Source of the DNA: Halalkaliarchaeum desulfuricum
GTDB lineage: Archaea; Halobacteriota; Halobacteria; Halobacteriales; Haloferacaceae
DNA: 64,000 bases
Direction of reading: 5' to 3'
Assembly (NCBI RefSeq): GCF_002952775.1
Contig: NZ_CP025066.1
Coordinates: 2,790,001 to 2,854,000, forward strand
Shown here in pieces: positions 1 through 64,000 of this stretch (position 1 is its first letter; each line of letters begins with the position of its first letter). The notes under the pieces are model-generated. The model was not told the origin of the DNA. It did not search any database and saw only the letters and a list, made by a program, of their open reading frames with translations. The position numbers and the translations under genes were made by a program.

Positions 1-645
1 ATGTACGTGTTCCGGTACCAGCAGGACGACTACACCGACCAGGAACACTACCTCTCGCGGCCATGTCAGCACTGTTCGGACGCACCGTGTGTCAACGCTT
101 GCCCGACGGCCTCCCGGTACCGCCGCGAGGAGGACGGAATCATCCTCACGGACTACGACCGGTGTACTGGTTGCCGATACTGTGAGATTTCGTGTCCGTA
201 CGGCGTCAACTACTTCCAGTGGATCGAATCCGAGGACGAATTCGACTACGATCAGGAGATCGACGGTCGGACAGCCGCCGGCGATCCGCCGCAGGGCGTG
301 ATGGGGAAATGTACTTTCTGCATTCAGCGTCAGGTTTCCGACGACCCCGAACTGCAGGGAACCACCGCCTGCGAGGACGCCTGTCCGGTCGACGCGATCC
401 ACTTCGGCGACCTCGAGGATTCGGAGAGTCCTCCGAGACAGCACCTCGAAGAGAAAAAGGACTCCTCGAAGTTCCGGCTGTTCAAGGATGCGAACACCAG
501 CCCGAACGTGTTCTACATCGGCAACGAACCGGAGGGGCATCCCGAACCAGTAGACGGCCCGACGAAACCCGAAGACATCGGACTGAGCAGGGACCGTCCG
601 GGTCGTGACGTCTACAGCGACGGAGGTGAAGACGATGGCAACTGA
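1..645 (+). CDS. 4Fe-4S subunit of a molybdoenzyme complex (DmsB/PsrB type), 5'-truncated
   Basis: This is the electron-transfer subunit of a CISM-type reductase, carrying electrons between an NrfD quinone-binding subunit and a catalytic subunit. Ferredoxin-type cysteine sets are visible: a CxxCxxxxCxxxC set near residues 22-34, a CxxCxxxC set near 56-63, and a third CTFC...CEDACPVDA set near 104-130. The relative at 2439 aligns from its MYVHRYQ segment onward. That protein has a further CxxCxxCxxxC cluster and an export signal before this point, so the true start very probably lies upstream of base 1. The gene overlaps the next one by 11 bases (635-645), which indicates translational coupling to the NrfD subunit. 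The catalytic subunit may lie outside the window. Confidence 0.85.
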   Translation: MYVFRYQQDDYTDQEHYLSRPCQHCSDAPCVNACPTASRYRREEDGIILTDYDRCTGCRYCEISCPYGVNYFQWIESEDEFDYDQEIDGRTAAGDPPQGVMGKCTFCIQRQVSDDPELQGTTACEDACPVDAIHFGDLEDSESPPRQHLEEKKDSSKFRLFKDANTSPNVFYIGNEPEGHPEPVDGPTKPEDIGLSRDRPGRDVYSDGGEDDGN

Positions 646-1969
646 TCAGGAAACATTCGCAGAGCAGACCGTACTGAACCCGCTAACCAGTATCAGCAAG
701 AAGTATATCGCGGTACTGATCGCGCTGCTCGCGTTCGGGGCGATCTACGCCGAGGCGCTCGTCCACCAGCTCCGGTACGGACTGGTCGTCACCGACATGG
801 CGTCGTGGGGAACACAGGCCGGCGTCACCTGGGGGCTGTACATCGGCGCCTTCGAGTGGTACGCCGGCTCCGCCCTCGGATCGATCGCGCTCGCGGGCTA
901 CATCCGATTCCGCGGGATCGACGACTACGAGATGTTGGCCCGACTGGGAGAGCTGTGGGCGGTGATCGCCGCCATCTGTGCGTCGTTCCTCATCGTCATC
1001 GACCTCGGTCGCCCCGAGCGGGTGATCTACGTGATGGAAAGCTGGCCAACAACGGTCCAGCACTCGCCGCTTGCGTGGGACGTGACGTTCGTCACCATGC
1101 TCATCGTGGTTTCGACGACGATGCTCGCGATGTCACTTCGCCGTGACTACGGCTGGATGGACGTCGAGTTGCCGCTTCGTGCCCGGATCCCGCAGAAACT
1201 GTTGACGGTGGGGTACTCACCAACGGAAGGACCGAAGCTCACCTCGATGCTGAAATACATGGGCGCCGGCATGCTGTTGCTGGTCGTCACCGCCGGAATG
1301 GTTCCGGGATGGCTGTTCGGCGTCGTCGGCCCACAGCCGGGATACTACGGCAAGATCCAGGGGGTCGTCTTCATCACCGGTGGTATCCCCGCCGGGATCG
1401 GGGCCCTTACCGTGATCGCGTACGCGATGCGGCGGATTTACGACCTCGAGGACGCCCTGCCAGACTCGATGTTCTTCAACCTGGGGAAGGCACTCGGCCT
1501 GTTCACCTTCGTGTACCTGATCGCGCTGTTCAATCAGTTCATGCCGATGGTGTTCCCGATGGCGCCGCTGGGCGGTGCCTCGATCGCGGACGCGATGCTG
1601 TACGGCGCGCTGTCGACGTACTTCTGGACATCGATCGCGTTGCTCGTGTTCCCGATGCTCGCACTGACGTGGGTGTACGTCTACCGGACGATCACGCCGG
1701 AGGTCACCGTCGTCGCATCGATGATCATCATGTTCGGCGTGTTCATCAAGAAGAACCTGGCCGTGCTGGAGCCGTTGATGTTCCCGGTCGGGCTCCCGTA
1801 CGAACACGGCGTCTACTTCCCGACGACCGTCGAATGGGTGATTTCGCTCGGTGTGCTGTTCGTGGGGATCCTGGCGTTCATCGTCCTCATCAAGATCATT
1901 CCGATGTGTTCCGGGACCGGTGTCTGCTGTCGGAGTTCCGATGAATCGATCGAGGAGGTGGAAGCATGA
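635..1969 (+). CDS. NrfD/PsrC-family integral membrane quinone oxidoreductase subunit
   Basis: This is a polytopic membrane protein of about 444 residues with roughly ten hydrophobic segments, typical of the NrfD/PsrC/DmsC anchors that exchange electrons with the menaquinone pool. An in-frame start exists at 605, but the ATG at 635 is preceded by a good ribosome-binding site (GGAGGTGA, 622-629) and is preferred. It overlaps the end of the iron-sulfur gene and is itself overlapped (ATGA) by the small gene at 1966, so the three form one operon. The C-terminus carries an unusual cysteine-rich tail (PMCSGTGVCCRSS) that could bind metal or be modified. Whether the complex reduces or oxidises its substrate cannot be read from the sequence. 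Confidence 0.88.
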   Translation: MATDQETFAEQTVLNPLTSISKKYIAVLIALLAFGAIYAEALVHQLRYGLVVTDMASWGTQAGVTWGLYIGAFEWYAGSALGSIALAGYIRFRGIDDYEMLARLGELWAVIAAICASFLIVIDLGRPERVIYVMESWPTTVQHSPLAWDVTFVTMLIVVSTTMLAMSLRRDYGWMDVELPLRARIPQKLLTVGYSPTEGPKLTSMLKYMGAGMLLLVVTAGMVPGWLFGVVGPQPGYYGKIQGVVFITGGIPAGIGALTVIAYAMRRIYDLEDALPDSMFFNLGKALGLFTFVYLIALFNQFMPMVFPMAPLGGASIADAMLYGALSTYFWTSIALLVFPMLALTWVYVYRTITPEVTVVASMIIMFGVFIKKNLAVLEPLMFPVGLPYEHGVYFPTTVEWVISLGVLFVGILAFIVLIKIIPMCSGTGVCCRSSDESIEEVEA

Positions 1970-2172
1970 GTACGACGACACTCGGCCTCTACGTGCTGTT
2001 CGGGGTCCTGTGGCTGCCGCTGTATTTGATCGTGATCGGGTGGTTTACGGACGGTCCACAGGACATGAGAACTGCGGCGATCGGTTTGGGATACTTCCTC
2101 GTGATCGCGACCGGGATAATCGCATCGACGGTGGTGTTGGCCCTGTTCCTGGGTCTGTTCACCGTGATATAA
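1966..2172 (+). CDS. small two-helix membrane protein at the end of the Fe-S/NrfD operon
   Basis: This is a 68-residue protein made almost entirely of two hydrophobic helices (about residues 5-27 and 38-66) joined by a short polar loop (GWFTDGPQDMRT). The start overlaps the stop of the NrfD gene (ATGA) and has a GGAGGTG site just upstream, so it is translated with the respiratory module. I do not recognise the family. A role as an accessory subunit or stabiliser of the membrane complex is inferred only from position and size. Confidence 0.7.
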   Translation: MSTTTLGLYVLFGVLWLPLYLIVIGWFTDGPQDMRTAAIGLGYFLVIATGIIASTVVLALFLGLFTVI

Positions 2173-2178
2173 GCCCGG

Positions 2179-2196
2179 TTCGGACGAACGTCCGAA
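2179..2196 (+). terminator. stem-loop after the first respiratory operon
   Basis: TTCGGAC pairs perfectly with GTCCGAA across a GAAC loop (7-bp stem), beginning six bases after the stop codon at 2172. A T-rich run (GGTTTTTTCGG) follows about 25 bases later. It is a plausible transcription or processing terminator. Confidence 0.5.
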
Positions 2197-2262
2197 TTCA
2201 CCGCTATTACCCTCGAACGAAGGTTTTTTCGGGGTTTGAGCGTAAAGGCCCCTCGAAATTCC

Positions 2263-2289
2263 CTGTATATAAACCGACCGAATATACAG
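2263..2289. promoter_or_regulatory. 8-bp inverted repeat overlapping a TATA-like box
   Basis: CTGTATAT (2263-2270) and ATATACAG (2282-2289) are perfect inverted repeats separated by 11 bases. The left arm runs into a TATA-like element (GTATATAAAC). The nearest gene is the iron-sulfur gene at 2439, so transcription from here would give a leader of roughly 150 bases. A dyad placed on a promoter suggests an operator. The regulator is unknown. Confidence 0.4.
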
Positions 2290-2438
2290 CCGAATATCAA
2301 TCCCGGTCACTGACGTATTTTTCACCGTGAACGGGACGAATCGGTCGGTGATACACCGAAACGATGAGCCTCGACGGTGGTTGACGAGAGAAATCGACCG
2401 TCCCTGCTGAGTCGAGCACTGCCCAACACAGTGAAATT

Positions 2439-3590
2439 ATGAACGACAACCCATACGACGACATCGACGAACGGGCCGAACGGCTCCTCGACGATGTCGA
2501 CTACGACACCGAACTGGCAAAGCGGATGGCCAAGGACGCCCGCCGGATAACGAGCGGGGAGCTCTCCGAGGAGGAGTTTCACGAGCGATACCGCGAGGAG
2601 GTGAGCGAGGAGTTCGACGTCGACTACGCCGACTTCGAGGCGACGCTCGGTGGTGACTCCGAGGACAGAACTGACGACACTCCCCATCCACACATTCCGC
2701 TGGGTGACCAAGCGGTATCCCGCCGGACGGTAATGAAAGCCGGCGGAGCGGCCGCAGCCGGCGCGGCTGCTGCCGGGACATCCGGTTTCCTCTCGGAGGA
2801 CTCGGAGGACGACACCTTCGAGAACCTCGATGCCGAGAGCAACCAGGAGAGCGTCGCCGCCCAGTCTATCGGTCAGCGCAGCATGGGCATGGTCATCGAC
2901 ACGGAGGCATGCATCAAATGCCTCCAGTGTGTCCAGGCCTGTAAAGAGGAAAACAAAACGCACGTCGGCGACTTCTGGATGTACGTCCACCGCTACCAGC
3001 GGGAGGACCGCGAATACGAGGACGAAACCGACTGCGAGTCGCTCCCTCGCCCGTGTCAACATTGTGACGACGCGCCCTGCGTGCGCGTGTGCCCGAACCA
3101 CTCGCGGATCCAGCACTACGACGGCCGTGTCCTGTGTAACTACGACACGTGTCTCGGTTGCAAGTACTGCGAGGTCGCGTGCCCGTACCACGTCAATTCG
3201 TTCGTTTATTCCGACATGACCGGGTACTTCACTGGACAGCGGCGGGACGAAGTGGACCGGTGGGTCGCGGGGCCACCGCCGGACGGCTCCTGCAGCAAGT
3301 GTACGTTCTGTGCCCACCGTCGGTTCACCGAGGATGAAGAGGGGAGCACAGCGTGTTCCGACGCCTGTCCGGTGGACGCAATCCAATTCGGCGATCTCAA
3401 CGATCCCGAAAGCGACCCGAACCAGTACCTGGAGGACTTCGACGACGACGATGTCTTCCAGCTCCACGCGGACGTGTCGAACCCGAACGTGACCTACGTG
3501 GGGGAAGATCCCTCCGACGTTGACACCGATCGGGTTTCGGGGCCGACGACGCACGCCGACCTGGGACTGGAGGCACCCGATCCCTACTGA
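2439..3590 (+). CDS. Tat-exported 4Fe-4S ferredoxin subunit with long N-terminal extension
   Basis: This is a 383-residue iron-sulfur electron-transfer subunit. Residues 1-90 form a very acidic extension. A twin-arginine motif (SRRTVMKAGG, R95-R96) followed by an alanine-rich hydrophobic stretch comes next, then linker, then the ferredoxin core. The first cluster set is C158, C161, C164, C168. Further sets follow at RPCQHCDDAPC, CLGCKYCEVAC and CSKCTFC...CSDACPVDA, enough for four cubanes. It is 52 bases upstream of an NrfD gene (3643), so the two probably form a membrane-bound module like the one at 1-2172. No catalytic molybdenum subunit is adjacent. The buried Tat motif is odd: either the extension is exported or processed, or translation starts internally, for which no good start codon is obvious. 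Confidence 0.87.
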   Translation: MNDNPYDDIDERAERLLDDVDYDTELAKRMAKDARRITSGELSEEEFHERYREEVSEEFDVDYADFEATLGGDSEDRTDDTPHPHIPLGDQAVSRRTVMKAGGAAAAGAAAAGTSGFLSEDSEDDTFENLDAESNQESVAAQSIGQRSMGMVIDTEACIKCLQCVQACKEENKTHVGDFWMYVHRYQREDREYEDETDCESLPRPCQHCDDAPCVRVCPNHSRIQHYDGRVLCNYDTCLGCKYCEVACPYHVNSFVYSDMTGYFTGQRRDEVDRWVAGPPPDGSCSKCTFCAHRRFTEDEEGSTACSDACPVDAIQFGDLNDPESDPNQYLEDFDDDDVFQLHADVSNPNVTYVGEDPSDVDTDRVSGPTTHADLGLEAPDPY

Positions 3591-3642
3591 GTACAGCACA
3601 GAGAAATGACAGCCATCAAAATACAATCAGGAGCCAAAAATC

Positions 3643-4617
3643 ATGTTTGAATCACCCGGAGAACTGTGGGGGACGCTGATCGGAACGTACCTCTTCCTCG
3701 GCGGTCTGGCCGGGGGCGCTTACGTTACCGGAGCCGTCGCCGACTATCTGAGTTACCGCAACGAACAACGGTCGGACGCGTACCGTATGACAGCCAGATG
3801 GGGGATGGTCATCTCTGTTCTTGGCATCGCCGTCGGTGGTCTCGGACTGCTGTTCCACCTCGGTGAACCCACGAACGTCGCGTACTTCTGGCTGTTCACC
3901 CAAATGAATTCCTGGATGACGATCGGCGTCTGGATCATCGCCGTGTTCGTCCTGCTTGCCGTCATCCAGGCGCTCTGGCTCGGATTCGGTAAAGGAACTG
4001 GGTTCGGACTGCCGTTTAGACGGATCAACCGTCTCGCCGACTTCACTCGCCCGACGACAAAGGAGCGTCTCGCACTCAACGCGATCGGCGCAATCGTCGG
4101 CATCGTGTTGATCGTGTACACTGCGCTTTTGATCAGCGACGTCTACCCCGTCGTTCCGCTCTGGCACCCCGTGTTGCTCCCGTTGTTGTTCCTCGCAAGC
4201 GGGCTCTCGATGGGAATCTGTGCAACGATCGCCGTCACGGCAATAAAGAAGGGCGTCCACGGCACCGGCGTTCACGAGTTCAGCCTCGCAGACGACGTCG
4301 TCATCCTCAGCGAGATCGCGATCCTGGCGGTGTTCCTGTACGTCCTCCAGGCGCAGGGAGCGATCGGCGTTGCCACCTTCGAACGGTTGACTGAAACCTT
4401 CGCCTTCGAGTTCTGGATCGGGGTCGTCGTGATCGGCCTCATCCTGCCGCTCGTGATTTCGGGTGCGGTCATCCTGGCGAACCGCATGGACGGCTTCTCG
4501 ATCGGTGGGACGACTGAAAAGGCCGCATACGTGACGAAGTTCGGGTTCGTCATCATCGGCGGCTGGTTCCTCCGGATGGCCGTCCTGTTCTCGGCGATCA
4601 ACGTCCCGATCATTTGA
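3643..4617 (+). CDS. NrfD/PsrC-family membrane subunit
   Basis: This is a 324-residue polytopic membrane protein with about eight or nine hydrophobic helices. Its N-terminus (GTYLFLGGLAGGAYVTG) is typical of the NrfD-type anchors of polysulfide, DMSO and nitrite reductase complexes, which exchange electrons with quinone. It is shorter than the NrfD protein at 635 and not closely similar, so the two modules are not recent duplicates. It follows the iron-sulfur gene at 2439 with a 52-base gap and is followed by a hairpin. Confidence 0.88.
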   Translation: MFESPGELWGTLIGTYLFLGGLAGGAYVTGAVADYLSYRNEQRSDAYRMTARWGMVISVLGIAVGGLGLLFHLGEPTNVAYFWLFTQMNSWMTIGVWIIAVFVLLAVIQALWLGFGKGTGFGLPFRRINRLADFTRPTTKERLALNAIGAIVGIVLIVYTALLISDVYPVVPLWHPVLLPLLFLASGLSMGICATIAVTAIKKGVHGTGVHEFSLADDVVILSEIAILAVFLYVLQAQGAIGVATFERLTETFAFEFWIGVVVIGLILPLVISGAVILANRMDGFSIGGTTEKAAYVTKFGFVIIGGWFLRMAVLFSAINVPII

Positions 4618-4639
4618 ACCGGATTTCGGAATTTCCGGT
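4618..4639 (+). terminator. stem-loop after the NrfD gene
   Basis: ACCGGA (4618-4623) pairs with TCCGGT (4634-4639) immediately after the stop codon. The stem is only 6 bp with a 10-base loop, so this is a weak call. Confidence 0.3.
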
Positions 4640-4779
4640 GTGACCGCTCCCTCCCGGTCGCGGTCGGTTGTTGTGGCCGATTTCAACTGTTTTATGGCGA
4701 GTTCGTGATGGGTTCGAGGGATACGTTGTGATCGGTGGAAATCGGGAGACATACGTGTCTATATTTTAAATACCGAGCG

Positions 4780-5598
4780 ATGAGTTCGGGAACCTCCCGG
4801 TCGAACGGCTCCACGCGACACCGCGTTCTGCCACCGATTCCGACCGAACACGGCGCGTGGGTCATGCTCACTGCGGGTGTCTTGACTCCCATCGCCGTCG
4901 TCGTTGCGAGGGGACTGCCGGCAGACGGGAGGCTCGGGGCGTTCGCTGCGTTCGTCGTCCTCGCGATACTTGCGCTCCTGTTCCGGGAAGCGCTCCGCCG
5001 CCGCGGGATGCGCGAGGACCCCGCTGTTCGACGTCGCCTTCTCGTGATCGCGACGGTCGAAGCGGCGGCGATCCTGCTCGTGGCGGGAGGACTGGCGATC
5101 CAGGTTGCGCCAGTGTGGATACTCGCGACTGCCGCCGTCCCGGCGGTCGTACTCGACGTCAGAGTGCGAAATACGGGATGGCCGATCCCCCTCGGTGGGG
5201 AACTCTCCGGGCTCGCCGCGCTGTCGGTCGTCGTGCCCGCCGGCAGCGTGTTGCTGGGGCTGGAGAGCCGCACGGCTGGTCTCCTCTGGCTCCTGTTTCT
5301 GGCGTTTCACGTCGGCAGCGTGATCCGGGTCCAGAGCCTCCTTTCGGCGACGGGTCCTCGAGAGGCGCTGTTCCGCCGGGCGTCGTTGAGCTATCATGGA
5401 CTCGCGCTGCTTGCTGTCACTGCGGGTTGGTACACTGGGCCGCTGGGACTCGGTGCACCCGTCGTGTTCGCCGTCGCCGGTGGTCGAACGTGGGTAGCCG
5501 GCGGTGACGCGACGCCTGCATTGAAGACTGTCGGTCGCCGGGAGGGGCTGCTCTCGACGCTGTTCGTCGCGAGTGCGCCGTGGCTGGTCGTCGTTTGA
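4780..5598 (+). CDS. YwiC-like integral membrane protein
   Basis: This is a 272-residue protein with about eight hydrophobic segments. The PTEHGAW signature near the N-terminus is characteristic of the YwiC-like family. The function is unknown, but in Bacillus subtilis ywiC lies beside fnr and the nitrate reductase genes. Its position next to anaerobic-respiration modules here matches that context. A start at 4735 is possible in frame, but the added residues are not hydrophobic or conserved-looking, so the ATG at 4780 is preferred. An AT-rich stretch (ATATTTTAAATA, 4761-4772) just upstream could be its promoter, though the spacing is tight. Confidence 0.75.
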   Translation: MSSGTSRSNGSTRHRVLPPIPTEHGAWVMLTAGVLTPIAVVVARGLPADGRLGAFAAFVVLAILALLFREALRRRGMREDPAVRRRLLVIATVEAAAILLVAGGLAIQVAPVWILATAAVPAVVLDVRVRNTGWPIPLGGELSGLAALSVVVPAGSVLLGLESRTAGLLWLLFLAFHVGSVIRVQSLLSATGPREALFRRASLSYHGLALLAVTAGWYTGPLGLGAPVVFAVAGGRTWVAGGDATPALKTVGRREGLLSTLFVASAPWLVVV

Positions 5599-5625
5599 GA
5601 ACCCCCGACGCCCCGGTTACTGTTT

Positions 5626-6828
5626 TTAAAAGGTCGAGATGTCGCCTTCGACGACCCGCCGGGTGACGTCCGTGACGTTCGCGAGTTCGTGGTCGACGAT
5701 CGCCTCGATGTCGGCCTGGATCCCCGCGAGTTCGACGTCGTCGGCCGTCACGACCTGGGCGTCCGCGACGTGTGGCTGGTCGATCGGGCGGCCGATCTGG
5801 GAGAGCAAGCGGACCTGGAGGTCGCGGATTCCGTCGACCTCGTCGACGACCGACTCGGCGATCTCGGTCGAGAGCAGGTTGTAGATCTTTCCGATGTGAT
5901 TCACCGGGTTCTTTCCGGAGGTGGCTTCCATGCTCATCGGCCGGTTCGGCGTGATGAGCCCGTTGGCACGGTTCCCCCGCCCGACCGACCCGTCGTCGCC
6001 CTGCTCTGCGGAGGTGCCGGTGACGGTGAGGTAGATCGAGCCGTCCTCGTAGTCGTCTGCGGTGTTGACGTCGACGTGGATCTCCCGGTCGGTGTGGTCG
6101 CGCGCGAGGTCGGTCACGAACTCGCGAACCCCCTCGACGGCGTCGTCATACGCTTCCAGGTCCTGGATGTGTTCGTCGATCATCGCCGCCGCGACGGTGA
6201 TGTCGATGCGGTCGTCCTCGCGTTTGCCCATCACCTTGATGTCCGCGCCGAGTTCGGGGTTGTCGGCGGCGTAGGTCGTGTTGAGCTGTCGTTCGGTGGC
6301 GTAGACGATCCGTTCGGTTTCCGTCAGGGGGGCATGCCCCACGCCGAAGGAGGTGTCGTTCGCCATCGGGACCGTGGCACCCTCCTCTGAAAAGACCTCC
6401 TGCAGGTCGCCCGAGCCCTCGCCCAGCCGAGTGTCGACGACGACGTCCGTGCCGAAGTCCAGCTTCGGAATCTGCTCGGCGAGGTAGTCCCTGGCGGCCG
6501 CAAGCGCCGTCGAATCGACCGGGAGCGACTGGCCCTCGTACTTCCGGGTCGCCCGCCCGACGATAAGGATGTAGATCGGCTCGACGACTTCGCCGCCGCC
6601 GAACGCGGGTGCGGCCGACCCGGCGGCGAGCTGTGTCTCGTCGGTGTTGTAGTGGAGTACTCGGCCGACCCTGTCGAGATACATCTGCGAGAGTGCCCGC
6701 GAGACCGATTCGGCGATGCCGTCACAGATGGAGTCCGGATGTCCGACCCCCTTTCGCTCGACGATTTCGACTTCCTGGTCCTCGACCGCGCGCCGGTCGA
6801 GTTGGCTGACCTGGATGTTCCGACTCAT
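5626..6828 (-). CDS. metK: S-adenosylmethionine synthetase, archaeal type
   Basis: This is methionine adenosyltransferase, making S-adenosylmethionine from methionine and ATP. The 400-residue length and motifs such as [25 protein letters not shown] and [20 protein letters not shown] fit the archaeal (not bacterial) MAT family. The frame stays open upstream to 7239, but that would add 137 residues lying over the epimerase gene, so the ATG at 6828 is chosen. A TATA-like sequence on the minus strand near 6855-6860 puts transcription start close to this ATG, consistent with a leaderless message. It is divergent from the epimerase gene at 6985. Confidence 0.95.
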
Positions 6829-6984
6829 TGCCGGCACTTTACCCGCAGTCGTGCTATAACTTGCGGAAACGTTCCGGGACCGGGGAATGCGTGGTGAGCA
6901 TATTCCGGCGGAGTCATCCAGGAATCCGGGCGTCCGAGCGGCCGACTCGACAGAGCTTTTGGGCTGCCCCGGGGTCGTTCCCGC

Positions 6985-7917
6985 ATGGAGGATGCCCGCG
7001 TACTCGTCACCGGCGGCGCCGGCTTCATCGGATCGGTCCTCGCGAACCGCCTCGCACCCCGAAACGACGTTCTCGCCGTCGACGACCTCTCCGTTGGAAC
7101 CACCGACAACCTGGCGGACGATGTCGAGTTCATGGAGGCCAGCGTCCTCGATTCGGACCTGACGGGCGCTGTCCGGGATCGGCTCGGCGGCGTCGACGCG
7201 CTGTTCGTCTTTGCGGCGCTGTCCTCGCGGGACATGCACGACGCAGAGCCCGAACGCGGTGCTCGGGTCAACGTCGAGGGGTTCGTGAACACGGTGGAAA
7301 CCGCGATCGATCTCGGCTGTGAGACGGTCGTCTACGCCTCCAGTTCTTCGGTGTATGGAACCCGGGAGCGGCCGTCGCCGGAGTCGCTATCCGTCCGACC
7401 GCAGACTCGATACGAGGCGTCGAAGCTCGCGAGGGAGCGGTACGCGTCGGCGTACGCGGACGATGACTGCTCGGTGGCTGGGCTGCGGTACTTTTCGGTG
7501 TATCAGGGGTTCGGCGGCAACGAAGCCCACAAGGGCGGCTACGCAAACACCGTCTCGCAGTTCGCCGACGCCATCGCCCGGGGCGAGTCGCCGGTGGTCT
7601 TCGGCGACGGTTCGCAAACACGTGATTTCGTCCACGTCGAGGACGCGGTCAGGGCGACCGAACAGGTCGCAGACGAGCGGCTCTCCGGGATATACAACGT
7701 CGGCACGGGCGAGGCGTACAGCTTCGACGAAATGATCGAGCGTCTCAACGAGGTACTCGGAACCGCCGTCGACCCCGAGTACGTCGACGTCCCGTACGAC
7801 GAGTACGTCTACCACACGCGGGCGGATCCCTCGAAACTCGAAGCCGCGACCGGATGGCAACCTCGGATCGACTTCGAGACGGGGATCGAGCGCGTGTGTG
7901 CGCCGTATCTCGAGTAA
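6985..7917 (+). CDS. NAD-dependent epimerase/dehydratase (extended SDR, GalE-like)
   Basis: This is a 310-residue nucleotide-sugar epimerase or dehydratase. The Rossmann motif GGAGFIG sits at about residues 9-15, the catalytic serine region is YASSSSVYGT, and the YEASK motif gives the catalytic Tyr and Lys. The C-terminal half has the usual substrate-binding elements (GDGSQTRDFVHVEDAV, YNVGTGEAYSF). It probably acts on a UDP- or dTDP-sugar for glycosylation or the cell envelope, but the substrate cannot be told. It stands alone between metK and a convergent zinc-ribbon gene. Confidence 0.9.
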   Translation: MEDARVLVTGGAGFIGSVLANRLAPRNDVLAVDDLSVGTTDNLADDVEFMEASVLDSDLTGAVRDRLGGVDALFVFAALSSRDMHDAEPERGARVNVEGFVNTVETAIDLGCETVVYASSSSVYGTRERPSPESLSVRPQTRYEASKLARERYASAYADDDCSVAGLRYFSVYQGFGGNEAHKGGYANTVSQFADAIARGESPVVFGDGSQTRDFVHVEDAVRATEQVADERLSGIYNVGTGEAYSFDEMIERLNEVLGTAVDPEYVDVPYDEYVYHTRADPSKLEAATGWQPRIDFETGIERVCAPYLE

Positions 7918-7945
7918 CCCTCCGATAACTCCCCGCTCCCCGTTT

Positions 7946-8758
7946 TCAGACTACGTCGGCTAGCCTGTCGTGAGCCCGTGCCAGCGCGTCGAGGTCGTCC
8001 TCCCTGAGGTACGCGCCGATCTCTCGGGCGGCGTCGACGAGCGTCTCTGCCTCGGCAGGATCGACGTCACCCTCCAGCGCCCGGACACGTTTGGTTCGAT
8101 CCCGGAGCTTCCCCAGCACGGTCGTCACGTCGGTGTCGTCAGTGGCGTCAGTGGCGTCGGCGACTTCCTCGGCCGACGTGTCTCCCCCGAATGCGGCGCC
8201 CTCCTCGAGATCGCCCAGGTACGTCACCAGTTCGTCCCGGTAGGCTTCGACGACGGTCGCGACGGCCAGCCCCCGGGCCGGCGCCAGCTGCGCCGGGACC
8301 GCATCCGTCCCCGGCCTCTCGCCGTCGTCGGCGCCCTCCAGCAGTTCGAGCACGTAGAGGCTCGCCGCCTCGTCGGGTTCCCGGAGCCGTCTGTACGCGT
8401 CGACGACCTCCAGCAGTTCGCGGGCAGCCAGATAGGTGTCGTCGAGTTCCAGCAGCTCGCCGCCGCGGATGAACCCCCGTTTCCGGAGGTACTCGCGGAG
8501 GGTCGACCCCAGGTCGGCTGCGATCTCGTCGATCCCCTCGAGATCGGCGTCGGTCCCCCGAGTCGGCTCGGCGTCGGCGACCGCCTCCCGGAACCGCGTG
8601 AGATCCAGCGTCGCCGGCGCGTCGGTGTGGCGCCTGCGCTCGCGTTCGACGCCGACGCTCCGGAGGCTCCCGCAGTCGGGACACGCGACTTCCCCGGTGT
8701 CGTAGTAGGACCACCGCGTCCCGCAGTCGGTACACTCGCGCTCGCCGCGGACCTTCAT
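7946..8758 (-). CDS. haloarchaeal zinc-ribbon protein
   Basis: This 270-residue acidic protein has an N-terminal zinc ribbon: CTDCGTRW (Cys 10 and 13) and CPDCGS about 17 residues later. The rest is charged and mainly helical, with no membrane segments or catalytic motif. Its appearance matches a conserved haloarchaeal family of unknown function (I believe DUF7117). The ribbon suggests nucleic-acid or protein binding. It converges on the epimerase gene. Confidence 0.75.
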   Translation of the reverse strand: MKVRGERECTDCGTRWSYYDTGEVACPDCGSLRSVGVERERRRHTDAPATLDLTRFREAVADAEPTRGTDADLEGIDEIAADLGSTLREYLRKRGFIRGGELLELDDTYLAARELLEVVDAYRRLREPDEAASLYVLELLEGADDGERPGTDAVPAQLAPARGLAVATVVEAYRDELVTYLGDLEEGAAFGGDTSAEEVADATDATDDTDVTTVLGKLRDRTKRVRALEGDVDPAEAETLVDAAREIGAYLREDDLDALARAHDRLADVV

Positions 8759-8825
8759 GTCGGGACTGTCGTCGGGCAGCCTGTAAAACGAACCGGTGCA
8801 GCGACGTGGAGTTGTGTGGCGGCGT

Positions 8826-9269
8826 TCAGTGTTTTTTCTCCCCTTCGATCGCCTCCTCCCGGAGCCGGCGCCCCTTTTCAGTCGTCACCGCGAGATCCGG
8901 GACCGGGACGGGCGATCGGTCCTCGTCGATCGCGACGAACACGAAGTAGGATTCGGTGGTTCGTTCGGTCTCGCCGGTCCGGGGGTGTTCGCGGTACGCC
9001 TGCAGCCGGACGCGGACGCTCGTCCGCCCGGCGGCGTAGACGTACGACTGGATGAGAACGGTGTCGCCCTGCGGGACCGGCTTCTCGAAGTCCATCCCCT
9101 CGATGCTGGCTGTCACGCACGTCTGGCCGGCGAACCGCATCGCCGACATCGCCCCGACCTCGTCCATCCACTTCATCACGTTGCCCCCGTGTGCCATCCC
9201 GTAGTTGTTCGTGTGGTTCGGCTGAATGCGCGATCGGTTCTCGAGATAGGTGTCGAGCAAGTCGGGCAT
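8826..9269 (-). CDS. acyl-CoA thioesterase (hot-dog fold)
   Basis: This is a 147-residue hot-dog thioesterase of the YciA/BACH type, hydrolysing acyl-CoA to free acid and CoA. The core contains PNHTNNYGMAHGG followed by a central helix with WMDEVGA, which supplies the catalytic acidic residue. The reading frame is open to 9422, but the extra 51 residues look like shadow sequence, so the ATG at 9269 is used. A perfect 16-bp palindrome lies upstream at 9439-9454. Confidence 0.88.
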   Translation of the reverse strand: MPDLLDTYLENRSRIQPNHTNNYGMAHGGNVMKWMDEVGAMSAMRFAGQTCVTASIEGMDFEKPVPQGDTVLIQSYVYAAGRTSVRVRLQAYREHPRTGETERTTESYFVFVAIDEDRSPVPVPDLAVTTEKGRRLREEAIEGEKKH

Positions 9270-9438
9270 GAAACGACTGTCGATCCCGGCAGGGAAAAGG
9301 ATCCTGACGGATCTTCGCGAACGAGCGGCCGACGAACCCGTCGGTGACCGGTTCGGTGTCGCTGAAAAACCCCTTGCGGGGTCACCCGGGGGGAGATGGG
9401 TGTCGGAGCGGATTCGGGACAATGCCCGTATCGGCGCT

Positions 9439-9454
9439 CCTACAATATTGTAGG
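9439..9454. promoter_or_regulatory. perfect 16-bp palindrome, candidate operator
   Basis: CCTACAATATTGTAGG is fully self-complementary. It lies between the thioesterase gene and the 3' end of the giant subtilase gene, in a stretch that turns AT-rich. Such a palindrome fits a dimeric winged-helix or metalloregulator site. It may control the thioesterase, whose start is 170 bases away. Confidence 0.45.
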
Positions 9455-9555
9455 GGACTGGTGGTACTTTTGTATTTACTGATTACCGAACGGTACTGAG
9501 AGATTTCTTCATTTATTGAGACATTAAAAATTCATTTTATTAGAGGTCGATCCGA

Positions 9556-12500
9556 TCAGTAGTTTTGGACCCAGTCGAATTCGGCTTCCTCTCCGATTTC
9601 GGAGGTGTCTTCGGTGTTCGGAAGAGTCTCCTCTTTTCCGGTGCCCTCTCGGGATGTACTTTCCGAGGATGTGCTTTCTTGGGAGGCTCTTTCCGGTGAG
9701 GTACCACCATCGGTACGGGAGTTCGTTTCACCGTGCTTCGGTGCCGAGAACACCTCGGGACCGATAGCAAGCAGGTTGACCAGCAGCGCCACCAGGATCA
9801 TCCCGATCAACCCGGATGTCCACACCGATCGTGGCACGTCCGGGAACGGGAGCGGCCCGTCGTCGTCTTCTGCATCCCGGGGATCGTCGACCGCAGGTTC
9901 CTCGGTTATTTGTTCCTCATCAGAGGGGGCCGCGTCATTGTCCGGTTCGACGACCACCTCGATCGGCTCTTCCCACTTTGTGAGAGTCACTTCGTAGGTG
10001 CCGGGCGATTCGAACGTCGCCGAGAGGTCGACAGTTTCCGACGTGCCGGGTTCGATCGACACCTCGGCGGTGGACACGACGTCGTCTTCGACGAGGAGTT
10101 GCGTCTCGTAGGCACCTTCAGCGTCGCCGACGTTCGCTATCGTTGCTCGCACAGTGACTGCGTCCCCGGTCAGAACAGTTCGATCGTCAACACCGGCATC
10201 GACGATTTCGAAGGCCGGTTCGGGAGCGCCCTCGACGGCAACCGCGAACTCGGAGAAGCCGGGTGTCACGGCGGCATACCGATCCCCACGGAGGTGTTCG
10301 GTTTCGAGTTCCTCCCACTCACCGTCGTGGTAGCGGAGCATCGTCACGTTCTCTTTTGTCGTGTCTGCCGGGAGTTGATGGCCGCGAAGTGTAATCACGA
10401 ACTCTGCTTTCTCGATGTCCTCGTTCTCGATGTCGATCCGTTCCACCTCGACGTAGCCGATCGCCCGGTGTTCGGTCGGCTCCGGCGCTTCGCGGGGCGA
10501 ACTGGCTGGTGGAGAGACGTCGAGCTGGAAGTCGTCGGCCTCCTCGCCGGGGGTAATCTGGAGGCTATTGTGGACGAACGAACCATCCCCGGGTTCATTC
10601 AGCTCCAACTCGAGCAGTTCCTGGCCCGGATCCGTCACCGAAACAAGTGCCCCGCCCGGGGAGCTGTCGATCGAAACCTCGGGTTCGGGGTCCGGTTGTT
10701 CGTCCCCGTCGTCGGGGGAACTTCCGAAGCCCGGCGGAGGTCCACCGCCTCCGCTGCCCCCACCATCTCCACCGCTCTCCCCGTCTCCGCTGTCCCCACC
10801 GTCGGTGGATTCGTCAGCTTCCCGAACGGTGAGGTTGCCCGCGAAGTGATCCTCGACGTGGAGTTGATAGTCTCCCGGATTCTCGAACGTATGAGTAATG
10901 TTAACGTTCTTCTGCGAATCCGGGGTGACGGTGACGTTCTGGGTTGCAAGCGTTTCGTTTCCAGCCAGGAGTGCAAGTGACCTGGTCCCCTCGACGTCGC
11001 CGAGGTTCTCGACAGTGACGTTCACGCCGACGGAGTCGCCCGCGTCGATCTCTTCGTCTCCGAGGGTCGCGTTCACGATTTCGACGTCCGCCGGGGCCAG
11101 CACATCGACGGATCCGACGTGAGTGTCGTCGACCGCGACCTCGTAGTTGCCAGCGGTATCGAACGTGTGGACGAACGTGAGATTCGCCGAGTCTCCCGCA
11201 TCGAGTTGTTCCGTTTCAGTGGCGACAACGGTGTCGTTGACGAGTAGTTCGGCGGTGTGTTCGCCAACATCATCGCCGACGTTCTCGACGGTGATTTCGA
11301 CGGTGACCGACTCGCCGTCGAGGAGTTCCTCGGGAGTCACCGTTCCATTGCTCAGTTCGAACGCGGGGGACCCGGGCTCGGTAACCGTGAGGTCTCCCGC
11401 GTGCGCGTCATCTATTTTCAGTTCGTACGTCCCGGTGTTCTCGTACGTCCGGTCGAACGTGACAGTCTCGGTTTCCCCGCCGGCAACCGTCACCGCGGTC
11501 GTCTCGACAGCGTCGCCATCACGGAACAGGGTTGCTTCGTGGGTGCCCTCGCGATCACCCACGTTCTCGACGGTCCCGGTGATCTGGACGGAGTCGCCGG
11601 CTTCGATCTCGCTTTCCGAAAGCGAAGCGTCCGTCGTTTCGAACGCCGCGGGCTCTTCCACGGCCAGGGTGATCGGACCGGCGTCGTCGATCATGACGGC
11701 GTATTCGCCCGCCGTATCGAACGTGCGTGTGAAGCTGACGGTCGTCGATTGGTCGGGATCGAGCTGCACCGTGTCGCTGGCGACGACGCTGTTGTTGACG
11801 ATCAGTTCGGCGGTGTGTTCGCCGGTGTCGTCGCCGACGTTTTCGACTGTGGCAGTGATATCGACGGAGTCGCCCTCCAGGATCGGGTTCTCCTCGACTG
11901 CGAGGTCACGCGTCTCGAATGCGGGCTCACCTGGTTCGGTGACCGTCACCTCGCCGGCGGACTCGTCGCTCACAGCGAGGTAGTAGGTGCCGGCCTCGTC
12001 GAACGTCCGATCGAACGAAACTGTCGTCTCCTCTCCGGGATCGAGTTCGACAGCCGTTGTCTCCTCGACGCTATCGTCGACCTGGAACTCGGCAGTGAAG
12101 GAACCGGATTCGTCGCCGACGTTCTCCACGTCCGCAGTAACTGTGACCGTTTCCCCTTCCTCGATGGTGACGTCGCTCGTCTGGGCGTTCGAGACGACGA
12201 ATTCGGCCGGATCGGGTTCGGAAACGGTCAGTGTACCGGCGTCGGCAGTGGTTTCACCGCCGTCATTGTCCTCGGCGACGATTTCCAGCCCGTACTCGCC
12301 TTCGGTTTCAGGCTCGTATTTGAAGGCGACGGTGGTGGATTCCCCGGCTGAAAGCGTCACATCAGTGCTTGCCTCGACGGTGCCGTTCACTTCGAGGTCA
12401 GCGGTGACAGTTCCCTCTTCGTCGCCGACGTTCTCGAGAGTGGCGGACGCCTCGACTGTTTCGCCGGGTTCGATCTCCGTTCGATTCAAAGTCCCATCGG

Positions 12501-15500
12501 AGAGTTCGAAGACGGCCGGCCCTTCGACCGCGAGTTGTCCGGCGGGTTCGCCGCTCACGTCGGCGCTGTAGGTGCCCGCCGAGTCGACGGTACCTGAAAG
12601 CGTAACAGTGGTCGACTCCTCGGCGTCGAGGTGGACGGTTTCGCTCGCGACAGTCAGTACGCTGCCGTCGTCGTCGGTCAGGCGGAACTCCGCCTCGAAC
12701 TCGGTCGCTTCGGGATCGAGATTCTCGAGGGTGGCGGTGGCCTCGGCAGTCTCGCCCGTCTGGATCGTCTCGTCGGTCAGGGAGGCGTCCGACACGATCA
12801 CGCCGCCAGTCTCGCGGTCGTCGACCGCGTAGGCGTCGTAGGCGGCCGTCGAGATCGCGTTGCCCCCATCGTCGAGGACCGCAACCTCCAGGTGGACGGT
12901 GTCGGTCCCCAGGTCGGTGTCGATGGTGGCGCGGTACTCGCCCGCGTCTGTGTCGACGGCGGTGACGGAGGCGTCGTGCCAGTCGTCGCTGGTGTCGGTG
13001 ATCGATCCGTCGTAGGGATCACTCGTAACCGTCCCGTCGGCGTAGCGCACCAAGACCGTGAGATCCTCCGGGTTGTCGTCCTCGACGGTGAGGTCGATGT
13101 CGACGGGACCGGTCGGGAGGCTGTTTTCGGTCGAGAGTTCAGGTGGCGTGATCTCGGCGACCGTCGGCGGGGTGTTGTCGCCGCCCTCGGTGTAGGTCGT
13201 TCGGACGGCGGTGCGGGTCGACGTCGAGAGCGACCGATCCCCGTTTTCGGCCTGGGTGACGATCTCGTAGGTCGTGCCATCCGAAAGCGAGTCGTCCGCC
13301 GTGTAGGAGACCGTCGGACCATCGACCTGACCCTGATCGACGACGGAGCCGTCCCTGGTGACGGTGTAGTCAGTCGAGTCGTCGCGGGTTTCGAGGATTC
13401 CACGAACCGGGCCCTGGGAGACCTGGGGGTTCACTGTCAGCTGGACGTTGTCCTCCTCGACGTATTCGCCGACGTCGACGCTCGCAGTCCCAGTGAAGGG
13501 GTGTTTGTTCACCGCAACCGGAGTTTCCACGCCGCCAGCGGGCTTGAAGTCCTCGGCGGATCGGATGATCCAGTCCTCGTTTTCGTCCTCGACTTCGAGG
13601 CGGTAAGACGGCGCAGTCGGGATGTCGTGTGGTGAGGAGTAGATCGTCTGGTTCGTGCGGTCGCGGAGCGACCACTGGCCGGTGCCGATGGGATCGTTCA
13701 GGATGGGATTGTCGACGATCCGTTCGACATCGTAGGTTTGTGCGGAATCTTCCCGGTAGTAAGTCACGTTCTCGGCGGCGAGGTCGTCCTGCTCGACGAC
13801 GAACGTTTCGTCACCGTTCACACCCTGGGTCTGATGGAACAGATGGAAAGCGTCTGGAGTATCGAGGTGGCGCTCCTCGTCGGGGTGGTGGCCATCGGGT
13901 GCGAGGAGATGGGAGACGGTGGCGTTGAAATCGCCTTCACTGAACCGGACGTCTCGGTTTTCAGGGAAAGAATCACGTACCTCATAATACGTTACGGTAT
14001 CGTCTACGGTCCCTAATTTTGCATTCAGTCGTATGGTCTCCAGATCGCCGTGGATCGATTCCAATTCGGTGATATCAGGCGAATAGGTGACTGTTTCTGC
14101 TTCATCAAAGGTTATCGTCTTGTTTTCTGTCACAGTTACCGTTTCTGCCATTAGTATCGACTTCCCCGATGGGCCGTCAGTACCTACTGTGAAAACTGTA
14201 TAATTACCCCCCATAACACCGAACGAGGCTTCCCCCTCAGAACTGTCGCTAGTAGTAGCAGAAATAGAGTCCGTCATGGTCTTACCATCGCGGTCGTGAT
14301 CATGAATCCCAACGAAATCTCCGCTCACATCACCGTCATCGAGGGCTAATTTTTCGATAGTGAGTTCGTATCTTGCATCCACCGAATAGCCGAAGTTAGA
14401 TTTATACTCGCCATCGTTTATCTGAAGATTCCCCGCATAGCTATTACGGGGAGTGTCAGCAGTAACATGGAGTTCGATCTGGACTGTTTCTGCTGGATCA
14501 ATTGATATCTCAGTTTGATTTAGGCTAAGATTCCCTGCTTCTCCATCTATCGAGGTTGCAGATGCTGAAAGAGTTAGTTTTCGCTCACTCTCTCCTGAAT
14601 TTGTTATCTCGATTGTTTCGTACGTAGAGCTGTCTGTAGAAATACTTCCAATATCAGTTGTTGGTTTGTTAATGATCAGATTCGAATCAAGAGAATCCGT
14701 AACGTTGAGACGGCCACTACCAGTTGTATACACATTGTAATCTCCAATATCATCCGTGGTAGTCACCAATTGGCTCTTCACTGCTGACGGTGATGGTTCA
14801 CCGTTTTGTTCGATTACCAGTGCAGCAGCCCCGGCGACTACAGGAGTTGCCATACTTGTCCCACTTTTACTGGTGTAGTCGTCGGTATCGGCTTCGGCAC
14901 TGGTGACTGTTACCCCCGGTGCTACTAGATCCGGCTTCACATGATTGCGGATCGGTGTTGGTCCGCGAGAGGAGAACCATGCAATATCATCGTAATTATC
15001 GCTAGCTCCGACCGTGATTGCGCTTGGTACAACACCTGGCGAAGCGATCGTTTCGAAATCGTCGCCGTCGTTACCGGCCGCAACGATCACTGTTGTTCCA
15101 TTAGCGACGACTGTGTCAATCACATCGAAAAACGGATCATCCGAACTCGTTGATCCGCCAAGACTCATCGAAACGATATCCGCATCGTTCTCGTCGGCGT
15201 ATTCGATTGCTTCAATGATGTCCGAAGCGCTTCCACCTCCACTACTATCCAGTACCCGCAGATCCATGATACTCGCATTAGGCGCGACGCCGACGTACGT
15301 CCCGTCACTGGCGTCGCCACTCCCTGCTACAATCCCCGCAACGTGGGTTCCGTGCCCGTGTTCGTCGTGAGTTGTTCCTTCTCCAGTGAAGTCTTTCTCG
15401 TGAACGACTGCATGCTGGAGGTCGGGATGATCGCTATCGACGCCGGTGTCGAGCACGGCGACCGTGACGCCCTCTCCGGAGACGTTGTAGTCTTCCCACG

Positions 15501-16317
15501 CTTCCTCGGCAGAAACTACGTCCCCCGCGTCGTCGAGTTGGACCTCGTATTTCGCGTCGTAGTGAACCCGTTCGATCGAGTCGTCGTCGCGGAATTGTTC
15601 GAAGGTAGCTTCCGCACCGGCTTTGTCGATTGATCCCGAGACGGCACCGATCGACGCGTGAGAGCTTGCGACGTCCAATCCTGTCGTTCCGGCCATTCCA
15701 CGCTCGAACGCGTCGGAGACGCCGACCCGATCACTCGCGTTCTCGGCGGACTGAACGCCGATCCCGTTCCCTCGGTCCGGGCGATCCGTCCGTTCGCGGA
15801 GGATTACCGGGACGCTGTCAGTATCTTCGTCGGCGTAGCCGTCTTCAATCAGCCTGTCGACGTTGAACAGTTCCGGATCGAACCTGTCGAAGTCGACGCC
15901 TTCGGGAAAGACGTACGTTCCTTCGGCAGTCCGGACGGTGTGCATCGTGTCGTCAGTATCGGCGTCGTACCGGGGCTCATCGCCGGTTTCGATCACCTGC
16001 ACCGTGTGGCCGGTGAGCAGCGTGACGTTCGTCCGAGGGACAGCCTCGACATCGGCCGAGGACTCGAACCGATCGTTATCATCTGATTCGTCGACTGTCG
16101 AGCGATCCAGTACCGGACCCGAATCGATCTCTGGGCCGAACTGTTGGGAGGCGTCAGGGTGACTCGAGCCGGGGTTCTCGATACTCGGTGTCGTGTCGGC
16201 CGTAGCGGCCATCCCGGCGGCCGGCGCGGCCGGCGCGACAAGCATGAGCAACGCGACCAAAACGACGACGGCGCAACGAATTGTCCCGCCCGTTCCCGTC
16301 CTACGCGATGAGGCCAT
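9556..16317 (-). CDS. giant secreted subtilisin-family protease with CARDB repeats and PGF-pre-PGF domain
   Basis: This 2253-residue surface protease starts at ATG 16317; a TTG 12 bases upstream is less likely. Domains in order: a hydrophobic signal at about residues 15-38; a propeptide; an S8 catalytic domain with Asp290 (AVLDTGVD), His322 (HGHGTHVAG), the oxyanion Asn416 (AAGND) and Ser488 (SGTSMATP); beta-sandwich and fibronectin-like regions; seven tandem CARDB-like repeats; a Gly-Pro-rich linker; a PGF-pre-PGF domain; one more CARDB-like repeat; and a transmembrane helix (WTSGLIGMILVALLVNLLAIG) with a polar Ser/Thr/Glu tail. It is probably anchored by this helix, with the protease projected outside the cell. 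The part encoding the catalytic domain (about 14.0-15.3 kb) is visibly more AT-rich than the repeats. Confidence 0.92.
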   Translation of the reverse strand: MASSRRTGTGGTIRCAVVVLVALLMLVAPAAPAAGMAATADTTPSIENPGSSHPDASQQFGPEIDSGPVLDRSTVDESDDNDRFESSADVEAVPRTNVTLLTGHTVQVIETGDEPRYDADTDDTMHTVRTAEGTYVFPEGVDFDRFDPELFNVDRLIEDGYADEDTDSVPVILRERTDRPDRGNGIGVQSAENASDRVGVSDAFERGMAGTTGLDVASSHASIGAVSGSIDKAGAEATFEQFRDDDSIERVHYDAKYEVQLDDAGDVVSAEEAWEDYNVSGEGVTVAVLDTGVDSDHPDLQHAVVHEKDFTGEGTTHDEHGHGTHVAGIVAGSGDASDGTYVGVAPNASIMDLRVLDSSGGGSASDIIEAIEYADENDADIVSMSLGGSTSSDDPFFDVIDTVVANGTTVIVAAGNDGDDFETIASPGVVPSAITVGASDNYDDIAWFSSRGPTPIRNHVKPDLVAPGVTVTSAEADTDDYTSKSGTSMATPVVAGAAALVIEQNGEPSPSAVKSQLVTTTDDIGDYNVYTTGSGRLNVTDSLDSNLIINKPTTDIGSISTDSSTYETIEITNSGESERKLTLSASATSIDGEAGNLSLNQTEISIDPAETVQIELHVTADTPRNSYAGNLQINDGEYKSNFGYSVDARYELTIEKLALDDGDVSGDFVGIHDHDRDGKTMTDSISATTSDSSEGEASFGVMGGNYTVFTVGTDGPSGKSILMAETVTVTENKTITFDEAETVTYSPDITELESIHGDLETIRLNAKLGTVDDTVTYYEVRDSFPENRDVRFSEGDFNATVSHLLAPDGHHPDEERHLDTPDAFHLFHQTQGVNGDETFVVEQDDLAAENVTYYREDSAQTYDVERIVDNPILNDPIGTGQWSLRDRTNQTIYSSPHDIPTAPSYRLEVEDENEDWIIRSAEDFKPAGGVETPVAVNKHPFTGTASVDVGEYVEEDNVQLTVNPQVSQGPVRGILETRDDSTDYTVTRDGSVVDQGQVDGPTVSYTADDSLSDGTTYEIVTQAENGDRSLSTSTRTAVRTTYTEGGDNTPPTVAEITPPELSTENSLPTGPVDIDLTVEDDNPEDLTVLVRYADGTVTSDPYDGSITDTSDDWHDASVTAVDTDAGEYRATIDTDLGTDTVHLEVAVLDDGGNAISTAAYDAYAVDDRETGGVIVSDASLTDETIQTGETAEATATLENLDPEATEFEAEFRLTDDDGSVLTVASETVHLDAEESTTVTLSGTVDSAGTYSADVSGEPAGQLAVEGPAVFELSDGTLNRTEIEPGETVEASATLENVGDEEGTVTADLEVNGTVEASTDVTLSAGESTTVAFKYEPETEGEYGLEIVAEDNDGGETTADAGTLTVSEPDPAEFVVSNAQTSDVTIEEGETVTVTADVENVGDESGSFTAEFQVDDSVEETTAVELDPGEETTVSFDRTFDEAGTYYLAVSDESAGEVTVTEPGEPAFETRDLAVEENPILEGDSVDITATVENVGDDTGEHTAELIVNNSVVASDTVQLDPDQSTTVSFTRTFDTAGEYAVMIDDAGPITLAVEEPAAFETTDASLSESEIEAGDSVQITGTVENVGDREGTHEATLFRDGDAVETTAVTVAGGETETVTFDRTYENTGTYELKIDDAHAGDLTVTEPGSPAFELSNGTVTPEELLDGESVTVEITVENVGDDVGEHTAELLVNDTVVATETEQLDAGDSANLTFVHTFDTAGNYEVAVDDTHVGSVDVLAPADVEIVNATLGDEEIDAGDSVGVNVTVENLGDVEGTRSLALLAGNETLATQNVTVTPDSQKNVNITHTFENPGDYQLHVEDHFAGNLTVREADESTDGGDSGDGESGGDGGGSGGGGPPPGFGSSPDDGDEQPDPEPEVSIDSSPGGALVSVTDPGQELLELELNEPGDGSFVHNSLQITPGEEADDFQLDVSPPASSPREAPEPTEHRAIGYVEVERIDIENEDIEKAEFVITLRGHQLPADTTKENVTMLRYHDGEWEELETEHLRGDRYAAVTPGFSEFAVAVEGAPEPAFEIVDAGVDDRTVLTGDAVTVRATIANVGDAEGAYETQLLVEDDVVSTAEVSIEPGTSETVDLSATFESPGTYEVTLTKWEEPIEVVVEPDNDAAPSDEEQITEEPAVDDPRDAEDDDGPLPFPDVPRSVWTSGLIGMILVALLVNLLAIGPEVFSAPKHGETNSRTDGGTSPERASQESTSSESTSREGTGKEETLPNTEDTSEIGEEAEFDWVQNY
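10829..12812 (-). repeat. seven tandem CARDB-like repeat units in the protease gene
   Basis: Seven units of about 90 residues each share the pattern VTVENVGDxxGxHTAELxVN...TVSFxRTFDxAGxY and are separated by short proline-containing linkers (TEPGEPAF and similar). CARDB-type beta-sandwiches are common cell-adhesion or stalk modules in archaeal surface proteins. An eighth unit follows the PGF-pre-PGF domain. Confidence 0.8.
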
Positions 16318-16727
16318 TTCTGTTGGCAACTCCCCCTTATGGTTGAATACTGTTTTGATTCAGTTCTCATCTGTGATAATACACTTATACTTGACACGAT
16401 ATTCGGAATGTTGTGTTTCAGGCCCTCAGTAGATTATATACGAACAAAAATACAATAATATATATTATAGTAATCTCAAATTTTCATAATGAGATAACTA
16501 AACCGAGCCGTTTGATGATAAAAGAGAAATAGGTGTATCGATAACTGTGAGACGGCTATCCGGTAGTCCAATATCAACTGGAACGATCTTCAGTCACATG
16601 TTCACTGAGTCGATGATGGATCGTCCTCTGTTCAGGGGTGTCCTGAGACCACCCGCTTGGAGGACAACGAGTCTATACTTAAGCAGGAGATAGCGGAATT
16701 GAAGAATAACCGAGTCGAACCAGAACC
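16318..16727. other. AT-rich divergent intergenic region between protease and CxxC membrane protein
   Basis: This stretch of 410 bases has no credible gene and is much more AT-rich than its flanks, especially 16370-16500. On the minus strand a TATA-like GTATAAGTG (16381-16389) suits the protease. On the plus strand CTATACTTAA (16673-16682) suits the gene at 16728. No tRNA or obvious repeat is seen. Confidence 0.6.
16673..16682 (+). promoter_or_regulatory. TATA box of the 16728 gene
   Basis: CTATACTTAA is centred about 50 bases before the start codon. Very similar elements (TTTATACCTATT and, on the minus strand, CCTATACCTATG) precede the two paralogous genes at 33107 and 35391, which supports the call and suggests shared control. 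Confidence 0.5.
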
Positions 16728-17603
16728 ATGTCATTGAGCAATTCGTTCGACGGGCTTCGACAGCCGGAGTACACCGGCGAGAACAGGTGTCTACCGTGTA
16801 CAGTCGTCAATCTCGGGATCGCAACCGCCCTAGGGATCGGGGTCACCGGTGTCCTCGTCAGCTCCGGGACGACAATCGAACTGTCATCAGTCGTGGGCGG
16901 TGCCATCATCGCGGTATCGGCCGGGCTGATCTATCTGCGGGGGTATCTGGTTCCGGGCACGCCCACGCTGACCAAGCGGTACATGCCGCTGTGGATGCTC
17001 CGTCTGTTCGGAAAAGCGCCCGAACCCGTACGTGACGACCGGGGAAACGTCGAGGTGGAGTCGTTCCTCCTGGAGGCCGGCGTCATCGAGGAGTGTCCAG
17101 ACGATGACGATCTCTGTCTCACTGAATCGTTCGAAACCGCCTGGCGAGACCGGATCGACGCGATGCGAGATGGAGCCAACGGAGAAGCGATCGACCCGGG
17201 CATCGACGACTTCGTCGACCGGGGCGAGGTGGAGGAGGACGTCGATCTCGGGGACGTCGTGTTCGAGGAGCGAGGGAGTGCTTATGTGGCCACCCTCGAT
17301 GGCAGACGGATCGCCAAGTGGGAGTCTCGGCCGGCGTATCTCGCAGACGCTGCGGCGGCGGCAGAGCTTCGGCGACGGGCCGCCGGATGGCGCGTTCTCG
17401 GGTTCCCCGAGCGAACCGAAGTGGCTGGCAGTCTTCGGCTGTGGCTCGAAGAGTGTCCTGACTGCGAGGGTCCGGTGACGATGGATCAGGAGACGGTCCA
17501 GTCCTGCTGTCACGAGCGACAGGTGCTGGCGGCAACGTGTGACAACTGCGGAGTGCGGCTGTTCGAGGCGAACATCTCGCCAGGCGCGCTCGATTCGAAC
17601 TGA
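16728..17603 (+). CDS. haloarchaeal CxxC two-helix membrane protein with C-terminal zinc ribbon (paralog 1)
   Basis: This 291-residue protein belongs to a family I recognise only from its three copies here (also 33107 and 34546). The N-terminus has PEYTGENRCLPC, a CxxC motif just before two hydrophobic helices (about residues 25-70). The helices are followed by a conserved IYLRGYLVPGTPTLT segment. The middle is acidic and variable. The C-terminus holds CPDC...CC...CDNC, probably a zinc ribbon. Topology would place both cysteine motifs on the same, likely cytoplasmic, side. It lies between the giant protease and a DUF7344-type regulator, at the edge of the secreted-protein array. Function unknown; a membrane-associated sensor or assembly factor is possible. 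Confidence 0.75.
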   Translation: MSLSNSFDGLRQPEYTGENRCLPCTVVNLGIATALGIGVTGVLVSSGTTIELSSVVGGAIIAVSAGLIYLRGYLVPGTPTLTKRYMPLWMLRLFGKAPEPVRDDRGNVEVESFLLEAGVIEECPDDDDLCLTESFETAWRDRIDAMRDGANGEAIDPGIDDFVDRGEVEEDVDLGDVVFEERGSAYVATLDGRRIAKWESRPAYLADAAAAAELRRRAAGWRVLGFPERTEVAGSLRLWLEECPDCEGPVTMDQETVQSCCHERQVLAATCDNCGVRLFEANISPGALDSN

Positions 17604-17665
17604 TCTCCTGGCTCAGAAGCGTCTGCGGTTCTCGTCGATTCCCGTCGTTTATTTCCACGCCTGTT

Positions 17666-18199
17666 TCAACTGAGCAACGCGTTCAGGTAGATCCAGCGTT
17701 GGCTCCACAGCTGGTAGCCCATCACGACAGCGAACACGAACAGGAACAAGGACGTCCAGAGGACCGGATCGACAGCGGAGACAAGTGGGACGTCGATGTG
17801 CGCAGCGAGGACGACGAAAAGCGAGAGCGTTCCGAGCATACGATAGACCTCGTCCCACGTGACACCGTAGTCCGTTACAACCTCCATGTAAATGCGGACT
17901 GATTTGGCGTCCTCCTCGAGCGTGACTGTCTTTCGGTCGGAATCGTACTCGATGACGCCGCGCCTGTCGAGTTTCGGGAGATGCGTCTGGTGAAGAGAGT
18001 TGTAGACGCTGTCGCGGATGTTCTTCGGTGGCGGCGACTCACCGGTTTCCTGTTCGGCGATTGCTACCGCGAGTTCCCGAAGCGTCGTCGATCCCACTGT
18101 TCGTTGCATGTGTTTGATGACCTGCTGTCGACGCTCGTTCCGGAGCAGGTCGTGGATTTGCGTTTCCGGCAACCTCTGGTAACGGTTCGTGATTCCCAT
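17666..18199 (-). CDS. membrane-anchored winged-helix regulator (DUF7344-like), left copy
   Basis: This 177-residue protein has an N-terminal winged-helix domain (LLRNERRQQVIKHM...LRELAVAIAEQETG...VYNSLHQTHLPKLDRRGVIEYD), typical of the haloarchaeal DUF7344 family, and two C-terminal membrane helices (about residues 120-165). Such proteins are presumed one-component regulators tethered to the membrane. A relative with the same layout is at 29844; the pair flank the SipW-type array in opposite orientation. Targets are unknown, but the neighbouring array is the obvious candidate. Confidence 0.8.
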   Translation of the reverse strand: MGITNRYQRLPETQIHDLLRNERRQQVIKHMQRTVGSTTLRELAVAIAEQETGESPPPKNIRDSVYNSLHQTHLPKLDRRGVIEYDSDRKTVTLEEDAKSVRIYMEVVTDYGVTWDEVYRMLGTLSLFVVLAAHIDVPLVSAVDPVLWTSLFLFVFAVVMGYQLWSQRWIYLNALLS

Positions 18200-18465
18200 C
18201 GTTGTGACCCGAGGGACCCCATCCGTCCCCCACGCTATCGAGTCACACGTACCCCTATTAGGTAAGTAATCAGCGCTTGTATCTGTGTTGTCGGACCGGT
18301 AGTGAGTGCCTGATACGACAAAAAATGTTATTTTTACACGACACTACAGAACGGGAAAAGCAGTACGTGGCCGGTTACGAGATTCATTGGTGTGGATCTA
18401 CCACCGTTTTCCCGATTTTCGATGCGATCAATGCCGCCCTAGGGGGGCGATAAAAACGGGTTGGC

Positions 18466-18855
18466 GTGATTTCGGTCGGTGTCGGAAAAGCTGATCCGGA
18501 TACAATACAACAGATCACATCCACGGACCTGGACATCTACACGGCTGCAAACATCGACGAACGACATGACATCTTCGCTGCGATCGGCGAGACGATCCGC
18601 ACAGGCGAGGGTCTCCTCTTCGAGGGATCGTTCACTGACGCGATGCCCGAACTCGAATCCGGTAACGGAATAATTCTCAACGATCGAACAAATGATCTCG
18701 AGGAGACGTGGTATTTCGCCAAATCCGTGACGAAGCGTATTGTTCTCGAGTGGTGGTTACCGACTGGTGACGGTAACAAGGTGCAAACTGATCGCCTCGA
18801 ATTTTATTTGGAATTCTACACCGATCAGTTCCGTCACAACGAAATCGAGGCCTGA
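18466..18855 (+). pseudogene. truncated SipW-type/TasA-like protein lacking its signal and N-terminal half
   Basis: The 129-residue frame begins with GTG and has no RRK/SipW-type signal. Its C-terminal part (VLEWWLPTGDGNKVQ and FYLEFYTDQFRHNE) clearly matches the conserved C-terminal end of the array proteins (KWWFPTGQDD and FYTEQCRHNE in the 22313 product). The segment IFAAIGETIRTGEGLLFEG also matches LGDVLDDLNSDGMQLF there. It is probably a remnant left by recombination within the array, although an intact short cytoplasmic relative cannot be excluded. No matching N-terminal half is seen in the 260 bases upstream. Confidence 0.6.
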
Positions 18856-19162
18856 ATCGAATCGACAGCAGCCACTCGCGATTTTTATTCCCACGACAGG
18901 CGAGTCAATTCGCCCGTCTTCTCACCCGATTTATCAGAATTATTGGAAAACGTTGAGTATTACTACTAACTCCGAGGTAATGACTGATTATACACGATTT
19001 ACGGTCGCGAAAGCTCTTGTTACCAAATTATCCAGGGATGTTCAGGCACTCCCAGTCATCCGACAACAACCCGTTTGAGAGACAATCGCGCGATTAGCTA
19101 TGGGGGTAGGGGTAATGGGATCTACCAAGCCCGCCGGGACACCCGGCCGGGCGAGAACGACT
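18856..19162. other. intergenic region before the first intact SipW-type gene
   Basis: There is no credible gene. A weak hairpin (GGCGA/TCGCC near 18902-18917) follows the truncated gene. A TATA-like GATTATACACG lies near 18985. From 19072 the sequence is the first copy of a 147-bp repeat that runs into the next coding region. Confidence 0.5.
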
Positions 19163-19218
19163 ATGTCAGACCGGAAATTCGAGCTGTCACGGCGGAAGGC
19201 ATTGATCGGTCTCGGAAC
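19072..19218 (+). repeat. 147-bp direct repeat, copy 1 (leader plus signal-peptide start)
   Basis: This segment matches 20649-20795 with a single mismatch, 1577 bases apart. It covers about 91 bases of leader and the first 18-19 codons of the SipW-type genes at 19163 and 20740. The match ends abruptly on the upstream side. Downstream it fades through the signal-peptide codons. Confidence 0.9.
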
Positions 19219-20380
19219 CGTGGGCGTGGCGTCCGCTGGTGCCGGTTTCGGGACCAGCGCATACTTCAGCGATCAGGAAGAGTTCACTGGTAACTCGATA
19301 CAAGCAGGTGAATTTGAACTGACCGTTGAGCAGCAGGTTATCAGTATCGATCAAGACGATATTGGTCCGGATCACTTGGAGGCTGGCGAGGGTCCTGATG
19401 GTGGTGTTTGGGTTAAAGACACCATTGAGATTGAGGACGCGAAACCGGGTGACGAGTACGAATTCTGTTGGGACATCACCATCGACCACAACCCCGGATA
19501 TGTAGCCGTGGCGGCCGATTACGACGACTGGACTGGAGCTGAGGCAAGTGGTTTGGATCCTGACGACCTCCATGACGTTGACGATGAGGGCGATATGACG
19601 ACACTCGGTGAAGCAACAGAGGTCCAGTCGGTTTCGCTCGAGAACGGTGACGAAGTAACATACGAATATGACTATCTTGGGGACCTCCTCGCGGATCTCG
19701 AGAGCGGCGCACTTATAGATGATAACGATGACCCGATCCAGTTCGACGAAGGAGTAACTTGGACCCTGTGTGTCGAACTGAAGATTCCGACCGATGTCGG
19801 AAACGAACTCCAAGGCGCGCGCCTGGAGTGGGATCTGCTGTTCTACGCAGAACAGGCCCGACACAACGATGGCGCCGACATGGAATCCACTGCTGCGAAT
19901 GCTCTTGTTGACTTTCCGAACAACCCGTTCCTAGACGACGCGCAGACCGATAACGGCGGTCTGTTCGCAAATCTCGGAGGCGGAGAGGTTGTCCCTCTCG
20001 AGGAAGGCACAAAAATGAGCGATTTCCCGACCGGTGAAGTGGACGCACTGGATACTCCATTCATGCAGTCAGTGTACGCGAACACGACTGACGAGTCGAT
20101 CTCGATCGAGGTGGAGTCGATCGGGTTTGGGCCCACGGCCCAAGTATTGGGTGTTGATCCGTACAATGAGACCGAATTTGGCGTCGACGACCAGTGGTAT
20201 CGCATTCCGATCGGGATCGGAACACCGTATCCGATCGATGCTCCCGAAACCGCATGGGATGAACACGGGAACTTTGAGGGAGCGCCAATGCAAGGTGGTC
20301 CGGAAGGCGACTACGAACTCGTTGAGGTCAGCGAGACTGAGGATGGGTTCAAAGTCGTATGGGAGTATCTTGGTGAATGA
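19163..20380 (+). CDS. SipW-type secreted protein (TasA/camelysin-like) with extra C-terminal domain
   Basis: This 405-residue secreted protein starts at ATG 19163 (MSDRKFELSRRK); an in-frame ATG at 19100 would add 21 non-signal residues. The signal has a twin arginine (LSRRKALIGLG), a hydrophobic stretch and the SipW-type boundary GTSAYFSDQEEFTGNSIQAG. The beta-sandwich domain carries the family markers DAKPGDEYEF, NPGYVAV and LEWDLLFYAEQARHND (ending near residue 235). About 165 further residues, absent from the other array members, form an unknown C-terminal domain. Bacterial relatives (TasA, CalY) are cut by SipW and build fibres. Here it is a likely substrate of the peptidase at 27772. 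Confidence 0.85.
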   Translation: MSDRKFELSRRKALIGLGTVGVASAGAGFGTSAYFSDQEEFTGNSIQAGEFELTVEQQVISIDQDDIGPDHLEAGEGPDGGVWVKDTIEIEDAKPGDEYEFCWDITIDHNPGYVAVAADYDDWTGAEASGLDPDDLHDVDDEGDMTTLGEATEVQSVSLENGDEVTYEYDYLGDLLADLESGALIDDNDDPIQFDEGVTWTLCVELKIPTDVGNELQGARLEWDLLFYAEQARHNDGADMESTAANALVDFPNNPFLDDAQTDNGGLFANLGGGEVVPLEEGTKMSDFPTGEVDALDTPFMQSVYANTTDESISIEVESIGFGPTAQVLGVDPYNETEFGVDDQWYRIPIGIGTPYPIDAPETAWDEHGNFEGAPMQGGPEGDYELVEVSETEDGFKVVWEYLGE

Positions 20381-20648
20381 AATCAGTAGCCAGATTACAG
20401 AGATATCTCACAACCACCTGAGCAAGACGCTGATGGCATGATATAAAAATCAGCTCTCTTTCATATTTTTGATCTTGGGAAGGATAGGTATGGCGACCCC
20501 GGGGATGCCGAAATTAACGATAAGCTCAGCTTCGAACTCACCTTTTGAAAGTCCGATTTCACTCACCTCGCTGCCGATTGGCCCCATTATTTCGTGAGTA
20601 GGGGCGCCTTTCCGGATCGCAATCAGTCTATACGGCTTCAAAACGAGA

Positions 20649-20795
20649 CGTTTGAGAGACAATCGCGCGATTAGCTATGGGGGTAGGGGTAATGGTATCT
20701 ACCAAGCCCGCCGGGACACCCGGCCGGGCGAGAACGACTATGTCAGACCGGAAATTCGAGCTGTCACGGCGGAAGGCATTGATCGGTCTCGGAAC
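20649..20795 (+). repeat. 147-bp direct repeat, copy 2
   Basis: This is the second copy of the leader/signal segment at 19072-19218, with one mismatch. A TATA-like TCTATACGG lies just before this copy, which would place transcription start at about the left edge of the repeat. No equivalent box is evident before copy 1. Confidence 0.9.
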
Positions 20796-21522
20796 AGTGG
20801 GCGCGGCGTCCGCTGGTGCGGGACTGGGAACGAGCGCGTACTTCAGCGACCAGGAGGAGTTCACCGACAACAGCATTCAGGCCGGTACGTTTGGTCTGAC
20901 TGTTGACCAGTATGTAACAAACGTTGATCAAGATGGTCTTGGACCAGATCAGGAGGACTGGGAGGCTGACCAAAATGATACCGGAGTCTGGGTTAACACC
21001 CCCGAAATTGGAATTGAAGACGCCAAGCCCGGCGACGAGTACGAGTTCTGCTGGGAGGTAACAGTTGAAGATAACCCGGGATACGTTGCAGTCACAGGAG
21101 AATACGACGACTGGAACGGTGTTGATGTGGATAATATCGAGCTTGAAGACCTGTGGGACATTGATGATGAGGAAGATCTCTCGACAATTGGTGATGAAGC
21201 ACTCGTCACGGAACTCACTATCACAGTTCCCGGCGAAGATGATGATGAAACGGTGTACAAGTTCGGAGGTGATTATGATACCTTCGGGGATCTCCTCGAT
21301 GCTATTGAAGACGACGGCGTCCTGCTACACGACGAAGGGGGGGACGGCATCCAGATCGAGGCAGATCAAACGGTCACGGTCTGCCTGACGCTTGATATTC
21401 CCGGAGAAGACGTGGGCAACGAACTCCAGGGTGCAAAACTCGAGTGGGACCTCACGTTCTACGCCGAACAGGCCCGGCATAACGACCCTGAAGACGTAAA
21501 ATCCGAAGCAGCCGGGCTCTGA
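20740..21522 (+). CDS. SipW-type secreted protein (TasA/camelysin-like)
   Basis: This 260-residue protein has the same layout as the 19163 product but ends after the beta-sandwich domain. Its signal is MSDRKFELSRRKALIGLGTV with the GTSAYFSDQEEFTDNSIQAG boundary. Family markers DAKPGDEYEF, NPGYVAVTGEYDDW and LEWDLTFYAEQARHND follow. The first 18-19 codons and the leader are nearly identical to those of 19163, whereas the mature part has diverged, so the 5' end was duplicated or gene-converted recently. Only eight bases separate it from the next array gene, indicating an operon. Confidence 0.85.
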   Translation: MSDRKFELSRRKALIGLGTVGAASAGAGLGTSAYFSDQEEFTDNSIQAGTFGLTVDQYVTNVDQDGLGPDQEDWEADQNDTGVWVNTPEIGIEDAKPGDEYEFCWEVTVEDNPGYVAVTGEYDDWNGVDVDNIELEDLWDIDDEEDLSTIGDEALVTELTITVPGEDDDETVYKFGGDYDTFGDLLDAIEDDGVLLHDEGGDGIQIEADQTVTVCLTLDIPGEDVGNELQGAKLEWDLTFYAEQARHNDPEDVKSEAAGL

Positions 21523-21530
21523 GTTGAATC

Positions 21531-22310
21531 ATGAGCAAAGAATTCCAATTGTCGCGCAGGAAGGCCCTCGTCGGGCTCGGCACGGTCGGCGTCGCGTCGG
21601 CCGGAGCCGGGTTCGGAACGAGTGCCTACTTCAGTGACCAAGAAGAGTTCACTGGGAACTCCATACAGGCCGGCGAATTCGAACTTACGGTCGAACTACT
21701 AACAGGAGAGAGTACCGTTGATCAAGACGGAATCGGGCCCGATGAAGAGATTGAAAGTTGGGCTTCGGCAGTCGGTGATGATGGTGCTGAATTCGGAATG
21801 CCGATCACGATTTCCGATGCCAAACCGGGAGACACATACGAGTTTTACTGGGAGATAACGATCAACGAAAATCCTGGTTACGTACAGGTGGAAGGTGATG
21901 TACAGGAAGATGAACCCGGAGGCGATGAAGATGATGACCGCTTCGAAGAGCTTGGAGTTACACCAATCCCACTAGGGCAGTCAGATAACATTACAGCGAC
22001 GGTAGCCGTTGGTGATGAAGTAGAAGACGGCGAGTGGTCCGGTGCAGGAGAGTTCTCAAGTGAGACCTTCGATGGTGAGGGCCTTGGTGAGTTGTTCGAT
22101 GCTCTTGACGGTGACGGATTAGCACTCCGGAACGAAGATGGAGAACTGCTCACGATAGGTCCCAACGGTGATTATGATTCTGTCGTGGTATGTGTTGAAA
22201 TAGTCATATCGACGGAGGCAGGAAACGAGATTCAGAACGCATCCCACGCGTCTGACCTCAGGTTCTACGCCGAGCAAGCCCGCCACAACGAAGAGTTCAG
22301 GAGTGATTGA
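21531..22310 (+). CDS. SipW-type secreted protein (TasA/camelysin-like)
   Basis: This is a 259-residue member of the array. The signal is SRRKALVGLGTVGVASAGAG followed by FGTSAYFSDQEEFTGNSIQA. The mature domain has DAKPGDTYEFYWEI, ENPGYVQVEGDV and, at the C-terminus, LRFYAEQARHNE. The middle is strongly acidic (EDEPGGDEDDD). It lacks the cysteines found in the larger array members. It is closely spaced with both neighbours and so probably cotranscribed with 20740 and 22313. It is a likely fibre or matrix subunit by analogy with TasA. Confidence 0.85.
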   Translation: MSKEFQLSRRKALVGLGTVGVASAGAGFGTSAYFSDQEEFTGNSIQAGEFELTVELLTGESTVDQDGIGPDEEIESWASAVGDDGAEFGMPITISDAKPGDTYEFYWEITINENPGYVQVEGDVQEDEPGGDEDDDRFEELGVTPIPLGQSDNITATVAVGDEVEDGEWSGAGEFSSETFDGEGLGELFDALDGDGLALRNEDGELLTIGPNGDYDSVVVCVEIVISTEAGNEIQNASHASDLRFYAEQARHNEEFRSD

Positions 22311-22312
22311 AT

Positions 22313-24136
22313 ATGAGCAAGAAAAATAACGGATTAAAACTGTCGCGACGGAAGGCTCTCGCCGGGATCGGTGCGATCGGTGCTGCGAGCGCTGGCGCCG
22401 GAATGGGTACGAGTGCCTTCTTCAGCGATCAGGAATCGTTCGAGGGGAATAGTCTCGCTGCCGGGGAACTCCAACTCCATGGCAGCTGGCAGCAAATCTA
22501 CTACGGTGCATCACAGGAGACGCGCCCGCAGGACTACGGCGCGGCCGGTCGTCCGTGGGTGAACGCCTTCCCGGACGACGGTCAGTTCGTTGCTGATGCA
22601 GATTCCGACGGCATCCAGTCGTTGGGAGATCGCACCTACGTCGATGATCCAGATGTCGACCCGAAGTACGGCGATAATATTCAGCTCACCTGCGACGACT
22701 TCGAGGATCTACCGGACGCGCCGAGTCCGGTATTCGACCTCGAAGACGTCAAACCCGGCGATAAGGGTGAAGCCACGTTCGGGCTGAACCTCTGTGACAA
22801 TCCCGGCTATCTCTGGTTGCAGTCGGAACTCGCCGACTACGAGAACAATCCGGGGACAGAGGATCACCTCAAGGACTTCATCAAGGCGAAAGTCTGGGTC
22901 GACGAGGATTGTGACAATGTCCCAGACGGGTGTAAAGATGCGGACATCATGCTGACGGTCGACTTCTCCGGATCGACCTTCTACGACTCGTACGGAGGGC
23001 TGGTCTCGGACGACCCAATCGAAATCGGTGGTCACGAGTACGACGAAACGACCCTCGTGGATCTGGCGGAACAAGCGATCTACGAGCTGATCGTGCATCT
23101 TCGCGACGACCTCGAGTGTGAGTACAACGTCGGTGCGGTCTTCTTCAGTGGATACGATGGAGATTCGATTTCCGGTGAGGGTTCCGGCGACGCGAAACTC
23201 AGAGTGGTCGACCCAACCACGGATCTCAGTGGGTTGATCGAAGACGGCGACTACAACACGGCGGACGTTCCGGCCGACACGGGCGACGATCCCAACGAGG
23301 GCGGAGAACTGCGAAACCTCCGATACCAGCTCGCCGAGATCATCGCGCACGATCCGGATCCGGACGACGATCCTGACGAGTACGTCTGGGATCCGCGCGA
23401 AGACGTCGACGAGGAGGACATCAGTACCGGCACGGCGCTCAAGGAAGGTATCGAAGAAGCGGAAGACGTGATGGAGGACGAGTTTGGAAACCAACACAAC
23501 GTCCTCATCACCGATGGCTCACCGTGGGAAGACGGGAACCTCGGTTCAGACGACTACGAAGAGGTGTTGGAGATAGCTCACGACGCACGTGTGGACGATC
23601 TCGGCCCCCCGACGAGCATCTGTGTGATCGGCGATACGGACGAACGTGACGAGTCCGTCTACCTTCAGCAGGTGGTCGCGAACACTGCAGGCGTCGAGAT
23701 CGACGTAGATGATGCTATGGATGCCATCAACAGCATGATGTCGTCTGACACAACCCTCGACGATCACGATCCAATGGACGTCGGTGGGAACCTCGCCCAC
23801 TGGTTCCCTATCCGCGATGATAACGTGGCAACAGAACTGTACGTCATCTGTCTGAGCGATCTCCTCGGCGAGTACGTCCTCGGATACGGGACACTCGGAG
23901 ATGTGCTCGACGATCTCAACAGTGATGGGATGCAGTTGTTCCAGACGCCACGGCTCGAAGCAGACGCGTGTTTCGAACCGGGACGGACCCACTGTATTGG
24001 GTTCAAGTGGTGGTTCCCCACTGGTCAGGACGACGTCAACGACGCCCAGGGTGACTCCCTGACGTTCGACCTGTCGTTCTACACCGAGCAGTGCCGCCAC
24101 AACGAGAACCCAACTGGACCGCCAGCTGACGACTAA
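22313..24136 (+). CDS. SipW-type secreted protein with an inserted von Willebrand factor A domain
   Basis: This is a 607-residue array member; the start at ATG 22313 is chosen over an in-frame TTG at 22307. The signal is LSRRKALAGIG with GTSAFFSDQESFEGNSLAAG (to about residue 51). The TasA-like domain begins with DVKPGDKGEATFGLNLCDNPGYLWL (about 145-170) and ends with KWWFPTGQDD...FYTEQCRHNE (565-597). Between them, at about 207-470, lies a vWA domain with a MIDAS site: D217-x-S219-x-S221, STGTAL (Thr near 372-374) and ITDG (D401). vWA domains bind ligands through a metal ion, so this looks like an adhesive, possibly tip, subunit. Paired cysteines (LCDNPGY, QCRHNE) suggest disulfides. Confidence 0.85.
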   Translation: MSKKNNGLKLSRRKALAGIGAIGAASAGAGMGTSAFFSDQESFEGNSLAAGELQLHGSWQQIYYGASQETRPQDYGAAGRPWVNAFPDDGQFVADADSDGIQSLGDRTYVDDPDVDPKYGDNIQLTCDDFEDLPDAPSPVFDLEDVKPGDKGEATFGLNLCDNPGYLWLQSELADYENNPGTEDHLKDFIKAKVWVDEDCDNVPDGCKDADIMLTVDFSGSTFYDSYGGLVSDDPIEIGGHEYDETTLVDLAEQAIYELIVHLRDDLECEYNVGAVFFSGYDGDSISGEGSGDAKLRVVDPTTDLSGLIEDGDYNTADVPADTGDDPNEGGELRNLRYQLAEIIAHDPDPDDDPDEYVWDPREDVDEEDISTGTALKEGIEEAEDVMEDEFGNQHNVLITDGSPWEDGNLGSDDYEEVLEIAHDARVDDLGPPTSICVIGDTDERDESVYLQQVVANTAGVEIDVDDAMDAINSMMSSDTTLDDHDPMDVGGNLAHWFPIRDDNVATELYVICLSDLLGEYVLGYGTLGDVLDDLNSDGMQLFQTPRLEADACFEPGRTHCIGFKWWFPTGQDDVNDAQGDSLTFDLSFYTEQCRHNENPTGPPADD

Positions 24137-24140
24137 CCGC

Positions 24141-24168
24141 GGAGTCGGTTAACGACTCCCGGTCTTTT
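24141..24168 (+). terminator. stem-loop with T-run after the vWA gene
   Basis: GGAGTCG pairs with CGACTCC (7 bp) around a GTTAA loop. The stem is followed by CGGTCTTTTG. It lies four bases after the stop codon and directly before a tRNA-like structured element. Confidence 0.55.
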
Positions 24169-24209
24169 GCCCCACACGGTGTACGCCGGTTCGACTCCGG
24201 CGGTGGGGC
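24169..24209 (+). repeat. tRNA-like structured element, copy 1 (acceptor-like stem plus T-arm)
   Basis: GCCCCAC (24169-24175) pairs perfectly with GTGGGGC (24203-24209). Inside is a 5-bp stem GCCGG/CCGGC closing a 7-base loop TTCGACT, which fits the tRNA T-loop consensus TTCRANY and the B-box GGTTCGANTCC. The D and anticodon arms are replaced by nine bases (ACGGTGTAC), so it is not a functional tRNA. A second copy with altered outer stem is at 25686-25728. It ends 24 bases before the next start codon. Confidence 0.65.
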
Positions 24210-24210
24210 T

Positions 24211-24224
24211 TCCCCTTCGGGGGA
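24211..24224 (+). promoter_or_regulatory. UUCG-tetraloop hairpin just before the 24234 start codon
   Basis: TCCCC and GGGGA pair around a TTCG loop. The hairpin ends nine bases before the ATG at 24234. It overlaps the position expected for a ribosome-binding site and could influence translation or stabilise a processed 5' end. Confidence 0.4.
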
Positions 24225-24233
24225 TGAGCGATA

Positions 24234-25655
24234 ATGAGCAAGGAAAGCAGTTTCGAACTGTCGCGACGGAAGGCACTCGCCGGCATCGGCGCCGTCGGTG
24301 TGGCATCGACGGGTGCGGGGTTCGGCACGAGTGCGTACTTCAGCGACGAGGAATCGTTCGAGAACAACACGATGACGGCCGGGGAACTCGATCTCAGGCT
24401 CGACTGGCAGCAACTCTACTGGGGGATGCCCTATTATCATGATCAGGCACCCTACGGTTCCGCTGGACGGCCATTCGTGAACGCCCATCCCGACCATGAC
24501 GATGACGGGATGCAGTCGTTGGATGATGACACCCGATACGTCGACGGTGATCCCGGCGACGATATGAACTGGTCCATGGAAGATGTCGAGGACGGCGCAA
24601 ATATCCAGGAGGACCTAACTTGCGAGACCCTGGATAACTTCGGTGATCCCGACAGCTTCCACAACGACAACGGGTTCGAGCCCGACTCGCTGATCGATCT
24701 CGACGACGTGAAGCCGGGAGACTGCGGGGAAGTGACGTTCAGCTACCACCTGTGTGACAACCCCGGCTACGTCTGGCTTTTCGGCGAGTTGGCCGACGAT
24801 ATCGACGATGAACTCGCCGAAGCAATCGAGGTGAAGTTCTGGTACGATCTCGGCTGTAACAACGTTTTCGACGAGGAGCAGGATCAATTGATCTTCCAGT
24901 GGGGGAGCATGGCAGAACTGCTCCCGTACTTAACTGAGGGACTCCAACTTGATCCCCGAGTTTATGGGGAAAATCACGACGGAGACACCGGCGATGGGGG
25001 AGACGATAGTGGTGAATGCGTGAAAGTTGGCAAGGTCGATGTCAACGAAGACGGGACATTCGGTGAGGTCGATGGTGGCACCAAGGAGAATGGGAACGTA
25101 TTCAATTTCGATGATGACGCGAACGCACCTCCGTGGTCCGGTGGTGGTGACTACAAAGCGCGGGACGTGACGGTAGAAGTCGAGATCACAGAGTTCGAAG
25201 ATGAAGACAATGAGGAGGAACCGGTTTCGATTAAAGCAGAAGTCATCGACGGCGATTATGGACTCTGCCGAATCAGGGTAAATGGCGGTCAGGACAGTGA
25301 AACCTTCTATGACCTCGGGGAAGGTGAAGAGGCCTGCGTCACTGAAACGCGGGAACTGGAAACGAACCTTCGTAATCCCGGAGACCAGCGTGCTGCGATC
25401 AGTAACATCGAGTTCTTCGTCTGTGACATCGACGAAGACGACGTTCCACCACCGAACCTGTGCTTCCCGGCTGACGAGACGTTCTGTGTCGGATTTAAGT
25501 GGTGTCTACCAACTGATGTCGATGTCGAAACAATCGACGGGATCGACGACATCAACGATCTCCAGGCAATGTCCTTGAGCTTCGACCTCGGCTTCTACAC
25601 CGAGCAGTGTCGCCACAACGACGATCCGACTGGCCCATCCGGAGCCATGGACTGA
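24234..25655 (+). CDS. SipW-type secreted protein with inserted acidic beta domain
   Basis: This is a 473-residue array member. The signal is LSRRKALAGIGAVG with GTSAYFSDEESFENNTMTAG. The core shares DDVKPGDCGEVTFSYHLCDNPGYVWL (about 160-185) and ends in CVGFKWCLPTD...FYTEQCRHND. Between about residues 262 and 400 an extra domain begins GECVKVGKVDV and ends EFFVCDIDED. The 26641 product has a similar insert, so this is a mobile or inherited module. It is cysteine-rich and probably disulfide-bonded outside the cell. The gene sits between the two tRNA-like elements, unlike its neighbours, which are tightly packed. Confidence 0.85.
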   Translation: MSKESSFELSRRKALAGIGAVGVASTGAGFGTSAYFSDEESFENNTMTAGELDLRLDWQQLYWGMPYYHDQAPYGSAGRPFVNAHPDHDDDGMQSLDDDTRYVDGDPGDDMNWSMEDVEDGANIQEDLTCETLDNFGDPDSFHNDNGFEPDSLIDLDDVKPGDCGEVTFSYHLCDNPGYVWLFGELADDIDDELAEAIEVKFWYDLGCNNVFDEEQDQLIFQWGSMAELLPYLTEGLQLDPRVYGENHDGDTGDGGDDSGECVKVGKVDVNEDGTFGEVDGGTKENGNVFNFDDDANAPPWSGGGDYKARDVTVEVEITEFEDEDNEEEPVSIKAEVIDGDYGLCRIRVNGGQDSETFYDLGEGEEACVTETRELETNLRNPGDQRAAISNIEFFVCDIDEDDVPPPNLCFPADETFCVGFKWCLPTDVDVETIDGIDDINDLQAMSLSFDLGFYTEQCRHNDDPTGPSGAMD

Positions 25656-25685
25656 AGCCGACTCATCCCCCGACTCCCGATTTAC

Positions 25686-25728
25686 GCCCACGCTGGTGCG
25701 CGACGCCGGTTCAATTCCGGCGGTGGGC
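25686..25728 (+). repeat. tRNA-like structured element, copy 2
   Basis: GCCCAC (25686-25691) pairs with GTGGGC (25723-25728). The inner hairpin is GCCGG/CCGGC with loop TTCAATT, again a T-loop match. The linker is 13 bases instead of nine. Upstream GACTCCCG is shared with copy 1. The outer stem is changed but still paired, and the loop remains a T-loop. It ends 18 bases before the start at 25747. Confidence 0.65.
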
Positions 25729-25746
25729 TTCAATCACCGATATCGC

Positions 25747-26457
25747 ATGCACCCCAAAAACGTCTCCCGTCGCCAACTGCTCGCTGGCGTGGCGAGCATG
25801 GGCGCAGCTTCGATAGCCGGCCTCGCCTTTGCGACCGAGCGCAGCCGCGCGTTCACCGAAACGACCCAGCTCCAGACCGGTTCGATCGACGGCCTCCTGC
25901 TTGACTGGCGGGAAAAGTACAACGACACACCCCTTACGGACACGACCGATGGTGCAGCGTCGCCGTCTCCCACCGGCCCAGCAATCTCGCTCGGAAACGT
26001 CCTCCCGGGCGATTCCGGATCACTCAGCGTCCAACTCCGACTCGACACTGAAAACGAAGACGCCGACGACGTCGAGGTCGAAACAGAACTGAGCTTCGAT
26101 CTCACTGGCGACCTCCAGTCGCCGGGGCTTCAGGAGTTCATTCACGCCGCGGTCTGGTACGACACCGGCTTCCTGGAAGTGGACGCCTTCGGCGCGCGCA
26201 ATGCGGAACGCGATCCCGGGGAGCAACTGGTCCACCCCGACGCCGAGGGAACGCTCGAGGACGTGACGACCGCGCTTTCGGACGGGGTCGCCCTCGATAC
26301 GAACCCCAACGCCCCGACAGAATCGACCTGCCTCTCCGGGTCGGACAAAGTCACGGTCACGTTCTGGTGGTGGTTCCCCACGGACCAGGAGAACATCAAC
26401 GCGGTCCAGGGCGATACCGTCGAGTTCGACATCCGATTCGACGCTGAACAATGTTAA
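25747..26457 (+). CDS. short Tat/SipW-type secreted protein
   Basis: This 236-residue protein begins at ATG 25747 (MHPKNVSRRQLLAGVASMGA), an apparent twin-arginine signal. The SipW boundary is degenerate (LAFATERSRAFTETTQLQTG) and lacks the YFSD motif. The mature part keeps the family pattern: LGNVLPGDSGSLSVQLRL, then FWWWFPTDQENINAVQG, then VEFDIRFDAEQC at the very end. It is a divergent member of the array. Its start is 18 bases after the second tRNA-like element, and a gap of about 180 bases separates it from the next gene. Confidence 0.75.
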   Translation: MHPKNVSRRQLLAGVASMGAASIAGLAFATERSRAFTETTQLQTGSIDGLLLDWREKYNDTPLTDTTDGAASPSPTGPAISLGNVLPGDSGSLSVQLRLDTENEDADDVEVETELSFDLTGDLQSPGLQEFIHAAVWYDTGFLEVDAFGARNAERDPGEQLVHPDAEGTLEDVTTALSDGVALDTNPNAPTESTCLSGSDKVTVTFWWWFPTDQENINAVQGDTVEFDIRFDAEQC

Positions 26458-26640
26458 GTCGGATCGCTCCAGCGCCCTACCTCGGTTTAGGGATTGATTT
26501 CCGAAGTAATCCGGTTCTCAGGCTCGGCCTTCACTGGCTACAATGAGCCTATACTCATATGATAACCTCGCGTGAGGTACTCACACGAACGTGGTGGAGG
26601 ATGGGGTCACCACACCTGCAGCCATGGGGACGATACCACT

Positions 26641-27669
26641 ATGTCCGATAAGGGATACTCGCGCCGACAGATTCTGGGGGCAATAGCAGGAGTCGGCGTA
26701 ACTGGTGTTACTGCCGGATTCGCCACGCGAGCCTACTTCCACGATCGAGAGATATTCACCGGGAACAGATTCCAGGCTGGCGCTCTCTCGCTCGAACTCG
26801 CCGGCGCTGGCGTCGAAGACGAAGACTCCGTGACCGACTTCCCGACCGAAAGCGACTTCGAGAACGGGGATACGGTCTCCGTTACGTTTCCCGAACTCGA
26901 GCCCGGCGACGAAGGCGTGTTCTCGACTGCGTATCGACTGTGTGAAAACCCCGGGCGCGTGTGGGTGCGCACTCACCTTATCGGGGCAGAAGAAACCGAA
27001 CTCGAGAACTATCTCGACGTCAGATTCGCTTCTCGTCCCGACTGTGAACCGCGCCCGGAAGGCGAAAAGGACATCCTCTTCGAAGGGACGCTCGGTGATT
27101 TTCACGGGACGTATTCCGGTGGCAAGCTACTGGAGTGTCGATACCTGGGGAAGATCGAACACGACGAGGACACGGGGGAGTTTTACTTCGACGACGAGGA
27201 CGAGGGTGCGGTGACGAGTCAGGATCCCCCGGTATTCGAGTTCACTCCGGACGGCGAGGATTCGGTGACGATCGAACTGACAAACGTGAAGACGAACGAC
27301 GACAGGGAGGTCATCGAGTTCGACTACGAGGTGACAGACGGCCCCGGCGTGTGCGAGGTCACGACTGTCGGCGGGGGTGATCCTCCCGGACCCAAACGAA
27401 AATACTACGTTTATGAGGGTTGCCGGAGTGTGGATTACGGACTGACGCCGCCGGATCACGACAAAACCGATGGCGTCTACGGGTTAAGCCACGTGGAGTT
27501 TTACGCCTGTGGCGGCTGCCACGGGTGTCCCCCGGGGTGTCTCGACCTCGAGTGGGTGTTCGACGACGATCCGCCCGAAGAGCTGCTGGACGATACGCTC
27601 GAACTGCAACTCGAGTTCCGCGCGATTCAGTGTCGACACCAGACCGAACCGAACAATCCCTGGAGCTAA
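26641..27669 (+). CDS. SipW-type secreted protein with inserted beta domain, second copy
   Basis: This 342-residue protein starts at ATG 26641 (MSDKGYSRRQILGAIAGVGV); an in-frame start at 26572 would add 23 unrelated residues. The signal boundary is FATRAYFHDREIFTGNRFQAG. Core motifs ELEPGDEGVFSTAYRLCENPGRVWV and LQLEFRAIQCRHQTE match the family. An insert from CRYLGKIEHDEDTGEFYFDD to HVEFYACGG resembles the one in the 24234 product. Cysteines are numerous (CGGCHGCPPGC near the end). It is followed closely by the signal peptidase gene, its likely processing enzyme. Confidence 0.82.
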   Translation: MSDKGYSRRQILGAIAGVGVTGVTAGFATRAYFHDREIFTGNRFQAGALSLELAGAGVEDEDSVTDFPTESDFENGDTVSVTFPELEPGDEGVFSTAYRLCENPGRVWVRTHLIGAEETELENYLDVRFASRPDCEPRPEGEKDILFEGTLGDFHGTYSGGKLLECRYLGKIEHDEDTGEFYFDDEDEGAVTSQDPPVFEFTPDGEDSVTIELTNVKTNDDREVIEFDYEVTDGPGVCEVTTVGGGDPPGPKRKYYVYEGCRSVDYGLTPPDHDKTDGVYGLSHVEFYACGGCHGCPPGCLDLEWVFDDDPPEELLDDTLELQLEFRAIQCRHQTEPNNPWS

Positions 27670-27771
27670 CATGCACCGACGAACCACCGCATCGATCGAC
27701 CACCGAACTCCGAAGCCCTCGATTGGTGGAACTCTCGGGACTGTCGAGCTTTGCAACTGGAGGTGTCACCC

Positions 27772-29238
27772 ATGTCGCTGACACGGCCAACCCTGCGCCA
27801 GGTCCTCAACATCGTGGGCTTGCTGCTTTTGCTCGCGATCGTGATCCCGTTCGTCATCTATGCTGTCCCCGGAATCATCGGCGCCGAGGGTGGCTACGTG
27901 GTGCTTTCTGGTAGTATGGAGCCCGCGATCAGCGTCGGCGACGTGGTGATCGTCGACGACGTCGAAGCCGAAGCTATCCAGGAGAACGACGTGATCACCT
28001 ACGTTCGGGGTGGCGAGGAGACGCCGACGACCCACCGCGTCGTCGAGGTACTTGAAGAGGATGGCCAACTCGCCTTCCGCACACAGGGTGATGCAAACGA
28101 CGAGCCGGATGCGACACCAGTGCCGGCAGAGCAGGTCAACGGCAAGGTTATTTTGACCTTCCCGTACATCGGCTACGTCGTCGAGTTCGCGAACACGCCG
28201 TACGGATTCGCTGCGCTGGTGGTCGTCCCGTTCCTGCTTTTGGTCATCTCGGAGCTGTACACCTTCTTCAAAGGGAAACGAGAAGAGATGTCCGAAACGC
28301 AGTCGGCGGACTCGCCGGAGGCTGCAGACGGACCCTCCGATGAGGCTGTAGATTCTTCCCCACCCGTTCCGGATGACGGAACGGCTGCTGCAGCCGCAGG
28401 CGACACCGGGGAGGACGGCGAAACTGACGACGATACGATCGCGATCACGCGTACCGATCTTCGCCTGTCGCTGTTGTTGCTCATCGGGATTGCGATCTAC
28501 TCGGGATGGATCGTGACGCTGATCCAGGAACCGTGGTCGTTCGCAGTTGCATTCGCCTCGGGGATCGGCGTGCTGCTGGTCGGTGGGATGTACTATCTCG
28601 CGGGCACACAGGAACTGCCCGCGGAGCCCGAAACTGGGAGTGTCCCGGACGATCCGGCGATGGATTCGGAGCAGTCTGATCCGTCGACGTCGATAGACAC
28701 CGGCGCCGGGATCGCCGCTAACGGGGCGTCTGACGGTGCTGGAGTTGCTACTGAGAGACAGGCTACCTCGCAAGGAAACACAGCCGCCTCCGACAGTCGA
28801 GTCATCTCCGGCACTCTGCGGTCGGAAACGCAGGAGTATCCCGAAGTCGTGGTCGACTCCTTCCGACAACTGGAAACGATGGCAACGACTGACGACGACT
28901 GGATCGTCGACGACGACGAAACGGGCGGATATCACCTCGTCCGGAACGGAACTATCTACAGCCGGTACGTGGAGCGTTCCCCGGATGCGGACGGGACTGA
29001 CAGTGATCCAGGTTCCCCAGACTCGTCGGAAGAAGTGTCGGAAGCAACCAATGGCGAGGAGCCGATTGATTTCTTAGAATCGGAATCGGAGTCGGAACTG
29101 GAACCGGAGTCGGAACTGGAGGAACCGGAGTCGGAACTGGAGGAACCGGCGGAGTCAAAAGGATCTGACTCGGCTGTAAATTCGGAAGAACCGAACGTAG
29201 ATCGAGAAAACAAGGAGGGTCGTCCCAATGCCAACTGA
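27772..29238 (+). CDS. SipW-like signal peptidase (S26B, ER/archaeal type) with long C-terminal region
   Basis: This is a 488-residue type I signal peptidase. The start at ATG 27772 has GGAGGTG six bases upstream; an in-frame TTG at 27751 is rejected. After one N-terminal helix come the catalytic serine motif VLSGSMEPAI and the THRVV motif, where His replaces the bacterial Lys. A second helix follows (GFAALVVVPFLLLVISELYTFF). The C-terminal half has two more helices and long acidic low-complexity linkers, ending in Glu/Pro/Ser repeats. Placed at the end of the array, it is the probable SipW-equivalent for its substrates. It overlaps the small gene at 29228 by 11 bases. Confidence 0.88.
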   Translation: MSLTRPTLRQVLNIVGLLLLLAIVIPFVIYAVPGIIGAEGGYVVLSGSMEPAISVGDVVIVDDVEAEAIQENDVITYVRGGEETPTTHRVVEVLEEDGQLAFRTQGDANDEPDATPVPAEQVNGKVILTFPYIGYVVEFANTPYGFAALVVVPFLLLVISELYTFFKGKREEMSETQSADSPEAADGPSDEAVDSSPPVPDDGTAAAAAGDTGEDGETDDDTIAITRTDLRLSLLLLIGIAIYSGWIVTLIQEPWSFAVAFASGIGVLLVGGMYYLAGTQELPAEPETGSVPDDPAMDSEQSDPSTSIDTGAGIAANGASDGAGVATERQATSQGNTAASDSRVISGTLRSETQEYPEVVVDSFRQLETMATTDDDWIVDDDETGGYHLVRNGTIYSRYVERSPDADGTDSDPGSPDSSEEVSEATNGEEPIDFLESESESELEPESELEEPESELEEPAESKGSDSAVNSEEPNVDRENKEGRPNAN

Positions 29239-29557
29239 CAGTCAGTCACGAAAAGTCGCCGTATTCGTTTTGGTTGTAACGATATTCTTCGCAGCACTCA
29301 CCGGCGGATTCGCCACTCACGCCGCGTTCACAGATAGCGGAACCGCCGCCGTGGAGTTCGGCGTTGCAGCGGTGAACTCCGGGACTGCGGCAATGAACGA
29401 CGAGACGACATCGGCGTTCGATTCACCGACCGTCCCATCTCAGACAGGGGATGATACGGGAGAAATGAGTCAGGAACTCCCAACCACTGCTGCCGCCGTT
29501 GGTTCCTTCGCCGGGGCTCGACTGCCAGCTATCTCGGATACCTCCCCACGCTTTTGA
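29228..29557 (+). CDS. small SipW-type exported protein coupled to the signal peptidase
   Basis: This 109-residue protein has a hydrophobic signal (KVAVFVLVVTIFFAALTGGFA) and a SipW-like boundary (THAAFTDSGTAAVEFGVAAV), but no twin arginine and no beta-sandwich markers. The short mature part is Ser/Thr/Ala-rich and probably disordered. The gene overlaps the end of the peptidase gene by 11 bases, implying translational coupling. It may be a minor or initiating subunit comparable in role to TapA, but that is speculation. Confidence 0.65.
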   Translation: MPTDSQSRKVAVFVLVVTIFFAALTGGFATHAAFTDSGTAAVEFGVAAVNSGTAAMNDETTSAFDSPTVPSQTGDDTGEMSQELPTTAAAVGSFAGARLPAISDTSPRF

Positions 29558-29843
29558 CTCGAATCGAGCAGTACTGTCCTTTCTGCCGAGCGTCCGAATT
29601 ATTGATCCAATAATTCATTGTTAAACTGAGTATATGTATGTGATAATGGTGGCGTTCGTGTTCGATTTGGATCGAAGCGATGGTGTCGGCAGTGTTTTGA
29701 CACCACCAAACGCGAGCGTGTCAAGTAAATATCTTGAGAGTTTCTTAGATTATCCATAAATTATCAAAAATGACCTGCTCTTGAACGGAGTATATATTAA
29801 ATAGTTGTCTTCCTAATGTGTCAGTACCGGGGGGTGAGTTCAC
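29558..29843. other. AT-rich intergenic region with three perfect hairpins
   Basis: There is no gene. GAATTATT/AATAATTC (29596-29616, 8 bp, 5-base loop), TTCGAT/ATCGAA (29661-29676, 6 bp, 4-base loop) and TGGTGTC/GACACCA (29681-29705, 7 bp, 11-base loop) are perfect inverted repeats. A TATA box (TATATATTAAAT, 29791-29802) serves the regulator at 29844. Confidence 0.55.
29791..29802 (+). promoter_or_regulatory. TATA box of the 29844 regulator
   Basis: TATATATTAAAT lies about 47 bases before the ATG. The leader would be roughly 20 bases and contains GGGGGGTGAG, a strong ribosome-binding site. Confidence 0.55.
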
Positions 29844-30449
29844 ATGGCATCCGGAACGGTAGAACAGTTATTGAGGGGGGAATCGCAGGAGTCAACGGAG
29901 ACTCCGAACCAGGACGTACTTTCGCGGAACGATATATTCGAGGTACTGCGAAACGAACGACGACGATTAGCGCTTCAATATCTCGAGGAGTGTGACACAA
30001 ACGCGGTACCACTGAACGAGGTAGTCGATTACGTGACGAGTCGGCAAACCGGTGAGTCGATGGATAATCTCGATTCGGGAAATCGGAAGGCCGTCTATAC
30101 GGCTCTCCGCCAATCTCATTTTCCGAAAATGGACAAAATCGGGGTCATCGATTACGATCCGCTCCGGGGAGAGGTTGAAATCACTGACGCCGCAAAGGAC
30201 GTTCAGATGTACCTGGAGTACGTCCCAGAAGACGAAATCCCGTGGCACGAGTATTATCTGGGGCTGACAGCCGTTACCGCTGCACTGGTTGCGGTAACGT
30301 GGCTCAGTATTTTCCCGTTTCATCAACTCTCCTGGCAGGTGGTTGCCGTGCTCATGGTCCTCCTTTTCGGCCTCTCTGCGGTGACACACACGTTTTACGC
30401 GAAACAAAACGAGATCCGCTTCGAGAACTTCTTTCGAGACGAACGGTGA
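29844..30449 (+). CDS. membrane-anchored winged-helix regulator (DUF7344-like), right copy
   Basis: This is a 201-residue relative of the 17666 product. The winged-helix domain (EVLRNERRRLALQYLEE...YTALRQSHFPKMDKIGVIDYD, about residues 32-115) is followed by an acidic segment and two membrane helices (about 137-180). The winged-helix region shows clear similarity to the left copy; flanking parts are more diverged. Together they bracket the SipW-type array, this one reading away from it. It is preceded by its own TATA box and a strong ribosome-binding site. Confidence 0.8.
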   Translation: MASGTVEQLLRGESQESTETPNQDVLSRNDIFEVLRNERRRLALQYLEECDTNAVPLNEVVDYVTSRQTGESMDNLDSGNRKAVYTALRQSHFPKMDKIGVIDYDPLRGEVEITDAAKDVQMYLEYVPEDEIPWHEYYLGLTAVTAALVAVTWLSIFPFHQLSWQVVAVLMVLLFGLSAVTHTFYAKQNEIRFENFFRDER

Positions 30450-30564
30450 GGAAAACACGAGATAAGACGTCTGTATCAGTCTGTGTTTCCCGAGATGGGA
30501 ACACACGATCCGGAACGCTCCTTGTACTCTTTTCCGCTCGTTTTTCACCACCGAACTGTATCTC

Positions 30565-30918
30565 TCAAAGAACTGCGATCCCCATCACGAACACGTTCCA
30601 CAGCGTCACCAACACCCCGAGCACGGCGAGCCCAAGCGGCACACCCACCCGATGGGGTGCCGGCACGACGCGCCAGAGCCCGTAACAGAGAACGAAAACG
30701 AGCATCTTCAGCCATATCATCGACGTGGTCCCGTATGCCCGGATCACGTCACCCACCACCGGCCCCGCCTCGACGACGTACTGCAACTGCAGTCCGATCG
30801 CGGTGGTCACGAGGTCGCCGATCCCGAAGAACACGACGGCGACGAGCCACAGAAACCGCTCGCTATCGAGCAGTAACTCGACGGAAGTCGGCTCACTCTG
30901 GCTCGTTTCGTACGCCAT
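30565..30918 (-). CDS. small integral membrane protein, DUF5658-like
   Basis: This is a protein of about 117 residues with three to four hydrophobic helices (FLWLVAVVFFGIGDLVTTAIG, then SMIWLKMLVFVLCYGLWRVV and LGLAVLGVLVTLWNVFVMGI). The pattern GDLVTTxIGLQ...EAGPVVGDVI resembles the haloarchaeal DUF5658 family as I remember it. The ATG at 30918 is chosen; a GTG at 30930 is also possible. Function unknown. Confidence 0.65.
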   Translation of the reverse strand: MAYETSQSEPTSVELLLDSERFLWLVAVVFFGIGDLVTTAIGLQLQYVVEAGPVVGDVIRAYGTTSMIWLKMLVFVLCYGLWRVVPAPHRVGVPLGLAVLGVLVTLWNVFVMGIAVL

Positions 30919-31019
30919 CCACACTGGCACTACGAACTGCTCCCTTATCGGTATGTGTTGCCTGAAAAGCGTTCGCGACGGGATCGGACAGTCTCGGACC
31001 GGCTACCTCTCGGGAGGCG

Positions 31020-32366
31020 CTACTCGTTTGCGTCCTCTTCGGCGTCCATCTTCGCCTTCTCGCGGGCGCTGGGATGCACCGACTCCTTGAACGGCACCTG
31101 GACGACCCGCGCCTCGACCGGCTCGCCCGGTTCCTCGGCGTACTCGTCTGGCAGGTGGACCAGATACTCGGTGCCCAAGTCGGTGCCGTCGACGGGCACG
31201 AATCCGAGCGCGATGTTCGTTTCCAGCTCCGGTGACCACCACGGCGAGGTGAGATACCCGACCTCGTCGCCCGTCTCGGGGTCAGCCACGAGCCAGAAGT
31301 CCGGCGCGTAGTCCCGGATCGGCTCGCCGCCCAGCTTCATGCCGACGAGTTCGTGGTTGAACGGCGGGTTCCCGGCCTCGATCTGCTCGCGCTGGCGCTC
31401 CAGTTCCTCCTTGCCGACGTAGTCGGCCTCCTTGTCGTCGGGCACCTGGTATGCCAGGTTCACCTGGAACGGCGACGTCTCGTGGTCCATGTCCTGGCCC
31501 CACGAGAGGATCCCCGCGGCGATCCGGCGATGATGGGCGGGCGCGATCACCTCGCCGTCGTAGGATTTCACGGCCTCGAGCACGGGGTTCCACACCGCCT
31601 CGGCGTTCTTCATGGAGTCTCTGACGTAGATCTCGAACCCCTTCTCGCCCGAAAAGCCCGTCTGACTCACGAGCACCGGACACCCGTTCACTTCGCCCTC
31701 CATCAGGCCGTAGTACGGGATGTCGTAGATCTGCTCGCCGAACAGGTCCTCCATCACGTCGGTCGACAGCGGCCCCTGGATCTGCATCGGGGAGACGTCG
31801 ATCTCGTCGATTTCGACGTCGAACCCTTTCTCGACGTTGACACCCTGGAGCCACTGCATCAGCGTCGAGTCCGAGATCGAAAACCAGAACTCGTCGTCGG
31901 CGAGGCGCAACAGCACCGGATCGTTCAGGATGCCGCCGTCCTGGTTACAGAGGATGGCGTATTTCCCGTGCATCGGTTCGATCTCGGTCGCGTCGCGGGT
32001 GATCACGTAGTTGACGAGCTCCTCCGCCTCCGGACCCTTGACCCGGATCTGGCGCTCGACGGCGACGTTCCACAGCGTCACGCGGTTGACCAACGCGTCG
32101 TACTCGGCCATCGCGCCACCCTCCTCCTCGGTGCGCATCCCGCGCGGGTGATACATCCGGTTGTAGACGGTTGCGCGCCAGCAGCCCTCCTCCACGGAGA
32201 GATGCCAGAACGGAGACTTTCGAACCCGCGTCGAGATCAACATCTCGATGCCGGGATCGCCAGACTGCCTGAGGTTCCGGGGGAGCGTTCGATCGGACTG
32301 GTCGACTGAGGGAACGTTCGGATGACTGCCGGATTCCGCCGGCGATTCCTTGTCAGACATTTCCAT
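31020..32366 (-). CDS. GcvT/DmdA-family folate-dependent aminomethyltransferase-like protein
   Basis: This is a 448-residue member of the aminomethyltransferase family, which uses tetrahydrofolate to accept or move one-carbon units (glycine-cleavage T protein, DMSP demethylase, dimethylglycine or sarcosine oxidase domains). Visible family features are TLWNVAVERQIRVKGPEAEELVNYV near residues 97-120, DVSPMQIQGPLS, QTGFSGEKGFEIYV and the C-terminal barrel (VGYLTSPWWSPELETNIALGFV). The N-terminal 80 residues are additional. No glycine-cleavage partners are adjacent, so a catabolic demethylase is as likely as a true GcvT. A minus-strand TATA-like element near 32381-32390 suits a leaderless start; ATGs at 32366 and 32360 are both possible. 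Confidence 0.8.
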   Translation of the reverse strand: MEMSDKESPAESGSHPNVPSVDQSDRTLPRNLRQSGDPGIEMLISTRVRKSPFWHLSVEEGCWRATVYNRMYHPRGMRTEEEGGAMAEYDALVNRVTLWNVAVERQIRVKGPEAEELVNYVITRDATEIEPMHGKYAILCNQDGGILNDPVLLRLADDEFWFSISDSTLMQWLQGVNVEKGFDVEIDEIDVSPMQIQGPLSTDVMEDLFGEQIYDIPYYGLMEGEVNGCPVLVSQTGFSGEKGFEIYVRDSMKNAEAVWNPVLEAVKSYDGEVIAPAHHRRIAAGILSWGQDMDHETSPFQVNLAYQVPDDKEADYVGKEELERQREQIEAGNPPFNHELVGMKLGGEPIRDYAPDFWLVADPETGDEVGYLTSPWWSPELETNIALGFVPVDGTDLGTEYLVHLPDEYAEEPGEPVEARVVQVPFKESVHPSAREKAKMDAEEDANE

Positions 32367-32425
32367 TATTTGGATGGGCTACTATAATGAAAATGCATCG
32401 GTGAAATCGAGTTTGTACTGTGACG

Positions 32426-32468
32426 GGCACACGACGAACAGCGGTGGATAGGCACACGACGAACAGCG
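32426..32468. repeat. 18-bp direct repeat, two copies 25 bases apart
   Basis: GGCACACGACGAACAGCG occurs at 32426-32443 and again at 32451-32468, between the methyltransferase and PNPOx-like genes. A GC-rich hairpin (CGCGAG/CTCGCG) follows near 32478-32492. Function unknown. Confidence 0.5.
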
Positions 32469-32521
32469 ACGGACGAGCGCGCGAGGGCTCGCGGGGGCGA
32501 TTGCCCGGACTGCGGTTGCGA

Positions 32522-32956
32522 CTACGGTTTCCCGGTACCGTACGCACGCCCGGAGAGCGTTTCGGGGACGAGTTCGTACAGTCTGTTCTCGCTGCCACCG
32601 TCGGAGCCACTCCAGAGTTCGCGGTCGAGCGGGAAGTCGGTGTTCTCGCGAAGCACCGCAAACGCCTCCCGCTGGTCGGATTCGGGAACCGATCGCAGTT
32701 TCCCCGTGGCGATCACGCTCTCGACGACCCTGTTCGGGTGTTTCGCATACACGATGAAACAGGCCAACGGCTCCTCGTCGATGAAGTCGGCTTTCCGACC
32801 CCGCTTCGACTTGCTGAGCTGGAACACGAACCGGTCCCCGTCGTACCCGTACGACACCGGGACCCCATAGGGCTCGTTGTCGTCCGCGAACGTGAGCACG
32901 CCGTCGTCCTCACGCCGCAGCACTTCCTCGATCGTCTCCTCGGAGAAACGCTCCAT
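32522..32956 (-). CDS. pyridoxamine 5'-phosphate oxidase-like flavin/cofactor-binding protein
   Basis: This is a 144-residue split-barrel protein of the PNPOx-like superfamily, with the typical start DDGVLTFADDNEPYGVPVSYGYDGDRFVF and later KRGRKADFIDEEPLACFIVY. The frame is open upstream to 33556, but that part overlaps the gene on the other strand. The ATG at 32956 gives the usual family length. Members bind FMN, F420 or haem; the substrate cannot be told. Confidence 0.8.
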   Translation of the reverse strand: MERFSEETIEEVLRREDDGVLTFADDNEPYGVPVSYGYDGDRFVFQLSKSKRGRKADFIDEEPLACFIVYAKHPNRVVESVIATGKLRSVPESDQREAFAVLRENTDFPLDRELWSGSDGGSENRLYELVPETLSGRAYGTGKP

Positions 32957-33070
32957 TTTGACGTCCTCGGCTGCACCTACGGGCGCCCGGAGTAATAAGC
33001 CTGGGTCGCCGGACGGTGGTCCACTGTCGGTTCGGGCCGGAATGCGATCGGTGCACAGTTCGGTAAACAG

Positions 33071-33084
33071 TTTATACCTATTAA
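33071..33084 (+). promoter_or_regulatory. TATA box of the 33107 gene
   Basis: TTTATACCTATTAA is centred about 30 bases before the ATG at 33107, giving a nearly leaderless message. It closely resembles the boxes before the two paralogs. Confidence 0.6.
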
Positions 33085-33106
33085 CCAGGGATCGGAACAC
33101 CCAGTA

Positions 33107-33976
33107 ATGGGGTTGGAACTCGGCGGGGTTCTGGGTCGGTTTCGCAATCCGGACTACACCGGAAATAATCGGTGTATTCCGTGTACACTTTTGAACCTCT
33201 ACGTCGCCGCACTCGTCGGGTTCACCATCGCGCTGGCCCAGCACCAACTCGTCGGGGCGACTGTGTTCGCCGTGCTCGCGCTTCTGGTGTACTTTCGGGG
33301 GTATCTGGTCCCCGGAATCCCGGCGCTGACGGCGGTGCCGAAAATCGTTCTCTCGCGGGTTCGACGATCCGAGAACAGGGACGAAACTGAATCGGAATCC
33401 GAGGGGGAATCCGAGGTGAAATCCCGGGAGGGGTCCCAGACGAAAGCGGGATCCGGCACCGAGGAACAGGAATCGACTTCGTTCGTGATGGAGCTCATCG
33501 CAGTGGACGTTCTCGAGCGACAGGGCGAACAGCTCGACCTCACTCGTAGTGCCCACACCGATTGGTGGAACCGGATTCGGACACTCGACCAGCGGGACTC
33601 CGTGCTCGAACCGCTCGCCCGACAGTACGGACTCGATCCGGATCGTGCATCGCTCGACTGGGTGGGGGAGTCACCGGTGCTGTCGGACGACGGACGGGCA
33701 CTCGAGGTGTGGCCCTCGGAGGCTGCACTCGTCGCCGACGTCGCCATGGAGTTGGTGCTCGCAGACCGAGTCGACTGGCACCAGTTCGACCGGGCCGAGC
33801 GCAACCTGCATCTCGAGATGTTCCGCAGGTTTCTGGAAGCGTGTCCGAACTGCGGGACAGCACTCCAGTCGCCGAGCGGATCCGGCCATCGTGCGGACGA
33901 CGCAGGGACGGACAGAAACGCAGCGCTCTCGATCGAGTGTCGCGACTGTGGAGCAACGATCCTGGAGAAGCGGTGA
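33107..33976 (+). CDS. haloarchaeal CxxC two-helix membrane protein with C-terminal zinc ribbon (paralog 2)
   Basis: This 289-residue protein shares with the 16728 product the N-terminal PDYTGNNRCIPCTLLN motif, two membrane helices, the YFRGYLVPGIPALT segment and a C-terminal cysteine pair set (CPNCG...CRDCG). The central region is a long Glu/Ser/Thr-rich linker followed by a poorly conserved acidic domain. The C-terminal ribbon has CPNC and CRDC separated by about 33 residues. It may be functionally linked to the paralog at 34546, which is transcribed towards it with one small gene between. Function unknown. Confidence 0.75.
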   Translation: MGLELGGVLGRFRNPDYTGNNRCIPCTLLNLYVAALVGFTIALAQHQLVGATVFAVLALLVYFRGYLVPGIPALTAVPKIVLSRVRRSENRDETESESEGESEVKSREGSQTKAGSGTEEQESTSFVMELIAVDVLERQGEQLDLTRSAHTDWWNRIRTLDQRDSVLEPLARQYGLDPDRASLDWVGESPVLSDDGRALEVWPSEAALVADVAMELVLADRVDWHQFDRAERNLHLEMFRRFLEACPNCGTALQSPSGSGHRADDAGTDRNAALSIECRDCGATILEKR

Positions 33977-34050
33977 GGCGTGCAGTTGCAGTGCTGGTGG
34001 GTGACTCGTCGGAACCCGGAACCCGTCCGCGTTCCGTTCCGGTCGGACTG

Positions 34051-34371
34051 TCAGTCGATCTCGCTGATCTCGATTCGTTCGCCGTCCTCGACGCGAATTC
34101 GATAGCCGTCGTGTGTGAACGTCACGACGACGCCTAACGGCTCCCCGCCCGGCGGATCGAACAGCGCGTCGAGTCCCTCCGGATCGATCGAATCCGACAG
34201 CGGACGTTGCCCGGAGATGTCCTGCCCGGATACCTCCTCGAGAAGGACGCTCACCGCGACCGAGATGGAATCGCCGGGAACGTCGGAAACGCTCCTGCTG
34301 TAGGTACTCATGTGCCCGTTCCCGTCGACCGACGACGGTGCTGAAAGATCGCTGTTCGACGTATTATTCAT
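34051..34371 (-). CDS. HalOD1 output-domain protein
   Basis: This 106-residue protein matches the haloarchaeal HalOD1 output domain: SISVAVSVLLEEVSGQDISG, then PLSDSIDPEGLDALFDPP, then VVVTFTHDGYRIRVEDGERI. HalOD1 domains are thought to act as signalling outputs, often in single-domain proteins or linked to receiver domains. It lies between two CxxC membrane-protein paralogs. A minus-strand TATA-like element (AATATAATTACG complement, near 34405-34416) precedes it. Confidence 0.8.
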   Translation of the reverse strand: MNNTSNSDLSAPSSVDGNGHMSTYSRSVSDVPGDSISVAVSVLLEEVSGQDISGQRPLSDSIDPEGLDALFDPPGGEPLGVVVTFTHDGYRIRVEDGERIEISEID

Positions 34372-34545
34372 ATGAGAGTACTGACAGTGCAGAACGATGC
34401 AACGTAATTATATTCCATCAGGGTGTCTTTACTGGATTAATTCGGCTACGGGAACAGGTACTTGCCCAATAAATGTTGTCTATTTTACCTCTTTCGCGCT
34501 TTCGACGACAGACGTTTTCGACAACAGGTGCGAGTTCACCCGAAG

Positions 34546-35391
34546 TCACCGATACGATCCGTTGAATACCGACGCCCCACACTCCGTACAGTCCCGGGAG
34601 ACGTTGACGTACTCGCCCGAACAGCAGGTTTTGGTGACGTCCTCGATCGACGTCAACTCCCCGTCACAGTCCGGGCACCGCTCGAGGAACGCGCGGAGAC
34701 TGGCCAGCAGTTCGCCGCTCTGTCGTTGATCGAGTTCGTCCCAGACCGACAGCCACTCCCCCAGCGTGGGTTCCGCGCCGAGGTCGGCCAGAAATGCCGC
34801 CCGTGAACTCCACCGACCCGCTGTTACGCCGTCGATCGTCACCTCGAACGGGTCCTCGCCGGTGACGGAAACGTCGTCGGGATCGACCTCGAGGACGGCT
34901 GCGAGCTGCTCGAGAGCCAGGTCACCTTCCCGAAACCGTTCGATCCGGTCCCACCACGCCTCCTCGAACGCTGGAGTGAGACAGAGGTCGTCTACGTCTT
35001 CACAGTCGTCGACTATTCCGGCGTCTGCGAGCAGTTCTCCGACGTGTTCGTACTCCTCGAGCACGTGGTCGGTACCATCGTCCATTTCGGCCGCAACACC
35101 CCCGTCGGTGTCGAAGGCATCCTGGGTCGGGATCGGCTCCTTCCCGAACCACTGGAGCACGCGATCCGGAAAGTACCGCTGCGTGATCGTGGGGGTTCCC
35201 GGGACGAGGTACCCCCTGAAGTAGATCGCGGTTGCGCTCACCAGAAGCACGAGGAAGCCGGCGATCGCCGACACGAGACCAACCGCGAGGGCGAGAATCA
35301 CCGCGAGCACCGAGTTCAGGAGCGTACACGGTACACACCGGTTTTCACCCGTGTACTCGGGGCGCCGAAGCCGATCGAGTCCAGTCGACAT
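34546..35391 (-). CDS. haloarchaeal CxxC two-helix membrane protein with C-terminal zinc ribbon (paralog 3)
   Basis: This is a 281-residue relative of the 16728 and 33107 products. It has RPEYTGENRCVPCTLLN, two helices, YFRGYLVPGTPTITQRYFPD, an acidic middle, and a C-terminal CPDCDGEL...CC...CTECG ribbon. It is closer to paralog 1: both share the segment RYxPxxxLxxFGKxPxP after the helices and a DDLCLTxxFExAWxDRI block. The start could also be the ATG at 35403, which adds MILA. The nearby TATA box allows either. Confidence 0.75.
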   Translation of the reverse strand: MSTGLDRLRRPEYTGENRCVPCTLLNSVLAVILALAVGLVSAIAGFLVLLVSATAIYFRGYLVPGTPTITQRYFPDRVLQWFGKEPIPTQDAFDTDGGVAAEMDDGTDHVLEEYEHVGELLADAGIVDDCEDVDDLCLTPAFEEAWWDRIERFREGDLALEQLAAVLEVDPDDVSVTGEDPFEVTIDGVTAGRWSSRAAFLADLGAEPTLGEWLSVWDELDQRQSGELLASLRAFLERCPDCDGELTSIEDVTKTCCSGEYVNVSRDCTECGASVFNGSYR

Positions 35392-35428
35392 TGCCAGTAT
35401 CATGGTAGTGAAGTTCCGTTTCCCGTTA

Positions 35429-35440
35429 CATAGGTATAGG
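35429..35440 (-). promoter_or_regulatory. TATA box of the 34546-35391 gene
   Basis: Read on the minus strand the sequence is CCTATACCTATG, centred about 30 bases before the possible ATG at 35403. It matches the promoters of the two paralogs. Confidence 0.5.
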
Positions 35441-35687
35441 TCGATTACCCGCCGGAACTGTTGTGGTGACCCCCGTTCAGGGCTCCGTTGAGATGGGATC
35501 CCGGCGTGTTATCTCGCATCGAGGAACCACCGGGGAGTGATCGCGACCGAGACCGCCGTCGGCCGTTTTGCTCCCGAACCCGACGTTCAGGCCCTCCCTG
35601 ATGTCGAATAACATGGAGTTACGTTCGGGGCAATGTCTGATTACCTAAGGGGGAGAGAACCGAACGACAGGCCAGGTGTTTGGGGGG

Positions 35688-36854
35688 ATGGGTTCGAGCC
35701 TCGGAAAGCTGGCGGAGTATGCCCTGGCGCTGGTGCTGTTAGTGCTGGTCGTGTCGCTTCTCGTCGGCCACTTCCTCGGACAGCCGATGTTGCTCGCGTA
35801 CGTCGAAACCGGCAGCATGGAGCCGACACTCCAGGCGGGCGACGGCTTCGTCGCGATCCCCTCCGCCATTGCCGGGGAAGTCACGGTCGGGGACGTCGTT
35901 GCCTTCGAGGCCGAACAGGTGCACGGCGGCGATCTGACCACCCATCGCGTCGTCGACGCGCGGTCCGGCGGCTACATCACACAGGGAGATAACAACCCGT
36001 TCACAGACCAGGGGCAGGGTGAACCGCCTGTCACTGACGGACAGATAAAGGCGGTTGCGCTCCAGGTAAACGGGGAAGTCGTTCGTATTCCACATCTCGG
36101 CACCGGCGTAATGGCCATGGGTGCCGCGATCGATCGGGCCGAGCGGTTCCTGGCCGGATTCTTCGGCACGCCACGCCTCGGGGATCAACAGCTGGCGTAT
36201 CTGCTGTTCGGCTTCGGGGTCCTGATCTACGGGGTCAGTCTGGTCACCGGGGGCGAGGGGAGACGCGACAGGCCAGGCGGTCGCTCCCGATCCCGCTCCC
36301 GCGAGGGAGTGGTGGATCCACGGCTCCTCGTGATCGGGTTCACGATCCTCATCATGGTCGCCGCGACGGCCGCGATGGTCCTGCCTGCGGGCACCCAGTC
36401 GTACGGGATCGTGAGTACCGAGGGCGACTCGGCGAATCCGACGATCGTCCCGATGGGCGAGTCCGACGAGATGACGTTCGTGAGGCACAACGGTGGACAG
36501 CTTCCGGTCGTTTCGTACATGGAGCCGGCGAGCGACGGCGTCGAGGTGGAGCCACACGTAACGCATATGAGTGCAAACGAGACGGTTAACGCGACCATAA
36601 CGTTCCACGCACCTCCGGAAACCGGCTACTACATGCGATCGGTAACGGAGTATCGCTATCTGCTGGTGCTTCCGGCCCCGGTGATTCAGGGGCTCTACGT
36701 CGTTCATCCGTGGCTCCCGTACCTCGCGGTGAACGCCCTCATCGGCGGGTTGATCGCGATCCCCGGACTGCTCTTGGTGGGCTCGGGAGATCTGCGGCTG
36801 CGGTCGCGAGACCGGGACCGGCGAGGCGGAATCGTGACACGCCTGCTCGAATGA
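35688..36854 (+). CDS. second archaeal/ER-type signal peptidase (S26B), with large extracytoplasmic domain
   Basis: This 388-residue protein starts at ATG 35688, preceded by a G-rich stretch; the in-frame ATG at 35676 adds only MFGG. After the N-terminal helix come YVETGSMEPTLQ (catalytic Ser) and LTTHRVVDA (His). A helix follows (QLAYLLFGFGVLIYGVSLV), a basic linker, another helix, a beta-rich domain with several N-x-T sites (SANETVNATITF), and a last helix before the basic C-terminus. It is ATGA-coupled to a short frame and then to the DUF5305-like gene. The extra domain suggests a specialised client, perhaps the partner protein or surface fibres. Confidence 0.85.
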   Translation: MGSSLGKLAEYALALVLLVLVVSLLVGHFLGQPMLLAYVETGSMEPTLQAGDGFVAIPSAIAGEVTVGDVVAFEAEQVHGGDLTTHRVVDARSGGYITQGDNNPFTDQGQGEPPVTDGQIKAVALQVNGEVVRIPHLGTGVMAMGAAIDRAERFLAGFFGTPRLGDQQLAYLLFGFGVLIYGVSLVTGGEGRRDRPGGRSRSRSREGVVDPRLLVIGFTILIMVAATAAMVLPAGTQSYGIVSTEGDSANPTIVPMGESDEMTFVRHNGGQLPVVSYMEPASDGVEVEPHVTHMSANETVNATITFHAPPETGYYMRSVTEYRYLLVLPAPVIQGLYVVHPWLPYLAVNALIGGLIAIPGLLLVGSGDLRLRSRDRDRRGGIVTRLLE

Positions 36855-36940
36855 ACACGAGTGAAAAACACGAGAGACCATTCGGAGAGAGAAACGGAGG
36901 AACACGACATGATTCAACTGAACGGAGGACAGCACGATGA
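36851..36940 (+). CDS. 29-codon coupling ORF between signal peptidase and DUF5305-like gene
   Basis: The frame starts in the stop codon of the peptidase gene (ATGA, 36851-36854) and ends in the start codon of the next gene (ATGA, 36937-36940). The predicted peptide is polar and basic (MNTSEKHERPFGERNGG...). It may be a real micro-protein or simply a device that passes ribosomes on to the next gene. No ribosome-binding site other than the overlap is needed. Confidence 0.3.
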   Translation: MNTSEKHERPFGERNGGTRHDSTERRTAR

Positions 36941-38331
36941 CGAACCGTGACGAACCCTCGACGGCCGACGAGGACCGGCCGAACGTCTGGGAGTTCAGGC
37001 TGCGCCGGGCGCTCGATCGCCAGTTCGTCGTGGTCGTCGTCGCGCTGCTCGTCACTGCTGCACTGGGGGGGTATCTCGCCTACGAACCACACGTGGAACC
37101 GGGCGTCGAAATCGAAGAAGAGACGGTCACGGACTGGTCCGAACGGACGGCGTTCGGTCACTCCGCTACCGTACAGGAAGACAACCCCGTGTTTCCGGTC
37201 GGTGCTGACCTGACAGACCGGTCGCTATATTACACGAACCTCGCGCCGGAACTGGATGGGGTCTACGAGTACCGATACTCCAGCAGCGGTGGCGAAGGCG
37301 AGGTCGACGTAGAGATGGACATCCAACTCAGGTACCAATCAGTTGCAGGGGACGACGACGGCGTCTTCTGGGAGCGCACCGAACCGCTGACGACTGTCGA
37401 ACACGAGGCGGTAAATCCCGGCGAGTCCGTTACTGCCGAGTTCCAGGTGAACGTTCCGGAAACCGAAGCACGGATAGAAGACATCCAAGAACAGTTGGGG
37501 ACGACGATCGGTACGGCTGAAGTCGACGTTGTCGTCCAGACCAGGGTCCAGGGAACCGTCGACGGGGACGAGGTCAGCACAATACACCGACAACAGCTAC
37601 AGATCTCTCCCGACGGTGCAACCTACGAGGTCGAGAATCCGGGAGCCGAAACGGAAGCACACCAGTCGACAATCACTGACGAGGTGCCCGTAGAGTACGG
37701 GCCGTTGCGCTCGTATGGATCACTCGGACTGATCGCCGCCTCGCTCCTTGGGCTGGTCGGACTCGGTGTCGCCCGCCGTAATGGAGCGATCGCTCCGACG
37801 GAACGCGAGATAGCCGCCGCCGAGTGGGCCAGAACCCGATCCGAGTTCGAGGAGTGGATCAGCCGAGGCCACGTTCCCGACGGTTCGCTCGAAACGCCCC
37901 GAATCGAACTCGAATCGCTGGATGACCTCGTCGACGTCGCGATCGATTCCAACAACCGCGTGATCGAAGACGCCGCCCGGGAGTGCTTTTACGTGGTCGG
38001 TTCCGACGTCCACTACGTCTTCGTCCCTGCCCAGTTCGGGAACGGGGAGCCGTTGCCCCCGAACGAACCCACGACGACTCCCAACCCCAGGTCGATCGTG
38101 GAGGACATCACGGACGACGGTATTTTCTCCGCCGCCGGCAGTGCCGACGCCGATGACAGCGATGAATCGACTACAGAGACGGCTGACGGAGATGCGCCGA
38201 TCACGGAGACGGCTGACGGAGATGCGCCGATCACGGAGACGGCTGACGGAGATGCGCCGATCACGGAGACGGCTGACGGCGGCGAACCGCCGGCGGAATC
38301 GTCGGACTCCGAACGCGCCGAAAACGAATAA
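36937..38331 (+). CDS. DUF5305-like membrane-anchored surface protein
   Basis: This 464-residue protein has an N-terminal helix (FVVVVVALLVTAALGGYLAY, about residues 29-48), a large extracytoplasmic beta-rich domain with EEETVTDWSERTAFGHSATV and VFPVGADLTDRSLYYTNLAPEL, a second helix (SLGLIAASLLGLVGLGVARR, about 267-285), then a cytoplasmic acidic domain. The pattern matches the haloarchaeal DUF5305 family, which is often encoded beside SipW-type signal peptidases. The C-terminus contains a tandem ten-residue repeat (TETADGDAPI) encoded by a 30-bp DNA repeat. It is coupled to the peptidase operon. Function unknown. Confidence 0.75.
   Translation: MTNRDEPSTADEDRPNVWEFRLRRALDRQFVVVVVALLVTAALGGYLAYEPHVEPGVEIEEETVTDWSERTAFGHSATVQEDNPVFPVGADLTDRSLYYTNLAPELDGVYEYRYSSSGGEGEVDVEMDIQLRYQSVAGDDDGVFWERTEPLTTVEHEAVNPGESVTAEFQVNVPETEARIEDIQEQLGTTIGTAEVDVVVQTRVQGTVDGDEVSTIHRQQLQISPDGATYEVENPGAETEAHQSTITDEVPVEYGPLRSYGSLGLIAASLLGLVGLGVARRNGAIAPTEREIAAAEWARTRSEFEEWISRGHVPDGSLETPRIELESLDDLVDVAIDSNNRVIEDAARECFYVVGSDVHYVFVPAQFGNGEPLPPNEPTTTPNPRSIVEDITDDGIFSAAGSADADDSDESTTETADGDAPITETADGDAPITETADGDAPITETADGGEPPAESSDSERAENE
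38173..38280 (+). repeat. 30-bp tandem repeat in the DUF5305-like gene
   Basis: There are three full units and one partial unit of 30 bases, encoding TETADGDAPI. Units 2 and 3 are identical and unit 1 differs at one base. Unit number is likely to vary between strains by slippage without changing the frame. Confidence 0.9.
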
Positions 38332-38386
38332 AAAACCCGTCGTGTGTCGGTTGGGGTCCAACCTGTTGCAGCCCCTCTGTAGTGAT

Positions 38387-39424
38387 ATGGCGACGGAAAA
38401 CTGGAAACTCTCCGGGGACGTTTCGATCCAACCGGAGCGGATCGCGCTACAGCTATCCCGTCTTTCGATCGGTGTGCTCGCGGCGGGGTTCGTGCTGCTT
38501 TCCATAACCGGTCGGGGGATCACACTCGAATCCCAACTGGTCGTCTACCTGATCGGGATGGTGGCGCTCAACCTCCCTCACGGCGGCTACGAGCACTTCT
38601 CGAACCTCCGTCACCGGGGGTTCCCCTTCGGGGCCCGCTACGTCGCCCTGTACGTGGGGTTCGTCGTCGGATTTATCGCGCTGTTTTTGCTCGCGCCGGT
38701 GGTTGCCCTGGCGCTCGCGTTCGGCACCGCCGTCGCCAAGGGCGGCCACGGTGACCTCCACGTCATGGACGGGCTGATCGGCACCGACCACCTGACCACC
38801 CGGTTCCAGCGCGGGCTGGCGGCGTTCGTCCGCGGCGGCGCCGTGATGATCGTTCCCCTCGTGTTCTTCCCGGAGACGTTCTACACCTTCTCTGAGTACA
38901 TGGTCGCCATCTTCCAGCCGGGCGCGCTCGCAGCCGTCGCGGGCGGCTTCGAGCTTTCGCGGCTCGTTCTCGGTGGCCTCTTCGGGGTCGCGCTCGTCGC
39001 TCACCTCGGTCTCGGCTTCGCGCGCGGCGGCGTCTCTTATAGCTGGCTCGTCGACGCGGGGGAGACGCTGCTCCTGGTCGCGTACTTCGCGTTTGTCCCG
39101 GTCGTCGTCGCAATCGGGCTGTACTTCCCGCTGTGGTACTCGCTTCGGCAGGCCGGCCGGAGCGTCGCCGTCGAACGACGGAACCCGGGCCGGGACGACG
39201 GCCTCGCGGTTCCCGTCGCGTGGGGGGTGCTGGTGATCGGCGCCCTCGCGACCGCACTGGTCGCGGCGGGGCTGTACGTGGTCGCACCGAACCCGCTCGG
39301 CGGTGCGGCCCTGCTCCCCGGCGTCGTCGCCTTTTATACCGTCTTCGTCTGCATCATCGCCTTGCCCCACGTCGTCGTCGGCGAGTGGCTGGACATGAAG
39401 CGGGGGATCTGGTACGTACCCTGA
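38387..39424 (+). CDS. Brp/Blh-family beta-carotene 15,15'-dioxygenase-like membrane protein, divergent copy
   Basis: This is a 345-residue polytopic membrane protein of the Brp/Blh family, which cleaves beta-carotene to retinal for rhodopsins. The His-containing motifs are present but altered: LPHGGYEHFSN in place of PHGxxDH, GGHGDLHVMDG, and LPHVVVGEWLD near the C-terminus. The ATG at 38387 is chosen; earlier in-frame starts would read across the repeat of the previous gene. The copy at 46135 is closer to the canonical form. This one may be a second retinal-forming enzyme or have changed specificity. Confidence 0.75.
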   Translation: MATENWKLSGDVSIQPERIALQLSRLSIGVLAAGFVLLSITGRGITLESQLVVYLIGMVALNLPHGGYEHFSNLRHRGFPFGARYVALYVGFVVGFIALFLLAPVVALALAFGTAVAKGGHGDLHVMDGLIGTDHLTTRFQRGLAAFVRGGAVMIVPLVFFPETFYTFSEYMVAIFQPGALAAVAGGFELSRLVLGGLFGVALVAHLGLGFARGGVSYSWLVDAGETLLLVAYFAFVPVVVAIGLYFPLWYSLRQAGRSVAVERRNPGRDDGLAVPVAWGVLVIGALATALVAAGLYVVAPNPLGGAALLPGVVAFYTVFVCIIALPHVVVGEWLDMKRGIWYVP

Positions 39425-39451
39425 ACTGCACCGATCTCGATCGGTGAGAGT

Positions 39452-40072
39452 TCACCCGTCGCCGAGAACGTTTTCGACCAGCGTCGACTGGGCGGCCGCC
39501 AGGTGTTCGGCGAACGTCGATCGGGCGATCCCGATCTCCTCGGCGACCCCTTCGGCGTTCGTCTCCCGGGGATACTCGAAGTAGCCCAGCCTGTGTGCTG
39601 TTTCGAGCACCTCCCGCTGTCGGGATGTGAGACGCGTCCTGTCGACGACGATCGGGTCTGCCCCGCCTTTCGTCTTCGTCCGGACGAGATACCGAAGCTC
39701 CGTCTCCGATCCCGTCGACTCGATCGCGTCGATGATCTCCTCGAGCGGTTCCGGGGAGGGGAGGTGAATGGTCACCACGAGTTCCGACGGATTACTCCGC
39801 ACCTCTACCTCCGAGACAGGATGCCCACAGGATTCGATCACAGAGCAGGGACAGTCCGTGGTATCCTCCCGCTCGACCCGGTAGACGCTCTGTCCGTTCG
39901 CCTCGAAGTCGGCCTCCAGATCCAGTTCTGTTGGCGCCTTGAACTGTTCCGTGACGGGATCCATGCCGGCCGTCCATTCGACTGCTGTCGCGGTCGTTCC
40001 GCCTTCGAGCGACGCTGCGACCGGACAGTTCGGCGGTTCTCGTATCGACAGTCGCGCCCGAACTCCGCTCAT
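39452..40072 (-). CDS. HTH-10 (Bat-type) transcriptional regulator
   Basis: This is a 206-residue regulator with a C-terminal HTH-10 domain (LTSRQREVLETAHRLGYFEYPRETNAEGVAEEIGIARSTFAEHL split over residues 150-193), the DNA-binding domain of bacterio-opsin activator proteins. The N-terminal half is a small sensory or dimerisation domain with a CPCSVIESC cluster (near residue 75) that might sense redox or metal. It is divergent from the CrtI-type gene and probably controls carotenoid or retinal genes. A site resembling the Bat upstream element lies between them. Confidence 0.82.
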   Translation of the reverse strand: MSGVRARLSIREPPNCPVAASLEGGTTATAVEWTAGMDPVTEQFKAPTELDLEADFEANGQSVYRVEREDTTDCPCSVIESCGHPVSEVEVRSNPSELVVTIHLPSPEPLEEIIDAIESTGSETELRYLVRTKTKGGADPIVVDRTRLTSRQREVLETAHRLGYFEYPRETNAEGVAEEIGIARSTFAEHLAAAQSTLVENVLGDG

Positions 40073-40108
40073 GATCGAATGAAAGGAAGACTGACGGATA
40101 GCGTCGTA

Positions 40109-40122
40109 GCCTTACTAGTTCG
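40109..40122. promoter_or_regulatory. site resembling the haloarchaeal bop/Bat upstream activating sequence
   Basis: GCCTTACTAGTTCG resembles the upstream activating consensus recalled for Halobacterium Bat-controlled genes (ACCcnactagTTnG), with the palindromic ACTAGT core intact. It lies in the intergenic region between the HTH-10 regulator and crtI. The consensus is from memory, so the match needs checking. Confidence 0.4.
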
Positions 40123-40163
40123 CCCACCGGATGGATAACTCGAACCCGGTTCCGCCGGGTGGA

Positions 40164-40172
40164 AAATAAAAA
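40164..40172 (+). promoter_or_regulatory. TATA box of the crtI-like gene
   Basis: AAATAAAAA precedes the ATG at 40224 by about 55 bases, giving a short leader. The candidate Bat element is about 50 bases further upstream. Confidence 0.45.
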
Positions 40173-40223
40173 CCCCCTACAAACCGGTCCTCGTTCTCGG
40201 TGTTCGCGTCCCTTCCATCACGT

Positions 40224-41741
40224 ATGGACGATGCTGTGCTCAGCGACGAATCGATCGCGATCGTCGGGTCGGGGTTCGGCGGCCTCTCGGCGGCAGCGTC
40301 TCTCGGCGCTGCCGGGGCGGACGTGACGGTGTTCGAAAAGAACGATAACGTCGGGGGAGTCGCCGGGCGCATCGAGCGCGACGGGTTCCGGTTCGACACC
40401 GGCCCCTCGTGGTATCTGATGCCGGATGTGTTCGAGAACTTCTTTGCGGCGTTCGGGACGGAGCCGACCGATCATTACGATCTCGTTCGACTCGATCCGA
40501 ACTATCGGGTGTTCTGGCGCGACGGCGAGCGAGCCGACGTCCCCGCAGATCCCGCCGTTGCGGCGGAGCTGTTCGAATCCTACGAACCGGGTGCGGGGGC
40601 GGCGCTGGAACGCTACCTCGAGCAGGCCGAAGAAGCCTACGAGATCGGCATGAACCGGTTCGTTCGCGAAAACAGGACCCGGTTTCGGGACTACGTTTCC
40701 CTGGACGTGCTCCGCTCGGCCCGGGGGATTTCGTTTCTCGGGACGATGGACGACCACGTCGCCGACTATTTCGAGAATCCACGCCTCAGACAGCTCGTCC
40801 AGTACACCCTCGTGTTTCTGGGTGGGTCCCCCCACAACACGCCCGCGCTGTACACGCTCATGAGCCACGTCGATTACGGGCTGGGCGTCTACTATCCGCA
40901 GGGTGGGATGATGGCAGTCGTCGACGCCGTCGAAGCCGTCGCAGTCGATCAGGGAGCAACGGTTCACACGGGGACGGAGGTGACGCGGCTCTCGCCGACA
41001 CAAGGCGGTGTCGAACTCGCCACGGCCGACAGGTCGGCGGAGACGTACGACAGGGTGGTCTGTAACGCGCCGCTGGCTCACGTCGAGCGTGATCTCCTCC
41101 CGGAGGGAACCGCGGATCGCTCCGACGGCTACTGGGACTCGCGGACCTATGCTCCGTCGGCGTACATGTTGTACCTCGGCGTCGAAGGGGACGTCGACCC
41201 GCTGGAACACCACACGCTTCTGCTACCGACAGACTGGGACGCGCACTTCGAGACGATCTTCGAGGATCCCGGCTGGCCGGACGATCCAGCCATGTACGTG
41301 AACGTCCCCTCCCGCACCGATCCCGACGTCGCCCCCGACGGCTGTGAAACCGTGGTCGTGCTCGTTCCGATCGCGCCGGGCCTCGAGGACACGCCGGAGC
41401 GTCGGGAGTCGTACCGGGAGAGCGTCCTCGAGACGATCGCCGAAGACGCCGGCGTCGAACTCCGCGGGCGGATCCGCACGGAGTCGACAGCCTGCGTTTC
41501 GGAGTTCGCCGAACGGTACCGGAAACCGCAGGGGACCGCCCTCGGGTTGGCGCACACGCTCAGACAGACCGGTCCACTTCGCCCCCGCCACCGGGCACCC
41601 GGCGTCGATCGGCTCTACTACGTGGGCGACGACACGAACCCCGGTATCGGCGTGCCGATGTGTCTCCTGAGCGGACAGCACGTCGCGGACACAGTCCGGG
41701 CTGACGCACGCGAGGGGCTTCTCTCTCGCATCCGCCCGTGA
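40224..41741 (+). CDS. crtI: phytoene desaturase-type carotenoid oxidoreductase (CrtI family)
   Basis: This is a 505-residue FAD-dependent carotenoid desaturase. The N-terminal dinucleotide-binding motif is AIVGSGFGGLSAAASLGAAG, followed by the family pattern GGVAGRIERDGFRFDTGPSW. The C-terminus has YYVGDDTNPGIGVPMCLLSG, typical of CrtI. It desaturates phytoene towards lycopene, or acts at a later step in bacterioruberin synthesis; the exact step is not decided by sequence alone. The ATG at 40224 is preferred to an earlier in-frame start. The setting beside halorhodopsin, Bat and lycopene cyclase supports a role in retinal and pigment supply. Confidence 0.88.
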   Translation: MDDAVLSDESIAIVGSGFGGLSAAASLGAAGADVTVFEKNDNVGGVAGRIERDGFRFDTGPSWYLMPDVFENFFAAFGTEPTDHYDLVRLDPNYRVFWRDGERADVPADPAVAAELFESYEPGAGAALERYLEQAEEAYEIGMNRFVRENRTRFRDYVSLDVLRSARGISFLGTMDDHVADYFENPRLRQLVQYTLVFLGGSPHNTPALYTLMSHVDYGLGVYYPQGGMMAVVDAVEAVAVDQGATVHTGTEVTRLSPTQGGVELATADRSAETYDRVVCNAPLAHVERDLLPEGTADRSDGYWDSRTYAPSAYMLYLGVEGDVDPLEHHTLLLPTDWDAHFETIFEDPGWPDDPAMYVNVPSRTDPDVAPDGCETVVVLVPIAPGLEDTPERRESYRESVLETIAEDAGVELRGRIRTESTACVSEFAERYRKPQGTALGLAHTLRQTGPLRPRHRAPGVDRLYYVGDDTNPGIGVPMCLLSGQHVADTVRADAREGLLSRIRP

Positions 41742-41796
41742 TCGCTGTCCACAGCGTGGGCACGCCCGTTTCGGCTGTCGATGCATACAGGTCAGG

Positions 41797-41807
41797 TATT
41801 ATTTTTA
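41797..41807 (+). promoter_or_regulatory. TATA box of halorhodopsin gene
   Basis: TATTATTTTTA is centred about 37 bases before the ATG at 41839. Transcription would start about 10 bases before the gene. Confidence 0.5.
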
Positions 41808-41838
41808 CTCCTACAGGAGGCGTGCACTACTATGGAGC

Positions 41839-42741
41839 ATGACAGAACTACTGGCAGCGGAAACGGTCGCCCTCGCCGGGGCGTTACCGATCGACTCGGT
41901 ACTGGCAGCTGACGTAACGCAATCCCAGATGTTCGAGTACCTGCAGGAGGATGCGCTGTTGAACTCGTCGCTGTGGATAAACATCGCACTTGCGGGGCTT
42001 TCGATCCTGCTGTTCGTGTATATGGGGCGGAACATCGAGAACTCCCGCGCGAAGCTCATCTGGGTGGCGACACTGTGGGTGCCGCTGGTTTCGATCGCCA
42101 GTTACACCGGCCTCGCGTCGGGACTCACGCTCGGCGTCCTCCAGATGCCGCCCGGACACGCCCTCCACGGCGGCGAACTGGTTCTCGCTGACGGGACCAC
42201 CATCGACGACGGCGCGATCACCATGTGGGGGCGGTATCTCACGTGGACGCTGTCGACGCCGTTCATACTGCTCGCGCTCGGCCTGCTCGCGAACACGAAC
42301 TTCACCAAACTGTTCACCATCATCGTGGCCGACATCTCGATCATGGTGACCGGGCTGGCGGCCGCACTCACCACCTCCAGCTACGCGATGCGGTGGTTCT
42401 GGTACTTCATCAGCGTGTCCTTTTTCCTGGTCGTGGTGTACATCCTCCTGGTGGAGTGGCCCGAGGACGCCAAGGCTGCCGGAACCGCGGAGATATTCAA
42501 CCTGCTCAAACTCCTCACGGTGGTGTTGTGGTTCGGCTACACGATCTGGTGGGCCCTCGGTAACGAGGGGCTCGCACTGATCGAGAGCGTCGCCATCACC
42601 TCGTGGGGCTACAGCATCTTCGACATCCTCGCGAAGTACGTCTTCGCGTTCCTGCTGTTGAACTGGATCACGGACAACGAGAGCATCATCGCCGAACACA
42701 CCACGTTCGAAAGCGGGACGGCGGCGCCCAGCGACGATTGA
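41839..42741 (+). CDS. hop: halorhodopsin, light-driven inward chloride pump
   Basis: This is a 300-residue seven-helix retinal protein. In helix C the sequence RYLTWTLSTPFILLALG places Thr135, Ser139 and Ala146 at the positions of D85, T89 and D96 of bacteriorhodopsin. This T-S-A set marks a chloride pump rather than a proton pump. The retinal lysine is K266 (FDILAKYVFAF) and D262 is the counter-ion equivalent of D212. The segment GTAEIFNLLKLLTVVLWFGY is typical of halorhodopsins. It neighbours carotenoid and retinal synthesis genes and a Bat-type regulator, so retinal supply and opsin expression are genetically linked here. Confidence 0.93.
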   Translation: MTELLAAETVALAGALPIDSVLAADVTQSQMFEYLQEDALLNSSLWINIALAGLSILLFVYMGRNIENSRAKLIWVATLWVPLVSIASYTGLASGLTLGVLQMPPGHALHGGELVLADGTTIDDGAITMWGRYLTWTLSTPFILLALGLLANTNFTKLFTIIVADISIMVTGLAAALTTSSYAMRWFWYFISVSFFLVVVYILLVEWPEDAKAAGTAEIFNLLKLLTVVLWFGYTIWWALGNEGLALIESVAITSWGYSIFDILAKYVFAFLLLNWITDNESIIAEHTTFESGTAAPSDD

Positions 42742-42837
42742 GGCTCGATCACCGGCAGCGCAATCCGGTGTTCGTCCCGATTTGCAGACCGCCTCGCCGC
42801 GATTTTTGGATCGCCATCGTTCCGCCTGCCGCCCGTA

Positions 42838-43032
42838 TCAGGACTGATCGGAACCTCTCTCCCCCCGCAGGAGGTGATCCACGAACAGTACGATCCCCAC
42901 GATCGCCGGAACGATCCCCGCGGTGAACACACCGAGTACGAACAGGACGGCGAAGATTCCGACGGTCGCGAGCAGCTGGATGGCGATGGTCTGGTCCCGG
43001 AACCAGTCGAAGAAGGTATCGAGCGCGGACAC
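42838..43032 (-). CDS. small two-helix membrane protein
   Basis: This is a 64-residue protein starting with GTG (MSALDTFFDWFRDQ) and containing two hydrophobic helices (IAIQLLATVGIFAVLFVLGVF and VPAIVGIVLFVDHLL), with a charged tail. It is divergent from the Bat-type gene. The frame extends far upstream, but only as the shadow of that gene. The composition is typical of small conserved haloarchaeal membrane proteins. Function unknown. Confidence 0.6.
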   Translation of the reverse strand: MSALDTFFDWFRDQTIAIQLLATVGIFAVLFVLGVFTAGIVPAIVGIVLFVDHLLRGERGSDQS

Positions 43033-43161
43033 GGATACCGGTTGGAGCTGACGGGGTATTGTTCTGTCGTCGACGAACGGTTGCAGAGAAGCTGTCGACG
43101 AGTCGTTGCCGTCGCCAGTCTCCACCCGAACGCTTACTTCGGGCTGCCGAGAAGGACAACT

Positions 43162-45162
43162 GTGCCAGCCACACGCGTGCTGTTCGTGTCGCCGTCCGGA
43201 GACGACGGCGCCGACGGCGTCGATGGCTTCCTCCGGGACCGCGGACGGAGTGTAACGACTGTCGAGAGTTCGACCGCCGCAGTGCGGGAGCTCCTGGACG
43301 GGCACTACGACTGTCTTGTGACCGAATATGAACTCCCAGGCGACGACGGCCTCGAACTCCTCAGAACAGCTGTCGAACTGGAACCGCAACTCCCCGTCAT
43401 CTTGTTTGCCGACGCCGGCGACGACGTCGCGACGAAAGCCCTGAACATGGGGGCACAGCGGTTCATCCCACGCGGAGCGCCCGACGCCCTCGAACGGCTC
43501 GACGAAAACGTCACCGAGGTTACGGAGTCGTCCCCGTCCGCACCGGCGAAACAGGACATCTCCGACCACGAACCCGGCGACGACGAGATCGTCCACGCGA
43601 TAGACGAGGCGCCGATCGGCATCACGCTCGCGGATCCGGCGCTCCCGGACGAGCCGCTGGTGTACATAAACGAGGCGTTCGAACGGGTCACCGGCTATCC
43701 GACCGACTACGTCAGGGGTCGGAACTGTCGGTTCCTGCAGGGGCCGGACACGGATCCCGAGACTGTCGGGGAGATGCGGTCCGCGATCGAACGGGAGGAA
43801 CCCGTGACGGTGGTGGTTCGCAACTACCGGAAGGACGGCTCCCCGTTCTGGAACGAGGTGACGATCGCGCCGATCTACGACGACGACGGCGAACTGGTCC
43901 ACTACGTCGGCTTTCAAAGCGACGTCAGCGAACGCGAACGGGCGAAGCGAACCGCAGAAAAGCGGGCCGAATCGCTGCGAAACGAACGGGTCGCGCTCGA
44001 ACGGATTCTCGAGCGCGTCAACGGCGTCCTCAGCGACGTGGCCCGCGCACTCGTCGAGGAAACCGACAGACGGGCGATCGAGAAGCGCGTTTGCGAGACC
44101 GTCGTCTCCGCGCGGGGGTACGGCGCGGCGTGGATCGGGGAAATGAACGCGCCTGGGACCCGGATCGAACTCCGCGAGAGCGCCGGGTTGCTCGCGGACG
44201 CTGACACCAGTTGGGAGGTGGAATCGCTCCCGAGATCGGTCGGGGACGCCATCGAGTCCGGGCGCGTCGAGGGTTCGAGCCTGGAACCGCGCACCGACGG
44301 AGACACCGGATTGAACCCGATCGGCTGTCGGCGGATCGTCGTCGTGCCGCTGGCGTACGGCCGGACGACGTACGGACTGTTGGCCGTCTATTCCGAGGAC
44401 GCCGACTCGCTTGACCGACGGGAGGAAGTCCTCTTCGAGTCGATCGGTCGAATGGTCGCAAGCGGCCTCAACGCGGTCGAAACCACGCGGATCCTCACTG
44501 TCGATCGGGTGACTGAGTTGGTGTTCGAGATCCGTGATCCGTCGTTCCCCCTTTCGGCGGTCGCAGACATGCTCGATGACCCCGTCGAGTACGTCGGGCT
44601 GACGGAAGGTGCCACAGCGGAGGAGTACCACCTGTATCTCACCGTCGCCGGCAGCGCGAGCGCCGATCCGGCGGTACTCACTGATCTCCCGTTCGTCGAG
44701 GACGTCCGGAAGATCGCCGACAGGGGGGAGCAATACGCGTTCTCGATCGTCCTCGAGGGAACGACCCCGTTCGTCGAACTCGCCGACTACGGCGCAACCG
44801 TCCAGTCGATCTCGGCCGAGCGAGATTCGGCGAGACTCGTGGTTCACTCCCTTCCGGAACACGATCACGACGCCCTTTTGAAACTCCTCGAGTCGGAGTA
44901 CGACGCGGTGGAACTCCGATCCAAACGCGACCAGGAGCGTCGCGATCGGACCGCCCACGAGTTCGTCTCCGACGTGGAGTCGTCGCTGTCGGACCGACAG
45001 TACACCGCACTCAAGACCGCCCATCTCAACGGTTACTTCGAGTGGCCCCGGCCGGTCGACGGGACCGAACTCGCCGACTCGATGGACATCTCCCGGCAGA
45101 CGTTCCACCAGCACCTCCGGCTGGCTCAGCGGAAACTCGTGGACGCCTTCTTCGAGGAATGA
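43162..45162 (+). CDS. bat: Bat-type regulator with receiver-like, LOV/PAS, GAF and HTH-10 domains
   Basis: This is a 666-residue regulator beginning at GTG 43162 (VPATRVLFVSPSGDD); the frame is open upstream but reads over the opposite gene. Domains in order: a receiver-like domain (about 5-115) whose phospho-acceptor position holds Glu55 (VTEYELPG) instead of Asp; a PAS domain with the LOV signature GRNCRFLQG (Cys189), which can form a flavin adduct in blue light; a GAF domain (about 305-430); the bacterio-opsin activator domain; and a C-terminal HTH-10. In Halobacterium Bat activates bop and carotenoid genes under low oxygen and light. Here it lies between halorhodopsin and lycopene cyclase and probably controls this cluster. 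Confidence 0.88.
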   Translation: MPATRVLFVSPSGDDGADGVDGFLRDRGRSVTTVESSTAAVRELLDGHYDCLVTEYELPGDDGLELLRTAVELEPQLPVILFADAGDDVATKALNMGAQRFIPRGAPDALERLDENVTEVTESSPSAPAKQDISDHEPGDDEIVHAIDEAPIGITLADPALPDEPLVYINEAFERVTGYPTDYVRGRNCRFLQGPDTDPETVGEMRSAIEREEPVTVVVRNYRKDGSPFWNEVTIAPIYDDDGELVHYVGFQSDVSERERAKRTAEKRAESLRNERVALERILERVNGVLSDVARALVEETDRRAIEKRVCETVVSARGYGAAWIGEMNAPGTRIELRESAGLLADADTSWEVESLPRSVGDAIESGRVEGSSLEPRTDGDTGLNPIGCRRIVVVPLAYGRTTYGLLAVYSEDADSLDRREEVLFESIGRMVASGLNAVETTRILTVDRVTELVFEIRDPSFPLSAVADMLDDPVEYVGLTEGATAEEYHLYLTVAGSASADPAVLTDLPFVEDVRKIADRGEQYAFSIVLEGTTPFVELADYGATVQSISAERDSARLVVHSLPEHDHDALLKLLESEYDAVELRSKRDQERRDRTAHEFVSDVESSLSDRQYTALKTAHLNGYFEWPRPVDGTELADSMDISRQTFHQHLRLAQRKLVDAFFEE

Positions 45163-45362
45163 GATGTGGGGTGCACCACGAACCCCCGTTGAGTCGAACC
45201 TCCAGACAGGTCAGGCTTGATCTCTTTGACCGTAACGGCCGAACCATTCTCCATGAGAGCGCTCCAGGCAGCCGTTTCGCGGGATGAGCGTGTCAAAAGA
45301 GGCCCCCATGTCCGGCTCGCCGAACCGCTCCCTGACCACACGGCAGCGTCTACCGGTGAGCG

Positions 45363-46145
45363 ATGACGCCGCCGTTGAGCTATCTCGAGTTTCATGCGGT
45401 GTTCGTCCTGCCGCCCATCCTCCTGCTCGGCTGGCTGGCCCGGCGTCGTTCCGGCGCCTGGTGGGGACGGCGGCCGCTTTCGGGACTCGGGATCATTCTG
45501 GTGTTGGCGGTGGTGTACACGACGCCGTGGGACAACCTCCTCATCGACGTCGGGGTGTGGTGGTACGGGGAGGGGACAGTCGTCGCGACGATCTGGCACG
45601 CCCCCGTCGAAGAGTATCTTTTCTTTGTTCTTCAGCCCATTCTCACCGCGTTTTTCTTATTTTTGATCCCGACGAGTGCCGACCTGTCGCTTCGGATCCC
45701 CGCGTCCCATCGGTTCGTCGGCGCGGCCGGCGGGATTGCCATCGGAGCGGTGGGCTGGCTCCTGATCGGCTCGCCGTCCACGTTCTATCTGGGGGCGATA
45801 CTACTCTGGGCGGGGCCGATCCTCGCAATACAGTGGGCATTTGGGCTCACATATCTCTGGCGAGTCCGGCGCCGGGCGACGATCGCGATCCTCGTCCCGA
45901 CAGTGTATCTCTGGATCGCGGATCGGATCGCGATCGGGATGGGCATCTGGGTCATCTCCGGGGAGTACACGACCGGGTACACCATGTTCGGCCTGCCGAT
46001 CGAGGAGGCGGCGTTTTTCCTGGTGACGAACGTCTTCGTCGTGCAGGGGATCGTGCTGTACATGTGGCTTCTGGATCGCGCAGCCGAGGTTCCCGCCATC
46101 GCGGGCGCGATCGAACGCTCCCCCGTCACGTTCGATGTCGGGTGA
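45363..46145 (+). CDS. crtY: lycopene beta-cyclase, CrtYc-CrtYd type
   Basis: This is a 260-residue membrane enzyme that cyclises lycopene to beta-carotene, the precursor of retinal. It has about seven helices and two copies of the acidic motif typical of the fused CrtYc/CrtYd type: HAPVEEYLFF and GLPIEEAAFF. It overlaps the downstream Brp-type gene by 11 bases (46135-46145), so cyclisation and cleavage of carotene are translationally coupled. Confidence 0.9.
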   Translation: MTPPLSYLEFHAVFVLPPILLLGWLARRRSGAWWGRRPLSGLGIILVLAVVYTTPWDNLLIDVGVWWYGEGTVVATIWHAPVEEYLFFVLQPILTAFFLFLIPTSADLSLRIPASHRFVGAAGGIAIGAVGWLLIGSPSTFYLGAILLWAGPILAIQWAFGLTYLWRVRRRATIAILVPTVYLWIADRIAIGMGIWVISGEYTTGYTMFGLPIEEAAFFLVTNVFVVQGIVLYMWLLDRAAEVPAIAGAIERSPVTFDVG

Positions 46146-47184
46146 GAGAGCCGTTGCGGCACGAATTGCGCTCGCTGGCGGACTCTTGACTGTTACCCTG
46201 GGGTTCGCGATCCGGGGCTTCGGAGGGACGATTCCACTCGCTTATCAGTACGTCCCGCTTCTCGTCAGCGCGCTGCTCCTCGGGGTTCCGCACGGGGCCG
46301 TCGATCACCTCGTGTTGCCACGCTCGCGGGGGAAGCCGATCACCCGTCGCTCGCTCGCGTTCGTCGGGGGGTTGTATCTCCTGATCGGCGGCGGCTACGC
46401 GTTCGTCTGGTTCCTGTCCCCGGCGCTCGCGTTCGCCCTGTTCATCCTCGTCACGCTGCTGCACTGGGGACAGGGAGACGTATACGCCCTCGTCGAGTTG
46501 ACCGACGCCTCCCACCTGTCGACCCGGCGGATACGGGCGTCGACGGCGCTCGTCCGGGGCGGGCTCCCGATGGTGATCCCGCTCGTAGCGTTCCCGGAGC
46601 AGTACCGGTTCGTCGCGGCGACGTTGATCGGCGCGTTCGACCCCAGGGCGGTCGGAGCGCTGGATTGGGTCTTCACACCGGAGGTGCGACTCGCCGTTGC
46701 CGTCGGGTTCGGCCTGCTGATCGCGACAACGCTCGGTGCCGGCTATCGACGGGCGGTTCGCACAGACGGGGTCCGGCCGTGGCTGATCGACGCCGGGGAG
46801 ACGCTTTCGCTTTTCGCGTACTTCGGGCTGGTACCGCCGATACTCGCGATCGGGCTGTACTTTCCGCTGTGGCACTCGCTTCGCCACATATTGCGGACGA
46901 TGCTGCTCGACGACGTGGCAGCCTCGGCGCTTTCGGACCGATCCACCGGCCGGGCGTTCTGGCGGTTTACACGGGACGCGGCACCGCTTACGGCGGGAGC
47001 CTTCATCGTGCTCGGCGCAGTCGCGCTCGCCGTCCCCGAGACGCCGACCACCGTTCCTGACGCAGTCGGGGTGTATCTCGTCTTCATTGCGGTGTTGACG
47101 CTGCCCCACGTCGTCGTGGTCTCGCTTCTGGACAGACAGTTGGATCTCTGGTCGCCACAGCGCCTAAGCCGCTCGGGAACCTGA
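46135..47184 (+). CDS. brp: Brp/Blh-family beta-carotene 15,15'-dioxygenase
   Basis: This is a 349-residue membrane protein of the Brp/Blh family, cleaving beta-carotene to retinal. It keeps canonical histidine motifs: VPHGAVDHLVL, LLHWGQGDVY and LPHVVVVSLLD. The gene begins inside the end of crtY. Only seven bases separate its stop from the SDR gene at 47192, so crtY, brp and the SDR gene form one operon. The earlier Brp-like gene at 38387 is a diverged paralog. Confidence 0.88.
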   Translation: MSGERAVAARIALAGGLLTVTLGFAIRGFGGTIPLAYQYVPLLVSALLLGVPHGAVDHLVLPRSRGKPITRRSLAFVGGLYLLIGGGYAFVWFLSPALAFALFILVTLLHWGQGDVYALVELTDASHLSTRRIRASTALVRGGLPMVIPLVAFPEQYRFVAATLIGAFDPRAVGALDWVFTPEVRLAVAVGFGLLIATTLGAGYRRAVRTDGVRPWLIDAGETLSLFAYFGLVPPILAIGLYFPLWHSLRHILRTMLLDDVAASALSDRSTGRAFWRFTRDAAPLTAGAFIVLGAVALAVPETPTTVPDAVGVYLVFIAVLTLPHVVVVSLLDRQLDLWSPQRLSRSGT

Positions 47185-47191
47185 AACCCGT

Positions 47192-48127
47192 ATGAAGGTT
47201 CTCGTCACCGGAGCGACAGGGTTCGTCGGCGGCCGTCTCGTCCCCGCACTGTTGGCCGCCGACCACGACGTTTCGGTGTTGGTCCGCGATCGCGACCGGT
47301 ACGATCCGCCCGACGGGGTCACCGTCTTCGAGGGCGACGTCCTGGAGGAGGGTAGCTTCGAAGCCGCACTCGCCGACGTCGACGCCGCGTTCTATTTGAT
47401 CCACGGGATGGGCGCAGGCGGCGGGTTCGAGGACAGGGACCGTCGGGCCGCCGACAACTTCGCCACGGCCGCTTCCGCCGCGGGCGTCACGCGGGTGATC
47501 TACCTCAGTGGACTCGGCGTGGACGATGACGACCTCTCTGCGCATCTTCGATCCCGTCGGGAGGTCGAACGGGTGCTCGCCGAGGGGAACTTCGATCTGA
47601 CGGTGCTCCGTGCGGCGATCATCGTCGGCGACGGCAGTGCGAGCTTCAGGATGGTCCGTCAGCTCGCCTCGCGGCTTCCGGTGATGATAACGCCCCAGTG
47701 GGTGTCGACTCGCGTCCAGCCGATCGCGATATCGGACGTGATCGAGTATCTCGTCGCAATATTGGACGTGCCCGAAACGGCCGACGACACGTTCGAGATC
47801 GGTGGCCCGGACGTCCTCACCTACCGGGAGATGCTGATCGAAACCGGCAAGCTCCTCTCCGGCCGGGAACCGTTCGTCGTGCCGGTGCCGTTTCTCACGC
47901 CGCGACTCTCCGCCTACTGGGTGGATCTCGTGACTGACGTCCCAGCGAGCGTCGCCTACCCCCTCATCGACGGAATGACGACGGACGTCATCGTGACCGA
48001 CGATCGAATCCGGTCGCTGGTCCCGATCGAACTCACCCCCTACGAGACTGCGGTGCGGCGGGCGCTCGAGGAGGCGGAGGGTGTGACGATCGCGGCCGAC
48101 GCCCGGGCGATTCAGGGAGATCGATGA
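47192..48127 (+). CDS. atypical SDR / NAD(P)-binding protein
   Basis: This 311-residue protein has the N-terminal Rossmann motif VTGATGFVGGRLVPALLAADHDVSVLVR split over residues 4-31 and a later TRVIYLSGLGVDDDD. It lacks a YxxxK catalytic pair, as in atypical (a5-like, NmrA-related) SDRs. It is the third gene of the crtY-brp operon by spacing. Possible roles include reduction of a carotenoid or quinone product or redox sensing. There is no direct evidence for either. Confidence 0.8.
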   Translation: MKVLVTGATGFVGGRLVPALLAADHDVSVLVRDRDRYDPPDGVTVFEGDVLEEGSFEAALADVDAAFYLIHGMGAGGGFEDRDRRAADNFATAASAAGVTRVIYLSGLGVDDDDLSAHLRSRREVERVLAEGNFDLTVLRAAIIVGDGSASFRMVRQLASRLPVMITPQWVSTRVQPIAISDVIEYLVAILDVPETADDTFEIGGPDVLTYREMLIETGKLLSGREPFVVPVPFLTPRLSAYWVDLVTDVPASVAYPLIDGMTTDVIVTDDRIRSLVPIELTPYETAVRRALEEAEGVTIAADARAIQGDR

Positions 48128-48146
48128 ACCGGGGGACCCCGGCGCG

Positions 48147-48851
48147 ATGAGTGGCCCAAACTACGGGGAGACGTGGGTATACGAGAGCATCGTGGGGACG
48201 ATCCCGGGCGTCCGCGTCTCCGACCGGACCGCGATCGCGATCCAGCTGCTCGGCTTCGAGGCCGCCCTGCTGGTGGTGGCTGCAATTTACGGGCTGTGGA
48301 ACGGCGTCCTCGCGGGGACCGTCGCCGTCGCCGTCGCGGGCGTCGGCAGCTGGCTGATGCTTCGGTTCAGTCGGGCGATCCGCGACATGGACGCGCCGGA
48401 GCCGTACCGGCGACTCCTGTTCGGCTCGAGCATCGAGATGGCGCTGAGCGTGTTCGCGTTCGTGCTGCTCGTAACCTATCTGTTCGTCGTCGATCCCCGG
48501 GGAACGGGTCCGACGCTCCTGGAGACGCTTCTCGGGCCGGATCCGCCGGCGGCTGCCGTCGCGTTGCTGCTGGTTATCTCCTGGGACGTCGTCTACCGGA
48601 TCGGCACCTGCTGGTGGGCGACCGTCGTCGGGCTCTGGCGGGCGATACGCTACCAGTTCGATTCCGAAACGACTCGCCGGTACGTGCGGATTGATTCTCT
48701 GAACGTCGGTTTTGCGGGCGTACAGCTTCTCCTGGTGCCGTTCGTTATCGATCGACCTGTGCTTTTGATCGCACTCGGTGGTCACCTGGGAGCCGTCGTT
48801 CTCGTCGCCGGAGGCACTATCCTCCTCCAGCATCGAAAGACAGGGCGATAG
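48147..48851 (+). CDS. polytopic membrane protein of unknown function
   Basis: This is a 234-residue protein with about six helices grouped in pairs (near 34-70, 97-116, 136-160 and 185-225). It begins MSGPNYGETWVYESIVGTIPG. I recognise it only as a conserved type of haloarchaeal membrane protein. It follows the SDR gene by 19 bases and may be cotranscribed with it. Confidence 0.65.
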   Translation: MSGPNYGETWVYESIVGTIPGVRVSDRTAIAIQLLGFEAALLVVAAIYGLWNGVLAGTVAVAVAGVGSWLMLRFSRAIRDMDAPEPYRRLLFGSSIEMALSVFAFVLLVTYLFVVDPRGTGPTLLETLLGPDPPAAAVALLLVISWDVVYRIGTCWWATVVGLWRAIRYQFDSETTRRYVRIDSLNVGFAGVQLLLVPFVIDRPVLLIALGGHLGAVVLVAGGTILLQHRKTGR

Positions 48852-49000
48852 CCGAACTGGATCGAAGAATTTCTGACAGATCCAGCATGATTGTGACACT
48901 TTACCACGATACCATTCATTATTCTCGAGGATAAACGATGCAAGAATTCTTCTTGTGGCCCACAATTCCGTCCGGATATTCCGACGTATTATGTAGACTG

Positions 49001-49008
49001 CTATAAAA
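49001..49008 (+). promoter_or_regulatory. TATA box of the first molybdoenzyme operon
   Basis: CTATAAAA is about 70 bases before the ATG at 49074, giving a leader of around 40 bases. The preceding 100 bases are AT-rich. Confidence 0.5.
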
Positions 49009-49073
49009 CCTGAACGGATCCAGAGAACCGTCTAACCGATCGGATCCCCTTGGTTTTCACGCAAGGGATTCAA

Positions 49074-51428
49074 ATGTCAACAGATGGAACAACTGGATCG
49101 AGCGAGCGCGACCGGGTGGATCTCACCCGGCGGAAACTCGTTCAAGTTGGCGGCGTCGGAGCCGGGATAGCCGTAAGCGGCTGTCTCGGGATTTTCGATG
49201 AAGAGGAGCCGGAACCGGAGACTCCCGAGGAGACGGAGACGCCGACCGAAGAGCCGGAAGAGGAGGAACCGGAAGAGCCGACCGAACAGGTCGCGTACGG
49301 AAACTGCTGGATCTGTCATCACAACTGCGGACAGGAAGTCGTCGTCGAGAACGACGCGATCACCTACCTCACCGGCGTCGACGGGCATCCCCGCGGAAGC
49401 GCCGGCGAGGGGACAGAAGGAACAGTCTGTCCGAAAGGGCAGATCCAGATGGACAAGGTTCACGACCCCGCTCGGATCAAACAGCCACACGTCCGCCGGA
49501 ACGGCGAACTCGAAGAGGTGAGCTGGGAGGAGGCGTTCGAGTACACCGCAAAGCGACTCGAGGAGTTCGACGAGGAACACGGCGCCGAAACGTTCCTGGA
49601 CGCCGGCAGCTGGGCGACGACGGACGTCTTCCGGAACCTCTGGCGTGATCTGTACGGTACCCCCGAGCGGATCGGCCGCGGGATCCACGTCTGTGCCGGC
49701 CCGACGTTCCAGTCGGGCAGCACGATGGGCGTCGGATCGGACAACCGGTTCCCGGACTACCAGAACTCCGAGTACATCATCGCCTGGGGTCGCAACGTTC
49801 TCGAGACGTTCGCCGGCCAGTTCGAGGCGAAGGGGATCATGACGGCGTTCGAGGAGAACGACGCCACACTCGTCACGATCGACCCACAGCACACCGAGAC
49901 CGCACAGAAGTCCGACAAGTGGCTCCAGATCGAGCCCCGGACCGACGGCGCGCTGGCGCTCGCGATGGGACACGTGATCATCGAGGAGGGGCTCTACGAC
50001 GAGGAGTTCGTCGAGGAGCGGACCTACGGCTTCGATGCCTATCGGGAAGCTGTCGCGGACAAGACTCCCGAGTGGGCCGAAGAGATCACCGGCATCGACG
50101 CCGAGGACATCCGCGAGATCGCGACCGGCTTCGCCGAAGCCGCGCCACAGGCAGGAATCACGATCTGGACCGGTACCGCCCAGTACGGCAACGCCTGGAA
50201 GGCCTCACAGAGCATCACCGCGCTCAACGGACTGGTCGGCAACATCGACCGTCCCGGCGGCCTGCGGATGTGGCAGGGCGTTCCGCTCGCGAACCCGTTC
50301 GAAGAGCAGGGCGTCGATCTTCCGAACAATGCGGCGGGGGAGACCCCTGCACTACGGAAATACGAGGAGTACGAGGAGTACCCCGTCCGGCACACCACCG
50401 GAATCGCCCACAATCTCGTCCCGGAAATGGTCGAGAACGGGCACATCAACGGGATCTACTGTCACTACGACAACCCGCTCAAGGACGGCAACGCCGAGGC
50501 GTGGATCGAGGCGATCGAGGAGATGGATCTCGTGATCTCGGTGGACGCCTACTGGAGTGGCGTCTCGCGGATGGCCGACGTCGTGTTCCCGGAGGCGACC
50601 CAACTCGAAAAGGACACGCTGGGGACGGGAACCTGGAGCGCCTACAGCGAACACAGCTGGATCACCGGCTCGACGGCGGCAGTCGAGCCACAGTGGAACA
50701 CCAAACCCGGCTTCGACATCATCGTCGGCATCGCCGAGGCGATGGGATGGGGCGAGTACTTCCCGTGGGACAGCCACGAGGAGTATCTCAACGATAAGCT
50801 CTCCACACTCGATCTGACGCTCGAGGACCTCGAAGCGGGCGGGGACAACTACGAACTCGTCGACGAGTATGGGTACGAGCAGTGGAAAAACGACGACGAT
50901 TGGCAGTTCAGATTCGACATCGACGGACTCGACAACTTCGCCACGGCGGCGGAGGAAGCCGGGATGGGAACCGCCCCCGAGTGGGTCCCGCCGGGCACGT
51001 ACGGCGACGAACTCAGCGACGACTACCCGCTCGAGCTGTTCGACACCCGTGCGGTGTTCTTCTCGCACGGCGGCGACCAGCACAACGAGCGGATGCTCGA
51101 TCGGAACGCCCGCAGACACGGCCTCGAGGACGAGGACTACCGGGGCAACTACCTCGTCATCAACCCCGAGGACGCAGCGGAACGCGGCATCGAAACGGGC
51201 GACATGGTCCAGGTAGAATCCGAGACCGGCGATGGGGAACTGATGGCGTACGTCTCCGAGCGCACCAAGCCGGGCTTCGTGACGATGGAGTACGGCTTCG
51301 GCGAGGGCTCGGTCCAGCCGGACAACGAGGGAATGAACAGCATGAAAGTCCACGCAACGCAGATGGATCCGATCTCCGGACAGCCGGACAGACACGTTGC
51401 CGTCGACGTCGAGTCGGGGGGTGACTGA
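49074..51428 (+). CDS. Tat-exported molybdopterin oxidoreductase, catalytic subunit (PsrA/PhsA-like)
   Basis: This is a 784-residue molybdenum bis-MGD enzyme of the DMSO reductase superfamily. The signal has a twin arginine (LTRRKLVQVGG, R19-R20) and a lipobox (AVSGCLG, Cys37), so it is probably a Tat lipoprotein on the outer face. A [4Fe-4S] site is formed by C78, C81, C85 and C119. Cys207 in HVCAGPTFQSG is the likely molybdenum ligand, as in polysulfide and thiosulfate reductases. An acidic linker (residues 42-72) tethers the enzyme. The operon continues with an Fe-S subunit, a TorD chaperone and a regulator, but no NrfD anchor. The substrate is uncertain (sulfur compounds, DMSO or others). 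Confidence 0.87.
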   Translation: MSTDGTTGSSERDRVDLTRRKLVQVGGVGAGIAVSGCLGIFDEEEPEPETPEETETPTEEPEEEEPEEPTEQVAYGNCWICHHNCGQEVVVENDAITYLTGVDGHPRGSAGEGTEGTVCPKGQIQMDKVHDPARIKQPHVRRNGELEEVSWEEAFEYTAKRLEEFDEEHGAETFLDAGSWATTDVFRNLWRDLYGTPERIGRGIHVCAGPTFQSGSTMGVGSDNRFPDYQNSEYIIAWGRNVLETFAGQFEAKGIMTAFEENDATLVTIDPQHTETAQKSDKWLQIEPRTDGALALAMGHVIIEEGLYDEEFVEERTYGFDAYREAVADKTPEWAEEITGIDAEDIREIATGFAEAAPQAGITIWTGTAQYGNAWKASQSITALNGLVGNIDRPGGLRMWQGVPLANPFEEQGVDLPNNAAGETPALRKYEEYEEYPVRHTTGIAHNLVPEMVENGHINGIYCHYDNPLKDGNAEAWIEAIEEMDLVISVDAYWSGVSRMADVVFPEATQLEKDTLGTGTWSAYSEHSWITGSTAAVEPQWNTKPGFDIIVGIAEAMGWGEYFPWDSHEEYLNDKLSTLDLTLEDLEAGGDNYELVDEYGYEQWKNDDDWQFRFDIDGLDNFATAAEEAGMGTAPEWVPPGTYGDELSDDYPLELFDTRAVFFSHGGDQHNERMLDRNARRHGLEDEDYRGNYLVINPEDAAERGIETGDMVQVESETGDGELMAYVSERTKPGFVTMEYGFGEGSVQPDNEGMNSMKVHATQMDPISGQPDRHVAVDVESGGD

Positions 51429-51430
51429 CG

Positions 51431-52060
51431 ATGTCCGAGTGGATCTTCTACTACGACTACAACAGGTGCATCGGTTGTCACGCCTGTTCGGTCTCGTGTA
51501 ACGGGTTCCACGAACTCGACGTCGATCAGGACGACTGGCGGACCGTCGATCACGTCTCCAGCGGGACGGGAGCCGCCTTCGAGGAGGTCCCGATCTCCAC
51601 GTCCTGTATGCACTGTCCGGACGCTCCCTGCGTGGACGTGTGCCCGGTCGACATCATCGAGAAGCGCGAGGAGGACGGCATCGTGGTCCACGAACGCGAC
51701 GAGTGTATCTCCTGTTTCCAGTGTCGGGAGGCGTGCCCCTACAACGCGCCCACCTACCCCGGCGACGACCAGCTGATGGCAAAGTGCAACTTCTGTCTCG
51801 GCAAAGGCGCCGGGAGCGCGTACGGACAGCCGGAGAAACAGTCGGAAGCAGACGGCGGCAAAAAGCCGTCCTGTGTCGACAACTGCGTCGGCGGCGCGAT
51901 CCAGGCAGGTCCAGTCGACGAGATGCTCGAACTCGCCTCCGACGAGGCGGTACAGCGGTACGAGGACGGCGAACAGAACCAGCGAGTGATCGTGGAACCG
52001 ATGCACAAAGGGACCGAAGACATCGACACGCTCATCGAAACAGCCGTCTCGGAGGAGTAG
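51431..52060 (+). CDS. 4Fe-4S electron-transfer subunit (PsrB/DmsB type)
   Basis: This 209-residue protein has four ferredoxin cysteine sets (CIGCHACSVSC, CMHCPDAPCVDVCPV, CISCFQCREACPY, and CNFC...CVDNCVGGAI). There is no export signal, which is normal for this subunit because it is carried out with the Tat-bearing catalytic partner. It starts three bases after the stop of the catalytic gene, so the two are coupled. It passes electrons to the molybdenum subunit. Its quinone partner is not encoded here. Confidence 0.9.
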   Translation: MSEWIFYYDYNRCIGCHACSVSCNGFHELDVDQDDWRTVDHVSSGTGAAFEEVPISTSCMHCPDAPCVDVCPVDIIEKREEDGIVVHERDECISCFQCREACPYNAPTYPGDDQLMAKCNFCLGKGAGSAYGQPEKQSEADGGKKPSCVDNCVGGAIQAGPVDEMLELASDEAVQRYEDGEQNQRVIVEPMHKGTEDIDTLIETAVSEE

Positions 52061-52070
52061 TGAGTTCACC

Positions 52071-52712
52071 ATGGCGGTCGCTCCAGCACACGAGGCCACG
52101 ATGGCGACTGACGACACGCAGTCGATAGCCGAACTGTACGCGCTGCTGTCGACGTGCTTCCAGACTCCCGATCGCGCACTCGTCGAGGCTGCGAGGACTG
52201 GCACGCTCTACGAGCAACTGGTCGCTCGAACCGGATCGTTGGGGTTCCGACCCGAACGGCCCCCAACTGACGGGTTCGAAGGGGTTCCAGACCTGCACGA
52301 GGCGTATCTGCGGAGCTTCGAGGGGTTCGAGGGAGCGTATGCGCCACCGGCGGAATCCGCATACGAACAGTGGTGGGACGGTCGCGACGGGGGGCTCCTC
52401 TCCGGACCGGCGGCAGTGGACATGCGCCGCCGGTTCGACGCTGTCGAGGTCGATATCCCCGATCGATATCCGGCCGACCACATCGCGCTGCTGCTGGAGT
52501 ACGGTGGCCTCCTGCTCGAGGCCGCCGAGATCGACGCATACGTGTCGTTCCACGAGGAGCACTTCGATTGGATTCCCGACTTTCACGAACGGGTCGAGGA
52601 GACCTGCGAGGACCCGTTTTACGTCTGGACCGTTCAGGTCCTTTCGGGGACAATCGAAGCCGTCGAAACCCAACTGCTTCGAACAGATCAGCCGGATGAA
52701 CACGACGGATAA
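52071..52712 (+). CDS. TorD/DmsD-family chaperone for the molybdoenzyme
   Basis: This 213-residue all-helical protein belongs to the TorD family. Such proteins bind the Tat signal of a molybdoenzyme and hold it until the cofactor is inserted. Typical features are LYALLSTCFQTPD, LHEAYLRSFEG and the DRYPADHIALLLEYGGLLLEA block. The ATG at 52071 follows the previous gene by 10 bases; an internal ATG at 52101 is also possible. The end overlaps the regulator gene by 17 bases. Confidence 0.82.
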   Translation: MAVAPAHEATMATDDTQSIAELYALLSTCFQTPDRALVEAARTGTLYEQLVARTGSLGFRPERPPTDGFEGVPDLHEAYLRSFEGFEGAYAPPAESAYEQWWDGRDGGLLSGPAAVDMRRRFDAVEVDIPDRYPADHIALLLEYGGLLLEAAEIDAYVSFHEEHFDWIPDFHERVEETCEDPFYVWTVQVLSGTIEAVETQLLRTDQPDEHDG

Positions 52713-53070
52713 TCGATCGGATTCGAGCGACGGAGCCACTCGCATTACGGTCACCGTTCCCGAATCGTCGGAAACCGAGGAGTTGCTACGCTGTCTGCTG
52801 GGACACAGCGAACTCGTCGACGAAGGGCAGATCCACCTGTCGATTGGGGATTCCCGTAGCGTCCAGACGGTGGTCGTGGCGGAGCTCACCCACAAGCAAC
52901 GCCAGGCAGTTTTGACCGCAGACGAACTCGGTTACTACGACACTCCCCGGAGTGGTACCCTCGGTGACGTCGCCGCCGAACTCGAGATCTCGGACTCGGC
53001 TGCGTCCAGCCGACTCAAAACCGTCGAGCGAAAACTCGTGTCGGCGCTGGCGGAGGAACTCAGGGAGTAG
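52696..53070 (+). CDS. short HTH-10 regulator of the molybdoenzyme operon (DmsR-like)
   Basis: This 124-residue protein has a C-terminal HTH-10 domain (LTHKQRQAVLTADELGYYD, then LGDVAAELEISDSAASSRL) and a small N-terminal domain without obvious cofactor residues. It overlaps the chaperone gene, so it is made with the operon. Halobacterium dms genes have a comparable Bat-family regulator, which supports a role in operon control. It is shorter than full Bat proteins and lacks PAS and GAF domains. Confidence 0.75.
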   Translation: MNTTDNRSDSSDGATRITVTVPESSETEELLRCLLGHSELVDEGQIHLSIGDSRSVQTVVVAELTHKQRQAVLTADELGYYDTPRSGTLGDVAAELEISDSAASSRLKTVERKLVSALAEELRE

Positions 53071-53095
53071 TACCCGCTCGGGGAGTAGTACCCGC
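53063..53095 (+). repeat. 15-bp direct repeat spanning the regulator stop codon
   Basis: GGGAGTAGTACCCGC occurs at 53063-53077 and at 53081-53095, an 18-base period. The first copy contains the TAG stop of the HTH-10 gene. It is a small duplication, possibly a slippage product. Confidence 0.6.
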
Positions 53096-53456
53096 CAATT
53101 CCGATTGTATTCCCCCGAACTGCCTGATAATTTCTATTATTAAGGTCGATATTCGCGGTGATTCAGCTTCGGTAGTGCGTACTGCCGTCTCGTGGATTTC
53201 GAGCTACTATCGAGGGAGTTTGGCGGTCTACGTTTGTACACAATAACTCCTTAATTATGTTGTAGCACATTCGATACATCACATCCTTTTATTTTTAATA
53301 AGCACTACATATTCAAGAGACGAATCCACCCCCGTCTAGCTCTTACTCGATACCGTGACGGAGAGTCAGTGAAACGCCAGAAGGCAGCTCTCCGAGATGG
53401 ACGACCCAGATGACACCTGAAACCGGTAAACCAACGATCCAGTCCACAGAAAGAAT
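53096..53456. other. AT-rich intergenic region before the second molybdoenzyme operon
   Basis: This stretch of 361 bases has no gene. The composition is clearly more AT-rich around 53110-53150 and 53230-53320. A TATA-like TTTTATTTTTAATAA lies at 53286-53300, about 160 bases before the next ATG, implying either a long leader or a second promoter. No tRNA or structured RNA is obvious. Confidence 0.5.
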
Positions 53457-54470
53457 ATGAGCAAGTCAACACAAGATGGAGAAACGGACGGAGAAGAGAC
53501 GCGTGGAACGATACGGCGGCTCGCCGCTATCGGTGGCGCCGCCGTTGGAACGGCCAGTGCTGGCTGTCTCGGGATGTTCGAACTCCCCGAAGAGGAGCGG
53601 TACGTGGGTCGATCTGACCCACCGGATCCAGACATCGATCCCGAACCCGATCCCGATCCCGATGAGGTCGAGGAGCCCGACGTCGAACTCGGGATGGTCA
53701 TCGACCTCCAGCGGTGCTGTGGCTGTCAGGCGTGTAACATCGCCTGCAAGAGCGAGAACAATGTCCAGCAGGGGTTCGCATGGGCCGACCGACTCACGGT
53801 CACCGAAGGGGAGTTCCCGGACACCAGCTACGAGTTCATTCCCACGCTGTGTAACCACTGCGATGACGCCCCCTGCATAGACGTGTGCCCCGTCGCCGGC
53901 GAGGCCCTTTATAAGGGACCGGGCGGCATCACGATGCAGAACCGCGACGCGTGTATCGGGTGCCAGCAGTGTGTCCCTGCCTGTCCCTACGACGCGATCG
54001 AGTTCTTCCAGGGAGAACAGTACGACTTCTGGCGCAACGACGACCGCCTCATGGAGGGGACCGCGACGCCACAGGAAGTCACCGAAGCAGTCGGCGATCG
54101 CGTCCCCCCGTACCAGAACCCTTCGAGGGACTCACTGGAGGGACACTATGCCGACCGCGCCGATGCAGACGGTGCCATGGACGCAGGAGTCGCCGAGAAG
54201 TGCGAGTTCTGCGTCTCCAGGGTCACCCAGGGCGAACTCCCTGCCTGTGTCGAGGCGTGTCCCAGCGACGCGCGGATCTTCGGCGACATGAACGACGAAG
54301 ACAGCTCGGTGAGCCAGGTGCTCGACGAGCACGAGGCCCGCGTCGTCGACGAATGGTACGACGAGGACTTCGGTACCGAACCCAGGGTAAAATACATCCG
54401 CGAGTTCGACGGGAGCGAGGCCGGCGAACCGCTCGGCGTCGGAAAGGGTGAGGTTCCGGAACTCGACTGA
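53457..54470 (+). CDS. Tat/lipoprotein-type 4Fe-4S electron-transfer subunit
   Basis: This is a 337-residue iron-sulfur subunit with its own export signal: IRRLAAIGGAAVGTASAGC, a twin arginine with a lipobox cysteine, then an acidic Pro/Asp linker. Four cysteine sets follow (CCGCQACNIAC, CNHCDDAPCIDVCPV, CIGCQQCVPACPY, CEFC...CVEACPSDA). It precedes the catalytic gene by 12 bases, the reverse gene order of the 49074 operon. Both subunits carry signals, so each may be exported on its own and anchored by lipid instead of by an NrfD subunit. Confidence 0.87.
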   Translation: MSKSTQDGETDGEETRGTIRRLAAIGGAAVGTASAGCLGMFELPEEERYVGRSDPPDPDIDPEPDPDPDEVEEPDVELGMVIDLQRCCGCQACNIACKSENNVQQGFAWADRLTVTEGEFPDTSYEFIPTLCNHCDDAPCIDVCPVAGEALYKGPGGITMQNRDACIGCQQCVPACPYDAIEFFQGEQYDFWRNDDRLMEGTATPQEVTEAVGDRVPPYQNPSRDSLEGHYADRADADGAMDAGVAEKCEFCVSRVTQGELPACVEACPSDARIFGDMNDEDSSVSQVLDEHEARVVDEWYDEDFGTEPRVKYIREFDGSEAGEPLGVGKGEVPELD

Positions 54471-54482
54471 GAGGTGACACAC

Positions 54483-57218
54483 ATGTCAAAAGCAAACAAC
54501 GACACCGCGGCCGAACAGCGCGAGAAAGACGGCGGCCTGCCGACCGACCGCAGAGGGTTCCTCAAACTCGGCGCAGTGGGCGTTGCGGGGGCCGCAGCGA
54601 CACCGCAACTGTCCGCGCTCGCCGAGGCAGCGGAGGCGGACGAGCCGGTGTTTTCGCCCCGGGACGCCCTCGCAGAGGAGACCGGAGAGTGGCGCGCCTC
54701 CACGTGTGCGGGCTGTACCTCGTGGTGTGCCTCCGAGATCCTGGTCGACGACGGGCGTGCACTGAAAGTCCGCGGGAACTCGAATTCCCAGATTCACGGT
54801 GTCGCCAACTGTCCCCGCAAGCACCTGGGCATCCAGCAGCTATACGACCCCGACAGGGTCACCCAGCCGATGCGACGGACCAACCCGAACAAGGGCCCCG
54901 ACGAGGATCCCGAGTTCGAGGTCATCACCTGGGAGGAGGCGATCGAGGAGATCGCCGATCACATCATGATGCTCCGAGAGAACCAGGAGACCCACAAGGC
55001 GATGGTCACCCGCGGCCGGTATACGTACCTCCGGCCGATCCTCTACAGTCACTTCCCCGCGATTGTCGGTACTCCGAACAACATTTCCCACAGTGCGATC
55101 TGTGCTGAGGCCGAGAAATTCGGCCCCTACTACACCGAAGGCGAGTGGGCGTACCGCCAGTACGACATTGAGAACACAGACTACGTGATCGCATGGGGCG
55201 CAGACCCGATCAACTCCAACCGACAGGTCTCCTACTACTCCAGCGCATGGGGCGACATGCTGGACGACACCGACGTCGCAGTCGTGGAACCGCGTCTGAG
55301 TGCCACCGCCGCCATGGCCGACGAGTTCCTCCCGGTCGAACCCGGCGAGGACGGTGCAGTCGCCGTCGCGATGGCTCACGTGATCCTCACTGAGGGACTC
55401 TGGTGCCGCGAGTTCGTGGGCGAGTTCGACGACGGCGAAAACCGGTTCGTCGAGGGTGAGGAGGTCGACCCCGACACCTTCGAGGAGTCCGAAAACAGCA
55501 CCGGTGTGGTCGACTGGTGGAATGAGGAACTGAAGGACAAAACCCCCGAGTGGGCCGAAGAGCAGTCCGGCGTGCCAGCCGACCAGATCGAGCGGGTCGC
55601 CGTCGACTTCGGCGAGGCAGGTCCGAACGCTCTCGTGTGGATGGGCGGCGGTCCAGTCATGCAGGTCCGGGGCAGCTACACCAGCATGGCGGTCCACGCC
55701 CTCAACGGGCTGGTTGGCTCCGCCGGCAACGAAGGCGGCACACTGTACTCCCCGCCGGACGGCACCGCTAGCCTCCCTGGCGCCGACGACTTCATCGACG
55801 ACGTCGCCCAGCAGGGGCTCGACTACATCGATGAGCACAGCGACGAGGTGTCCGGCGACAAGATCGACCAGCGCGGCGCCAAGGACCAGCCTGTCCTCAA
55901 GGAAGGGAAATCCGGCGGCGGCGTCGTGACCAACAACGCCGCTGACGGGATCCTGGAGGAGGACCCGATGGAGATCAAGTTCCTGCTGTCGTACTGGAAC
56001 AACTTCGCGTTCTCCAACCCCGAGAACCAGCGCTGGATCGAGGCACTGTCGAAGCTCGAGGGCGACGAATATCTCCACGTCACCGTCGAGACCAACCCGA
56101 GCGAAACGGCGTGGTTCGCCGACATCGTGCTCCCGGCGACCCACCACCAGTTCGAACGGTGGGGCCAGCTCCGCAGCACGGCAGCGCGCCGCCGGTCGAT
56201 CAACCTCCACCAGCCGGTGCTGGCCGACGACCCCGACGACCCGGAGGATGTCCTCGAGAACGGCCGCCTCTGGAACGTCAAAAGCGACGAGACGGAGATC
56301 GTCTACATGATCGCCGACGAGCTGGCCGATCGCGGGTTCACCGAGATGCTCGACTACTGTGAGCAGTACGCGGACCCCGAGACCGGCCAGGCTCCAAGCG
56401 ACGAGTACGACGACCGGGAGCTCCGTGCGCAGGCGTTCTCCCGGAACGCGATCAAGCTACGCACCCAGCCGATGTGGGATCCCGAGGTCGATCACCCTGG
56501 TGGTGACGACTACGACGGCTGGGAGGAGTTCAGGGAGGCCGGCATCTGGAACTCCGACGAGTGGGAGTACCGGCACCGCTGGCCCTCCGAAGGCGGCGAG
56601 TTCGCCACCGAGACGGGCACCTTCGAGTTCTACAGCGAGACGCTCGAAGAGGCGCTCGGGGGACACGCCGACCGCTACGACACGGACGTCGACGACATCC
56701 TCGAGACGTGTAACTACCTGGCCCGGGAGGACGACGAGGACGCACCACACCCATTCCTTCCGCACTACGAGGAGCCGTACATCCACGGCGAGGACGACTA
56801 CGACTTCGAGTTCGTCGACCACAAAGCCCGGCTCAACAGGGAGGGACGGTCGGCGAACACCGAGTGGTATCAGGAGTTCGGCGACGCCGACCCCGGTGAC
56901 GAACCCGGGGTGGACGTCGTCAAGCTCCACCCGGACGACGCTGCCGATCTCGGCATCGACGACGGCGACGAGGTGGTGATCGAGTCGCCCGTCGGCGAGA
57001 TCGAGTGCACCGCAAAACTCTGGCAGGGTGTCCAGCCCGGAACCGTCGCGAAGACGTTCGGGCAGGGCCACTGGGCGTACGGCCGCACCGCCGCCGAGGT
57101 GTTCGGCGAGGAGGCGAAGGGCGGGAACAACAACCTCCTGATCCCGGCCGACTACGACCGCCTGAGCGGGAGCTCGGTGTTCTACGGCTGCGTCAAAGTT
57201 AACGTGGAGCCGAAGTAA
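54483..57218 (+). CDS. Tat-exported molybdopterin oxidoreductase, catalytic subunit (ArrA/SrdA/TtrA-like group)
   Basis: This is a 911-residue molybdenum enzyme; ATG 54483 is chosen over the in-frame GTG at 54474, which falls in the ribosome-binding site GAGGTG. The Tat signal is TDRRGFLKLGAVGVAGAA (R23-R24). The [4Fe-4S] site is C75, C78, C82 and C110. Cys207 in HSAICAEAEKFGPYYTEG is the probable molybdenum ligand, and GADPINSNRQ follows. These features recall the arsenate, selenate and tetrathionate reductase branch, but the substrate is inference. No membrane subunit gene is present. A TorD chaperone gene follows 18 bases downstream. Confidence 0.85.
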   Translation: MSKANNDTAAEQREKDGGLPTDRRGFLKLGAVGVAGAAATPQLSALAEAAEADEPVFSPRDALAEETGEWRASTCAGCTSWCASEILVDDGRALKVRGNSNSQIHGVANCPRKHLGIQQLYDPDRVTQPMRRTNPNKGPDEDPEFEVITWEEAIEEIADHIMMLRENQETHKAMVTRGRYTYLRPILYSHFPAIVGTPNNISHSAICAEAEKFGPYYTEGEWAYRQYDIENTDYVIAWGADPINSNRQVSYYSSAWGDMLDDTDVAVVEPRLSATAAMADEFLPVEPGEDGAVAVAMAHVILTEGLWCREFVGEFDDGENRFVEGEEVDPDTFEESENSTGVVDWWNEELKDKTPEWAEEQSGVPADQIERVAVDFGEAGPNALVWMGGGPVMQVRGSYTSMAVHALNGLVGSAGNEGGTLYSPPDGTASLPGADDFIDDVAQQGLDYIDEHSDEVSGDKIDQRGAKDQPVLKEGKSGGGVVTNNAADGILEEDPMEIKFLLSYWNNFAFSNPENQRWIEALSKLEGDEYLHVTVETNPSETAWFADIVLPATHHQFERWGQLRSTAARRRSINLHQPVLADDPDDPEDVLENGRLWNVKSDETEIVYMIADELADRGFTEMLDYCEQYADPETGQAPSDEYDDRELRAQAFSRNAIKLRTQPMWDPEVDHPGGDDYDGWEEFREAGIWNSDEWEYRHRWPSEGGEFATETGTFEFYSETLEEALGGHADRYDTDVDDILETCNYLAREDDEDAPHPFLPHYEEPYIHGEDDYDFEFVDHKARLNREGRSANTEWYQEFGDADPGDEPGVDVVKLHPDDAADLGIDDGDEVVIESPVGEIECTAKLWQGVQPGTVAKTFGQGHWAYGRTAAEVFGEEAKGGNNNLLIPADYDRLSGSSVFYGCVKVNVEPK

Positions 57219-57236
57219 ACGGAACCGACACGAACG

Positions 57237-57881
57237 ATGAACCAACAATCCAGGGACGAACTGCTGGCCGGGGCGGAACGCCGAGGGAACTCCTACAAGT
57301 TCCTCTCGGCGTGCTACCGCCTCCCGGACGAGGAGTGGCGGGAGACGATGAACGCGGCACGGGACGCGGCGTTGCACCCGAGCCTTGAAGAGTTGGTCGG
57401 GACGACCCCGCCCGAGCGCGAGGACCTACGGGTCGATTACGCCAAGCTGTTCGTCGGTCCGTTCGAAGTGCTCGCGCCGCCGTACGGCTCGGTGTACATG
57501 GAACAACACGGCAGGGCGATGGGCGACTCGACCCTGGATGTCGAGCGCAGATATCGACAGGAAGGGCTGGACATCGATCTCGAAGAGCCGGCCGATCACG
57601 TCGTCGCAGAACTGGAGTTCATGTACTACCTCGTCGTGAGCGAGGCGGAGGCGATCGGCGGCGACGATCCCGAGACGGGCCTCGAGTATCTGGAGAAACA
57701 GCAGTCGTTCCTCGAGACCCACCTCGGAAACTGGATCGGAGCGTTCGCAAACAACGTCGTCGAGAACGCCGACACCGAGTTCTACCGGACGCTCGGCGAG
57801 GAGACGGCGCCGTTCGTCGAAGAAGACCTGAGCCGGATCCGCGACCGGATCGATCGACTCGACGCCGAAACTCCGGAGTAG
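57237..57881 (+). CDS. TorD-family chaperone for the second molybdoenzyme
   Basis: This 214-residue helical protein of the TorD/DmsD type has YKFLSACYRLPDEEW near the N-terminus, the VDYAKLFVGPFEVLAPPYGSVYME segment typical of this family, and EPADHVVAELEFMYYLVVSE. It differs from the 52071 chaperone, consistent with each serving its own enzyme. It lies 18 bases after the catalytic gene in the same operon. Confidence 0.87.
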   Translation: MNQQSRDELLAGAERRGNSYKFLSACYRLPDEEWRETMNAARDAALHPSLEELVGTTPPEREDLRVDYAKLFVGPFEVLAPPYGSVYMEQHGRAMGDSTLDVERRYRQEGLDIDLEEPADHVVAELEFMYYLVVSEAEAIGGDDPETGLEYLEKQQSFLETHLGNWIGAFANNVVENADTEFYRTLGEETAPFVEEDLSRIRDRIDRLDAETPE

Positions 57882-57960
57882 CTGCCGTCTGGATGCGAAC
57901 AGCCGGGTGAGCGTCTTCACTCTGGGGCTCGCTCATTATTTGGGCCTTACTTAAGAGTAG

Positions 57961-57968
57961 CTATAAAC
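57961..57968 (+). promoter_or_regulatory. TATA box of the PurD-like gene
   Basis: CTATAAAC is centred 26 bases before the ATG at 57991, so the message is probably leaderless. Confidence 0.55.
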
Positions 57969-57990
57969 AGTTTCCTGCCGACTGGGCAGT

Positions 57991-59316
57991 ATGAACGCCT
58001 CCGACACCAAGCGCTTTCTGTTTTGCTCCCTGGACGCCGCGTTGATCACCGACCTCGCGTGGCAAGTTCACAGGGAGGGTCACGACGTCAAGTACTACAT
58101 CGAAGCGGAAAGTGACAGGGAGATCGGCGACGGGTTTGTCCCGAAAACAGACGACTGGCGCGCGGACGTCGAGTGGGCCGACGTCATTGTCTTCGACGAC
58201 ATCTGGGTCGGTAACGAGGTCGGCACCGGGAAACTCGCACAGGACCTTCGCAAGGAGGGACACGCCGTTGTCGGGGGGACACCGAACACCGACCGACTCG
58301 AGGAGGACCGCGGCTACGCGATGGAGGTGCTGGAGGAACACGGGGTAAATACGATCGAACACCGGGAATTCACCGACTTCGAGGAGGGAATCCAGTTCGT
58401 CCGAGAAAATCCGGCCCCCTACGTCATCAAACCGCTCGGGGAGGTTCAAAACGTCAAGCGGCTGCTGTACGTCGGTCGCGACGACGACGGGAGCGACGTG
58501 ATCGACGTTTTGCGTGCCTACAAGAAAGCGTGGGGACACCGGATGAAGGGCTTTCAACTTCAGCGCAAGGTCGACGGCGTCGAAATCGCCACCTGTGGCT
58601 TCTTCGACGGGGAGGAGTTCATCGACGAGGTGAACTTCAACTTCGAGCACAAGCGGCTCTTCCCGGGAAACATCGGCCCGCAGACCGGCGAAATGGGGAC
58701 GTCGATGTTCTGGGCGGGACAGAACAAACTGTTTGCCGAAACGTTCGGCAAACTGGAGGGGTGGCTGGCCGAGGAGGGCTACGTGGGAAGCATCGACCTC
58801 AACTGCATCGTCAACGCCAACGGGATCTACCCGCTGGAGTTCACGCCCCGCTTTGGCTATCCGACGATCACGCTCCAGGAGGAGTCCCTCGAATCTTCGA
58901 CCGGGCAGTTCTTCTACGATCTCGCTCACGGAACCGATCCCGAACTGGAGGTCCACAACGGGTTCCAGGTGGCGATCCGCGTCGTTTTGCCGCCGTTCCC
59001 GTTCGACGACGAGAAGACGTACGACGAGAACTCGCGAAACGCGGCTGTGGTCTTCGAAACCGACAGCCGAGAGGGGATCCACCTCGAGGACACGAAAAAG
59101 GTCGACGGGCAGTGGCGAGCCGCGGGGGAAAGCGGGATGCCCCTCGTCGTCACCGGAAAGGGGGAGACGATGCAGGAGGCCCGAGAGCAGTGTTACGGAC
59201 GCGTCGACGACATCGTGATCCCGAACCTCTACTACCGCGACGACGTCGGCGAGCGCTGGATGGATGGCGAGGGGGATCGGCTGCAGGCGTGGGGATATCT
59301 CGGACCGATGCCGTGA
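57991..59316 (+). CDS. PurD-like ATP-grasp ligase
   Basis: This 441-residue ATP-grasp enzyme is related to phosphoribosylamine-glycine ligase, the second step of purine synthesis. Visible elements are GGTPNTDRLEEDRGYAM (nucleotide-binding lead-in), APYVIKPLGEVQN, a glycine-rich VGSIDLNCIVNANGIYPLEFTPRFGYP metal/ATP site, and a C-terminal PurD-like tail. The N-terminus (FLFCSLDAALITDLAWQVHREGHDV) lacks the usual GxGGREHAL of PurD. It may therefore be a diverged paralog with a different substrate instead of the housekeeping enzyme. Confidence 0.75.
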   Translation: MNASDTKRFLFCSLDAALITDLAWQVHREGHDVKYYIEAESDREIGDGFVPKTDDWRADVEWADVIVFDDIWVGNEVGTGKLAQDLRKEGHAVVGGTPNTDRLEEDRGYAMEVLEEHGVNTIEHREFTDFEEGIQFVRENPAPYVIKPLGEVQNVKRLLYVGRDDDGSDVIDVLRAYKKAWGHRMKGFQLQRKVDGVEIATCGFFDGEEFIDEVNFNFEHKRLFPGNIGPQTGEMGTSMFWAGQNKLFAETFGKLEGWLAEEGYVGSIDLNCIVNANGIYPLEFTPRFGYPTITLQEESLESSTGQFFYDLAHGTDPELEVHNGFQVAIRVVLPPFPFDDEKTYDENSRNAAVVFETDSREGIHLEDTKKVDGQWRAAGESGMPLVVTGKGETMQEAREQCYGRVDDIVIPNLYYRDDVGERWMDGEGDRLQAWGYLGPMP

Positions 59317-59386
59317 CTACTCGGCGGCGGTGACAGACGACCGTCCGCCGGACAACGATTTACTCGCGCTCGAATTTCATCGACCC

Positions 59387-59394
59387 TATTTTTA
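59387..59394 (+). promoter_or_regulatory. TATA box of pyruvate kinase gene
   Basis: TATTTTTA is centred about 27 bases before the ATG at 59418, which predicts a leaderless transcript. Confidence 0.55.
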
Positions 59395-59417
59395 AGTAGC
59401 CGTCCAAAGGGAACGGC

Positions 59418-61175
59418 ATGCGCAACGCCAAGATCGTCTGTACGCTCGGGCCGGCCTCCGACGACCGGAGGACGATCCGAGAACTCGCCCGGGCGGGCAT
59501 GTCGGTCGCCCGGCTCAACGCCAGCCACGGGACGACCGACCATCGGGCCGACATCATCGACAGGATCCGGGAGGTCGACGACGCCACCGCTGAGCCAGTA
59601 GCGACCATGGTCGACCTCCAGGGACCCGAAGTCAGGACGGCAACGCTGGAGGAACCGATTCAGCTCGAATCGGGATCGACCGTCCGCTTTTTCGAAGGGG
59701 AGACCGCAACGCCGGAGGAGATCGGGCTGTCGGTGTCGATCGCGACGGCAACCCCAGGTGACACGGTACTGCTCGACGACGGAAAGATCGAGGCGACTGT
59801 CGAAGACGTCGACGGGCCGGACGTGTTCGCACGGATCGACTCCGGCGGGAAGCTGGGCGGCCGCAAGGGAGTGAACGTGCCGGGCGTGGATCTCGGCCTC
59901 GAACTCATCACAGCAGACGACGAGGCGGAGCTCCAGCTCGCCGCCAGGAAGGACGCCGACTTCGTCGCCGCGTCGTTCGTCCGGGATGCAGAGGACGTGT
60001 ACGCTATCTCCGATTATCTCGAGGACGACTGTGGTGCAGACATCCCGATCGTCGCGAAGATCGAGCGCGCCGGCGCCGTGGAGAACCTCGCGGGAATCGT
60101 CGACGCCGCCGACGGCGTAATGGTCGCCAGAGGTGACCTCGGCGTGGAGTGTCCCCTCGAGGACGTCCCGATGATCCAAAAGCGGACGATCCGTCTGGCG
60201 ATCGAACGTGGGGTGCCAGTGATCACCGCCACGGAGATGCTCGACTCGATGGTGCACTCGCCGCGTCCGACCCGTGCAGAGGCGTCGGACGTCGCAAACG
60301 CGGTGCTGGACGGCACCGACGCGGTGATGCTGTCGGGTGAGACTGCAGTCGGCGATCACCCGGTTGCGGTCGTGGAGACGATGGATCGAATCGTCCGCCA
60401 GATCGAAGGCAGCGAAGAGTACACCGAGACCCGTGAGAGCCGGGTCCCGGCGGCACAGCGGGAGTCGCGGACCGAGGCGCTGTCTCGTTCGGCCAGGTAT
60501 CTCGCCCGCGACATCGGCGCAGCTGCTATCGTCGCCGTCTCGGAGTCGGGATACACCGCCCGAAAGACGGCGAAGTTCCGGCCCGGAGTGCCTGTCGTTG
60601 CCACCACTCCCGACGACCGGGTCCGTCGCCAACTCGCACTCTCGTGGGGGGTGCAGCCGAAATACGCCGACTACGCCGAGGGAATCGAGGAAATCCTCGA
60701 CAACGCGGTCGAGGCGGCCCTCTCTGCGGGCGCCGCCGAGAGCGGCGACACCGTCGTCGTCCTGTCGGGGATGATGACCGAGGTGGAGGGGACGAACACG
60801 ACGAACATGCTGAAAGTCCACGTCGCCGCCGAGGCAGTCGCGACGGGCAAGCGGATCGTGGGCGGCCGGGTCGCCGCACCGGTGGTTCGAACCGCCGACG
60901 GCGACCTCACCGAAATCGAGGGAGGGACGTTGCTGGCACTCGATGCGGATTTCGACGGGGAGTTCGAGGGCGACGTCAGGAAACTCGCCGGAATCGTCGA
61001 CGCCCGACCGGGCATGACGGGCTATCCGGCGGTCGTCGCCAGGGAACTGGGTATCCCCATGGTGTCGGGCGCGCCGCTTCCCGACCGGATCGCCGACGGA
61101 ACGGTGCTCACGCTCGATGCCGAACGCGGGGTCGTCTACGAGGGTGACGTGACGGTCGATGCGGTCCGACGATAG
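59418..61175 (+). CDS. pyk: pyruvate kinase with C-terminal phosphohistidine-like domain
   Basis: This 585-residue glycolytic enzyme transfers phosphate from PEP to ADP. The N-terminal KIVCTLGPAS, the metal and substrate site IVAKIERAGAVENL, MVARGDLGVE and the LSGETAVGDHPVAVV motif are canonical. After the normal pyruvate kinase core a further 115 residues or so form a PEP-utiliser-type domain (GRVAAPVV...MTGYPAVVARELGIPMVSG). Its catalytic histidine position is Tyr, so the domain is probably structural, as in other long bacterial-type pyruvate kinases. Confidence 0.95.
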   Translation: MRNAKIVCTLGPASDDRRTIRELARAGMSVARLNASHGTTDHRADIIDRIREVDDATAEPVATMVDLQGPEVRTATLEEPIQLESGSTVRFFEGETATPEEIGLSVSIATATPGDTVLLDDGKIEATVEDVDGPDVFARIDSGGKLGGRKGVNVPGVDLGLELITADDEAELQLAARKDADFVAASFVRDAEDVYAISDYLEDDCGADIPIVAKIERAGAVENLAGIVDAADGVMVARGDLGVECPLEDVPMIQKRTIRLAIERGVPVITATEMLDSMVHSPRPTRAEASDVANAVLDGTDAVMLSGETAVGDHPVAVVETMDRIVRQIEGSEEYTETRESRVPAAQRESRTEALSRSARYLARDIGAAAIVAVSESGYTARKTAKFRPGVPVVATTPDDRVRRQLALSWGVQPKYADYAEGIEEILDNAVEAALSAGAAESGDTVVVLSGMMTEVEGTNTTNMLKVHVAAEAVATGKRIVGGRVAAPVVRTADGDLTEIEGGTLLALDADFDGEFEGDVRKLAGIVDARPGMTGYPAVVARELGIPMVSGAPLPDRIADGTVLTLDAERGVVYEGDVTVDAVRR

Positions 61176-61213
61176 GAGACACTGTCGCTGTTTCTCGCTG
61201 AACCCCAGTCGAC

Positions 61214-61666
61214 TCACTCCTCCATGTCGGTCGGCAACACCACGACCGGCCGGTCGGCGTTCAAAAGCAGAGAGCTTCGAACGCCTCCCGTAATCAGGTT
61301 CAGCCACTTGCCGGTTCCCCGTGAGGTGAACGCGATCGCTGAGGCGTCAACCTCGCCAGCGTACTCGATGATCGCGTCGGCGACATCAGTGCTGTAGCGG
61401 ATCTCCGAGTCGATCTCGAGCCCGTCGGCCCCAGCGAGCATCCCGATCCGGTCGAACGCGTCCCGTGCGTGCTCCTCTCGCTGTTCGACGCCCGCTTTGT
61501 CGGGCGCACCGCCGGCTTTCTTCACGACGTAGACGACGTGTATTTCCACGTCTGTGTCGACGGTTCCGTCCGGGTCGACGACCTGCGGCCTGAACGACTC
61601 GTAGGTGTTTGCGGCGTCCTCGGGGCCGGCCACCGGGATCACGACGCGATCCAGAAGTGAGCTCAT
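61214..61666 (-). CDS. universal stress protein (UspA family)
   Basis: This is a 150-residue single UspA domain. It starts LLDRVVIPVAGPEDAANTYES, and its C-terminal nucleotide-binding-type motif is SRGTGKWLNLITGGVRSSLLLNADRPVVVLP. Such proteins respond to stress and often bind ATP. A minus-strand TATA-like box (CTTATAAG, 61691-61698) is centred about 28 bases upstream, predicting a leaderless message. It converges on pyruvate kinase. Confidence 0.88.
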   Translation of the reverse strand: MSSLLDRVVIPVAGPEDAANTYESFRPQVVDPDGTVDTDVEIHVVYVVKKAGGAPDKAGVEQREEHARDAFDRIGMLAGADGLEIDSEIRYSTDVADAIIEYAGEVDASAIAFTSRGTGKWLNLITGGVRSSLLLNADRPVVVLPTDMEE

Positions 61667-61801
61667 ATTCGGCCGTTCGCTCGGCGGCTACTTATAAGGG
61701 AAGGAGGATACCTCCGTTTCCGCAACCGACGACCGGGCAGTCTATCAGCCGGACGCCAGACGAAAGGCCCTTATGTGGTTCCGGTGTATCCCCATATGGA
61801 C

Positions 61802-62105
61802 TAGGCTGGGCGGTTAGGCCCCGCTCGGTAACCCGTAATAGAGTCTTTAGCGGGGGCCGAAATCCGGGGGCGTCCGGTCAGACCGACGCGGGCCCCGGAA
61901 GTCGACGTGGAAGCCTCGTCCGACGGGGACAGCGGTCCGCGGTGCCCGCCCGCAGGGGCGGTCCACCGCGGTTCGTCGGCGGCACCGGGTCAGGCGCGGA
62001 AGCGAGCAGCCCACCGTCGAACGCCCGTCGCTCGTCGGGTCGCGGGGTGGAGGAGACGACCGGGACTACCCGGGTCGGAACGCCGGGCAATCTCGGGGCG
62101 TCCAC
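61802..62105 (+). ncRNA. ffs: signal recognition particle 7S RNA
   Basis: This is an archaeal SRP RNA of about 304 bases; ends are approximate. The S-domain core is visible as GGGTCAGGCGCGGAAGCGAG followed by CAGCCC (about 61987-62013), containing the GGAA tetraloop of helix 8 and its asymmetric loop. The Alu-domain 5' part (GGGCGGTTAGGCCCCGCTCGG, then TAACCCG) starts near 61810. Long GC-rich complementary segments flank these and form helix 5. No convincing protein is encoded over it. A TATA-like CTTATG at 61770 fits a start near 61800. With the SRP proteins it targets membrane and secreted proteins. Confidence 0.9.
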
Positions 62106-62173
62106 ATTCATAACCTGCTGTCGATACGATCCGTACCAGTCATTACGCTGGGCGCACATCGGTCTACCGTTCA

Positions 62174-62629
62174 ATGAGTCTCGAAATCGCCGTCGCGGTC
62201 CCGTTCCGTCAGGAGGGGACCGACCGGCTGGGGAGAGGCGAGTTCGTCGTCGCCCTCTCGCTGGATCGCGACTGGTTTTCCCCGGATCAGGCCAAGCGGC
62301 TCGTCGACATCGCGCAGGGCCGCGGTCTGCTCGCGGAGGAGGAGGGGGCGCTCCGAGCCCAGTTCGAACCCTCAAACGTCGAGGTGCCGGAAGAGTTCGT
62401 CCCCGACGAGTCGATACTTCGGGAGCAGTCTACGTTCGAACGGGTGCTCGATGCCCTGACCGAGGCAGGGGTCGAAAAGCGGGACGCCGTCGCCTCGATC
62501 AACGAGCGCCAGCGTCGGCTCGGCGTGGCGAACGAGGCGGCCGCGATACTCGTCGCACGCGAGCACGGGATCCAACTCGACGGGATCGCGGACCGTGCGC
62601 GAAGCGATCTGGTCGGGGAGGACGGGTGA
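62174..62629 (+). CDS. DUF2240 family protein
   Basis: This 151-residue acidic protein matches the archaeal DUF2240 family: LDRDWFSPDQAKRLVDIAQGRGL, VPEEFVPDESILREQSTFERVLDAL and a C-terminal helix with NEAAAILVAREHG. There are no cofactor motifs; it looks like a small helical or winged-helix protein. It overlaps the next gene by one base. A link to the SRP RNA gene next door has not been shown. Confidence 0.82.
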   Translation: MSLEIAVAVPFRQEGTDRLGRGEFVVALSLDRDWFSPDQAKRLVDIAQGRGLLAEEEGALRAQFEPSNVEVPEEFVPDESILREQSTFERVLDALTEAGVEKRDAVASINERQRRLGVANEAAAILVAREHGIQLDGIADRARSDLVGEDG

Positions 62630-63018
62630 TGGTCGAAGACCGGCTGTCCGACGGCCCACGGATTGCAGCGCTTCTCGCCTCGGAGCTCACCGGCGGGACT
62701 GGGGCGCTCCGCGAGCTCGACGTCGTGGACGCCGACGCCGACGTCGAACCGTCCGTCGACGGTGCGTTCGCCTACGGCGTAACACAGGTCGACGGCGGGA
62801 GCGACGGTCGGACTGTCGCGGAGGTGTACGTGCAGCCGGACCGAGCCTACGTCGAGTTCCGGGCGGCTCCTGACGCCGTCGCCAGCGCGGCTCGCGAACG
62901 GGACCTGCGGGTGCGGCCGAAGGCGGTCCATCCGCCCCGAACGATCGTGTTCCTGGAGGACGGCGCCCAGGTGAAGCGGATCCTCGACGCGTTCGAGATC
63001 GTCACGAAAAAGAGGTAA
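62629..63018 (+). CDS. hypothetical haloarchaeal protein coupled to DUF2240
   Basis: This 129-residue acidic protein starts at ATG 62629, overlapping the DUF2240 stop codon by one base (TGATG). It is probably a mixed alpha-beta domain (VAEVYVQPDRAYVEFRAAPDAV, RPKAVHPPRTIVFLEDGAQ). I do not recognise a functional motif. Coupling to DUF2240 suggests related roles. Confidence 0.7.
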   Translation: MVEDRLSDGPRIAALLASELTGGTGALRELDVVDADADVEPSVDGAFAYGVTQVDGGSDGRTVAEVYVQPDRAYVEFRAAPDAVASAARERDLRVRPKAVHPPRTIVFLEDGAQVKRILDAFEIVTKKR

Positions 63019-63093
63019 CGCAACTGCTTGCGGTCGGCCGGGAAGCGCAACTGAAGTCACTGGGTACAAAAGCCGCCGTCCCGACCCACAGGT

Positions 63094-64000
63094 ATGCACA
63101 CCGCCGAGACGCTGACGCTCGCCCGGCTCCCCTCCGGCGTGTCGCTTTCGACGACGGTTCACACCTACGGCGACGGCGAGCCCGTCGTCTACGTCCAGGC
63201 AGCCCAGCACGGCCGCGAGGTGAACGGCACCGAGGTTCTCCGTCGGCTCCACGGGGTCCTCGTCGAGGCTGACCTCGAGGGGACTGTCGTCGCGGTCCCG
63301 ATCGCGGATCCCCTCACCTTCGATCGCGTAGCGTACGTCACACCCGAACCCATCGATCCGGTCAACTCGAATATGAACCGGGTGTGGCCGGGCGACCCGG
63401 AGGGAACCGTCCACCAACGGATGGCAGACCGCCTGTGGGAGTACGCCGGCCGGGCCGACTACGCCGTCGACCTGCATACTGGAAGCCCGGATACGCTGCT
63501 CCATACGGTCTATTACGAGGGAAAACCGGCGTGTCGACGACTCGCGGAGGCGTTCGGGACGGAGCTCCTGCTCGCGGAGCCGGCCGGCGACGAGGCGGAC
63601 ACGGAGTGGGACCAGCGGTCGTTCGCCGGCAAGTTCCGGGTCGCCGCCACCCGGGAGGGGATCCCGACGATCACTCCGGAACTGGCACACAACAGGCAAC
63701 TTGTCGAGCCCGCAATCGAGGCCGGCGTCGACGGTATTCTGGACATCCTCCGGGAGATTGGCGTGCTCTCCGGGGAGCCGGAACCGTGGGATGGCACCGT
63801 CGCGCGGAACCACCTCGGACGGATCCGGGCGGAGGAGTCGGGGCTGTTCCGTCCTGCCGATGTGGCGACGCTGGGCCGGGAGGTCTCCCCCGGCGATCGA
63901 CTGGGGACGCTCTATCATCCGACGACCTACGAGGAACTCCAGGCGGTCGAGGCTGATCGGGAGGGAATCCTGTATTCGGTCACCCGGGAGCCGACCGTCA
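63094..64000 (+). CDS. succinylglutamate desuccinylase/aspartoacylase-family zinc hydrolase, 3' end outside window
   Basis: This open frame runs from ATG 63094 to the end of the window without a stop (more than 300 residues). It begins MHTAETLTLARLPSGVSLST. The zinc site is AQHGREVNG (His and Glu of an HxxE motif) and VDLHTGSPD (third ligand His), with a later catalytic Glu in TPELAHNR. The family removes acyl groups from amino acids or related amides. Its C-terminal barrel begins with LFRPADVATLGREVSPGDRLG. The substrate is unknown. Confidence 0.85.
   Translation, partial: MHTAETLTLARLPSGVSLSTTVHTYGDGEPVVYVQAAQHGREVNGTEVLRRLHGVLVEADLEGTVVAVPIADPLTFDRVAYVTPEPIDPVNSNMNRVWPGDPEGTVHQRMADRLWEYAGRADYAVDLHTGSPDTLLHTVYYEGKPACRRLAEAFGTELLLAEPAGDEADTEWDQRSFAGKFRVAATREGIPTITPELAHNRQLVEPAIEAGVDGILDILREIGVLSGEPEPWDGTVARNHLGRIRAEESGLFRPADVATLGREVSPGDRLGTLYHPTTYEELQAVEADREGILYSVTREPTV

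Follow-up and report, generated by a model that had tools for sequence, protein, structure and literature searches.

Does a haloarchaeon build surface fibres of the TasA kind, and if so, how would it set their composition? The question is raised by positions 18466-29557 of a 64,000-nucleotide stretch of the Halalkaliarchaeum desulfuricum genome (contig NZ_CP025066.1, assembly GCF_002952775.1; this whole analysed stretch is called the window), where a series of secreted proteins with SipW-type signals is encoded next to a signal peptidase. We consider it likely, though short of certain, that this locus is a hetero-polymeric TasA/camelysin-type surface fibre operon, with tRNA mimics at which its transcript is probably cut. 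A literature search that did not extend to subscription papers and preprints yielded no account of TasA arrays in haloarchaea.

Gene content and conservation of the array

The locus has intact genes for seven secreted proteins of the SipW type and a remnant of one more (its C-terminal part), plus a signal peptidase gene and, overlapping that gene, a small one that also bears a signal (Table 1; genes are named by their first position). Every open reading frame on which an earlier note about this DNA relied was recovered at the same coordinates. That note did not have the vWA insert in 22313, the breadth of conservation of the small gene or the intergenic tRNA-like elements.

Table 1. Features of the array and its flanks (positions in the window)
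Position	Strand	Feature	Evidence
17666..18199	-	DUF7344 protein, winged-helix-like, probable regulator, divergent from array	Pfam PF24035 97 bits
18466..18855	+	Remnant: C-terminal part of large-type subunit, without signal	91 matches, 34 loci
19163..20380	+	TasA-type subunit with C-terminal extension of ~150 aa	TIGR04088 30.8 bits, PF12389 24 bits
20740..21522	+	Minimal TasA-type subunit (core fold)	AF2 model, TasA entries rank 1-3
21531..22310	+	TasA-type subunit	TIGR04088 30.9 bits; PF12389 21 bits (cut-off 22.5)
22313..24136	+	TasA-type subunit with inserted vWA domain (MIDAS DFSGS)	AF2 pLDDT 74.6; vWA Z 19
24169..24209	+	tRNA acceptor/T-arm minihelix (t-element-like) before 24234	R1 62 bits; fold z -3.0
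24234..25655	+	Large TasA-type subunit, Cys-rich, own insert	TIGR04088 24.7 bits, PF12389 25.1 bits
25686..25728	+	Second tRNA acceptor/T-arm minihelix, before 25747	R1 50.8 bits; fold z -2.6
25747..26457	+	Divergent subunit: twin-arginine leader, LPGD, no AYFSD	67 matches in 33/41 array loci
26641..27669	+	Last subunit before peptidase: AYFHD, EPGD, Cys-rich	140 matches in 41/41 array loci
27772..29238	+	Archaeal/ER-type signal peptidase I (SipW-like), long acidic C-terminal extension	TIGR02228 114.6 bits
29228..29557	+	Small coupled gene: hydrophobic leader ending HAAFTD, low-complexity tail	11-nt overlap with peptidase
29844..30449	+	Second DUF7344 protein, downstream of array	PF24035 83 bits

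Related arrays were identified in about 110 haloarchaeal loci, examined as a first set (n = 41, the window included) and an independent scan (n = 73). Related subunits are present in all 41 and all 73 loci and a peptidase lies nearby in 36 and 62 of them, respectively, and thus the array is not a chance arrangement. The earlier note had proposed a survey of neighbourhoods as a check, and the joint conservation of array and peptidase in other genomes bears it out. A contig scan using 22313 alone gave no matches, whereas an alignment query did succeed. Most loci close with the signal peptidase and, coupled to it, a small gene whose leader resembles that of 29228; the DUF7344 family adjoins 35 of the 41 arrays. 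The H. desulfuricum genome carries a second such array, with its own peptidase, approximately 0.7 Mb away.

The matches to remnant 18466 (E 1e-3 or better) are mostly large array subunits. Genes 19163 and 20740, a tandem duplicate within the array, share 86% DNA identity over 300 nt, upstream DNA included, and judged by sequence 19163 is a recent duplicate of 20740. Array loci also exhibit signs of horizontal transfer.

Signals and family membership of the subunits

Five of the seven intact subunits (19163, 20740, 21531, 22313 and 24234) exceed the curated cut-off of 19 bits for the SipW-dependent signal model TIGR04088 of NCBIfam, with scores of 24.7-36.3 bits. Protein 26641 is sub-threshold (14.3 bits), and this model has no match in 25747, 29228 or remnant 18466. 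The earlier note had also called for a search with TasA/camelysin profiles, and such matches were obtained: the gathering score of PF12389 is exceeded by 19163, 20740, 22313 and 24234 (4/7), narrowly missed by 21531 (21 versus 22.5 bits), and unmet by 25747 and 26641. At E <= 0.001, 35 of 41 aligned array sequences match this family. In 20740, an N-terminal stretch corresponds to profile positions 20-55 and a C-terminal stretch to positions 134-193.

The same note held that all of these proteins share one form of signal and, the small gene excepted, a common set of motifs. This is true of most subunits, but not of 25747, which has a twin-arginine leader without AYFSD and LPGD rather than KPGD, nor of 26641, which reads AYFHD and EPGD. 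Protein 29228 has a hydrophobic leader ending in HAAFTD but lacks the twin arginine. The departure of 25747 and 29228 from the common motifs counts against the fibre model.

A predicted TasA fold and conserved interface residue types

The AlphaFold (AF2) model of mature 20740, which probably begins at Y34 (between GTSA and YFSD), has a pLDDT of 85.7. When compared with the PDB using VIA-align, the three best matches are the TasA entries 8aur, 5of2 and 5of1 (Z 9.3, 8.2 and 8.1), and TasA likewise ranks first in Foldseek (E 1.8e-4). Two results count against this assignment: similarity to TasA is moderate by TM-score (0.38-0.44), and TasA, which fold comparison recovered, was missed when sequence profiles were run against the PDB. 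The TasA interpretation had been a guess at the outset; with TasA as the best PDB match of a predicted structure, a check that the earlier note had suggested, and with the PF12389 matches, it now has support.

Across 41 sequences, an N-terminal FxD and the motifs KPGD, NPG, GN..Q and Q.R.N are invariant or nearly so. Published work on TasA assigns residues F29, P62 and Q232 to a ‘proline box’ between subunits, where camelysins are most conserved (PMC10151520). In array subunits these residue types are invariant or nearly so as well, although residue-by-residue equivalence is not established. Residues 1-13 of the 20740 model are mostly of low confidence, as expected if the N-terminus is a free donor strand.

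Fibre formation by the array subunits is nevertheless inferred from homology, without assembly data, and proteins that are TasA-like by descent could instead be monomeric cell-surface or secreted proteins, vWA adhesins for example, that form no polymer. Inserts and sizes vary widely (about 230-900 amino acids), as such proteins might, and the vWA subunit could act alone. We regard monomers as improbable all the same, given that the conserved residue types are those of the TasA inter-subunit interface and that several subunits and a peptidase co-occur in fixed fashion. The name of PF12389 (Peptidase_M73) might further suggest secreted camelysin-type metallopeptidases of family M73. This we find hardly credible: not one of 489 array proteins carries the HExxH zinc-protease motif, TasA itself belongs to PF12389, and the residues that are conserved appear to be structural ones. 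The same count opposes soluble enzymes, which the earlier note had named as an outcome that would refute a fibre.

A vWA domain within one subunit

According to its AF2 model, 22313 is a vWA domain inserted within a TasA-like shell. Model residues 171-482 match vWA domains, and the best matches include pilus-tip adhesins, Mfa5 and SpaC among them. PF00092 is found in 19 of 38 aligned sequences, and the vWA signature is present in 74 of the 114 loci used for this count. Its vWA/MIDAS domain makes 22313 a candidate tip or side adhesin, a role that is inferred.

The signal peptidase and the coupled gene

The peptidase at 27772 meets the criterion for an ER/archaeal-type signal peptidase I (TIGR02228 cut-off 51.85 bits) and, in an alignment to human SEC11C, shows Ser, His and Asp motifs of the catalytic type. 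The earlier description of this enzyme as a SipW equivalent needs to be narrowed to SipW-like, because it falls below the NCBI SipW equivalog cut-off (NF046067, 118.2 versus 190 bits). A Zot-like PHROGs match was set aside, as it falls in the acidic low-complexity tail. The enzyme is probably dedicated to the array, its role in maturation being inferred; the peptidase tree is poorly resolved and includes few non-array peptidases, and a dedicated clade is unproven. Protein 29228 (109 amino acids) resembles TapA in its leader and its position after the peptidase and in nothing more, and the TapA model TIGR04087 has no match in it.

tRNA-like minihelices between array genes

Two gaps of the region hold a tRNA acceptor/T-arm minihelix, as do 98 of the 147 wide gaps before core subunits when all loci are considered. 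These elements mostly precede the start codon by 20-28 nt; their spacing to it falls in a narrow range, while that to the upstream stop is variable. They are absent from all 70 gaps before the peptidase, and are missing in many arrays and some wide gaps. A perfect 5-bp stem accompanies the T-loop-like motif in 123 of 173 array gene starts that have this motif upstream (unfiltered), compared to 4 of 149 other gene starts used as a control. Both acceptor strands are conserved and covarying, with 53 double-changed cells against 14.6 +- 2.8 in shuffled sets (above all 500 shuffles) and 97.3% of cells paired, although the elements behind these figures were pre-filtered for complementarity. A CCCC/GGGG hairpin follows the 24169..24209 element and often follows minihelices elsewhere. 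Because Rfam gave no significant hit to a known RNA across the region and ARAGORN found no tRNA, the possibility that the minihelices are tRNA genes was ruled out.

The closest likeness is to the haloarchaeal 5S t-element, likewise an acceptor/T-arm minihelix that lacks the D and anticodon arms: covariance model R1 also detects the element that precedes each of the two 5S rRNAs, and the T-loop and the 12-bp acceptor/T stack are kept. The array elements differ in being flanked by protein genes, with a start codon following them, and their cleavage is inferred. In Haloferax, the t-element upstream of 5S rRNA is processed by tRNase Z, and the only published cases of cleavage by tRNase Z or RNase P are the 5S t-element itself and engineered t-elements (PMC4326828, PMC3296008).

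We infer that the array transcript is probably cut at its tRNA mimics. More tentatively, and with somewhat less than even confidence, we propose that tRNA-processing enzymes divide the mRNAs of haloarchaeal fibre operons (TasA-type and DUF1102 pilin arrays) at such mimics, giving each subunit its own mRNA end and dosage and setting composition at the RNA level. Selected other predicted Haloferax t-elements were reportedly not cleaved in vitro in the 2012 work of Hoelzle et al. The minihelices might work uncut, by structure alone, for instance in translation initiation or mRNA stability; their distance from the start codon would also fit translational control, and the CCCC/GGGG hairpin is often next to them. 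This seems to us unlikely, if still a serious possibility, since the retained T-loop and stack exceed the needs of a translational hairpin. tRNA T-arms are also frequent integrase targets, and minihelices that mimic tRNA 3' ends for tyrosine integrases would turn the array into a collection of exchangeable cassettes, a notion that its diversity, the tandem duplicate and the signs of horizontal transfer favour. We give it very little weight: both acceptor strands covary, spacing is narrow relative to the start codon but variable relative to the upstream stop, gene order is conserved, and no integrase-like family stood out as recurrent in the neighbouring genes (no integrase model was applied).

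A model for the fibre and its relation to known systems

Under the fibre model, precursors would probably be exported folded by the Tat system, an inference from their twin-arginine leaders, and the adjacent SipW-like peptidase would cut them just before Y/F-F-S-D. The N-terminus thus freed would, as that of TasA does, donate a strand to the groove of the next subunit. We envisage a shaft built from the small subunits 19163, 20740 and 21531, with decorations borne by larger subunits, above all 22313, while 29228 may initiate, anchor or cap the fibre in the manner of TapA. Cutting of the two minihelices in the mRNA, probably by tRNase Z (and RNase P), would separate downstream cistrons and set subunit amounts.

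The system shares with TapA-SipW-TasA of B. subtilis and sipW-calY1-calY2 of B. cereus the TasA fold, KPGD, a SipW-type signal with an aromatic P2' residue, and an adjacent ER-type peptidase whose gene is overlapped by a small one. In contrast to the one or two subunits of Bacillus, haloarchaeal arrays have four to seven diverse subunits and add twin-arginine leaders, a vWA-bearing subunit and tRNA-like elements, and their coupled gene is not a TapA homologue. The AbpA bundling pili of Pyrobaculum calidifontis are an archaeal donor-strand fibre described as TasA-related (PMC9674648, PMC10151520), but AbpA is absent among the fold matches listed for the 20740 model, and an ‘AbpX’ chain gave only a sub-threshold sequence match (E 0.27) in the PDB profile search. 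As in the type V pilus tip protein Mfa5 and the Gram-positive adhesins SpaC and PitA, a vWA/MIDAS domain is carried on a beta-sandwich pilus subunit, although those shafts belong to another family and a tip role for 22313 is only inferred. DUF1102 haloarchaeal pilins, which PDB entry 9p0a looks like, also form arrays with twin-arginine leaders and the same minihelices between genes, yet they are another protein family and are absent from this locus.

Implications

If the model is correct, the TasA family of biofilm fibres would extend to a widespread multi-subunit system of haloarchaea, and the fibre would be a natural hetero-polymer equipped with an integrin-like adhesin domain. Furthermore, tRNA-processing enzymes would act as operon dividers for protein genes, a post-transcriptional mechanism that could be tested in tractable archaea.

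A TasA-type array kept with its own signal peptidase

The earlier note had proposed, from sequence alone, that this array of secreted proteins and its own peptidase may form a fibre or matrix system. All of its open reading frames were found where it had placed them, and 18466 (genes are named by start position) is indeed a remnant, preserving a C-terminal part. The SipW-type signal that it ascribed to all seven intact genes exceeds the curated cut-off in five, whereas 26641 falls slightly below it and 25747 is divergent. An HMM search for the TasA/camelysin family supports the proposed relationship, with PF12389 over its cut-off in four genes and almost so in a fifth. Genes 19163 and 20740 derive from a recent tandem duplication that included approximately 100 nt of upstream DNA.

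Structure prediction likewise favors a TasA relationship. The AlphaFold model of mature 20740, built from an alignment of 41 sequences, has a mean pLDDT of 85.7, with residues 1-13 mostly of low confidence. When this model was compared to the PDB, the TasA fibre 8aur (1.8e-4) was the sole Foldseek match below 0.001, and VIA-align ranked 8aur, 5of2 and 5of1 first to third (Z 9.3, 8.2 and 8.1), ahead of an unrelated entry (Z 6.8). In the 8aur alignment, model residue 8 corresponds to TasA residue 35; the two lie equally far from their mature N-termini, provided that mature TasA starts at residue 28. In TasA filaments, P62 sits at the subunit interface in a pocket made by F29, Q232 and F200; this region is where camelysins are most strongly conserved (PMC10151520). 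The 41-sequence haloarchaeal alignment has an almost invariant N-terminal Phe, and the KPGD Pro and two Gln residues (GN..Q and Q.R.N) are invariant. We infer that these residues are structurally equivalent to those of the TasA pocket, an inference drawn from the alignment ends and not residue by residue.

Subunit 22313 carries a DxSGS motif that is invariant across its alignment, and in its model a vWA domain (residues ~171-485) lies between terminal beta-sheet elements matching the TasA-like part. This predicted TasA-like shell derives from the whole-subunit model and was not searched separately. CMG2 and integrin I domains rank among the best matches, as do three pilus adhesins, Mfa5, SpaC and PitA. 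PF00092 (VWA) matches 19 of 38 aligned sequences and is below threshold in the window's own sequence, whose putative vWA identity rests on the model and the observed motif. A DxSGS subunit is present in 74/114 loci. The role most naturally inferred for it is that of an adhesin, at the tip or side.

Conservation and origin of the locus

A TIGR04088 search recovered SipW-type genes, mostly clustered, in 30 of 60 relatives. Two collections were compared: 40 loci around these genes plus the window (n=41), and 73 independently collected loci, with some organisms common to both. The window comes from a haloarchaeon, and Halorubrum, Halobellus, Halonotius and Natrialbaceae are among the organisms named for the related loci. 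Both share a plan in which a divergent DUF7344 protein is followed by typically 3-6 subunits, an archaeal/ER-type signal peptidase and a small coupled gene. Array and peptidase stay together in this neighborhood survey, a check that the earlier note had suggested, with the peptidase detected in 36/41 and 62/73 loci; several of the remainder are short contigs. The window's genome holds a second SipW-type array, which likewise has a peptidase of its own and a coupled small gene, as well as three minihelices. Of the five peptidases in this genome, those of the two arrays score highest.

In most loci the next gene either overlaps the peptidase gene or directly adjoins it, and its product starts with a hydrophobic leader that closes with a motif like GTVAVFSD or HAAFTD. 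This overlap parallels that of TapA and SipW in Bacillus (PMC10151520). A TapA homologue was ruled out by HMM search.

Horizontal transfer of the window array is suggested by its low GC (57%, compared to 61% and 64% in the flanks) and GC3 (as low as 52%), by several genes being closest to Natrialbaceae when most sampled relatives belong to another family, and by the failure to find the array in the one genome of the same genus.

Other neighbors were also noted. Two copies of a family with a CxxC-like N-terminus, found beside arrays in 21/41 loci, gave no Pfam match. A further ER-type signal peptidase precedes a membrane protein gene, possibly DUF5305. Adjoining the array is a gene for a 2257-aa protein that, as read from translation only, is a secreted protease of subtilisin-like type containing numerous repeated domains.

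Minihelices between array genes

Most arrays contain tRNA acceptor/T-arm minihelices between genes. Because selection by pairing was to be avoided, we defined a test set by TTCRANY alone, taking all array gene starts with this sequence ≤90 nt upstream. A perfect 5-bp T-stem flanks it at 123/173 array gene starts versus 4/149 other gene starts; one of these four precedes an unrecognized array-type gene and two resemble tRNA-type sequence. Among 52 short-loop minihelices, 97.3% of cells are paired, a value inflated by pre-filtering for complementarity. Filtering alone does not account for the double-changed cells (53 versus 14.6 expected). The 3′ end mostly lies 20-28 nt upstream of the start codon. 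Minihelices occupy 98/147 gaps of 80-400 nt preceding core subunits; none was found in overlapping or 0-20 nt gaps, or in the 70 gaps preceding the peptidase.

A covariance model found eight sites in this genome. This array has two and the second array three; each of the two 5S rRNA genes has one directly 5′ of it, and the eighth site lies elsewhere. The model thereby recovered, at both 5S genes, the t-element already known upstream of haloarchaeal 5S rRNA. This unplanned control is positive for the structure but says nothing on whether the mRNA minihelices are cleaved. In relatives, the model also has matches in the gaps of DUF1102 pilin arrays and in certain other operons, of which several are plasmid- or provirus-like, and therefore the minihelix is not restricted to fibre genes. 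The DUF1102 arrays are a second, pilin-like surface-protein family with a twin-arginine leader, to which PDB 9p0a ('Pilin') seems to belong.

Coordinates of minihelices and neighboring features (window positions unless a locus or genome is named)
Feature	Location	Description
Minihelix 1	24169-24209	12-bp acceptor/T-arm, 7-nt T-loop, intergenic gap
Minihelix 2	25686-25728	12-bp acceptor/T-arm, 7-nt T-loop, intergenic gap
5S t-elements	L174 ~3163, L175 ~3861	G000 (window's genome):C1:908140, 2924838
DUF1102 minihelices	L161 4411-12542; L162 3705-6382; L163 5581-6278; L164 3298-12982	Between array genes
Other minihelix matches	L166, L170, L172, L179	Before genes of apparent plasmid or provirus operons
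Second array	G000:C1:2086673-2094558	L040
CxxC-like family	16728-17603; 34546-35403	Two copies
Peptidase and membrane protein	35676-38331
Subtilisin-like protease	9556-16329 (-)

By homology the array is well supported as a TasA-type fibre; there is no microscopy evidence. It is of the TasA kind with new features, namely multiple subunits, inferred twin-arginine export and a vWA subunit, and its most surprising feature is its intercistronic t-elements.
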